Assembly (NCBI RefSeq): GCF_900129225.1
Contig: NZ_FQUG01000014.1
Location: 1 to 35,615, forward strand
DNA length: 35,615 bases
DNA from: Schwartzia succinivorans DSM 10502
Lineage (GTDB): Bacteria; Bacillota; Negativicutes; Selenomonadales; Selenomonadaceae
Direction of reading: 5' to 3'
Part shown: piece by piece, positions 1 to 35,615 of the stretch
Layout: every line of letters starts with the position of its first letter
Position numbering within the stretch: position 1 is the first letter of the stretch
Made by a program: the position numbers and the translations under genes
Notes under the pieces: model-generated
What the model saw: the letters and a program-made list of their open reading frames with translations, nothing else
The model's database searches: none
Told to the model about the DNA's origin: nothing

Positions 1-71
1 TTGCAAATGATCAATTAAGTTTATTTGAATCAGTGGACCCGTTTACGGGGAAGCGAGAGAAAAAAGGCTAA

Positions 72-96
72 GAAAAAAGCCCCCGAGTAGGGGGCT
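72..96 (-). terminator. Intrinsic terminator inside the left terminal repeat
   Basis: Read leftward, a 7-bp stem (AGCCCCC at 78-84 with GGGGGCT at 90-96, 5-nt loop) is followed by a run of Ts. It is the outermost of four hairpins after pycB. Confidence 0.7.
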
Positions 97-185
97 GCCA
101 GTGATAATAGTGTGATTGCCAGATTGTTTCGATGCGCCCTTTAGGGTGCTACCACAGGTAATTGGCCCTTATAGGGCCTGAGCAA

Positions 186-206
186 ACCACCCGTTTCACG
201 GGTGGT
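186..206 (-). terminator. First hairpin after pycB
   Basis: A 9-bp perfect stem (ACCACCCGT/ACGGGTGGT) with a 3-nt loop lies 15 bp after the pycB stop. The T run after it is short (TTTG), so it may act as a transcript-protecting 3' hairpin or a weak terminator. Confidence 0.5.
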
Positions 207-220
207 TTTGATTTGTTTTA

Positions 221-1684
221 TCAATTGTCAAGAGTGTCATGAAGATGCTTTTTAAGTTCATTTGCATCATCAATCTGAAGCAGCTCTCCAAGCAATTTCT
301 TTGCCTTATTCGTGGAAATTGAACGAAGATTCTTTTTGAAGAATTCTTCAGCAACCTGTGGGAAGAGAGCATAGGAAAGTACATCCTCCTCAGGTGCGTT
401 TTCATATCCTTTTTCAGCGAGCTCATCACGGAACTGAGCCATTGTTTTCTCTTTTGCATCCTCAACAGCACAGTCTGTGATGATTTCCGAATCCTGAATA
501 CCGATGGAATGCAAGAAGTCGCGTGAGATTGGTTTCGGCGTATGACCGAATTTGCCACGGGCCAGATCCTTAAATTCTTTTGGAACCATCTTGTAACGTC
601 CGAACATGACATTGAACGTAGCCATACTGCCCACAATCTGGCTGGATGGAGTAACAAGCGGCGGATAACCGAGGTCAGCGCGGACACGCGGCATTTCATC
701 AAGCAAATCCTGATATTTGTCTTCCATACCCTGTTCCTTGAGCTGGTTCGTAAGGTTGGAGAGCATACCGCCCGGAATCTGGAAGTCCAGAACATTAGGA
801 TTGACATCAAAATAACCTTTAAGATTGAATTCTTTGATGAGATCCTGCTTCACCTGTGTGAAGTGCTTGGAAACAGGAATCAGCTTCTGACGGTCAAGCT
901 TTGTATCACGGGGGGATTCCTTAAGTGTTTCAATCATTGTCTCAGTGCAGGGCTGAGATGTATCACACGCAAAAGGTGCAAGTGCTGTGTCAATGATATC
1001 AACACCTGCTTCAATTGCTTTAAGATATGTCATGGAACCAAATCCGCTTGTGTAGTGGGTATGAAGCTCAATAGGAACCTTTATGGCAGCCTTTAATTTC
1101 TTTACCAAATCCTCGGCAACGTAAGGCTTCAAAAGGCCGGACATATCCTTGATGCAGACAGAATGGCAGCCCATTTTTTCAAGCTCTTTTGCGAGCTCAA
1201 CGAAGGTTTCGTTCGTGTGGTACGGACTGACAGTATATACGAGACAGCCCTGAACATGGGGCTTCTCCTTGCACTTGAGTGCTTCATCAATGGATGTGCG
1301 GAGGTTCTGTATATCATTCAGTGCATCAAAAATACGGAAAACACGCACGCCATGCTCCGATGCTTTACGGACAAAAGCACGGACAACATCATCCGAGTAA
1401 TGATTATAGCCGAGAAGATTCTGGCCGCGGAGAAGCATCTGGATAGGGGTTTTTTTCAAATGTTTTTTAAGAGTATCCAGTCTTTCCCACGGATCCTCAT
1501 CCAAAAAACGAAGACATGTATCAAACGTAGCTCCGCCCCATGCTTCAAGAGCATTAAAGCCGATTTCATCCAATGCTTCCAACTGAGGCAGCATCTGACT
1601 GATGCGCATACGGGTAGCGCACAAAGACTGGTGTGCGTCACGAAGGATTGTTTCCGTAATTTTAACAGGCTGCATTTCTGCCAT
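221..1684 (-). CDS. pycB: Pyruvate/oxaloacetate carboxyltransferase subunit (PycB / OadA-alpha / transcarboxylase 5S type)
   Basis: This is a biotin-dependent carboxyltransferase that moves a carboxyl group between oxaloacetate or pyruvate and carboxybiotin. The DRE-TIM-barrel domain shows LRDAHQSL near the N-terminus, RGQNLLGY, the carbamylated-lysine region CIKDMSGLL and the metal-binding HTHYTSG. The second half matches the PycB/OadA conserved domain (IPGGMLSNL, TPSSQIVG). At about 487 residues it ends before any biotin-carrier domain: no AMKM motif is present, so the carrier must be a separate protein. Start choice is uncertain. ATG at 1684 gives the family N-terminus, but in-frame TTG at 1690 is better spaced from GGGAG, and GTG at 1696 overlaps that site. 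It is transcribed alone from a consensus promoter. It may be a pyruvate carboxylase, oxaloacetate decarboxylase or transcarboxylase subunit; sequence alone does not decide. Confidence 0.9.
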   Translation of the reverse strand: MAEMQPVKITETILRDAHQSLCATRMRISQMLPQLEALDEIGFNALEAWGGATFDTCLRFLDEDPWERLDTLKKHLKKTPIQMLLRGQNLLGYNHYSDDVVRAFVRKASEHGVRVFRIFDALNDIQNLRTSIDEALKCKEKPHVQGCLVYTVSPYHTNETFVELAKELEKMGCHSVCIKDMSGLLKPYVAEDLVKKLKAAIKVPIELHTHYTSGFGSMTYLKAIEAGVDIIDTALAPFACDTSQPCTETMIETLKESPRDTKLDRQKLIPVSKHFTQVKQDLIKEFNLKGYFDVNPNVLDFQIPGGMLSNLTNQLKEQGMEDKYQDLLDEMPRVRADLGYPPLVTPSSQIVGSMATFNVMFGRYKMVPKEFKDLARGKFGHTPKPISRDFLHSIGIQDSEIITDCAVEDAKEKTMAQFRDELAEKGYENAPEEDVLSYALFPQVAEEFFKKNLRSISTNKAKKLLGELLQIDDANELKKHLHDTLDN

Positions 1685-1742
1685 AATCAAAAACACTCTC
1701 CCTTGATTGTATTATTGTACCTTACGGACATTACATAATTAC

Positions 1743-1771
1743 AGTATATGAAGCTGGATTTTCATTGTCAA
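1743..1771 (-). promoter_or_regulatory. Promoter of pycB
   Basis: On the minus strand, TTGACA (1771-1766), a 17-bp spacer and TATACT (1748-1743) form a near-consensus sigma-A promoter about 60 bp upstream of the pycB start. Confidence 0.8.
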
Positions 1772-1815
1772 TGTATACATGAAAAACTTTTACAAAAAAT
1801 AAGTATTTTCTTTGC

Positions 1816-2688
1816 TTATTCGTTTTCGTCCATGTCGATTCCTTTTTTTACAAGTTCACGATATGCTTTTTGGAGTGATTTCGTGATTTCGCCGGGTTTC
1901 CCGTCTGCAATAGTGTTGCGGTCGATTGCCTTTACCGGAACGATTTCATTTTCCGTGTTTGTGAGGAAAGCTTCTTCAGCAGAATAAGCAAATTCAGGTT
2001 TAAAAGCTTTTTCAACAACTGTTAAATCAAGCTGCTTTGAAAGTCTTTCCATGATGAGTTCCCGGGTAACGCCCGGAAGTATAAGATTATTTTTCGGATG
2101 TGTCCAGAGAATTCCTTCCTTTACAACGAAGAAATTGGCATCCACGCCCTCTGTAATGATATTGGCATCTTTACGGTAAAGGAGTGCCGTTGCGCCGTTA
2201 GCCTTTACAGCCTGATCCATTGCGACAACATTACCAAGCAGGTTCAGAGAGTTGATATCGCAGCGAAGCCAGCGGATATCCTCAACCAATGCGGCGCGTA
2301 TACCGTTTTCCTGCCATTCGGTGTTTATAGGTGTATCACGGATAATGACATTCAGATGGGGCAGTGACGGATATGGAGACTGCAGAGAACGGGGGGCAGT
2401 TCCTCTTGATAACTGGAAGTAGATGAGTCCGTCCTTTATTTCTGTCTTTTGAATCATTTCATTAAATAAATTGTAAAGCTCTTCATCCGTATCAGTGATA
2501 GGAATATTTAATGCCCGCATGGAATTTCTGTATCTCTCGAGATGCTTTTTAACCCCGAAGCATACGCCGTCATAAACACGCAGGGTTTCATAAACGCCGT
2601 CACCAAGCTGATACCCTCTATCCTCAAGCTGTACGGCATATTCCTTCAAATCAATAAAAGTGCCATCGATGTAAGCCGATTCTTTCAT
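1816..2688 (-). CDS. D-amino acid aminotransferase homologue lacking the PLP lysine
   Basis: This fold-type IV aminotransferase homologue (290 aa from ATG 2688, 7 nt after GGAGG; the in-frame TTG at 2691 is less likely) aligns along its length with Bacillus D-alanine transaminase. EDRGYQLGDGVYE, YFQLSRGTAPR, VEDIRWLRCDI, SLNLLG, ITEG and NNLILPGVTRE are all kept. The residue matching catalytic Lys145, in the usual CDIKSLNLLG, is Asn here (codon AAC, complement of 2253-2255 region; residue 146). The substrate-carboxylate His100 (PRAH) is Leu (PRSL), while Arg98 and Tyr31 equivalents remain. Without the Schiff-base lysine normal transamination is not expected. It could be a repurposed PLP-binding protein, a damaged gene or a sequence error. 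The reading frame is otherwise intact. Confidence 0.88.
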   Translation of the reverse strand: MKESAYIDGTFIDLKEYAVQLEDRGYQLGDGVYETLRVYDGVCFGVKKHLERYRNSMRALNIPITDTDEELYNLFNEMIQKTEIKDGLIYFQLSRGTAPRSLQSPYPSLPHLNVIIRDTPINTEWQENGIRAALVEDIRWLRCDINSLNLLGNVVAMDQAVKANGATALLYRKDANIITEGVDANFFVVKEGILWTHPKNNLILPGVTRELIMERLSKQLDLTVVEKAFKPEFAYSAEEAFLTNTENEIVPVKAIDRNTIADGKPGEITKSLQKAYRELVKKGIDMDENE

Positions 2689-2718
2689 CAAAAGACCTCC
2701 TAAGTAGTAATCTTCTAT

Positions 2719-2724
2719 ATTATA
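2719..2724 (-). promoter_or_regulatory. Probable -10 box of the aminotransferase gene
   Basis: A minus-strand TATAAT (2724-2719) lies about 30 bp upstream of the ATG at 2688. No good -35 is seen at the proper spacing, so the promoter may be weak. Confidence 0.4.
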
Positions 2725-2814
2725 GATGAAAAAATTTTTTAATAATAGTCTTTATTTTATTGTTTGGTATTATTTTTTCCCATGAATACACGACGTTTTT
2801 TACATGCGCAAACC

Positions 2815-2844
2815 TTGAACTATAGCCTTATAATGTGGTATGAT
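2815..2844 (+). promoter_or_regulatory. Promoter of the ACT-UPF0210 operon
   Basis: TTGAAC (2815-2820), an 18-bp spacer and TATGAT (2839-2844) preceded by TG form an extended -10 promoter about 40 bp upstream of the ACT gene's GGAGG site. Confidence 0.65.
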
Positions 2845-2891
2845 TTGTAAAATTGTACAGTATATGCAGTCTGAATGGAGGAAAATTTTCA

Positions 2892-3161
2892 ATGAAAATT
2901 GTTGTTACTATTGTCGGTAAAGATCAGGTGGGTATCATTGCGTCAGTCAGCTCAATTCTGGCTGATAATAATGTCAATATATTAAACGTCAATCAGAATA
3001 TCATGGACGGTTTTTTCAATATGGTTCTTATTGCCGAGATGACAGATGACAAGCTGAAATTGGCTGATTTGCAGAAGCTCCTGAAAGAAAAGGGAGAAGC
3101 AATGAGGTTGGAAATTAAAGTACAGCATCAGGATATTTTCAACAGCATGCATACTATTTAA
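2892..3161 (+). CDS. ACT domain protein (UPF0237 family)
   Basis: This 89-residue single ACT domain protein starts at ATG 2892, ten bases after GGAGG at 2877-2881. The N-terminus ([20 protein letters not shown]) and the following [12 protein letters not shown] are the beta-alpha-beta ligand-binding part of an ACT fold. It is the whole length of the UPF0237 family. The gene is followed 29 bp later by the UPF0210 gene; this pair also occurs together in streptococci, which suggests that the ACT protein senses a small ligand, probably an amino acid, for its partner. The ligand is unknown. Confidence 0.9.
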
Positions 3162-3190
3162 ATTACAATTTCTTTTTGGGAGGAATAACC

Positions 3191-4552
3191 TTGATAACGA
3201 TTGACGATATACTTGAAACCAATCGAATGATAACTGAGAATAAACTGGATGTACGTACTATTACGATGGGTATTTCCCTTCGTGACTGTGCTCACCCGAA
3301 TATTACTCAGTTCTGCCAGAATGTTTACGATAAAATAACCAAGTCAGCAGAGTTCCTCGTAAAAACGGGGGAAGAAATCGAGTCTGAATACGGCATACCA
3401 ATCATACACAAGCGTGTGTCAGTTACTCCGATTGCGATTGCAGCGGAAGCATGTAAAACAGATACCTATGTTCCTGTGGCAGAGGCTTTGGACAGAGCTG
3501 CAAAGGAAGTAGGCATCAATTTTATCGGCGGTTTCTCTGCTTTGGTGGAAAAGGGCTTCACCAACGGTGACCGAATTTTATTGAACTCAATTCCTCAGGC
3601 ATTGGCAAGCACATCGCTTGTATGCTCCTCAGTCAATTTAGGCTCTACTAAAGCAGGCATAAATATGGACTGTGTCCGTGAGATGGGTGAAATCATCAAG
3701 AGAACCGCGGAGCTTACCCGTGATGAACAGGCAATCGGCTGCGCGAAGCTTGTTGTATTTGCAAACGCACCCGGAGATAATCCGTTCATGGCCGGCGCAT
3801 TCCATGGCGTAAGTGAAGCTGAGCGCGTAGTCAGTGTAGGCGTAAGTGGACCGGGCGTGGTGAAGCATGCGCTAGAAGGGCTTAAAGGTGCTGATTTCAC
3901 AGAGGTTGCCGAAACAATCAAGAAAACTGCATTTAAGATTACCCGCGTAGGTCAGCTTGTAGCCCGTGAGGCATCAAAACGTCTTGGCGTTCCGTTTGGA
4001 ATTATTGATTTGTCGCTGGCACCGACTCCGGCAGTTGGAGACAGTGTAGCAAATGTCCTGGAGGAAATGGGCCTTGAAAGCTGCGGCGCACCGGGAACGA
4101 CAGCTGCTTTGGCACTGCTTAATGATGCAGTCAAGAAGGGCGGTCTTATGGCATCCTCTCATGTTGGCGGCCTGAGCGGCGCATTTATCCCTGTAAGTGA
4201 GGATCAGGGCATGATAGACGCAATCAACGCCGGCAGCCTCTCTATCGAGAAGCTTGAGGCAATGACCTGCGTGTGCTCTGTCGGACTTGATATGATTGCC
4301 ATTGAGGGAGACACATCAGCAGCTACTATTTCGGGGATTATTGCCGATGAGGCTGCTATCGGTATGATTAACAATAAGACCACGGCTGTCCGTATTATCC
4401 CGGTTCCGGGCAAGAAGGTCGGAGATGTCGTAGAATACGGCGGCCTTTTGGGATACTGCCCGATTGTTCCTGTGAGGAATAAGTTCAGCTCTGAGGCATT
4501 CATTGCACGGGGCGGGCGTATTCCGGCTCCTGTCAGAAGCTTAACGAATTAA
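3191..4552 (+). CDS. UPF0210 / DUF711 family protein
   Basis: This 453-residue cytosolic protein belongs to the UPF0210 (DUF711, PFL-like) family of unknown biochemical function. Typical stretches include [14 protein letters not shown] near the N-terminus, [34 protein letters not shown] and the C-terminal [15 protein letters not shown]. The start is TTG 3191, placed 7 nt after GGGAGG at 3178-3183; an upstream in-frame TTG at 3176 overlaps that ribosome site and is unlikely. It forms a two-gene operon with the ACT protein and ends at an intrinsic terminator. No catalytic role can be assigned from sequence. Confidence 0.9.
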
Positions 4553-4553
4553 G

Positions 4554-4583
4554 AAAAGAGAGCCCTGCAAAGGGCTCTTTTCT
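4554..4583 (+). terminator. Terminator after UPF0210 gene
   Basis: GAAAAG..AGCCCT pairs with AGGGCT..CTTTTC, giving a stem of about 11 bp with a two-base bulge and a TTTTC tail, starting 2 bp after the stop codon. Confidence 0.75.
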
Positions 4584-4601
4584 TCCTGGGAGGTATGTCA
4601 G

Positions 4602-5252
4602 ATGCGGATGACCAAAAAAATCAAAGCGGAAATAATTGAAAGACTTTCTGAGCATTATGCGGGTGCAAAGCCTGCACTGGTATACAGAAATTCCTTTGAG
4701 CTATTGGTTGCTGTGATTCTTTCCGCACAGTGTACTGACAAAAGGGTAAATATAACGACAGCGCGGCTTTTCGCCAAAGCTGATTCGCCGCAAAAGATTC
4801 TTGACTTGGGACTGAAGGCGCTTGAGGAAGAAATCAAAGACTGCGGGTTATATCACAACAAGGCAAAAAATATCTACGCTGCCTGCGGTATTTTGATGGA
4901 GAAATATGACGGAGCTGTGCCTGAGACCTTTGAAGAGCTGCTCAGCCTTCCCGGTGTCGGGAGAAAAACAGCAAATGTTGTTTCAAGTGTTGCGTTTAAC
5001 AAGCCTGCTATTGCTGTTGACACCCACGTTTTTCGTGTTTCAAACAGACTGCGTATTGCCGTAGGAGAAACTCCGTTAGAGGTTGAAAAGGGACTTCAGA
5101 AGCTGATTCCGAAAGAAAGCTGGTCGGACGCGCATCACTGGCTTATATGGCATGGACGAAACCTGTGCCAGTCGCGCCGCCCGAAATGTTCAAAGTGCTT
5201 TTTAAATGATTTATGTCCCAGTAAATCAGAAAATGTCGAGGAGAAGAAATGA
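4602..5252 (+). CDS. nth: Endonuclease III (DNA glycosylase/AP lyase)
   Basis: Base-excision repair enzyme that removes oxidised pyrimidines and cuts AP sites. The helix-hairpin-helix LPGVGRKTANVV carries the catalytic Lys (in GRKTA), and the catalytic Asp is in IAVDTHVFR. The C-terminal iron-sulfur loop has the standard Cys spacing C-x6-C-x2-C-x5-C (CQSRRPKCSKCFLNDLC). The length of 216 residues is normal. ATG 4602 is 8 nt after GGGAGG (4588-4593); ATG 4608 is an alternative. It overlaps the following acetyltransferase by 4 nt (ATGA), so the two are translationally coupled. Confidence 0.95.
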   Translation: MRMTKKIKAEIIERLSEHYAGAKPALVYRNSFELLVAVILSAQCTDKRVNITTARLFAKADSPQKILDLGLKALEEEIKDCGLYHNKAKNIYAACGILMEKYDGAVPETFEELLSLPGVGRKTANVVSSVAFNKPAIAVDTHVFRVSNRLRIAVGETPLEVEKGLQKLIPKESWSDAHHWLIWHGRNLCQSRRPKCSKCFLNDLCPSKSENVEEKK

Positions 5253-5701
5253 TATACAGAAAACCTACATTCGATGATGTAGAAGAAATATACAATTTAA
5301 TAAATCAGTATGCAAATGAGGGTGTAATGCTGGCAAGATCCAGAAACACTCTTTATGAAACTCTCAGAGAAATGATTGTAGCCGATGATAACGGCACGAT
5401 AGCAGGTGTCGGCGGGCTGCATATTGTGTGGGACCGTATGGCGGAGGTACGTTCAATGGCGGTTCTTCCGGAGAAAGCGCGTCAGAAAATCGGAACGGAA
5501 ATAGTAAAGCGCCTGATTGAGGAAGCAAAAGAGCTTAATGCAGAGAAGGTTTTCACTCTTACATACAAGCCAGGTTTTTTTCAGACGCTTGGCTTTCAGG
5601 TGATAGTTAAGGAAGACCTGCCTCCCAAGGTCTGGAAGGATTGTATTGACTGTCCCAAATTCCCGAACTGTGACGAAATTGCATTAATTCGTAAGATTTA
5701 A
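5249..5701 (+). CDS. GNAT N-acetyltransferase, short ArgA-like
   Basis: This 150-residue GCN5-related acetyltransferase resembles the short N-acetylglutamate synthase-type proteins of Firmicutes. Features are an N-terminal MIYRKPTFDDVEEIYNLI, VRSMAVLPEKARQKIGTEIV as the acetyl-CoA binding loop, and YKPGFFQTLGF. The C-terminal KDCIDCPKFPNCDE has three cysteines that could bind metal. The start codon overlaps the nth stop. The first step of arginine synthesis is one plausible role, but no other arg gene is nearby, so the substrate remains inferred. Confidence 0.8.
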   Translation: MIYRKPTFDDVEEIYNLINQYANEGVMLARSRNTLYETLREMIVADDNGTIAGVGGLHIVWDRMAEVRSMAVLPEKARQKIGTEIVKRLIEEAKELNAEKVFTLTYKPGFFQTLGFQVIVKEDLPPKVWKDCIDCPKFPNCDEIALIRKI

Positions 5702-5754
5702 TAGGTGTCTATGTATTTGTTGTGTATACAATTTGCAATTTTGTGATATCTTTG

Positions 5755-5783
5755 TTGACAATATTCTGAAATAATGCTATATT
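5755..5783 (+). promoter_or_regulatory. Promoter of the aroF-tyrA T-box operon
   Basis: TTGACA (5755-5760), a 17-bp spacer and TATATT (5778-5783) preceded by TG form a near-consensus extended promoter. Transcription would begin near 5790, just before the T-box leader. Confidence 0.85.
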
Positions 5784-5789
5784 ATCACC

Positions 5790-6082
5790 ATATTATTGTA
5801 AATGCGATGCGCAAGAGAAGTAATTAATGTCATTTTTTCAGAGAGCTGCGGGCTGGTGAAACGCAGTAAAGTGCCTTAATGAAATACACTTGCAAGCAGC
5901 GGGCTGAATTAGTGTACCGGCACAGTGTTACTGTGTCAGTAAACTGGCAGTAGGCTTTGCCGGATTGTCACCGTTATCATAGACTAGGATATACACTTGT
6001 ATCCGAAAAAGCGGCTTGCTATGAGCAAGCAGGGTGGTACCACGAGCTTAGAGCCCGTCCCTGTATGGGGGCGGGCTTTTTT
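5790..6082 (+). promoter_or_regulatory. Tyrosine T-box leader with terminator
   Basis: The leader contains the conserved T-box AGGGTGGTACCACG at 6031-6044, a GC-rich terminator stem (AGCCCG.. with ..CGGGCT) and a T run ending near 6082. The Stem I base is GCAAG (5811-5815) with CTTGC (5889-5893), enclosing a loop-E-like AGAAGTA opposite GAAATACA. The specifier is read as TAC (5885-5887), a Tyr codon followed by A. Distal-loop consensus GGGCTGGTGAAA is also present. Uncharged tRNA-Tyr should stabilise the antiterminator and turn on the aromatic pathway genes downstream. Confidence 0.9.
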
Positions 6083-6107
6083 GCATTCAAAATTGGAGGG
6101 AAAAGTC

Positions 6108-7118
6108 ATGATTATTGTAATGAGTCCATCAGCTACGAAAGAAAATTTGAAAAAAGTAGAGGAAAAGATTGAGCGTTCAGGTTTGTCAGCGCATCTTTCC
6201 GTTGGTGAAAACCGGACGATCGTTGGTGTCATCGGAGATAAAAAGCGTATCGGTGAATTGGAGATGAATTCACTTGAGGGCGTTGAAAAGACTGTCCGTA
6301 TTACTGAAAAATACAAGCTTGTAAGTCGCGAGTTTAAGGCAGATAATACAGTTATTGATGTCCGCGGAGTTAAAATCGGCGGGGAAGAATTGGCAGTTAT
6401 GGCAGGTCCCTGTTCCGTTGAAAGTCTTGAACAGCTTCGTGAGACAGCAGCTGCAGTAAAGAAAGCCGGAGCTCAGTTCCTTCGCGGCGGCGCATTCAAG
6501 CCCCGTACTTCTCCCTATGATTTTCAGGGACTTGGCGAAGAAGGACTCAAGCTGTTAAAGCAGGTTGGTGACGAATACGATTTGCGGATAATCACTGAAA
6601 TAGTTGACTTGAATGATGTTGAGCTGGTATCGGAATACGCTGATATTCTTCAGATAGGTGCCAGAAACATGCAGAACTTCCGCCTTTTGCAGGCCGTAGG
6701 GCATGGCAGCAAGCCTGTAATGCTGAAACGCGGTATCTCCGCAACAATCTCTGAATGGCTGAATGCGGCAGAATACATAATGAGCGCCGGCAATGACAAC
6801 GTAATGCTCTGTGAAAGAGGTATCCGCACATACGAAACATACACGCGCAATACTCTTGATTTGTCCGCGGTAGTAGCTTTGAAGGAGCTTACGCACCTGC
6901 CTGTAATCGTTGACCCGAGTCACGGAACAGGCCGCTGGCAGATGGTCCAGCCTATGGCACGTGCGGGTATCGCTGCCGGAGCAGACGGTCTGATTATCGA
7001 GGTTCATCCGCATCCGGAGCAGGCACTGAGCGACGGAGATCAGTCCTTGAAGCCTGAGAAATTTGCGGAATTGATGCAGGATGTTAAGAAAATCGCAGAG
7101 ATTATGGGGAGAAAATAA
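6108..7118 (+). CDS. aroF: 3-deoxy-D-arabino-heptulosonate 7-phosphate synthase (type I-beta)
   Basis: Catalyses phosphoenolpyruvate plus erythrose 4-phosphate to DAHP, the entry to aromatic amino acid synthesis. Residues 1-80 form the ferredoxin-like regulatory domain ([29 protein letters not shown]) known from the Thermotoga enzyme, where it mediates feedback by Tyr. The barrel contains [53 protein letters not shown] and [13 protein letters not shown], including the metal and substrate residues. ATG 6108 lies 8 nt after GGAGG; a longer in-frame extension reads through the T-box and is not real. tyrA follows after 3 bp. Confidence 0.96.
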
Positions 7119-7121
7119 ACA

Positions 7122-8009
7122 ATGGCAAAATTGAATCTTGCTATTATCGGAGTTGGATTGATTGGCGGTTCTTTTGGACTGGCATTAAAGGATAAGCTGG
7201 GTGAGGATGTCCATATTCGCGGCCTTTGCCGTCATAAAGAGTCAATGGATGCTGCTGTAAAGCTGGGGGCGGTTGATGAAGCCTCAGATGATGTGGCATG
7301 GGTAGTAAAGGATGCTGACCTTGTTTATCTGAGTACTCCTGTGCTCCAGATGGTTCCTATGGTAAAGCAGATACTTCCACATCTGAAAAAAGGCGCGGTA
7401 ATTACGGATGCCGGAAGTACGAAAAAATTTCTGATGGATTCGATAACACCGCTGCTTCCTGATGATATATACTATATTTCGGCACATCCAATGACAGGAA
7501 AAGAAAAGAGTGGCGTATCAGCAGCCGGCAAGGATTTATTTTTAAACAAGTGCTATGTTATTATAAAAGAAACCGCTGCTCCGCCTGATGTGGTAAAATG
7601 GTTCGAGGATATTATGACCTTAACCGGAGCAAATCTGACGACTCTGCCGGTAGCACAGCACGACAGATGCGCATCTATTATCAGTCACGTGCCTCATGTT
7701 GCAGCAGCTGCTTTAGTTACGCTCCTTGAACGAAGTGACGAGGATATGAAATCCTGCATCAAGCTCGCAGGAGGTGGCTTCAAGGATACCACACGTATTG
7801 CGTCATCAAATGCTGATATGTGGGCAGATATATGCATGACGAATGCGGATGCAATTACAGCACATCTGCGCGAGGTTCAGTCGATTTTGGATGATGTGAT
7901 AAAATATATGGAAGCAAAAGACAGGCAGAAAATACATGATTATTTTCTTAAAGCCAAAAAGAGACGCGATTCAATTCTTGATACAGCAGAAGAATTGTTC
8001 GAGATTTAA
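7122..8009 (+). CDS. tyrA: Prephenate dehydrogenase
   Basis: NAD(P)-dependent oxidative decarboxylation of prephenate to 4-hydroxyphenylpyruvate on the tyrosine branch. The N-terminal Rossmann loop is IIGVGLIGGSFGLALK, and the catalytic and substrate region is ISAHPMTGKEKSGV, with the His of SAHPM. ISHVPHVAAAAL and GGGFKDTTRIA lie in the helical C-terminal half. At 295 residues it lacks the C-terminal ACT domain found in longer relatives. It is cotranscribed with aroF under the Tyr T-box, which fits end-product control. Confidence 0.95.
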   Translation: MAKLNLAIIGVGLIGGSFGLALKDKLGEDVHIRGLCRHKESMDAAVKLGAVDEASDDVAWVVKDADLVYLSTPVLQMVPMVKQILPHLKKGAVITDAGSTKKFLMDSITPLLPDDIYYISAHPMTGKEKSGVSAAGKDLFLNKCYVIIKETAAPPDVVKWFEDIMTLTGANLTTLPVAQHDRCASIISHVPHVAAAALVTLLERSDEDMKSCIKLAGGGFKDTTRIASSNADMWADICMTNADAITAHLREVQSILDDVIKYMEAKDRQKIHDYFLKAKKRRDSILDTAEELFEI

Positions 8010-8029
8010 ATTTAAAAGGGAGTCATATT

Positions 8030-8476
8030 TTGAAAATTAAACTTCATGAACTGGCCGATGCCTTTGCGGTATCGGAAACGCACACCGGATATGTAGATTT
8101 GGAGGAAGGCAGGATTCTGCTGTCCGGTTCTACTGTCTCAGCAAATGCAGATGTTGAAGATTTTGAGCAGGAAGAAGAGGCTCAAATGGATCAGTCTATT
8201 ATGTGGGAAGAGAATTGGCAGCGCTATGTTGTAGTCCCCAACTTGGGTGATTACGATTTTCGAGAGCTTTTCAGAGATTTTATATCTTCTCAGCATGTTG
8301 ATGATGACCGTAGGGGAAGGCTTCAGGAAGTTTATAATCAGAATATGCGAGAGCCGTACTGCAAGAAGCTCCTGCGTGAAATGAAGCTGACTGAGGAATG
8401 GGAAGCGTTTCTCCATGAGTATTTTATGAAGGTTGCACAAGAATGGTGCGAGGAAAATATGATTGATTATGAATGA
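8030..8476 (+). CDS. UPF0158 family protein
   Basis: This 148-residue acidic soluble protein resembles the UPF0158 family, of unknown function. It shows an N-terminal MKIKLHELADAF, a segment GYVDLEEGRILL and a middle block RYVVVPNLGDYDFRELFRDFI, with Trp and Tyr residues typical of the family. The start is TTG 8030, 7 nt after AAGGGAG. It is 20 bp downstream of tyrA and probably in the same operon, although no link to tyrosine synthesis is implied. Confidence 0.75.
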   Translation: MKIKLHELADAFAVSETHTGYVDLEEGRILLSGSTVSANADVEDFEQEEEAQMDQSIMWEENWQRYVVVPNLGDYDFRELFRDFISSQHVDDDRRGRLQEVYNQNMREPYCKKLLREMKLTEEWEAFLHEYFMKVAQEWCEENMIDYE

Positions 8477-8507
8477 CGTGCTATGCTGATTTTTGAGGCG
8501 TATTTCG

Positions 8508-8536
8508 TTGACAATGCGTACATCAGTATGTATAAT
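8508..8536 (+). promoter_or_regulatory. Consensus promoter of the tRNA cluster
   Basis: TTGACA (8508-8513), exactly 17 bp, then TATAAT (8531-8536): a perfect sigma-A promoter 30 bp upstream of tRNA-Asp. Confidence 0.92.
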
Positions 8537-8566
8537 ATTACTTGTCGCTAATCAGTAGCGATAAAC

Positions 8567-8644
8567 GGCCCGGTAGTTCAGTCGGTTTAGAATGCCGCCC
8601 TGTCACGGCGGAGATCATGGGTTCAAGTCCCATCCGGGTCGCCA
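8567..8644 (+). tRNA. tRNA-Asp (GTC)
   Basis: Acceptor GGCCCGG pairs with CCGGGTC, the anticodon arm CGCCCTGTCACGGCG presents GTC, the T arm is ATGGGTTCAAGTCCCAT, and CCA is encoded (8642-8644). Confidence 0.96.
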
Positions 8645-8647
8645 TTT

Positions 8648-8722
8648 GCGGAAGTAGCTCAGTGGTAGAGCACCACCTTGCCAAGGTGGGGGTCGCGGGT
8701 CCGAGCCCCGTTTTCCGCTCCA
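8648..8722 (+). tRNA. tRNA-Gly (GCC)
   Basis: Acceptor GCGGAAG pairs with TTTCCGC, the anticodon arm CCACCTTGCCAAGGTGG presents GCC, and the CCA end is encoded. It starts 3 bp after tRNA-Asp. Confidence 0.96.
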
Positions 8723-8724
8723 GC

Positions 8725-8798
8725 GGCGACATAGCCAAGTGGTAAGGCCGAGGTCTGCAAAACCTTTATCCCCAGTTCGACTCTGGGTGTCGCCTCCA
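8725..8798 (+). tRNA. tRNA-Cys (GCA), first copy
   Basis: Acceptor GGCGACA pairs with TGTCGCC, the anticodon loop CTGCAAA gives GCA, and CCA is encoded. It starts 2 bp after tRNA-Gly, in the same transcript. Confidence 0.96.
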
Positions 8799-8811
8799 AT
8801 TTAATATCTGT

Positions 8812-8835
8812 GGGAACTTTACAGTTCCCTTTTTT
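8812..8835 (+). terminator. Terminator between the two tRNA-Cys genes
   Basis: GGGAACT (8812-8818) pairs with AGTTCCC (8823-8829), followed by a T run 8830-8835. It ends only 2-3 bp before the second tRNA-Cys. Confidence 0.85.
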
Positions 8836-8837
8836 AT

Positions 8838-8911
8838 GGCGACATAGCCAAGTGGTAAGGCCGAGGTCTGCAAAACCTTTATCCCCAGTTCGACTCTGGG
8901 TGTCGCCTCCA
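8838..8911 (+). tRNA. tRNA-Cys (GCA), second identical copy
   Basis: All 74 bases are identical to the first tRNA-Cys. The 39-bp gap between copies holds a terminator and no recognisable promoter, so this copy depends on read-through. Confidence 0.95.
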
Positions 8912-8921
8912 ATGATTACTG

Positions 8922-8949
8922 ACCCGGAGATATTTCCGGGTTTTTGTTT
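8922..8949 (+). terminator. Terminator of the tRNA cluster
   Basis: ACCCGGA pairs with TCCGGGT around GATAT, followed by TTTTTGTTTT. It separates the tRNAs from murI. Confidence 0.8.
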
Positions 8950-8977
8950 TGAATGAAATTATGAAAGGGATGCCGAA

Positions 8978-9751
8978 ATGGAAAAGAATCAGCCAATTGG
9001 CGTATTTGATTCGGGATTAGGCGGTGTAAGCGTACTTCGGGAGCTTGTTGCTCTTATGCCTAATGAAAATTATATTTACTTCGGAGATTCTGTGAATGCC
9101 CCGTATGGAACAAAGTCAGACTCTGAAATCATGGAGCTTTCTGATGATGTAATGGAAAATCTTGTAAATCAGGGCTGCAAAGCTATAGTCATTGGCTGCA
9201 ATACTATCACAGGTGTTGCAGCAAAGAGACTTAGAGCGGAATATCCAAAGCTGATTATTGTCGCGACTGAACCTGCAGTAAAACCTGCAGTAGCAGCAGC
9301 ACCAAAAGGTAAAATTCTGGTTATGGCTACAACAGCAACACTTCGCTCAAAACGCTTCATGTCATTGGTTGACCGTTTCGGAGGGGATGCCGAGATTATA
9401 AGCTGTCCGTGTCCGGGACTGATGGAATTTGTGGAGCGCGGAGAAATATATTCCGAAAACCTTAGACAATATCTGACGGAAAAAATTACAAGTGTCGGGG
9501 GAATGGATGCAGACTGTGCTGTTTTGGGCTGCACACATTATCCTTTTGTAAAGGGTATGATTCAAGAAGTGCTTGGGGATAAAGTGAAAATATTCGACGG
9601 TGCTCCGGGAATTGCCCGCCAACTTAAAAGGAAACTTAAAGCTTATGATTTGATTAACGATTCCGGTAAAAAAGGTAAAATCCATTGGGAAAACAGCTTG
9701 AATAACCCAGAACTGTTAAGGCTTTCAGAAAAGCTTCTGAATTTGCAATAA
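8978..9751 (+). CDS. murI: Glutamate racemase
   Basis: Converts L- to D-glutamate for peptidoglycan. The signature GVFDSGLGGVSVLRE, the catalytic Cys in VIGCNT, a second catalytic Cys in LGCTHYPF and YFGDSVNAPYGTKS are present. The length of 257 residues is slightly short but normal. ATG 8978 is 7 nt after a GGGA site. It stands alone between two terminators. The PLP-independent route to D-Glu here matters because the nearby D-amino acid aminotransferase homologue appears to lack its catalytic lysine. Confidence 0.95.
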   Translation: MEKNQPIGVFDSGLGGVSVLRELVALMPNENYIYFGDSVNAPYGTKSDSEIMELSDDVMENLVNQGCKAIVIGCNTITGVAAKRLRAEYPKLIIVATEPAVKPAVAAAPKGKILVMATTATLRSKRFMSLVDRFGGDAEIISCPCPGLMEFVERGEIYSENLRQYLTEKITSVGGMDADCAVLGCTHYPFVKGMIQEVLGDKVKIFDGAPGIARQLKRKLKAYDLINDSGKKGKIHWENSLNNPELLRLSEKLLNLQ

Positions 9752-9780
9752 ACGTAAAAAGTACATTATGAATTTCAGTA

Positions 9781-9808
9781 AAGACTGTTGACATCAACAG
9801 TCTTTATT
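9781..9808 (+). terminator. Terminator after murI
   Basis: AAGACTGTTG pairs with CAACAGTCTT around ACAT (10-bp perfect stem), followed by the weak T tract TATTTATA. Confidence 0.6.
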
Positions 9809-9887
9809 TATATACTTGTACATATATAAAAGTGATGTAATATTGTTAAAGTGTAATTTCTGTTAATCATATCTGGAAGGAGAAATT

Positions 9888-11147
9888 ATGATGAATTTAA
9901 ACGAAGAGTCTTTGAAGGTTCATAGGGAGCATAATGGAAAACTGGCTACAATCCCAAAAGCAAAACTGGAGGATGCGCATGATTTGAGCGTTCTTTACAC
10001 GCCGGGAGTAGCAGAGCCGTGCAGAAAGATTAAAGATGATAAAGATCTTTCCTTTGAATATACGTGCCGCGGCAATATGGTTGCTGTTGTATCTGACGGT
10101 ACACGTGTTTTAGGTCTCGGCAATATCGGTCCTGAGGCAGGTATTCCTGTAATGGAAGGCAAATCCGTTCTTTATAAGGTATTTGCTGACGTTGATGCTA
10201 TTCCTGTATGTCTTGATACCTCGGACAAGGACAAATTTATTGAAACGGTCCGCTATCTGCAGCCGAACTTTGCTGGAATCAACCTTGAAGATATCGAGTC
10301 TCCGAAGTGCTATGACATTGAGGATGCTCTTATTGAAAAGATGGATATTCCTGTTTTCCATGATGACCAGCACGGTACCGCGATTGCATGTGCTGCAGCA
10401 CTTCTGGGTGCACTGCGCCTTGTCAAGAAAGATATTGCAGAGGTAAAAATTGTAGCTAACGGCGCCGGTGCTGCAGGTACAGCTATTGTGCGCCTGCTTT
10501 TGAATCTTGGTGCAAAGCATATCACAATGATTAATTCAAAAGGTGCAATGTACGAAGGCATGGACATGAGCAGAATCAACCGTGTTCAGGCTGAGCTGCT
10601 TAAGGAAACAAATCTCGAAAAGAAACAGGGCTCTCTGGCTGATATTGCAAAAGGTGCAGATGTAATTCTCGGCGTATCCAAGCCCGGTGTTTTTACAGCA
10701 GATATCATAAAAAATATGAATAAGGATGCAATCGTTCTGGCTATGGCAAACCCTGATCCTGAGACGAGCTACGCTGACGCAAAGGCAGCAGGTGCACGTG
10801 TAGTCGGAACAGGCCGCTCGGATGCTCCGAATCAGGTAAACAATGTTCTCGTTTTCCCGGGACTTTTCCGTGGAGCAATTGATGTCCGCGCAAGAAAAAT
10901 AAATGATGAAATGAAAAAGGCGGCGGTCTATGCTATTGCTAATCTTATTCCGGATGAAGAACTCCGTGAGGATTATGTAATTCCGGGTGCATTTGACCCT
11001 AATGTAGCACCTGCTGTTGCAGCTGCTGTAGCAAAGGCAGCTATGGATACCGGCGTTGCAAGAATCAAGGTTGACCCGGAAGATGTCCGCAAAGAAACAC
11101 TTGAAAGAACAAAGAAATTAAGGGAAATTCTTAAGACAATCCGCTGA
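9888..11147 (+). CDS. Malic enzyme (malate dehydrogenase, oxaloacetate-decarboxylating)
   Basis: Oxidative decarboxylation of malate to pyruvate, producing NAD(P)H. The 419-residue short bacterial form shows [11 protein letters not shown] with the catalytic Tyr, [13 protein letters not shown], the metal-binding [10 protein letters not shown] and FHDDQHGTA, and a Rossmann loop [23 protein letters not shown] and [13 protein letters not shown] follow. Cofactor preference cannot be read reliably. Start is ATG 9888 or 9891, 5 or 8 nt after AAGGAG; the second has better spacing. It is monocistronic, ending at a terminator. With PycB nearby, the window holds two enzymes of the pyruvate-C4 acid node. 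Confidence 0.95.
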
Positions 11148-11159
11148 TTATTGTTTTCA

Positions 11160-11199
11160 AAGCCTTTCTGTAGTACCTTTTTAGGCTACAGAAGGGCTT
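11160..11199 (+). terminator. Terminator after malic enzyme
   Basis: AAGCC-t-TTCTGTAG pairs with CTACAGAA-g-GGCTT (about 13 bp with one mismatch), followed by TTCTTG. Confidence 0.75.
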
Positions 11200-11207
11200 T
11201 TCTTGTG

Positions 11208-11460
11208 TTAAAACTCGGCAAAAAGATGTCTCCCACTTCTGTAAGTAGTGGTGGGAACAAGTAACAGGCGGAGAGCGTATTTCCTGCCTCGCGCGACGCG
11301 GATCTAGTCCCACTTGGGAAAACGCTGGCATAGGAAGTTTTGCCTTTGGCAAAACAATAACGAATGCGTTATAACTCGGCAGACGATGTCCTGCCGAGTT
11401 GAAATGCCGCAGAGGAAAGTTTGCCTATGGCAAACTTTGATTTAAGGCATTATAATATCT
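11208..11460 (+). repeat. Structured repeat array A (two units plus a degenerate leader)
   Basis: Unit A1 (11321-11375) has outer arms AACGC/GCGTT and an inner hairpin GTTTTGCC-TTT-GGCAAAAC. Unit A2 (11403-11456) has AATGC/GCATT and AAGTTTGCC-TAT-GGCAAACTT, so both stems change in a compensatory way. A linker hairpin AACTCGGCA/TGCCGAGTT (11373-11400) joins them. Each unit ends in a TATAA box placed 18 bp after a TGGCA box. The leader 11212-11318 starts with the linker sequence, then holds an inserted GC-rich stretch with CCCAC/GTGGG pairing that I cannot identify. I see no gene here. Confidence 0.85.
11427..11456 (+). promoter_or_regulatory. Repeat-borne promoter of the DUF3783 operon
   Basis: ATGGCA (11427-11432), 18 bp, TATAAT (11451-11456). 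The last repeat unit supplies both boxes, 30 bp before the start at 11486. Confidence 0.55.
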
Positions 11461-11485
11461 ACTTAGGGACGGTGAAAAGGTTATT

Positions 11486-11893
11486 ATGGCACAGTTTAAG
11501 GAAAAAGTTTTATTATACAATTTCACGAATGACGAAACTGTAAATAAGATTAAATCAATATGCCGCAAAATGAACATCGAAAATCAGATTGTCCCTTTTG
11601 AAAATTGGAATCAAAAGATAGGGTTTCTTTTGGGTAGAAGAGGATTTCTGCCTGCAAAGGACAGTGAAGGAGAGAACTTCAATTTTTCAGATGAAGTACT
11701 GATTTTTGTACATCTGAAGGACAAAAGACTGGATAAATTTTTATCGAACCTGAAACTCGAAAACGTTCCTGTAATTAAATACAAAGCTGTTGTTACCCCC
11801 TTCAATATAATGTGGTCGCTGCGACGGCTGTGTGAAACAATGCATAAGGAACACGGTGCTGTTCAGGAAGGAAAGAAGACGACGGATGGATAA
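11486..11893 (+). CDS. DUF3783 domain protein
   Basis: This 135-residue soluble protein has the C-terminal half typical of DUF3783 (FSDEVLIFVHLKDKRLDKFLSNLK, then VPVIKYKAVVTPFN..W). Its function is unknown. The start ATG 11486 follows GAAAAGG. It overlaps the next gene by 8 nt, so the pair is probably translated together. It is the first gene after the structured-repeat promoter and may head an operon that runs through the ABC importer. Confidence 0.8.
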   Translation: MAQFKEKVLLYNFTNDETVNKIKSICRKMNIENQIVPFENWNQKIGFLLGRRGFLPAKDSEGENFNFSDEVLIFVHLKDKRLDKFLSNLKLENVPVIKYKAVVTPFNIMWSLRRLCETMHKEHGAVQEGKKTTDG

Positions 11894-12677
11894 TAATAAG
11901 GATTCGACATTTGATAAAGATAATTTCTCTGCCATGGCAGACGATAAGACACAGTTTATGCCTGCTGTCCGGGAACCTCAAAGCTCATTTCGTGAACTTC
12001 CGCAGCAGAAACAGCCATTGAACGGTAATAAAAAACCTTCGAACGATAACAAAACACCCCGATGGAAGAAATGGGTTATGGTTATCGTATTATTTTTGTT
12101 TTCTGTAATAAGCAGTTTTTTCTTGTTTGGATATTTTAATGACCGCCAACAGATAAGCGAAAATGAACAGCTGCGGCAGATACAGTCAATGCGCGAGCAG
12201 GAAGCTGACATTAAGAAGAAAAAAGAGGAACTGAACAGAGAAAAAGAAAATCTTGAAATCGAAAAAAAGGCATTGGAGCAGCGTAAAAAACAGCTGGAAG
12301 CCGAAGCCGCAGATGCCCAAAAAAGAAATGATGAAATAAAAAAGAAAAAGGATAATGCCTCAGCGATAGATAAGGTATGGGATAAGGTAAGCGGAAAGGA
12401 AAAGAAACGTCAGGAAGAGCAAAAAGAAAACACATCGAATTATGATAAAGCAAAAAATGAATTAAAAGATGTAGAGAATGCTCTGCGCCAGTCGGCAGAA
12501 ATCATTCATGAGGTAAACGAAAAGGTCGAAAGGCTGCAGGAAATGCAGGAACGCGTGGAAAAAATACAGAATGAAGCAACAGAGCTGTATGAGAACAACG
12601 CCGGTATAATTTCCAAAGCACTGTATTATTTCAAGGAAATGACAAAAATTTTTGAGAGCTTTTCATCAACAAATTAA
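11886..12677 (+). CDS. Single-pass membrane protein with long coiled coil
   Basis: I do not recognise the family. The 263-residue protein has a polar N-terminal cytosolic segment of about 60 residues, one membrane helix (WVMVIVLFLFSVISSFFLF, about residues 62-80) and a long heptad-rich region of Lys, Glu and Gln from about 95 to 245. ATG 11886 is chosen because it overlaps the preceding gene; the in-frame ATG at 11832 lies well inside that gene. GGAAGG upstream is a plausible ribosome site. It probably spans the membrane with an extracytoplasmic coiled coil, perhaps a scaffold. Confidence 0.75.
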   Translation: MDNNKDSTFDKDNFSAMADDKTQFMPAVREPQSSFRELPQQKQPLNGNKKPSNDNKTPRWKKWVMVIVLFLFSVISSFFLFGYFNDRQQISENEQLRQIQSMREQEADIKKKKEELNREKENLEIEKKALEQRKKQLEAEAADAQKRNDEIKKKKDNASAIDKVWDKVSGKEKKRQEEQKENTSNYDKAKNELKDVENALRQSAEIIHEVNEKVERLQEMQERVEKIQNEATELYENNAGIISKALYYFKEMTKIFESFSSTN

Positions 12678-12698
12678 ATTCATACAGGGGGATTCAAA

Positions 12699-13649
12699 GT
12701 GAAAAAAATAGCTGTATTATTGTTGTTTGTTACATTATTGATTGCCGGATGCGGAGCTTCAAACTCCGAAAAGAAAGCCGAAACACCATCGCAGAGCAAG
12801 AAGCCTATTGTTATCGGTTTGATGCCGGATACGGATTCAATCCCGTTCATTATCGCTGAGAAAAACGGATACTTTAAGGAAGAAGGCGTTGAAGTTACGC
12901 TGATGCCTTTTAAAAGTGCTATGGACAGAGATGCTGCTATGCAGAGCGGAAACTTAGACGGTGCAGTGTCTGATCTTCTGGCAGTAGCATTTGCAAAATC
13001 CGGAGGATTTGATGTGTGCGTTACTTCCATGACAGACGGAAACTACCGTCTTGTTGCAGGTAAATCAGTTGACCTGGCGAATGGAGTCGGCACGCTCAAA
13101 GGCAAGGATGTCGCTGTATCGAAAAATACGATTATTGAGTATGTAACCGACCAGATTTTGGCAAAAAACAATATGTCTGATACAGATATAGAAAAGGTTG
13201 TTATTCCGCAGATCCCTCTTCGTCTTGAAATGCTGCAGAACGGAAAGCTCGCAGCGGCAACACTTCCTGAGCCTATGGCCAGCATTGCGATATTTCACGG
13301 CTGCAAATTTGTAACGGATTCCGCGGAATTGGGAATCAATCCGGGTGTTATGATGTTTACGAAGGCTGCTGTAAAGGATAAAAACAGCGAAATTGCGGCG
13401 GTTTACCGTGCATATAACAAGGCAGTAGATTATTTGGCATCCACAGACCGTGAAAAATACATTGACTTCATTATTGAGAAAAACGGCTTCCCTTCAGAAG
13501 CGAAGAGTGCTTTGAAGCTACCGTCTTACCACAAGGCAGCGCTGCCTGAGGAAAAAGATATTACTGAATGTATGGAGTGGCTTAACAGCAAGAAACTTGT
13601 TTCAGACAAATATTCCTATCAGGATTTAGTCGTTAAGGGACTTTTTTAA
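12699..13649 (+). CDS. ABC importer substrate-binding lipoprotein (SsuA/NMT1-like)
   Basis: A 316-residue lipoprotein: the signal MKKIAVLLLFVTLLIAGC has a lipobox LIAGC. The mature part resembles NMT1/SsuA/TauA binding proteins (IGLMPDTDSIPFIIAEKNGYFKEEGVEV, LDGAVSDLLAV, LPEPMASIA). The start is GTG 12699, 7 nt after AGGGGG. The ATPase begins directly after its stop. Substrate candidates in this family are sulfonates, pyrimidine precursors of thiamine and bicarbonate; no riboswitch was found to decide. Confidence 0.88.
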   Translation: MKKIAVLLLFVTLLIAGCGASNSEKKAETPSQSKKPIVIGLMPDTDSIPFIIAEKNGYFKEEGVEVTLMPFKSAMDRDAAMQSGNLDGAVSDLLAVAFAKSGGFDVCVTSMTDGNYRLVAGKSVDLANGVGTLKGKDVAVSKNTIIEYVTDQILAKNNMSDTDIEKVVIPQIPLRLEMLQNGKLAAATLPEPMASIAIFHGCKFVTDSAELGINPGVMMFTKAAVKDKNSEIAAVYRAYNKAVDYLASTDREKYIDFIIEKNGFPSEAKSALKLPSYHKAALPEEKDITECMEWLNSKKLVSDKYSYQDLVVKGLF

Positions 13650-14405
13650 ATGATTACTATTTCTAATCTGTCCGCCTCGTATCACTCAGATACAGAGCTG
13701 GTTCCTGCTATCACGGATATCTCATGCAGTATAGATACCGGAACTACGTGCGCCGTAATCGGACCGTCAGGCTCGGGGAAATCGACATTTCTTCGATGTA
13801 TCGCCGGACTTCAGAAAAACGGATACAGCGGGAAAATTACTTTCAACGGTGAAGCAGTCAATCCAAGTGAAATAAATATCGGTTTTATGCCGCAGCGGTT
13901 TGGATTGCTTCCATGGAAAACAGTGAAAGAAAACATTGAGCTGGGATGCAAAATCAAAAACGTTCCGCTTGCCTCACGCCGAAAAACTGAAGAAATTTTA
14001 GTCAATGAACTTGGGCTGCAGGACAAGCTTGAAAGATATCCGATACAGTTATCGGGGGGAGAGCAGCAGCGTGTGGGACTTGCGCGTGTCTTTTTGCTTC
14101 GGCCTGACGTTTTATTGATGGACGAGCCATTTTCAGCACTTGATGTCATAACAAGAGAATCGATACAGAAGGTATTTTTCTCTCTTTGGAAGGATGCTTC
14201 CGTGACAACCGTTTTTGTCACGCACTTCATTGAAGAGGCCGTATTCCTGGGGCAGCAGATTATAGTTTTTTCCAAGCACCCCGGAAAAATTCTTTCCACC
14301 ATCCAAAATCCATTTTTTGGACGCAAGGATAAAGTACAATCTGAAGAATATTTGAAGTTTGTATATAATCTGCGCCTGCTGTTAGAGAAGGAATTAAATG
14401 AATAA
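13650..14405 (+). CDS. ABC importer ATPase (SsuB/TauB-like)
   Basis: 251-residue nucleotide-binding subunit. Walker A is GPSGSGKST, the Q-loop lies at GFMPQRFGLLPWKTV, the signature is LSGGEQQRVGLARV, Walker B is LLMDEPFSALD and the switch His is in VTHFIEEAV. The start ATG follows the upstream stop with no gap, so translation is likely coupled. It overlaps the permease gene by 8 nt. Closest in style to nitrate/sulfonate/taurine family ATPases. Confidence 0.92.
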   Translation: MITISNLSASYHSDTELVPAITDISCSIDTGTTCAVIGPSGSGKSTFLRCIAGLQKNGYSGKITFNGEAVNPSEINIGFMPQRFGLLPWKTVKENIELGCKIKNVPLASRRKTEEILVNELGLQDKLERYPIQLSGGEQQRVGLARVFLLRPDVLLMDEPFSALDVITRESIQKVFFSLWKDASVTTVFVTHFIEEAVFLGQQIIVFSKHPGKILSTIQNPFFGRKDKVQSEEYLKFVYNLRLLLEKELNE

Positions 14406-15144
14406 TAAGGTTAATACATCATTTTTATCATGCCTTGCAGGGGCTGCTATAATTTTGATTTGCTGGGAGATTTTTGCTCTGATTGTTAATCTTCCTATCA
14501 TTCCGCACCCTGTTAAGGTCTTTCAAAAATTGTATATGATCTTTGGAACTACGATTTCAGCACATCTGCTTCACAGCCTTTACAGAATACTAATCGGTCT
14601 TAGCTGCGCAGTTCTGATCGGAGTTCCGCTTGGAATATGCATTGGTTATTTTCCTAAAATAGAGCGCCTTTTTTCGCCGCTGGTATACCTGCTGTATCCG
14701 GTTCCAAAGGTTGCGCTGCTTCCTATTGTCATGCTGCTGTTTGGAACAGGTGATACATCAAAGGTTCTGATTATCTTTGCGATTATTATTTTCCAGATTG
14801 TATTGTCCATACGCGACAGCATTCATGATATTTCCGAAGAGCTGTATTATCCGCTGAAATCTTTGGGAGCTTCATTCAATGACATATTTTTCGATATTCT
14901 GTGGCCGGCTTCATTGCCCAGATTGCTTACGGCACTTCGTATCAGTACTGCAACCAGTATATCTGTTTTATTTTTTACGGAAACCTTCGGTACTAAATAC
15001 GGACTTGGTTATTTCATTATGGACGCGTGGCTCAGGGTTAACTACCTTGAAATGTATGCCGGAATAATAGTTCTTAGTTTGCTGGGGCTTACTGTATTTT
15101 GCATATTTGATTTGCTTGAAAAAACTTTCTGCTCATGGAAATGA
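14398..15144 (+). CDS. ABC importer permease (SsuC/TauC-like)
   Basis: 248-residue membrane subunit with about six hydrophobic segments. The cytoplasmic EAA loop is at SLGASFNDIFFDILWPASLPRLLTALR. It begins MNNKVNTSFLSCLAGAAIILICWEIFAL, where the first membrane helix lies. It is the last gene of the importer operon and ends 5 bp before a bidirectional terminator. The substrate is as uncertain as for the binding protein. Confidence 0.9.
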   Translation: MNNKVNTSFLSCLAGAAIILICWEIFALIVNLPIIPHPVKVFQKLYMIFGTTISAHLLHSLYRILIGLSCAVLIGVPLGICIGYFPKIERLFSPLVYLLYPVPKVALLPIVMLLFGTGDTSKVLIIFAIIIFQIVLSIRDSIHDISEELYYPLKSLGASFNDIFFDILWPASLPRLLTALRISTATSISVLFFTETFGTKYGLGYFIMDAWLRVNYLEMYAGIIVLSLLGLTVFCIFDLLEKTFCSWK

Positions 15145-15148
15145 GTGC

Positions 15149-15198
15149 AAAAAATCTCCATCCAACAGATATATTTTCTGCTGAATGGAGATTTTTTT
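15149..15198. terminator. Bidirectional terminator between importer and CorC-like gene
   Basis: AAAAAATCTCCAT (15149-15161) pairs with ATGGAGATTTTTTT (15185-15198), giving A and T tracts on both sides that serve the two converging genes. Confidence 0.85.
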
Positions 15199-16516
15199 AT
15201 TCCTCTTCGTCCTCTTCAATTTCCTGTTTTGGTGTGTATTCCATGATGAACTGGTCTATACGTGCCCGATCAAGCTTCGTTATCCTGAACGTAAAATCAT
15301 TCCACTGGAACTTTTCACCGACCTTCGGAATATATCCAAAGTTGGAGGTCAGGAAACCGCCCATAGTCTGATAATGGTCTTTTTCCTCATTTGGAAGTAC
15401 TTCAATATCGAACTTATCCTTAAAATCATCAATATCGCAAAGACCGCTGATACGCCATTTGTTTTCCTCAAGCAGAGATATGCCCGGGAGCTTATTTTCA
15501 TCCTGGTCAAGTGTGTTACCGATAATCTCTTCAAGAATATCGTTGAGGGTAATAAAGCCTATAACACCGCCGTATTCATCCAGTACGACGGCTTCATGCA
15601 CTCCGCTTTCCTGAAATTTTGCCATGACGCGGAAGGTTTCCATGGAGCGGGGGATAAGCAGCGGCTTCTGCAGATAATCTTCAAGCTTCAGCTGCTTTTT
15701 ATCTATCGCTGCATTAAGCAAATCCTTCGCGTAAACGATGCCGCAAAAATCATCCAGATTATTTTTGCCTACAGGGAAAACAATGTCGGGATTCTTTTGA
15801 ATCAGCTTCAGATTATACTCAAGCGTGTCTTCCAAATCCAGCCACAGCATCTGAGTTCGTGGTGTCATCAAAGAGTACGCCGTCTGGTCGCTCATACGGA
15901 AAATATGGTCAACCATGTGCTGCTCTGTCTTTTCAAAGGTACCATCCTCTGTACCTTGCTCAATCAAATCCTTTACTTCATCCTCGGTGACAGTATCATC
16001 AATCTGAGGATTTATTCCAACGAGCAGCAGCAGTTTGTCCGCCGTTCCTGAAAGAAATCTCACAAATGGAGCAGAAAATCGCTCAAGAGACTCAAGTAAA
16101 GTAATGTGGTCCATCAGTACAGACTCGGGGTTCTGCAGAGCAAGCTTTTTCGGCAGAAATTCACCAATTATGATGCTGAAAAAAGTCGTAACCGCGATAC
16201 ACAATCCAATAGAAAGACAGAAGGAGTACTGCATATCGAGCAAGGTTGAAATAATCGGCGCAATCCTGACGCCCAATATAACACCTGTGACAATACCTGT
16301 CAGCGTGATACCGATTTGTACTACAGTCAGCAGAGTACTTGGATTATCCAGGATATCCAGCGCCTTGCGGGCAGCAGTATGGCCTTCATCAAGAAGCCTG
16401 TCCAGCTGGCTCTTGTGGCTCTCGTTTATCGCTGTCTCGATAAGCACAAAAATTCCGTTAATGATAATACAGAGCAGGACAAAGAAAATTCCAAATCCTA
16501 GTTCATAGGGATTCAA
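15197..16516 (-). CDS. CorC/HlyC-type membrane protein with CBS pair (DUF21)
   Basis: 439 residues from TTG 16516. The N-terminal DUF21 domain has about four membrane segments (FGIFFVLLCIIINGIFVLIE first), with IIIGEFLPKKLA characteristic. Two CBS domains follow (SLMTPRTQMLWLD; DEYGGVIGFITLNDILEEIIG), then a C-terminal CorC_HlyC domain (TMGGFLTSNFGYIPKVGEKF). Relatives are linked to magnesium or cobalt efflux, though direct transport is debated. The start is uncertain: the longer in-frame GTG at 16582 has no ribosome site, and a minus-strand TATAAT at 16558-16553 lies between the two, arguing for TTG 16516. The tail is acidic (EIEEDEEE). Confidence 0.88.
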   Translation of the reverse strand: MNPYELGFGIFFVLLCIIINGIFVLIETAINESHKSQLDRLLDEGHTAARKALDILDNPSTLLTVVQIGITLTGIVTGVILGVRIAPIISTLLDMQYSFCLSIGLCIAVTTFFSIIIGEFLPKKLALQNPESVLMDHITLLESLERFSAPFVRFLSGTADKLLLLVGINPQIDDTVTEDEVKDLIEQGTEDGTFEKTEQHMVDHIFRMSDQTAYSLMTPRTQMLWLDLEDTLEYNLKLIQKNPDIVFPVGKNNLDDFCGIVYAKDLLNAAIDKKQLKLEDYLQKPLLIPRSMETFRVMAKFQESGVHEAVVLDEYGGVIGFITLNDILEEIIGNTLDQDENKLPGISLLEENKWRISGLCDIDDFKDKFDIEVLPNEEKDHYQTMGGFLTSNFGYIPKVGEKFQWNDFTFRITKLDRARIDQFIMEYTPKQEIEEDEEE

Positions 16517-16689
16517 TATTCCAACACAACCTTTAATAAAATTTTTCCTATTATTATAACGCAGTTTCTTATATTTTCCCACATAAATGTAGTGGAAATC
16601 TTCAAATTTGATGTATTATGGCTTAGTTGTTGACATACAATGAAGTAAGCAAAACGCTAAATTTATCTAAATTGCTACCGGATAAAAAA

Positions 16690-16942
16690 GCGGAATTAAC
16701 TCGTCAAAATATTATTCCGCGTTGAAACGCTGACAGAGGTAGTTTTGCTTTTGGCAAAACTTGAACAAAGGCGTTATAACTCGGCAGACGATGTCTTGCC
16801 TCGTTGAAATGCGACTGAGGAAAGTTTGCCCATGGCAAACTTCTATTTAAGGCATTATAACTCGGCAAAAAACTTTTGCCTCGTTGAAACGCTGACAGAG
16901 GTAGTTTTGCTTTTGGCAAAACTTAAACAAAGGCGTTATAAT
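16690..16942 (+). repeat. Structured repeat array C (three units plus a leading hairpin)
   Basis: Units C1 (16726-16780), C2 (16808-16861) and C3 (16888-16942) repeat every 80-82 bp. C1 and C3 use AACGC/GCGTT with GTTTTGC/GGCAAAAC stems; C2 uses AATGC/GCATT with GTTTGCC/GGCAAAC, like unit A2. Every unit carries TGGCA, 18 bp, TATAA. Linkers contain AACTCGGCA. A separate hairpin GCGGAAT/ATTCCGC occupies 16690-16720. Open frames on either strand here are translations of the repeats. The 108 bp before it (16583-16690) show no feature beyond the CorC upstream region. Confidence 0.88.
16913..16942 (+). promoter_or_regulatory. Repeat-borne promoter of the rbgA operon
   Basis: TTGGCA (16913-16918), 18 bp, TATAAT (16937-16942) formed by the last repeat unit, 57 bp before the rbgA start. 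Confidence 0.6.
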
Positions 16943-16999
16943 AGAATCAATGTTATATCTGTTCATAATGACTATAAAGCTAAGGAGTGTATTATAAGT

Positions 17000-17905
17000 A
17001 TGCAGGATGCAGATAATATTATAAAACAGATTCCTGTTATTCAGTGGTTTCCGGGCCATATGCAGAAGACACGGAAGCTGATACAGGAAAATTTGAAGCT
17101 TGTTGATGTAGTTGTTGAGCTGGTTGATGCCCGGGTACCTGTTTCAAGCAGAAATCCGTGGTTTCAGGAGATTTTGAAATCAAAACCGCATATTATTGCA
17201 CTGAATAAAGCTGATTTGGCAGATAGCAGACAGTTAAAGGCTTGGATAAAATGGTTCAAGGATAACGGTACACCTGCCGTTTCATTGAATTCCGTGACAG
17301 GACAGGGGATTCGTGAGCTTGTGCAGCTGACGGCCAATGCTTCAAAGAAAAAGGATGCCATGTACGAGAAAAAGGGCGCTTTTGTACGTGCTACCCGAGC
17401 TATGATTCTCGGAATTCCGAATGTAGGAAAGTCTTCTTTGATTAATCGTCTCGCAGGCAAGGCACGGGCGAAGGTAGAGAATCGTCCGGGTGTTACCCGT
17501 GACAAGCAGTGGATTCGTCTTCGTAAGGATTTGGATTTGCTGGATACTCCGGGCGTATTGTGGCCTAAGTTTGAGGATCCTTCTGTGGGTTTGAAGCTTG
17601 CATGGATTGGTTCTATAAATGATGATGTGTACGATACTGAATCTGCAGTACTAATTTTGCTTGAATGGCTTCGAAACAATTATAAAATCGCCCTAAGTAA
17701 ACGATATAATATTGAGGCCGATGAATTAGACTGCTCCCCTATGGAGATTTTCGAGAAAATAGGGAAGAAGAGGGGCTGTCTGTTAAAGGGCGGCGTAATT
17801 GATACGGAAAAGACCATGAATCATATTTTGTCTGATTTCAGACAAGGGAATCTTGGCGGAATAACTTTAGATGAAATTCCAGAGGGCGAAACAGATGGAC
17901 TTTAA
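17000..17905 (+). CDS. rbgA: Ribosome biogenesis GTPase RbgA (YlqF)
   Basis: Circularly permuted GTPase needed for late 50S subunit assembly. Motifs occur in the permuted order: G4 NKADL, then G1 GIPNVGKSSLINRL, G2 in RPGVTRDKQW and G3 DTPGVL. IQWFPGHMQKTRKLI at the N-terminus is the family signature. 301 residues from ATG 17000, with AAGGAG at 16982-16987. The longer reading frame upstream runs through the repeats and is not used. It overlaps rnhB by 11 nt, as in the Bacillus ylqF-rnhB pair. Confidence 0.95.
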   Translation: MQDADNIIKQIPVIQWFPGHMQKTRKLIQENLKLVDVVVELVDARVPVSSRNPWFQEILKSKPHIIALNKADLADSRQLKAWIKWFKDNGTPAVSLNSVTGQGIRELVQLTANASKKKDAMYEKKGAFVRATRAMILGIPNVGKSSLINRLAGKARAKVENRPGVTRDKQWIRLRKDLDLLDTPGVLWPKFEDPSVGLKLAWIGSINDDVYDTESAVLILLEWLRNNYKIALSKRYNIEADELDCSPMEIFEKIGKKRGCLLKGGVIDTEKTMNHILSDFRQGNLGGITLDEIPEGETDGL

Positions 17906-18665
17906 AAATTTAAAGATTAAAGAGTTACAGGCGTTGTTTGCTTCTGATGATGTTTCCGAGGAGCTCGTAGATTTTTGCAAGAATGATTCAAGGCAGGGTG
18001 TTCAGAGGCTTTGGAAGCAATATAGCAAAAAACAGGAAGAGTATCAGCGCGTACAGGCTTTATATAAATATGAATACGAGGCTCAAAACGAAGGCTTTCA
18101 GTTGATTGCCGGCGTTGATGAGGCGGGAAGAGGTCCTTTGGCAGGACCGGTTGTTACAGCTGCCGTAATTTTACCTATCGGAACGTTTATCAATAAGCTG
18201 AACGACTCCAAAAAGGTTACTCCTCAAAACAGGGAAATTCTTTTTGACGAGATTTTCGAAAAAGCGATTGCTGTGCATTGCTCTATCGTAGACGCGGAGG
18301 TCATTGACCGCGTAAATATATATCAGGCAACGATGAATGGCATGTATGAGTCAATTTTAGCGTTGGATCCGCCGCCGCAGAAGGTACTTATTGATGCGGT
18401 CAAGCTTGATCAGTTAAAAATACCGTCCTTATCGATTATTAAAGGTGATGCAAAATCGGCGTCTATTGCGGCTGCATCTATTATTGCCAAGGTTACACGT
18501 GACAGACTTATGCTGCAGTATGACAAACAGTATCCTGAATATGGATTTGCCAAGCATAAGGGCTATGGCACTGCCGAGCACATAGCGGCAATAAGAAAGT
18601 ATGGCCCGTGCCCGATTCACAGGAAATCGTTCGAACCGATAACTTCCATTATCAGTAGTAACTAA
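17895..18665 (+). CDS. rnhB: Ribonuclease HII
   Basis: Cleaves RNA in RNA-DNA hybrids and at single ribonucleotides in DNA. The active-site motif GVDEAGRGPLAGP gives Asp75 and Glu76; further acidic residues are in LIDAVKL and the IIKGDAKSASIAAASIIAKVTRD block. 256 residues with a roughly 70-residue N-terminal extension, as in other Firmicutes. ATG 17895 is inside rbgA; an in-frame ATG at 17871 is also possible but deeper in rbgA. Confidence 0.95.
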   Translation: MDFKNLKIKELQALFASDDVSEELVDFCKNDSRQGVQRLWKQYSKKQEEYQRVQALYKYEYEAQNEGFQLIAGVDEAGRGPLAGPVVTAAVILPIGTFINKLNDSKKVTPQNREILFDEIFEKAIAVHCSIVDAEVIDRVNIYQATMNGMYESILALDPPPQKVLIDAVKLDQLKIPSLSIIKGDAKSASIAAASIIAKVTRDRLMLQYDKQYPEYGFAKHKGYGTAEHIAAIRKYGPCPIHRKSFEPITSIISSN

Positions 18666-18679
18666 TAGAGGTGTTTGAA

Positions 18680-20701
18680 ATGAGTATGGAAACCGGCTCA
18701 ACATCATTAGCTCCACAAATATCGAATGTAAAGAGCAAGGGAACAAGTCAGGAGGTTTCATCTTCCGCCAAAAGAAGTGTAGGAAGCACTTCGGCTTTTT
18801 CCCCACAGACAAATGTTGATATAAAAAACTCAGTTGCGGACATGGCCGGAATACTGTCAAGAATCTCACAGGAACGACAGACAAATGAAACCAGTTTGTC
18901 TCCACAAATCCAGAAAATTTTAAATCAAATATTGGAGCAGTCCTTTTCATTGGAGTCTACGTTATCTAATGGATTGGGCAGCACACTTGAAAGCCAGCGT
19001 TTCTCAGTAGACCAAATGCTGACATTGGGCCGAATGTTATCCCAGATGGCTGCTTTAAGTGAGCAGGGTGGGTTGAAGGACATTGATGAAAGTATTCAGG
19101 CCTTGCTGAAAAATATGAAGGAGCTTTTTTCGGAGCAGAACAAAAATATTTCTGAACCGGCTTTGTTACACAAATTTTCATTTGAATTAATAAATGGTCA
19201 GGAATTAGATGATGTATCCCCTGAGCTGCTCAAATTTATAAAATCCAACGACAATGCGAATCAGCCAGGAAATGCTAATTCTCAGGCAAATTCTAACAAT
19301 TTAGCCACTCAGCAAAGGCTTGATACACTAATAAAATCTATTATTACAACATCAAAACCAGAAAACACTGCTGCTCAAAAAGAATCAGGAAACGCCTTTT
19401 CCTTACAGGATAAACTGCAGGGAAGGGATTTTCAGACGGTAAGAGACCAATCCGTTTTCAGTAATAATGCCAACACTGCTGATGGGGCAAAAAATATCCT
19501 TATGAGGGACAACAGCTCCTCGCGTATTTTCAGACCGAGCGAGGGAAATATCCCCAATACAGAAGTACAAAGCGAATCTACGTCAAATGAGGCAGTAAAA
19601 AATCAAAGCGGCAAAACGACAATGCCTGCGGACGAGTTTCTCAAGCCCGGGACATCCAACGCAGAGACTGCTGTCAGGGGAAAAATTCAGGGAACACCAG
19701 AAGAACAGACTGCTCAGAAAATGAACAGTACTTTTTCCGGAGCTTTGAATGAAAATGCCGGTGAGAGTATTTCGGAAACGAACGAAGTAATTCAGAAGCA
19801 GTATATGGAAGCCTTTAAGGGCAGCGGAAAGACTGAACAAAATCAGAAGGCTTTTGATATGCCGCAAAATAATAATGAAGTGCAGCGAAATAACGAAATA
19901 CTACTGCGCAATGCTGAGGAACCTGTACAGCAAAAGACTGCTCAGCCGGAGAAGCTCTTGATAGAAAATACAAAAGAAACTATGCAGAATCTGAAATCTT
20001 TGGCGTCACTGCTCCTCAAGGATGCACAGCTCACGGAGAAGGATTCTGCGCTTTTGATGAATTTTATCAATCAGCGTAGGGATTTTATGTCAGAAAATGA
20101 TGCTAAACAGCTGCAGTTGCTGCTAAGGCTTTGTCAGGCAAATGTACCTGCAGCGGTAAAACAGGCCGCTGAGCAGCAGAATCTTCCTGAGCTTACCAGG
20201 TTGTGGGCTTTTATGGAACTGTGTGATTTAGCGAATCTGAAGGAAAAAAATCCTCAAAATTTACGTCAGGCAAGTAAAAAGGTATATGATTTTGCCGGGA
20301 TGATTAAATCATCCATGACTGCCTCGGAAAGTCTTCAATCCAGGCAGGGAATCCGCTCTATGGATTTTATGATTCCGTTATATCTTGGCGAAAACGAAAA
20401 GACTCCTTATCCGACATATCTTCATGTATATGATGAGAAAGAGGATGACCCCAAAAATCCGGGAGAGCAAAAGAGAGAGACCTGGGTAAGACTATGCCTT
20501 TTGACTGAAAATATTGGTGCTGTTGACGTCACTTTTCGTTTGTATGAAAAAACAAATCTTGATGTGCGGGTATTATTTTCGGATCCGAACACAGTCGAGG
20601 ATTTTAAACAATACATACCTGAGTTTAAAAAGTCATTTGATGAGTCACCGCTTCAGTTGGCTGATCTTAGCATTGCAATGGCAGGAGCTAAAGTATCATG
20701 A
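18680..20701 (+). CDS. YlqG-like protein with FliK-type C-terminal domain
   Basis: 673 residues. The first 430 or so are low-complexity, rich in Ser, Asn, Gln and Glu with no clear domain. The C-terminal part (from about 540) resembles the flagellar hook-length control domain (IPLYLGENEKTPYPTYLHVYDE, then VDVTFRLYEKTNLDVRVLF). In Bacillus the gene in this position, ylqG, is of the same kind. ATG 18680 follows AGAGGTG by 7 nt. It overlaps the ylqH-like gene by ATGA. No other flagellar gene is in the window, so a flagellar role is unproven. Confidence 0.75.
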   Translation: MSMETGSTSLAPQISNVKSKGTSQEVSSSAKRSVGSTSAFSPQTNVDIKNSVADMAGILSRISQERQTNETSLSPQIQKILNQILEQSFSLESTLSNGLGSTLESQRFSVDQMLTLGRMLSQMAALSEQGGLKDIDESIQALLKNMKELFSEQNKNISEPALLHKFSFELINGQELDDVSPELLKFIKSNDNANQPGNANSQANSNNLATQQRLDTLIKSIITTSKPENTAAQKESGNAFSLQDKLQGRDFQTVRDQSVFSNNANTADGAKNILMRDNSSSRIFRPSEGNIPNTEVQSESTSNEAVKNQSGKTTMPADEFLKPGTSNAETAVRGKIQGTPEEQTAQKMNSTFSGALNENAGESISETNEVIQKQYMEAFKGSGKTEQNQKAFDMPQNNNEVQRNNEILLRNAEEPVQQKTAQPEKLLIENTKETMQNLKSLASLLLKDAQLTEKDSALLMNFINQRRDFMSENDAKQLQLLLRLCQANVPAAVKQAAEQQNLPELTRLWAFMELCDLANLKEKNPQNLRQASKKVYDFAGMIKSSMTASESLQSRQGIRSMDFMIPLYLGENEKTPYPTYLHVYDEKEDDPKNPGEQKRETWVRLCLLTENIGAVDVTFRLYEKTNLDVRVLFSDPNTVEDFKQYIPEFKKSFDESPLQLADLSIAMAGAKVS

Positions 20702-21021
20702 GTAAAAATAACAGTATTCCCGTAACGGAAGCAGAGGATAATCCCAATATCCCCAAAAAAGCAGTTGCACTTCAGTATGACCCTTTGGTTGATAAAGCAC
20801 CAAAGGTTACCGCAAAGGGTAAAGGCTATGTAGCTGAGAAAATTTTGGCTGCAGCACAAAGCAATGCGATTCCTGTATACCAGAATAAAACACTTGTTAA
20901 TCTATTGATGGCCTTGGAGCTTGATAAAGAAATTCCTGCAGAATTATATACAACTGTGGCTGAGGTGCTGGCGTATATATACCGCATGGATAAAAACGCA
21001 TCTAGGAGCAAGCTGAAGTGA
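20698..21021 (+). CDS. YlqH-like protein (FlhB C-terminal domain homologue)
   Basis: 107 residues homologous to the cytoplasmic C-terminal domain of FlhB/YscU export-switch proteins (AVALQYDPLVDKAPKVTAKGKGYVAEKILAAAQSNAIPVYQN). The self-cleaving NPTH motif, which would sit just before AVALQYD, is absent and reads IPKK here. There are no membrane helices. It pairs with the FliK-like protein upstream, matching the substrate-length and switch partners of flagellar export but as a stand-alone soluble pair. It overlaps yraN by 4 nt. Confidence 0.85.
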   Translation: MSKNNSIPVTEAEDNPNIPKKAVALQYDPLVDKAPKVTAKGKGYVAEKILAAAQSNAIPVYQNKTLVNLLMALELDKEIPAELYTTVAEVLAYIYRMDKNASRSKLK

Positions 21022-21380
21022 ATACAAAACCGCTTGGAAATTTTGGCGAAAATGTGGCCGCAGATTATCTCAGGCAAAAAAGATATACAATTATGGAACG
21101 TCAATACAGATGCAAAATCGGTGAAATTGATATTATTGCCAGAGACAATACCGGAACGGTTGTTTTTGTCGAAGTAAAGACACGCAGGAATGATAATTAC
21201 GGACAGCCTGCTTTAGCCGTCACAAAGCACAAGCAAGGTAAAATCATACGTACTGCAATGTGGTACGCTCATTTAAAACGTTTCACACAAATAAATTTCC
21301 GATTTGATGTCATTGAAGTATATATGTACCCAAATGGGGAGTATAGAGTTCAGCATTATATAAATGCATTCGAAGTATGA
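21018..21380 (+). CDS. yraN: YraN / UPF0102 nuclease-like protein
   Basis: 120-residue protein of the UPF0102 family with a predicted restriction-endonuclease-like fold. It shows GNFGENVAADYLRQKRY, then GEIDIIARDN and VFVEVKTRRN, giving the acidic residues and the EVK core expected of a PD-(D/E)XK site. Its function is unproven, though a link to recombination is often suggested. The start is GTG 21018 overlapping the previous stop (GTGA). It is the last gene before the island. Confidence 0.92.
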   Translation: MNTKPLGNFGENVAADYLRQKRYTIMERQYRCKIGEIDIIARDNTGTVVFVEVKTRRNDNYGQPALAVTKHKQGKIIRTAMWYAHLKRFTQINFRFDVIEVYMYPNGEYRVQHYINAFEV

Positions 21381-21404
21381 TTGTATTATTTGTTCATTTT
21401 TATC

Positions 21405-21433
21405 TTTAAAACAGAACATATATATGGTATACT
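21405..21433 (+). promoter_or_regulatory. Probable native lexA promoter, now separated from lexA
   Basis: TTTAAA (21405-21410), 17 bp, TATACT (21428-21433) with TG one base upstream: an extended -10 promoter. No gene in the same direction lies just downstream now. If the island is removed at its 18-bp repeats, lexA would start about 67 bp after this -10 box. Confidence 0.65.
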
Positions 21434-21450
21434 ATTTAAAGAGAGTAGTA

Positions 21451-21485
21451 AAACTTCCGATAAGTATAAATTATCGGAAGTTTTT
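21451..21485 (+). terminator. Terminator formed at the left attachment site
   Basis: AAACTTCCGATAA (21451-21463) and TTATCGGAAGTTT (21471-21483) form a perfect 13-bp stem with a 7-nt loop and a T run (21481-21485). The Ts belong to the island side, so the terminator arises on integration. Confidence 0.75.
21464..21481 (+). repeat. attL core (18-bp direct repeat)
   Basis: GTATAAATTATCGGAAGT is identical to 34744-34761. The 7-bp GTATAAA is flanked by 11-bp inverted arms ACTTCCGATAA and TTATCGGAAGT, the usual layout of a tyrosine recombinase crossover site. Confidence 0.85.
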
Positions 21486-21499
21486 AATTGGTAGTGTCA

Positions 21500-22843
21500 A
21501 TATTCTTTCGCAAATTCTATTTTCAGCCATCTGTTGCCTAGTTACCTTGTGGCATCAAAATTATCGATTTGGTGTTGAAATTCCAGTTCAAATAAGTGAT
21601 TCATGTTTAAATATCGTTTAGAACCCCAGTCTGATGCTGCTACATGGCGCAACCGAGCACAGACCAACATCAGCGCACTCTGCCCATCGGGGAAAGCTCC
21701 AATTGCTCTTGTACGGCGTTTAATTTCTCTGTTGACGCGTTCTATCGTGTTATTTGTTCGAATACGATTCCAGTGTTCAGTTGGATAATCCATGTATGTC
21801 AGCGTCTCTTCGATACTGTCTTCCACTTTCTTTGCGGCCGCCGGAAGTTTCATATCACGAAGTTGCTGTACTACTGAATTCGCCTTCTCGCGAGCCGATT
21901 TCTTGCTTTCTTGGGCGTGAATTGCCTTCAACATCATTGAAACAGTGCGCATTTTTGTTCTTGGGATAACAGTGAAAACGTTTCTGTAGAAATGCACTGT
22001 ACATCTCTGGTATCTCGCTTCAGGGAAAACCTCAGGGATGCTTTCCAGCATGCCGAGACATTTATCGCCGATAATTAGACGGACTCCTTTCAATCCGCGA
22101 CTTTTCAAACCGGAGAAGAAGTTTTTCCAGCTTTCGTGGTCTTCTTTCATGCCTTCGGCAGCACCAATGATTTCACGATATCCTTCACTATTTACACCGA
22201 TAGCTATAAGGACTGATACATTCTGTATTTCCCCGCCCCAACTGCGTTTTAGGTAAACACCATCTACATAGACGTAAGGATATTCCACGGTAAGCTGTCT
22301 GGAGCGCCATTCATCAATATGCGTATATGCTTTCTTATTGAGGTTGCTTATAGTACCCGGTAAAACTTTACTGCCCCAAAGTGCTTCTGTTATGTCTTCA
22401 ACACGACGCACCGAAACACCAGCTAAATACATTTCAATCAGTGCCTCTTCAACAGAACACTCCCGACGTTTGTAACGCTCAATAATTGCTGTCTCAAACT
22501 GAATTCCCTTAAGCTTTGGAACCTTAAGCTTGACGTCTCCGGATGTAGTAGAAAAATTTCTTTCATAATGACCGGACCGATATCCTTTCCTGTTACCGGA
22601 ACGCTCGTATTTATCTGCTTTTACAAGTTCATCAGCTTCATAGTCAAGCAGAGCATTGAGCGTTTCTTCTACGCTGTTTAGAACCAAATCTCTAAGATTA
22701 TTCTTTATGAGATCTTCATTGAGCTGTATAATGTTACCAGACATAGCTATTGCCTCCGCGTATGTTTTGTGTGGTAACTTAATTTTACCGATGGCAATAG
22801 ACTATGTCTATTTCTTTATGAAATGGAATTTGCGAAAAATATT
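21500..22843 (-). mobile_element. IS256-family insertion sequence
   Basis: The transposase gene is flanked by imperfect inverted repeats: CTTTCGCAAATTCTATTT at 21505-21522 and its counterpart at 22821-22838 (16 of 18 matching). The AT-rich outer few bases do not allow exact ends or the target duplication to be fixed. The left end is about 20 bp from attL. The right end interrupts a short coding sequence of the peptide cluster. Confidence 0.8.
21542..22744 (-). CDS. IS256-family transposase
   Basis: Full-length 400-residue DDE transposase. The first Asp is in VYVDGVYLKRSWGG, the second in LIIGDKCLGMLESIPEVFPEARYQRCTVHF region (GDKCLGM), and the Glu in NNTIERVNREIKRRTRAIGAFP, all family signatures. 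The frame is intact, so the element may still move. It is codon- and GC-richer than the adjoining peptide-cluster genes. Confidence 0.93.
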   Translation of the reverse strand: MSGNIIQLNEDLIKNNLRDLVLNSVEETLNALLDYEADELVKADKYERSGNRKGYRSGHYERNFSTTSGDVKLKVPKLKGIQFETAIIERYKRRECSVEEALIEMYLAGVSVRRVEDITEALWGSKVLPGTISNLNKKAYTHIDEWRSRQLTVEYPYVYVDGVYLKRSWGGEIQNVSVLIAIGVNSEGYREIIGAAEGMKEDHESWKNFFSGLKSRGLKGVRLIIGDKCLGMLESIPEVFPEARYQRCTVHFYRNVFTVIPRTKMRTVSMMLKAIHAQESKKSAREKANSVVQQLRDMKLPAAAKKVEDSIEETLTYMDYPTEHWNRIRTNNTIERVNREIKRRTRAIGAFPDGQSALMLVCARLRHVAASDWGSKRYLNMNHLFELEFQHQIDNFDATR

Positions 22844-22942
22844 ATACGTCATCGAAAAATCTAACCCTAAATATTTTTCTACGAACGCATGTAAATTTTC
22901 TTCATATTCCAACATGACATTTAAAAGATATTTCAAACTCAT
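22808..22942 (-). pseudogene. Start of a disrupted gene downstream of the peptide gene
   Basis: ATG 22942 is 8 nt after GGGAGG, which lies inside the 3' arm of the preceding hairpin. It encodes MSLKYLLNVMLEYEENLHAF and about 12 more residues, then runs into the IS256 right end near 22845 and stops at 22808 inside the element. About 31 native residues remain, too few to name a family. The rest is not found on the other side of the IS, where only about 20 bp separate it from attL, so the 3' part has been deleted. Confidence 0.55.
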
Positions 22943-22981
22943 AAAAAAAGCCTCCCTTATCGCATAGGACAAAGGGAGGCT
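22943..22981 (-). terminator. Terminator or attenuator after the precursor peptide
   Basis: Leftward, AGCCTCCCTT (22981-22972) pairs with AAGGGAGGCT (22958-22949) and is followed by seven Ts. The 3' arm also holds the ribosome site of the next start codon (22942), so it may both end most transcripts and sequester that site. Confidence 0.85.
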
Positions 22982-23013
22982 CATCGACTGGCCAGCCAAT
23001 AATTATTAAAACA

Positions 23014-23109
23014 TTACTGTGTCTTATAAGTATTAGTTGTACAGCAGGTTCCGCATACTACTACTGCATTGATAACCTTTACAGCAGACTTCTTGTATGT
23101 CTTCTTCAT
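23014..23109 (-). CDS. Cys/Thr-rich 31-residue peptide, likely RiPP precursor
   Basis: A 31-residue peptide with an excellent ribosome site (AAGGAGG, 8 nt before ATG 23109). The N-terminal half is basic and looks like a leader (MKKTYKKSAVKVINA). The C-terminal half, VVVCGTCCTTNTYKTQ, holds three Cys and four Thr and is the probable modified core. It lies 53 bp after the radical SAM gene and before a strong terminator, the usual position of a highly expressed precursor. Short Cys-rich precursors of the clostridial Clo7bot/CLI_3235 sort are the nearest remembered comparison, but I see no firm match. Thioether or other Cys-based crosslinks are inferred from context only. Confidence 0.75.
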   Translation of the reverse strand: MKKTYKKSAVKVINAVVVCGTCCTTNTYKTQ

Positions 23110-23162
23110 GTTGCGTTCCTCCTTATCCCTTAGATTATTATATTTAAAGAAATATAATTAGC

Positions 23163-24494
23163 TTATAAACATGCTCTGTCACATACGGCTTTAAACATCT
23201 TTCCGTATTCACACGTGATATTGTCAATATGTTCATCATCACCAGTTAATGTATAACTATGTGCTGGACATGGCTCACAATAATGGAATGCCTCACATTT
23301 AGAACACTTTTCATTTACCTTTGACGTAACTTCTCTCCAATGACGAATCTCATCTGATTGTCCCCATATATCATCTAAATCAGATTCTAAAAATGACCCA
23401 CATTTTTTACGAAAAGCATTACAAATCACAACATCCAAATCATATGTCACTGTGATGCTTCTAAAACTAGTAGCGCAGTATCTATCAGGAATTATTCCTT
23501 CTTTATCTTTACTTCGTTTTATAGCTCCTTCTAATAATTTCAATTTATCTGATGTTATATACTCATAAAGCTTATCAGCGCTGAATGTATTCAAAGACAC
23601 TGTGTCTTTAGTTGAATCAATTGCCGGAATAATCTTAAAATTATATCCTGCTGGTATATCTAACATTTTGCATAAATTATTCACAGCATATACCTGATTG
23701 GAATTAACATCAAAAATAGATACACTTGCTCGAACAATAAAACCTTCTGATTTCAATCGCTTAATTGCGGAAATTGTTTTTTTATAGCTTCCAACGCGTT
23801 TTGTAATACTTTCATGTATACAAGCATCATCACTATAAAGAGATACAAAAATCATCTTGACCGTACATTTCTTAAGTGCCTCAACGATTTCATCATTAAT
23901 CAATGTTGCATTGGTCTGTAAAGTTAATACAAATCCATATTTTCCTACCAATTCAATAAATTTTAGAATATCTGGATGCATAAGAGGCTCTGAACCTGCA
24001 AATACAACATGTAGTGTTCCTAGCGCCTTTAATTGCTGCAAAGCTTTCTCAAAATTTTCAACATTCCAGAGATTTTCCGATTCCTGTGATCTATAACAAT
24101 GAACGCACTCTAAATTACACCTATCTGTAATTTCTATATTTGCTGTAAAAGGAACACATCGTTCAGTCATTAAGTCAAATACATAATTTTCAGTCTCATC
24201 ATACTTATCTGCATCAGTATTTGCTTGATGCATTTGCGTTTCCATCTTCAGTATAGAATCCAATTGAAAAGCAAATTCTCTATAATCATTAGCGACCGTA
24301 TCATAATCGACATCATACATTTCCATGATTCTATGAATTATATACTCAGCTTCTTCATTCTCTTTCATCATAATAGAAAACATATCTGCAAAAACATCCT
24401 CAAATAAAACATATACATTTTCTATCTTGTCATATAAAACAACCAAATCTTCATAGCATCTATATAGATACTTTGCTTCAATTTCTCGCTTCAT
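23163..24494 (-). CDS. Radical SAM/SPASM peptide maturase with PqqD-like domain
   Basis: 443 residues. Positions 15-80 (VFADMFSIMMKENEEAEYII..YDVDYDTVANDY) look like a PqqD-type winged-helix RiPP recognition element. The radical SAM core follows with the 4Fe-4S motif Cys126-x3-Cys130-x2-Cys133 (TDRCNLECVHCYRS) and the GSEPLMHPDI glycine-rich motif. The C-terminal SPASM region has Cys at about 340, 358, 365, 397, 400, 406, 409 and 428, enough for two auxiliary clusters. Such enzymes form thioether or carbon-carbon bonds in ribosomal peptides. The peptide at 23014-23109 is its likely substrate. It is transcribed from its own consensus promoter; the ribosome site is weak. Confidence 0.9.
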   Translation of the reverse strand: MKREIEAKYLYRCYEDLVVLYDKIENVYVLFEDVFADMFSIMMKENEEAEYIIHRIMEMYDVDYDTVANDYREFAFQLDSILKMETQMHQANTDADKYDETENYVFDLMTERCVPFTANIEITDRCNLECVHCYRSQESENLWNVENFEKALQQLKALGTLHVVFAGSEPLMHPDILKFIELVGKYGFVLTLQTNATLINDEIVEALKKCTVKMIFVSLYSDDACIHESITKRVGSYKKTISAIKRLKSEGFIVRASVSIFDVNSNQVYAVNNLCKMLDIPAGYNFKIIPAIDSTKDTVSLNTFSADKLYEYITSDKLKLLEGAIKRSKDKEGIIPDRYCATSFRSITVTYDLDVVICNAFRKKCGSFLESDLDDIWGQSDEIRHWREVTSKVNEKCSKCEAFHYCEPCPAHSYTLTGDDEHIDNITCEYGKMFKAVCDRACL

Positions 24495-24530
24495 CTAGTC
24501 AAACTTCTTTCGATTAAAAATTAATCCATT

Positions 24531-24566
24531 GACCAGATTGCTTGCAAAGCCCGATAAATACTGGTC
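24531..24566. other. Inverted repeat in the 5' leader of the radical SAM transcript
   Basis: GACCAG and CTGGTC flank about 24 nt between the promoter and the start codon at 24494. The leader is about 98 nt. It could be a small regulatory hairpin; evidence is weak. Confidence 0.35.
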
Positions 24567-24598
24567 TTCTTATCAGTTTATTTTTTTAATTTTCTGTA

Positions 24599-24627
24599 AT
24601 TATATAATCTACATACAGTGTTGTCAA
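24599..24627 (-). promoter_or_regulatory. Consensus promoter for radical SAM enzyme and peptide
   Basis: On the minus strand, TTGACA (24627-24622), exactly 17 bp, TATAAT (24604-24599). A perfect sigma-A promoter, placed after the SNF2 terminator, so enzyme and peptide form a separate strong transcript. Confidence 0.9.
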
Positions 24628-24653
24628 GGTAATATGAATCTATACAAAATAAA

Positions 24654-24692
24654 AAATCGGCTAAAAATGTTTAGAACATTTTTAACCGATTT
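24654..24692 (-). terminator. Terminator after the SNF2 gene
   Basis: A 17-bp stem with one mismatch (AAATCGG-x-TAAAAATGTT and complement) around a 3-nt loop, followed leftward by a T run. It starts 4 bp after the SNF2 stop. Confidence 0.85.
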
Positions 24693-24695
24693 CCA

Positions 24696-27236
24696 CTATA
24701 GCAAATTCAATAATTCTTCTGGTGATAAATCACCAATATCATTTATGTTAGCGAATATCGCTTTACCCATTTCATCTTTTCTATTTTTTAAATTTTCTAT
24801 TTTTTCTTCTACACTATTCTTTACTATCAATCTATAAACAATAACATCTTTTTTCTGACCAATACGATATATACGATCCTCTGCTTGACGTTCAACAGCT
24901 GGATTCCACCACGGATCACAAATAATAACCCTTCTAGCCTCGGTTAGATTTAATCCAAACCCACCGGCTTTTAAGCTAATAAGAAAGACTTTCTTACTTT
25001 CATTTGAAAATGCATCAATTTCCTTTTGACGCTTATTTGTGTGGCCATCGATATAACAGTAATCAATCCCATCTTCTTCAAGTCTATTCTCAATAAGTGC
25101 TAAAAAACGTGTAAATTGGCTAAATATCACTATTTTCTCGCCACTTTCATTAGTTACATTAATTAAATCAAGCACAGTATCTAACTTAATGGACTCCTCA
25201 CACTTTTTATAATTAGTGTCATTAATCAAGCATGGATGGCAACAAATCTCTCTTAAAAATGTTAAGCCGTTCAACATCTGTAATTTTTGATTCTCTAATT
25301 CCCCTTTTAAAGACAAATCCTTTTTTATCTTTATCAACATTGCCTTGTAAAGCTTTTCCTGTTCACTATCCATAATACAATAAATATTTTCTGTCTTTTT
25401 TGAAGGTAGCTTTCCAAGCACTTGTTCTTTTGTTCTTCTTAATAAAAACGGCGACAATTTTCGTCCTAGTTGAGCCATTTCTGTTTTACCATTTATATAA
25501 TTATCTAAAAAAGTATTATATTTCCCCAATAAACCAGGTGTTGTTATATCCATTATGCTCCATAGTTCTAAAACATTATTTTCATATGGTGTTCCTGTAG
25601 CAGCGAATGTCGTCCTACCTAAAGACATTTTTTTTACTATCCTTCTAGTTTTCGAATCAATATTCTTTACCTTCTGTGCTTCATCTAGTATAACTAATTC
25701 AAATCCAAATGAACCTAATTCCTTAAAGTCACTCAATAATATGCCATAGGTTGTGATACATACATCATACTCGTTATTTAAGCTCCGATTATCACCGTAG
25801 TAGAGCATTAATGAATATGAACGTTGAAAATATTTCTCATATTCATTCACCCAATTCCCTAGAATCGTTTTAGGAACTATAATAAGCGTCTTTTTAAACT
25901 GACTCTTTATTTCTTCGTCAGCTAGTAATGTTAATATCTGTACAGTCTTTCCAAGGCCCATATCATCGGCCAAGCATCCTCCCATATGATTCAATGCCAA
26001 TTTTTTCATCCATACAACACCATCTTTTTGATAATCAAATAGCACAGTTTCAATATTAGCAGGTATACTGAGATGAACATCTCCACTAAATATATCACTT
26101 AAATTATTCTTATCGAACTCATTTTCAGAAACGTCCTCCACTATCTTCGCAAAATTTTCAGCTGTTTTTTGAATCTTTCCATCGTCCGATACTATAGCTA
26201 ATAAATCCGTTATATTTTCGGGTACTAATAATGCTTTCTTTGTCCCCTCGGCAAATATACCATTATCTCCAATCAATTCAGACAATTGTATACTTTCATC
26301 ATCAAACTTAATGCTACCATCTATCGAAAACCATCTTTCTCCTGATTCAAAATGAATATTTCTAAATTTGTCATCTCTAACTTCTACTTGCTTATCATTC
26401 AAAAAAACAATGAACCCCAATTCAATCATTTTTCGAACAGCTATATAGGACTCATTATTCGGAATCAAATACGTATTTGTAGAAATCATTTCAAACTGTT
26501 TAAAAAGTTTCTGTATCTTTAATTCACTGTTGTAATCCCTATAATATTCAGTTCCATTATGAAGTACTGTCTTATCTGACAAGATTTTTACTGGTTTGCC
26601 ATCATAAAGCATTTTAGGCTCTGCTATCAACGAATTATTCTTTTCTCTTAACAGCACCTCAATGTCTACATTCTCACAAATTTTATTTCTATCTTCTTTT
26701 CTAATATTGTTAAAAAGTTCCATTAATGAAATCTCTGCTTTTGGTCTTTTAGAGAACACCACTTGCTTTAATACTTTTATATCTATCGACGCGTCAATAA
26801 GATACATATTGTTTTTTACAATAATGCACGTATCATTCACAAATGGAATTATCTTATGTTTTTCCTCAATTCGGATTACTTCTGAATCAGCTATAACGAA
26901 TAATCTGTTTTTTTCCAAAGAAACCCTCTTTATTGTTAGATTTTGGCAATTATCTACTATTACAATTTTATGATTATTTTCATACCCTAATATCATAAAA
27001 TGATTCCAACTATTTTTTGCATTTGATATATCAAACGTAACAGTATTATTACCAATTCTATATATACATGACTCTTCGTGTTTCTTAATAAAGTCTGTTA
27101 ATTCCTTATCACTTGTTTTTTTATATTTTCCAGATACATATCCTTTTTGTGTCCTAGTAAGTTCACCTATATAAGTAGAACACACCAGCCTGCCTTGCTT
27201 AGCTGAACTCTTCTCATCTATTAATAACAAAATCAC
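24696..27236 (-). CDS. SNF2-family DEAD/DEAH helicase in the peptide cluster
   Basis: 846 residues. The C-terminal half is a complete SNF2 motor: Q-motif LFDYQKDGVVWM (about 399), Walker A DDMGLGKT (424-431), DEAQ (518-521), ATGTP (546-550), SLKAGGFGLNLTEA and RIYRIGQKKDV. Residues 1-390 are unlike known catalytic domains but include RWFSIDGSIKFDDESIQLSEL, reminiscent of the region found in front of bacterial SNF2 motors. The start is GTG 27236, overlapping the upstream stop by 4 nt (GTGA), so it is coupled to the SGNH/CitC-like gene. Role in peptide maturation is unknown; it could act in DNA-based regulation, element stability or defence. Confidence 0.88.
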   Translation of the reverse strand: MILLLIDEKSSAKQGRLVCSTYIGELTRTQKGYVSGKYKKTSDKELTDFIKKHEESCIYRIGNNTVTFDISNAKNSWNHFMILGYENNHKIVIVDNCQNLTIKRVSLEKNRLFVIADSEVIRIEEKHKIIPFVNDTCIIVKNNMYLIDASIDIKVLKQVVFSKRPKAEISLMELFNNIRKEDRNKICENVDIEVLLREKNNSLIAEPKMLYDGKPVKILSDKTVLHNGTEYYRDYNSELKIQKLFKQFEMISTNTYLIPNNESYIAVRKMIELGFIVFLNDKQVEVRDDKFRNIHFESGERWFSIDGSIKFDDESIQLSELIGDNGIFAEGTKKALLVPENITDLLAIVSDDGKIQKTAENFAKIVEDVSENEFDKNNLSDIFSGDVHLSIPANIETVLFDYQKDGVVWMKKLALNHMGGCLADDMGLGKTVQILTLLADEEIKSQFKKTLIIVPKTILGNWVNEYEKYFQRSYSLMLYYGDNRSLNNEYDVCITTYGILLSDFKELGSFGFELVILDEAQKVKNIDSKTRRIVKKMSLGRTTFAATGTPYENNVLELWSIMDITTPGLLGKYNTFLDNYINGKTEMAQLGRKLSPFLLRRTKEQVLGKLPSKKTENIYCIMDSEQEKLYKAMLIKIKKDLSLKGELENQKLQMLNGLTFLREICCHPCLINDTNYKKCEESIKLDTVLDLINVTNESGEKIVIFSQFTRFLALIENRLEEDGIDYCYIDGHTNKRQKEIDAFSNESKKVFLISLKAGGFGLNLTEARRVIICDPWWNPAVERQAEDRIYRIGQKKDVIVYRLIVKNSVEEKIENLKNRKDEMGKAIFANINDIGDLSPEELLNLL

Positions 27237-29197
27237 TCTCTTCCCACCTCCAATCTATTAATTCTTTCTATAAGCATTTCCCTACTATTTACAAGATAAT
27301 TATAAGTCGCATCAGGAACTAGCTCTCTTATTTTATCCAAATCGTTATCTTTTAAAGCTTTTCTAACTCTACTAGCACTTATGAATTCACCATCCGCTTT
27401 TAGTCGTTCAATCAAAACAAACTCTAGATTCTCATGTTCAAATCTTTCTTTAATTTGACGATTATATTCTCTTGTCACTCTACAGTATGGTTCTTCACCT
27501 GCTATACGCATTCTCACATTTAAAGCTGGCATAACAAACTCTGTAAATATACGAATATCACGACTTGCATCCACCGATAATAATTGATTTTTTTCCTTTT
27601 TAAAGTATTCTGGCAAAGTTACTGTTGAAACTACATATTCACTACTTGGAATTATGATTAAATTCTCTAAAAGCTCAGTATTCTGTTGTACAAGCATTAG
27701 CCGATCTTCAAAAGGTATGACCGTTTCACTTTCCTGTACAACAAGAACAAACAGATAATCAACTAATTTCAACGCCTGTTCTAATATATATAAATGTCCT
27801 TTTGTGAATGGATTTGCATTCATTACTATAACGGCACCTTTACCAAATTTATCAGCAGCGTTCTTCCTTAACATGGATATAAAACTCTGAAATTTATCAT
27901 TGTCAAAAAAATTGGAATTCAAATCCCCTCTTCGCTCACAGATTATCTTTTCATAATTCTCCTTAACGCTTTCTATCTTTTCAATTCTATTGGTTTTAGG
28001 ATGCTCAATTTCATTAATATATCCTGCTAGTTCAGCTGCAATCAATTGATTACCAGCAGGTCCAAAATGAATATAGTCTATAAATATTTCTCTCCCCATG
28101 TAATATCTTAACGTAGCTGCAATATCACAACATATTATCCCCTTCTGCTGAAGATCCACCCTAACCTTTTCCCAAGTAGCATCTAATGAATAATACTTAC
28201 TATTAGCATCTCCTATTTTTTGCAGTTCATCGTATAAACAAAATCTCCATTCATTTTCAGAAATAACAGCCTTATCCCCACAATCAGGAAGAATACAAAC
28301 TATCAAATGTGCTTGTAATAAATCACACATCTCCTTAATTTCTACAATTTCATGGCAAACCGCCTCATCAACTATACTTGGTGCATATTTCTCTGATGAT
28401 TTTATAAATCCATTATTTATTACTACAATATCATTCTTATGAATGTTTGCACTTTTTATTTGTAACCTAAGATCATATATCGATGTCCCATGTACACCAT
28501 AATTCATGCAGCGATATTTAGTTAACTTACTAACAATACTCGCTAATGTATAATCATCCTCTACATATAATCCATAAAAACGAGAATCACCAAAAAAATG
28601 AATTGTAACATCTCTATCACCATTAATATACTGCTCGTTTGTATATCTTATCGAATCTATAATATTGACATATTCACTTTTATAATCTGCATTAACTAAC
28701 TGATTGTTTAGATAATACATATCCGGTAAATAACTTACCTTTTTCTGATATTCTTCTGTATAATACGAGATGCAAGTGTATGCCTCACCTATTTCTCTAT
28801 CTATATTTTCAGTTAATTCATCAATAAGGACCTGCTGTTCTTTTATTTCATCAAAAATATTGATAGTAATCCCTTCTATTCCCGAAATACGATATTTATC
28901 ATCTGAAACGATTAACAAATCCTTATCTATAGTCATTTTTATTCTTTTAGTTCGACTCCAAATTCCTCTGGCATCATAATCCACTGTTCCTGTGACATAT
29001 ATATACTTGTTTACATCTAGGAGAAAAAGCCACGCCAGTATCATTTTCACACAATTATCCTCTGAATTGACTAGAACTCTCCCTTTATATTTTTTTAAAA
29101 AAACACTTAATTTACTCATTCTATTCTTCACCCTAATTTTTCTTAATAAACCTATGTCAACAACATGCCCAAATGCATAGAATGTATTATTTATCAC
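27233..29197 (-). CDS. SGNH hydrolase fused to citrate lyase ligase-like nucleotidyltransferase
   Basis: 654 residues with three parts. Residues 1-190 are of unknown type. Residues 197-395 form an SGNH hydrolase: block I FFGDSRFYG (Ser205), block III INNG (about 260) and block V DYIHFGPAG (Asp374, His377). Residues 455-650 match the C-terminal ligase domain of citrate lyase ligase: NANPFTKGHLYILEQA with the nucleotide-binding TKGH, PFEDRL, GEEPYCRVTREYN and FISASRVR. CitC adenylates acetate to load a CoA-like prosthetic group; here an acyl or adenylyl transfer during peptide maturation is inferred. Start uncertain: GTG 29197 has no ribosome site, ATG 29119 follows AGGGTG by 9 nt. Confidence 0.85.
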   Translation of the reverse strand: MINNTFYAFGHVVDIGLLRKIRVKNRMSKLSVFLKKYKGRVLVNSEDNCVKMILAWLFLLDVNKYIYVTGTVDYDARGIWSRTKRIKMTIDKDLLIVSDDKYRISGIEGITINIFDEIKEQQVLIDELTENIDREIGEAYTCISYYTEEYQKKVSYLPDMYYLNNQLVNADYKSEYVNIIDSIRYTNEQYINGDRDVTIHFFGDSRFYGLYVEDDYTLASIVSKLTKYRCMNYGVHGTSIYDLRLQIKSANIHKNDIVVINNGFIKSSEKYAPSIVDEAVCHEIVEIKEMCDLLQAHLIVCILPDCGDKAVISENEWRFCLYDELQKIGDANSKYYSLDATWEKVRVDLQQKGIICCDIAATLRYYMGREIFIDYIHFGPAGNQLIAAELAGYINEIEHPKTNRIEKIESVKENYEKIICERRGDLNSNFFDNDKFQSFISMLRKNAADKFGKGAVIVMNANPFTKGHLYILEQALKLVDYLFVLVVQESETVIPFEDRLMLVQQNTELLENLIIIPSSEYVVSTVTLPEYFKKEKNQLLSVDASRDIRIFTEFVMPALNVRMRIAGEEPYCRVTREYNRQIKERFEHENLEFVLIERLKADGEFISASRVRKALKDNDLDKIRELVPDATYNYLVNSREMLIERINRLEVGRE

Positions 29198-29455
29198 AAT
29201 ATTTTATTTTTAAATAATGGGATTAGCATACGATTTAGTAGTAATGCTTATATTTGCTAATGCTGTCTGTGTAATACCTTCTCCATGACATTTTGTATTC
29301 TTCAATCTCAATATTGTTTTAAATCACTTCTATAAACCTCTTTTGTTGCACAATTAAGATAACTAATTTTACCACATTTCTAACTTTACAAGCAGCTCGA
29401 TTACACTTCAAAGTACCTATTTTAGTTCATATCAAATTAAACCTATAATAAAGAA
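29198..29455. other. AT-rich intergenic stretch upstream of the peptide cluster
   Basis: No gene seen. It contains an imperfect palindrome AGCAT..ATGCT at 29226-29249, upstream of the SGNH/CitC-like gene, which might be an operator. No good promoter was found for that gene. Confidence 0.4.
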
Positions 29456-29483
29456 CCCCAAAGCACTAAAAAATGCCTCGGGG
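29456..29483 (-). terminator. Terminator of the small membrane protein operon
   Basis: Leftward, CCCCGAGGCA pairs with TGCTTTGGGG (10 bp with two G-T pairs) around TTTTTTAG, followed by TTCTTTATT. Confidence 0.6.
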
Positions 29484-29542
29484 CGTTTATGTCTTAATAC
29501 AAATTCATCAATGTTAAAGTATCTCGTCACACCTACATATTT

Positions 29543-29773
29543 CTAGATAGAATTCCTGCAACTACCACAATGAAATAAATATCCAAGAAAAATCTCTCCC
29601 CAAATTGCTATATTATATAACAATTCTGCCACATTAACAATAAACACAATGGTCAATGCAAGTAAAAGGACTGTCATTGGCAACACATAAACTTCATGCG
29701 CATCCCAGTATTTACGACCAGAAAACCATCCCATCCTTATAGAAAACTTTACCCCCTTATAGTCTCTTGGCAA
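29543..29773 (-). CDS. Small hypothetical membrane protein
   Basis: 76 residues from TTG 29773, with one or two membrane helices (VLPMTVLLLALTIVFIVNVAELLYNIAIW) and a C-terminal CGSC. No family recognised and no clear ribosome site. It lies in the direction of the two genes upstream and before their terminator, so it may be a real small island gene or a decayed fragment. Confidence 0.35.
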   Translation of the reverse strand: MPRDYKGVKFSIRMGWFSGRKYWDAHEVYVLPMTVLLLALTIVFIVNVAELLYNIAIWGEIFLGYLFHCGSCRNSI

Positions 29774-29943
29774 ACTAATTAAACCATAATTTACGTAGAC
29801 ATATTATAACTTCAGATAACGTATTGAACTTAGGCGTTCTAATATATTTCATCTTTCGATATTAAACACATTTTCCCTTCCAACCATAAATAAAACTTGA
29901 TTATTTTGCTTTATTCAATATAGCACAAAACCATAATACGCTA

Positions 29944-30252
29944 CTATATTCTAGCTAGCATTTCCATTATATATCCAATGCCTTCAGTTCCCCAAATGGT
30001 CAAAGCCTGAGGAACTACTGCAACAATGATACCCACAATAAGTCCTTGCCATCCAAGAGATGCAGATCCGTTAATAAATGAACAGATACCACCAATCACA
30101 AAGAAAACTCCCAGCACCCAGCATACAAGATTTGCCAGGCCATCAACAAAACCAATTGCAAGCATCAGCAATGTAAGAACTGCCTGTACCGGCAATAGTG
30201 CAATTCTAAGGATAACTCTTAAAACTGTTCCAATACCATACAATACTGTCAT
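29944..30252 (-). CDS. Small multi-pass membrane protein, CD1845-like (conjugative element type)
   Basis: 102 residues with about three hydrophobic helices (VLRVILRIALLPVQAVLTLLML; WVLGVFFVIGGICSFI; GLIVGIIVAVVPQAL). It resembles in size and pattern the CD1845-family membrane proteins seen in Firmicute conjugative elements. ATG 30252 shares its first base with the end of the HTH gene and is preceded by GGGGGAA, so the two genes are coupled. Function unknown; its presence supports an integrative-conjugative origin for the island. Confidence 0.65.
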   Translation of the reverse strand: MTVLYGIGTVLRVILRIALLPVQAVLTLLMLAIGFVDGLANLVCWVLGVFFVIGGICSFINGSASLGWQGLIVGIIVAVVPQALTIWGTEGIGYIMEMLARI

Positions 30253-30524
30253 TATAGGTTCCCCCTTTCTTTCTCCATCTGAACCTTATAGGCAATCAAA
30301 CGAAGTACATATTCCGGCATTGCCCTACGACCAAGTTCCCACTCCTGCATAGTTCTATATGGAATACCAAGCCAGGCAGAAAAATCTTTTCTGTTCATTC
30401 CTGACTGCGCTCTAATCATCTTAAACGCATATGCCATCTTCCGGCGTACAGCATCAGCGTCTGTTTTATCTATTTTTTCCACTTCAATATCTATACCTTC
30501 AATGCTATATATTTCCTTATCCAT
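30252..30524 (-). CDS. HTH regulator, small (XRE-like)
   Basis: 90 residues from ATG 30524 (in-frame ATG 30587 gives 111). The HTH region is MIRAQSGMNRKDFSAWLGIPYRTMQEWELGRRAMP near the C-terminus. The shorter start is chosen because ATG 30587 lies inside a promoter: TTGATA, 17 bp, TATAGT at 30601-30573 places transcription start downstream of 30587. A 23-bp palindrome overlaps that promoter, suggesting that this or the neighbouring regulator represses it. Such small HTH proteins precede CD1845-like genes in conjugative elements. Confidence 0.7.
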   Translation of the reverse strand: MDKEIYSIEGIDIEVEKIDKTDADAVRRKMAYAFKMIRAQSGMNRKDFSAWLGIPYRTMQEWELGRRAMPEYVLRLIAYKVQMEKERGNL

Positions 30525-30572
30525 GGCACTACCTACTATATCAATGTAGTCAATGCGTGTATTATTATCTTT

Positions 30573-30601
30573 ACTATATGTAGTCATTGACTACATATCA
30601 A
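30573..30601 (-). promoter_or_regulatory. Promoter with palindromic operator of the HTH operon
   Basis: Minus-strand TTGATA (30601-30596), 17 bp, TATAGT (30578-30573). The palindrome ATATGTAGTCA-T-TGACTACATAT (30576-30598) covers the spacer and edges of both boxes. A third half-site GTAGTCA lies at 30547-30553. Repressor binding here would block RNA polymerase. Confidence 0.75.
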
Positions 30602-30605
30602 GATA

Positions 30606-30647
30606 TAAAAATGCCCGCAAAGCAGGTACAATCTGCAATGCGGGCAT
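30606..30647 (-). terminator. Terminator after the XRE gene
   Basis: ATGCCCGCA pairs with TGCGGGCAT (9 bp) across a 19-nt loop, followed leftward by TTTTATAT. It insulates the XRE gene from the HTH operon downstream. Confidence 0.75.
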
Positions 30648-30666
30648 CCTGAGTCTTATTTAGTTT

Positions 30667-31002
30667 TTAAAGCAATCCTTCAACTTTACGCTTTATTACC
30701 CAATAAACATCTTCAATATCACAATCAGATAATTTCTCGAGTAATTTAAAGAAAGAACTGTACTTAGCTGCAAGCCTCTGCTCTTCACCGGCTTCTGTAA
30801 ACTCCAGGAACAATAATTCCCTTACATCAACTTCATAGATACGAGAAAACTGTGCCAATTCATCCGCAGATATACTTCTCTTACCTGCTTCCATCTCACT
30901 AATTGCTCTCTTTGCAACATTCATAAGATTAGCAGCCGCATCCTGGGATAATCCTTTCTTCACACGTGCTTCTTTAAGCTTTTTACCCGTAAATTCAGAC
31001 AT
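30667..31002 (-). CDS. XRE-family transcriptional regulator
   Basis: 111 residues with an N-terminal Cro/C1 HTH (GKKLKEARVKKGLSQDAAANLMNVAKRAISEMEAGKRSISADELAQF) and a C-terminal helical tail, which may dimerise. ATG 31002 follows AGGAGG by 6 nt. Inverted TTCCGA/TCGGAA elements sit directly upstream, consistent with autoregulation. Likely the island's master regulator, but targets are unknown. Confidence 0.88.
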   Translation of the reverse strand: MSEFTGKKLKEARVKKGLSQDAAANLMNVAKRAISEMEAGKRSISADELAQFSRIYEVDVRELLFLEFTEAGEEQRLAAKYSSFFKLLEKLSDCDIEDVYWVIKRKVEGLL

Positions 31003-31019
31003 TTTTAACCTCCTTCAAA

Positions 31020-31093
31020 GTTCCGATTTTCGGAACAAACATCAAAATGGTCCATTTTTCGTGTTACAAATTTCGGAACAAATGCTCCGAAAT
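31020..31093. promoter_or_regulatory. Operator region upstream of the XRE regulator
   Basis: Two inverted repeats share the same half-site: GTTCCGA-TTT-TCGGAAC (31020-31036) and AATTTCGGA..TCCGAAATT (31069-31093). They flank a palindrome around AATGGTCCATT. No clear -35/-10 pair is seen. Confidence 0.55.
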
Positions 31094-31343
31094 TTTGTCG
31101 AATGTAGTCAGCAAAAAATGTATGAAGTACTCCGGCAGCTTAATTGAATTTTATTTTTGTGTAAAAAAATATAGGGGCTGTCGCATGAAGGAAAAAATCT
31201 TCATGGACAGCTCCTTTTTTCAGCTCAATATTAAATTTTGATAACCACACAGACATTTTCATGTAAAAATTGAACACAAAAAGGGCGCAAGAATATAACC
31301 GGCACTTTGTCCGTTACATGCATGCGCCCTTTTTGTTTGCTCG

Positions 31344-32916
31344 TTAAGCCGCCACAGTCACAGGGAACAAATAGCGCACTTCCTTGCCTGCTTGTATCTT
31401 GTGGTGCAGGCAGATCATGTTGTGCGCCATGGCCAAAAGCATTGCTTCCACCAAGATGTTCTTTCGCCCGCGACTCAGGAACCGGCGGAAGGAAAGGTTT
31501 CCCTTCGTCTGCGCGAACGCCCCCCTCGGCCTGTATGCTCCGGTTCACACGGAGCTCTATGCCCTCCGGCGAGGTGATCCGCGCCAAGGCTTTCTCCCTC
31601 TGCTCCTGAAATTCCTTCGCCACCTCGAATCGCTTGCTCTGTTCCTCCAGAGGCGTTTTCGACGTTCCCGCACGGATGCATTCCGCTTTTCTTGGGCAGC
31701 CTTTGCAGTCCACGCATCCGTACTGCGTCTTCTCGCTGACGTAGCCGGTCTTGGTCTTGCATCTGCGTGTCCCTGTCACTGTCAGTTTCTTACCGTTCGC
31801 GCAGGTGTAGCTGTCTTCCTCTGGGGCGTACGCCATGTTTTCCCTGCGGCCGATGTCCTTCTTCACGCTCCGTTTCTTGCTCGTCTCGTAGTTCGCGGGC
31901 TTGACGTAGGCTTCCTGACCGCGCCCTTCCAGCCACAGGTAGTTTTCCTCGCTTTCGTAGCCTGCATCCGCCACGATGCGCGGGTATTTCTTTCCCGTAT
32001 GCGCCTCGAAGTCTTCAAGGAACGGGATGAGCGTCGTCGTGTCGCTCGGCTGCGGCCCTTCCGTCACCCATACGACGTACTGCGCGTCCACGCCGAACTG
32101 GATGTTGTAGGCGGGCTTGAGCTGCCCGTTCTTCATGGCGTCTTCTTTCATCCGCATGAAGGTCGCGTCCCTGTCCGTCTTGGAGTAGCTGTTCCGGTTC
32201 CCTGCGATGAAGAGTTTCTTCGTGTAGTCCTTGATGCGCCGGATCGCCTCGTCCAGTTTTTTCGTCAGTCTCTGCAGGGACGTCTTCCGTTTCCAGCTCC
32301 CGTGCACGAATTCGATGCCCATGCTTTTTTGGTACGCCTTCAGCCTGCGGCGCAGCCGCTTCATGTGGCGGAGCCTGATCCCCTCCGGAAAGTCCAGCCG
32401 GACATCGAAGTCTTCCGCAGCTTCGGCGAACAGCTCCGGGATTTTTTCCATGAGCTTTCCCATCTGCTTCGTCACGGATTTCTTCCAGACGAAGGTGTAC
32501 TTGTTGGCGCAGGATTCGATCTTGGTCCCGTCGATGAAGATCTGCTCGCCCGAGAGTTCGCTCATCCCGTCCAGTGAAAGGCTCATCCCCGCGAACAGGG
32601 TTTTCATGCAGGGGGCGAGATGGAGCTGCTTGAATCTTGCGATGGCGGAATGGTCGGGGGCGGGCTTGCCTTCCAGAAGGTACATGAAGTTGATGTCCCG
32701 CTTGCAGGCGGACTCGATCTTGCGCGAGCTCCGGATGCCGTTCATGTTCGCGTAGACGGCAATGGCCAGCATCTGCCTGGGCGACGCCTTCTATTTCTCG
32801 ATGCGGGAATAGGTCTTGTGAAGCTCCCTTAAGTCCAGTCCGCCTATGAAATGGCGAAGCAGGCGGACGGAGTCGTTCGCCGGAATGCGGCATTCGATAT
32901 TGAGGGGCAAAGACAT
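31344..32916 (-). pseudogene. IS1182-family transposase with amber stop and frameshift
   Basis: From ATG 32916 the frame reads MSLPLNIECRIPANDSVRLL, as in the family N-terminus, until an in-frame TAG at 32793-32791 after YSRIEK; it resumes with KASPRQMLAIAVYANMNGIRSSRKIE. The DDE core follows (IFIDGTKIESCANKYTFVW; VADAGYESEENYLWL). A second lesion is an extra G in a run of six (31520-31525 as C), which shifts the frame. In the next frame the normal C-terminus FRRFLSRGRKNILVEAMLLA continues to TAA at 31346-31344. Two lesions make an inactive pseudogene more likely than programmed recoding. Confidence 0.88.
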
Positions 32917-33000
32917 TTGATAAGTTGATAAGGCTCGCCCCATGTTGTATAATCTTTGCGTGTAATTGTTTGTTTTTCCATACTTACATATTACACAAAA

Positions 33001-33034
33001 CCCGCGAAGTTTCCTGCTTCGCGGGCTATTTTTT
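33001..33034. terminator. Terminator-like hairpin at the IS1182 right end
   Basis: CCCGCGAAG (33001-33009) pairs with CTTCGCGGG (33017-33025), with T runs on both strands. It would shield the transposase gene from incoming transcription. Confidence 0.7.
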
Positions 33035-33160
33035 GCAAAAAAGCTGCCGCACGTTCTATTTACGTGCGACAGCCCCATATTTTTATAAAATATTTTAGGA
33101 TGATATTATAAAAATTGTCGCTTAAATTAAACAACGAATAATTTGTAATGGAGTCCGAAA

Positions 33161-33380
33161 ATGAAAGTAAAAGAATATATTGACTACTGGTATTACACTT
33201 ATATTTTTGAGTATCCGAAATTACAGGTTGAAAGATAGAATGTTTGACAGCTCCGTGCAGGATGCAATATGCGGATTTATTGATTCCAGTTACGCGGCTG
33301 TGGTTGAAAAAGAAAAGAAAGCCAAGCTTGAAAAGAATAAAATAGAACAAAATAGAACATTGACAAAACATGTGTTATAA
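33161..33380 (+). pseudogene. Degenerate small gene right of IS1182
   Basis: ATG 33161 (with GGAG 8 nt upstream) encodes MKVKEYIDYWYYTYIFEYPK and five more residues before TAG. In another frame, YRLKDRMFDSSVQDAICGF and a Lys/Glu-rich tail run to TAA at 33380. The two look like pieces of one gene joined by a frameshift, or of two. No family recognised. Low confidence. Confidence 0.3.
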
Positions 33381-33470
33381 AATATACTGAATTTGAGAGC
33401 AAATACAATAGCAGTTGCAAAACACCAGACTTCTCTTCTTATGACGAGAGGTTTTATGTTTGTAGGATAA

Positions 33471-33509
33471 TACGTAATATCTTGCGTATTATACGTAAGA
33501 TATTACGCA
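33471..33509. repeat. Long palindrome upstream of the integrase
   Basis: Arms 33471-33488 (TACGTAATATCTTGCGTA) and 33492-33509 are inverted copies matching at 16 of 18 positions around TTA. It could be an operator, an excisionase or integrase arm site, or a terminator; no T run follows. Confidence 0.6.
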
Positions 33510-33523
33510 TCTGCTAACACCTA

Positions 33524-33556
33524 AGTTATCCTGATGCGCAATTAGAAAGGATAACT
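33524..33556 (+). promoter_or_regulatory. Hairpin sequestering the integrase ribosome site
   Basis: AGTTATCC (33524-33531) pairs with GGATAACT (33549-33556); the 3' arm overlaps the AAAGG ribosome site just before ATG 33561. This could limit translation of the integrase. Confidence 0.45.
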
Positions 33557-33560
33557 GCCA

Positions 33561-34714
33561 ATGTATTTACGAGAAAAAATGGAAGATGGTATTTCACTAC
33601 AACGATCCTTACGATGGATGGCACTCCAAAGAGAGTGGAAAGGATTGGTGGTAATACAAAAACCGAAGCAAAGAAAGCTTGTATTAATTTCATTAAGAAG
33701 ACTGACCGGTTCGGTCGTATGAAATTGAAGGAAAATATCACTGTTAAGCAGTTCTCTACGCTTTGGATGACGGACTACGTTGAGAATAACTTAAAGCCGA
33801 ATACAATTGATTCATATAATATGATGCTGGAAAAGCATATATTGCCGGATCTAGGAAGCAAGCAGTTGTATAAAGTAACCAGTATAGAGCTGCAGCGGTT
33901 CCTGAATAACAAAAAGAACGCAGGGTATTCCAAGTCCACGGTATCCCATATGGCTGTGCTGCTTCGAGAAATATTTAAGGCAGCCGTCCATCCGTATGAT
34001 TATCTGGATAAGAGTCCGGCGATATATTTAAGAGTTCCAAAGCATGACGAAATATCTCCGGAAAAATATATTTTTTCAGAGGCTGATATTGAGGAAATCT
34101 TTGAGCGCTTCCCTATCGGACATCAATTTTATATCCCGATTCGAGTAGCATACTATACCGGGATGCGGTTAGGTGAGATTCTAGCGCTCACAAAAGATAA
34201 GGTAAGTATTGAAGACCAACGAATTTATATATCATCGATACTATATGATAAGAAAGGTATTCCGATAGTCGGTAACACACCAAAATCGAAAACCAGTGTA
34301 AGAACGATAGTTTTTGGTGAAGCTCTTGTTGCTTGCCTGAAAAAGCACTACGCTTGGCAAGCCAAAAACAAATTGCAATACGGTGAATACTACATAAACA
34401 ACGATTTTGTATGCACCCGTGAAGACGGAAAAAATATGACTTCGAATGATATGCGGTACTTTAATATGTATTGTAGAGAGAACTTCGGTTCAGGAGCCTC
34501 CTTCCACTCGCTTAGGTATACGCACGCTACAAGGCTGCGTGAAAATGGCTGCGAACTGGAATTTGTATCAAATCGTTTGGGACACGCCAACGTGGAAATT
34601 ACATCAGCGATCTACTTTCATGTAACACAAAAAGAAAACACTGCAATGCTCTCTATTTTGGATGATACATTCAAATCCGAGCGGAAAAGCGGAAAAATGA
34701 AAATAAATCGCTGA
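33561..34714 (+). pseudogene. int: Tyrosine integrase with early frameshift
   Basis: The C-terminal part is a full phage/Tn916-type integrase: SAM-like core-binding domain (STLWMTDYVENNLKPNTIDSY) and the catalytic residues Arg in TGMRLGE, Lys in TPKSKTSVRT, His and Arg in HSLRYTHATRL, His in LGHANVE and Tyr in IYFHV. The true start seems to be ATG 33561. MYLREK is followed after the A run 33574-33579 by a shift to the frame giving NGRWYFTTTILTMDGTPKRVE, which needs seven As instead of six. The intact frame alone begins at ATG 33614 without a good ribosome site; a shortened protein lacking the arm-binding domain could be made. The gene ends 30 bp before attR and reads towards lexA. Confidence 0.82.
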
Positions 34715-34743
34715 AACCCACTAATATTAAGGATTTTAGGTAC

Positions 34744-34761
34744 GTATAAATTATCGGAAGT
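34744..34761 (+). repeat. attR core (18-bp direct repeat)
   Basis: Identical to 21464-21481. Only the right inverted arm is kept; the left neighbour TTTTAGGTAC is island-derived. It ends 4 bp before the lexA ribosome site. Confidence 0.85.
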
Positions 34762-34779
34762 AAATAAGGAGTGAAAATA

Positions 34780-35397
34780 ATGGCCCGGCACAATCAAACT
34801 TCCGCACAACGTCGAGAAAGCATTTACGCATTTATTAAACAGTTTTTGAAAGATCGCGGCTACCCACCATCTGTCCGCGAAATCGGTCAGGCTGTCGGAT
34901 TGAAATCCAGTTCCACGGTTCATGCATATCTTGACCAGATGGAAGATCATGGTATGATACGTCGTGATCCTACCAAACCCAGAGCAATTGACCTTATGGA
35001 AGATAACCCGTGGAGCAACACAGTACTCGTTCCTTTGATTGGTACTGTAGCTGCCGGTATTCCTATCTCTGCTGAGGAGAATATTGAAGAAACCTTCGCC
35101 CTTCCCACTAACCTTTTAGGCACCAAGGATGATACCTTTATGCTTAGAGTAAAAGGCGAAAGTATGATTAATATTGGTATTTTTGACGGCGATTATGTAA
35201 TCGTTCGCCAGCAGAATACCGCAAGAGACGGTCAGGTTGTCGTCGCATTGGTTAATCAGGAGGATGCAACAGTTAAACGTTACTTCAAAGAGAAGGATTG
35301 CATTAAACTGGTTCCTGAAAATGATAATATGGAGCCGTTTTACGAAAAAGATGTCCAGGTTCTTGGAATAGTTATCGGTGTATACAGACAAATGTAA
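34780..35397 (+). CDS. lexA: LexA repressor
   Basis: SOS-response repressor and self-cleaving peptidase. The N-terminal winged HTH is SVREIGQAVGLKSSSTVHAYLDQMEDHGMIRRD. The cleavage site Ala-Gly is in GTVAAGIPI, the catalytic Ser in KGESMINIGIFDGD and the Lys in EDATVKRYF. 205 residues from ATG 34780, 8 nt after AAGGAG (34766-34771); GTG 34771 overlaps the ribosome site. The gene directly abuts attR, so its original promoter is now 13.3 kb away; current expression probably comes from read-through of the integrase or a weak island promoter. No known LexA box is visible nearby. Confidence 0.95.
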   Translation: MARHNQTSAQRRESIYAFIKQFLKDRGYPPSVREIGQAVGLKSSSTVHAYLDQMEDHGMIRRDPTKPRAIDLMEDNPWSNTVLVPLIGTVAAGIPISAEENIEETFALPTNLLGTKDDTFMLRVKGESMINIGIFDGDYVIVRQQNTARDGQVVVALVNQEDATVKRYFKEKDCIKLVPENDNMEPFYEKDVQVLGIVIGVYRQM

Positions 35398-35400
35398 AAG

Positions 35401-35615
35401 CAAATCAAAACCACCCGTGAAACGGGTGGTTTGCTCAGGCCCTATAAGGGCCAATTACCTGTGGTAGCACCCTAAAGGGCGCATCGAAACAATCTGGCAA
35501 TCACACTATTATCACTGGCAGCCCCCTACTCGGGGGCTTTTTTCTTAGCCTTTTTTCTCTCGCTTCCCCGTAAACGGGTCCACTGATTCAAATAAACTTA
35601 ATTGATCATTTGCAA
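35401..35615. repeat. Right copy of the 215-bp inverted repeat
   Basis: Exact reverse complement of 1-215, beginning 3 bp after the lexA stop codon. Relative to its upstream gene it has the same orientation as the left copy has to pycB. Hairpins occur at 35410-35430, 35438-35452, 35467-35482 and 35520-35538. Confidence 0.9.
35520..35544 (+). terminator. Intrinsic terminator in the right terminal repeat
   Basis: AGCCCCC/GGGGGCT stem with a 5-nt loop and six or more Ts; probable end of the lexA transcript if the first hairpin at 35410 does not stop it. Confidence 0.7.

Follow-up and report, generated by a model that had tools for sequence, protein, structure and literature searches.

We analysed a 35,615-nucleotide stretch of DNA from Schwartzia succinivorans DSM 10502, hereafter referred to as the window. 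Four minus-strand genes located between 22.8 and 29.2 kb encode a fusion of an SGNH-like with a citrate-lyase-ligase-like domain, a SNF2 translocase, a radical SAM/SPASM maturase and a short Cys-containing peptide (Table 1). An earlier note on this DNA had described these four genes, including the GTGA overlap between two of them, and both the open reading frames and the Pfam domains agree with that description. At this overlap, the GTG start codon of the SNF2 gene and the stop codon of the fusion gene share 4 nt, resulting in translational coupling. The peptide gene follows the maturase gene after 53 nt and has the ribosome-binding site AAGGAGG. Because an intrinsic terminator (fold z -5.9) and a perfect promoter lie between the two gene pairs, the fusion-SNF2 and maturase-peptide genes are two separate transcription units and not one operon. 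The region behind the peptide gene (22930-23010) likewise contains a terminator and has a fold z of -3.4. The single cluster at 22808-29197 proposed by the earlier note therefore contains the genes as stated, but it is made up of two units and its left end is an ORF running into an IS256 element. This ORF did not match any Pfam family and is possibly a gene cut by the IS256 insertion. A further ORF before the fusion gene (29210-29311) was considered as a second peptide gene and set aside; it has a TTG start and lacks a clear ribosome-binding site.

All four genes reside on a 13.3-kb island inserted between yraN and lexA. It carries an integrase gene and is bordered by direct att repeats that are 95% identical, and the corresponding site of a congener (L198) is empty, with a single att copy and contiguous yraN and lexA genes. 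These features identify it as an integrative genomic island. Neither an exporter nor citrate lyase genes were recognised within it.

Table 1. Features of the island and its borders (positions in the window)
Feature	Position	Strand	Remarks
Left att repeat	21461..21481	+	direct repeat of 34741..34761
IS256-family element	21506..22837	-	terminal inverted repeats
IS256 transposase	21542-22744	-	NF033543 5.6e-106
ORF 3' of peptide gene	22808..22999	-	runs into IS256 end
Terminator after peptide gene	22954..22975	-	
Precursor peptide MKKTYKKSAVKVINAVVVCGTCCTTNTYKTQ	23014..23109	-	31 aa
Radical SAM/SPASM maturase	23163..24494	-	443 aa
Promoter TTGACA-17-TATAAT of maturase-peptide unit	24599..24627	-	12/12 consensus positions
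Intrinsic terminator between SNF2 and maturase	24652..24694	-	20-pair stem + T run
SNF2 translocase	24696..27236	-	846 aa, GTG start
SGNH-like + citrate-lyase-ligase-like fusion	27233..29197	-	654 aa
102-aa ORF	29944-30252	-	hydrophobic by eye
111-aa ORF	30252-30587	-	weak HTH-like matches below cut-off
HTH regulator	30667..31002	-	HTH_3 2.5e-12
DDE transposase	31231..32772	-	PF05598, PF13751, PF01609
Tyrosine integrase of island	33614..34714	+	PF00589 2.4e-21
Right att repeat	34741..34761	+	directly upstream of lexA
lexA	34780-35397		LexA domains matched

The maturase contains the Pfam domains Radical_SAM (1.9e-22) and SPASM (3.2e-06), both above cut-off, and its CxxxCxxC motif and the cysteines of the SPASM region are invariant in the maturase alignment (profile A1). 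Its N-terminus had been described as PqqD-like. The PqqD match itself is below cut-off (0.034), but the AF2 model of the protein (pLDDT 75.5) shows an RRE-like b3-a3 arrangement in this region. The fold as a whole is predicted to resemble those of CteB, SuiB and SkfB: a Foldseek search with the model returned 5why, 5v1s and 5wgg as best matches (5why and 5wgg being, we presume, CteB) and SkfB in ninth place, and the alignments to the CteB and SuiB structures cover approximately the full length, with TM values of about 0.5-0.6. SkfB is also the best solved relative of profile A1. The window maturase shares radical SAM and SPASM domains, a short adjoining Cys precursor and, in the predicted model, an RRE-like N-terminus with CteB, SkfB, AlbA and StsB, but it scores far below the respective models. 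The AlbA profile matched residues 41-428 with 96.5 of 850 bits, the StsB model reached 60.6 of 625 bits, and none of the best 25 of 65 NCBIfam models attained its cut-off, leaving the protein outside the AlbA, SkfB, StsB and SCIFF families. Moreover, the GGE motif reads GSE (FAGSEP), and neither NCBIfam nor Pfam contains a match for the precursor. Single-sequence scans of genome contigs and viral contigs did not reveal close relatives, and the best segments among the matches listed in the alignment scan of genome contigs had identities of 21-29%; overall, identity to the relatives found was 21-30%.

In the maturase tree, the window protein is placed on a long branch (2.16), apart from the SNF2-coupled maturases described below and grouped with maturases of Y.KP-leader peptides (support 93/87, not starred), which represent the nearest lineage. 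The hosts of these KP-leader maturases include E. coli and Photobacterium plasmids, Lachnoanaerobaculum and Dysgonomonas. Peptides next to homologous maturases, which the earlier note had suggested aligning, were compared. Short Y.KP-leader Cys peptides adjoin related maturases at 24 of 30 loci by rule, against 2 of 21 in the radical SAM control set. The plasmid matches L048, L049 and L050 belong to different types and are not counted among the 30 loci; of the 80 loci listed in the alignment scan, 39 served neither as relatives nor as controls. The window peptide resembles the KP-leader peptides (best match L012, shuffle p 0.0055), although its leader reads YKKS instead of Y.KP. It is unlike the MYCFKSC peptides introduced below (p 0.65). 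Neither SNF2 nor fusion genes were detected at KP-type maturase loci (0/30 each; tblastn 1e-5, some flanks being short). Taken together, the domains, the predicted fold, the adjacent short Cys precursor and its leader support the proposed precursor-maturase pair, which stands isolated within a known type of system, the radical SAM RiPPs.

The SNF2 protein contains both motor domains (SNF2-rel, PF00176, 3.4e-61; Helicase_C, 3.7e-22) with the Walker A and B motifs DDMGLGKT and DEAQ. The helicase-domain tree unites it with the SNF2 proteins of three other loci, L177, L178 and L230, in a small and rare clade of short, stand-alone translocases supported by 99/99; long branches and unlike composition were flagged for several test rows of this tree. 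An N-terminal profile of these four members strongly matched only its own members, in 3 of 398 genomes of the phylum. No match was obtained in a plasmid search with the window SNF2 N-terminus, and single-sequence searches of viral contigs found relatives of neither the SNF2 protein nor the fusion.

L177 and L178 had been found with the N-terminus of the window SNF2 as query, and L230 turned up among plasmids when the L178 SNF2 served as query, being the sole record of 99 covered over at least 80%. The three loci come from distant hosts, and in each of them the gene immediately upstream of SNF2 encodes a radical SAM protein. A short MYCFKSC peptide is encoded upstream in two of them (MKEIKLTWVVKKVEDTSRVNAMYCFKSCSANQN in L177, MKKVTVSWKVKKVKNSARINTMYCFKSCERNQN in L178), and L230 contains Cys-rich LTWNV candidate ORFs downstream. 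A rumen viral contig, L065, shows the order M42 peptidase, MKEKFTISFNWETKEAGKTERIGAMYCFRNCDVNKN, maturase and SNF2; its SNF2 protein is unplaced in the tree and not matched by the SNF2 N-terminal profile. Overall, a radical SAM gene lies within 3 kb of the SNF2 gene at 5 of 5 test loci, three of which are independent (the window was the starting point, and L065 had been reached through its maturase), compared to none of the 36 pooled control loci (0/14 long SNF2s, 0/22 viral SNF2s). At one control locus, L333, the distance is 5.5 kb. L055 and L073, with a radical SAM match and SNF2-like matches about 3.6 and 6.5 kb apart, were left out of both member and control counts. For a Mycetohabitans match (H63), no SNF2 was listed within 5 kb.

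The partner-maturase profile found only its own two members in 289 genomes; these genomes therefore yielded no partner maturase that lacks SNF2. The first partner-maturase alignment matched nothing in viral contigs, and after L065 had been added its own contig was the only strong match, followed by 17 weaker ones (best 6e-13). The L177 and L065 maturases match Radical_SAM and Fer4_12, with Pfam SPASM unmatched; for the maturases of L178 and L065, StsB is the best-matching NCBIfam model. The window shares with these four loci a maturase within 3 kb of the SNF2 gene, but its gene order is reversed, its units are separate, and its maturase and peptide families differ. These data support a recurrent association between SNF2 and peptide maturases in unrelated hosts. 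We did not find a description of this pairing in the literature searched, in line with the earlier note, which knew of no described system combining a RiPP maturase with a SNF2 helicase.

The C-terminal nucleotidyltransferase domain of the fusion is shared with citrate lyase ligase CitC (Citrate_ly_lig 5.3e-60), but the window protein is fused to an SGNH-like domain (Lipase_GDSL_2 4.6e-4, below cut-off) and remains below the CitC equivalog cut-off (TIGR00124, 179 of 262.1 bits). CitC matches are common, occurring in 63 of 189 genomes of the family, the own genome included. The earlier note had inferred a RiPP pathway with an additional acyl or nucleotidyl step. In this reading all four gene products cooperate, and the fusion attaches such a group to the peptide or removes it. 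The overlap coupling to SNF2 is consistent with such a pathway, as is a related fusion (L190) that has a radical SAM/SPASM gene on one side and several GG-leader ORFs in a row on the other. However, a radical SAM gene was detected at only one of 50 related fusion loci, and SNF2 at none of them; the fusion is absent from the four other SNF2-maturase loci and from the 30 KP-type loci, and a search for co-occurrence of all four families found the complete set only in the window. We therefore consider a cooperation of all four genes very improbable. The fusion probably is a passenger, an independent family despite its coupling to SNF2 here.

What remains to be explained is the presence of the SNF2 gene. 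We tentatively favor, at close to but somewhat below even chances, a RiPP locus with SNF2 as a functional neighbor, most likely for immunity, and the fusion as probable passenger. The window SNF2 is seen as a functional neighbor because the three other members of its clade each directly follow a radical SAM maturase gene. The RRE-like N-terminus of the maturase would bind the leader MKKTYKKSAVK of the peptide, and its radical SAM and SPASM clusters would link at least one of the three cysteines in VVVCGTCCTTNTYKTQ by thioethers. The targets of SNF2 would then be DNA-bound and lie within the producer cell. Its most likely role would be immunity, achieved by stripping or remodeling a protein-DNA complex poisoned by the peptide; a role as regulator or defence partner appears less likely.

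Alternatively, the SNF2 gene could be a chance neighbor in mobile DNA. The RiPP locus and the SNF2-fusion operon would then be unrelated cargo of one island, SNF2 having arrived with another module, and maturase and peptide would make a thioether peptide on their own. This is a real possibility, somewhat behind the functional link. Within the window, terminator and promoter separate the two genes that are adjacent elsewhere; the maturase lineage and the peptide differ from the SNF2-coupled ones, SNF2 is absent from all 30 loci of the window maturase type, and transposases and an integrase are present in the island. But chance does not readily account for the three other clade members found, each of which is encoded immediately behind a radical SAM gene. 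An anti-phage or abortive conflict system, with the modified peptide as effector and SNF2 as the component that would scan or bind foreign DNA, seems improbable to us. It would fit the island setting and the four other loci, where no exporter was recognised directly beside peptide, maturase and SNF2 among the annotated neighbors. A survey of conflict systems mentions a radical SAM domain likely modifying a peptide effector (PMC7159879), and another survey lists the SWI2/SNF2 ATPase PF18766 among families that cluster in the vicinity of class II lanthipeptide loci (PMC12715929). These lanthipeptide loci resemble the window in having an SNF2-type ATPase near RiPP genes, but they concern another RiPP class and another ATPase family, listed as an anti-phage helicase, instead of a maturase-adjacent clade; PF18766 is not among the Pfam matches of the window SNF2, which matches PF00176. 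The defence models DpdE and ZorD do match this protein, but mainly over the motor domain that it also shares with DrmD and the pilus-regulating model NF053675; scores are far below the NCBIfam cut-offs, a nuclease domain is unmatched, and the island genes searched included no recognisable DISARM, Zorya or Dpd partner genes.

Extending the favored functional link beyond the window, one may envisage an undescribed RiPP class on islands, plasmids and viral contigs, which draws its maturases and precursors from two or more unrelated lineages, among them KP-like and MYCFKSC, has the SNF2 translocase as an obligatory maturase partner serving as immunity or delivery motor, and makes peptides acting intracellularly on DNA-bound machinery. 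We regard this generalization as rather doubtful. A RiPP locus is commonly taken to consist of a precursor, a maturase, a protease and an exporter. If a DNA motor is indeed a recurrent partner, this would suggest modified peptides that act within the producer cell on nucleic-acid machinery, or else conflict systems armed with peptides, and the motor would be a new marker for genome miners.

The window is a complete contig (C5) of the 2.66-Mb genome, and the ORF map bore out both the gene positions and the GTGA overlap of the fusion and SNF2 genes given in the earlier note. All four genes (fusion, SNF2, maturase, peptide) lie on the - strand. The SNF2 gene ends at a 20-pair terminator followed by a perfect consensus promoter, beyond which the maturase and peptide genes make up the second unit, closed by a terminator of its own. 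Judged from these signals, the SNF2 and maturase units look to be transcribed separately. A small ORF ending 12 nt ahead of the fusion start has a TTG start, lacks a clear ribosome-binding site and is probably due to chance.

Coordinates of the features discussed in the window and at other loci
Locus	Position	Feature	Remark
Window	27233-29197 (-)	SGNH/CitC-like fusion	
Window	24696-27236 (-)	SNF2	
Window	23163-24494 (-)	radical SAM/SPASM maturase	
Window	23985-23999 (-)	maturase residues 166-170	AGSEP at GGE/GGD position
Window	23014-23109 (-)	31-aa Cys peptide	
Window	29210-29311 (-)	ORF RLKNTKCHGEGITQTALANISITTKSYANPII	
Window	21461-21481, 34741-34761	21-bp direct repeat, 2 copies	95% identical
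L198	1124-2605	aligned segment	window 21481-20018
L198	481-1144	aligned segment	window 35404-34741
L211	3-495	integrase-like pieces	identity to window integrase 53% and 35%
L046	4809-4925	38-aa precursor MSYSKPTVLAKSSTYMAQCRPNSKPSGRPCNPPGPSGR	
L047	4807-4923	38-aa precursor MSYSKPTVLAKSSTYMAQCRPNSKPSGRPCNPPGPSGR	
L185 (G351)	10836-11189	acyl-carrier-protein-like ORF	by eye
L177 (G428)		peptide MKEIKLTWVVKKVEDTSRVNAMYCFKSCSANQN, radical SAM, SNF2, in this order	radical SAM-SNF2 gap 17 nt
L178 (G191)		M42 peptidase, peptide MKKVTVSWKVKKVKNSARINTMYCFKSCERNQN, radical SAM, SNF2, in this order	radical SAM-SNF2 gap 5 nt
L230		radical SAM, SNF2, methyltransferase	two Cys-rich LTWNV candidate ORFs downstream
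L065	8401-13244	M42 aminopeptidase, MYCFRNC peptide MKEKFTISFNWETKEAGKTERIGAMYCFRNCDVNKN, StsB-like maturase, SNF2, in this order	
L055	9974-16320	radical SAM, SNF2-like ORF	~3 kb apart
L190 (G122:C134)	6771-12957	radical SAM/SPASM, SGNH/CitC-type fusion, GG-leader ORF series, in this order	

The GC content is 0.312 over 23 to 30 kb versus 0.430 over the first 21 kb of the window. In a congener (G139, locus L198), yraN, a single copy of the repeat and lexA stand in series, and the two segments aligned with the window overlap by exactly 21 bp. The integrase gene ends 26 bases before the right repeat. Because of the direct repeats, the single-copy site between yraN and lexA in the congener and the integrase near the right repeat, we conclude that the four genes arrived on a 13.3-kb island. 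Since integrase-like pieces also lie ~1 kb upstream of lexA in another genome from this class (L211), in a region with stops in the one reading frame examined, the lexA site may be a hotspot for islands. The ORF 3' of the peptide gene extends into an IS256 inverted repeat, at which no target duplication was seen by eye; genes downstream of the peptide may therefore have been lost. At a related locus (L180), an ABC-exporter-like ORF, recognized by eye only, follows maturase and peptide.

We compared 30 maturase relatives of the window-like lineage (KP-type), hand-picked from several searches, with 21 control radical SAM loci taken from the matches listed. A precursor was defined as a short ORF within ~1 kb of the maturase with Y/F.K[P/S] near its start and at least two Cys. 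Such ORFs were found at 24 of the 30 relatives versus 2 of the 21 controls, so that the peptides sought in the earlier note beside homologous maturases are usually there. The match at L052 is a different ORF from its evident precursor, which reads KRP, and one control match (L109) resembles a genuine precursor. Cys peptides outside the rule occur at L008 and L044, and no conforming ORF was found at L053, L096, L111 and L161. The window peptide aligned with the L012 precursor (MKKTY.K.., CG.C; best score p 0.0055, mean score p 0.015, 2000 shuffles), and showed no likeness to the MYCFKSC peptides (best score p 0.65, mean score p 0.44). One precursor is identical on E. coli and Photobacterium plasmids (L046, L047), where it stands beside related maturases and adjoins recombinase genes; akin cores occur in Clostridiales, Bacteroidetes and Dysgonomonas loci, and the version at L095 has no NCBIfam match. 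At L185, where a related maturase is accompanied by two Cys peptides, the acyl-carrier-protein-like ORF comes directly after them. The window peptide-maturase pair is an isolated addition to the radical SAM RiPPs already known.

No close relative of the window maturase was found among the matches listed (best segments ~30% identical), and none of the 25 NCBIfam models listed reached its cut-off. Its AF2 model (19 sequences, pLDDT 75.5, pTM 0.77; residues 85-98 and 287-302 poor) starts with a short first helix, followed by the b-b-b-a-a-a order of an RRE. Foldseek ranked 5why/5wgg, which we take to be CteB structures, and SuiB at the top; SkfB came ninth and TigE tenth. The TM-scores lay between 0.5 and 0.6, and the rmsd values were large. 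Radical SAM enzymes usually carry a GGE/GGD motif; this reads AGSEP in the window maturase, and the GG is kept in the ten other rows of the alignment (A1). In the tree, the branch of the window maturase is very long and joins the KP-leader group (93/87, not starred). The SNF2-coupled partner maturases form their own group (100/100), and this topology places the window maturase outside their family.

The first 385 residues of the SNF2 protein gave no further match in the family's 189 genomes (the order search covered the same 189), none on plasmids, and two among 299 genomes of the phylum (L177, L178). With the L177 N-terminus, a Treponema saccharophilum plasmid (L230; SNF2 translated from a start earlier than annotated) was the sole match among 72,556 plasmid records, and the L178 N-terminus matched no phage record. 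Of 398 phylum genomes, a profile of the four N-termini (window, L177, L178, L230) matched three strongly, each of them one of its own members, and ten more weakly (best E in each 2.9e-5 to 7.3e-4; SNF2 frames of 1064-1119 aa). Neither the class of G428 (profile A5, 82 genomes) nor the family of G191 (A6, 17 genomes) held new members. The motor domains of the four form one clade (99/99) in a tree for which the program flags several of them as long-branched and deviating in composition. L065, an IMG/VR rumen contig filed as viral and originally found via the window-maturase alignment, has an SNF2 on a long unplaced branch, its N-terminus unmatched by the profile.

Searched with profiles for the two maturase types, 5/5 test loci had a radical SAM gene within 3 kb of SNF2, as did 0/14 long SNF2 loci and 0/22 viral SNF2 loci, counts in which a neighbour could be missed at some control loci because those stretches are short. 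One more viral locus without an SNF2 ORF lay outside the 22, and at L333, one of the long-SNF2 controls, a radical SAM gene stands 5.5 kb away. For the three test loci independent of the discovery route (L177, L178, L230), 3/3 versus 0/36 controls corresponds to ~1 in 9,000 by our own arithmetic. At E 1e-50, a partner-maturase profile (A10: L178, L177, L230, L065) matched no genome among 289 of the phylum other than those of its own members, G191 and G428; therefore no partner maturase without SNF2, and no new locus, was seen there. In viral contigs, that of L065 was the sole strong match. Pfam detected Radical_SAM and Fer4_12 in the L177 and L065 maturases and left SPASM unmatched; the alignment shows a conserved Cys-rich pattern at the C-terminus. 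A viral-collection contig (L055), left out of these counts, carries sugar-biosynthesis-like genes, by eye, between its radical SAM gene and SNF2-like ORF.

The set of four families proposed in the earlier note did not recur at the loci examined. CitC-like domains were matched in 63 of the 189 family genomes, host included. Of the 85 other places listed by that search, 50 loci were examined with flanks, some of them short; a radical SAM gene was detected by profile at one and SNF2 at none, and the fusion was absent from the four other SNF2-maturase loci. The exception, L190, with nine GG-leader ORFs by pattern (ELEQVAGG-type), is possibly a separate RiPP system with the fusion as tailoring enzyme. 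In the window, the fusion is probably a passenger.

Of the co-occurrence expected at window-type maturases, the Cys peptides were usually present; tblastn (1e-5) detected SNF2 and the fusion each at 0 of the 30 KP-type loci (the longer versions L179-L186 were used where available; several of the remaining loci span only 4-6 kb). Because the window maturase belongs to another lineage, the two units look separate and neither SNF2 nor the fusion was found at KP-type loci, the window may be a hybrid, SNF2 may be a partner to several maturase types, or the SNF2 and maturase units may be unrelated cargo.

Our literature search found no description of a radical SAM or RiPP system paired with SNF2 or a helicase in the accessible parts of the papers (PMC13289728 included), which agrees with the earlier note; as many subscription papers were beyond reach, this novelty is limited to the reach of the searches. 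In their accessible parts, PMC12715929, PMC10853773, PMC7641849, PMC7159879 and PMC11888242 treat radical SAM and SNF2 in unconnected contexts. The nearest precedents there are the SWI2/SNF2 ATPase family PF18766, listed as one of those that cluster close to class II lanthipeptide loci (PMC12715929), and a conflict system whose radical SAM domain is thought to modify a peptide effector (PMC7159879). The function of SNF2 at these loci is a matter of inference. The recurring peptide-maturase-SNF2 arrangement is the new element here, and the window is a divergent instance or a near neighbour of it.
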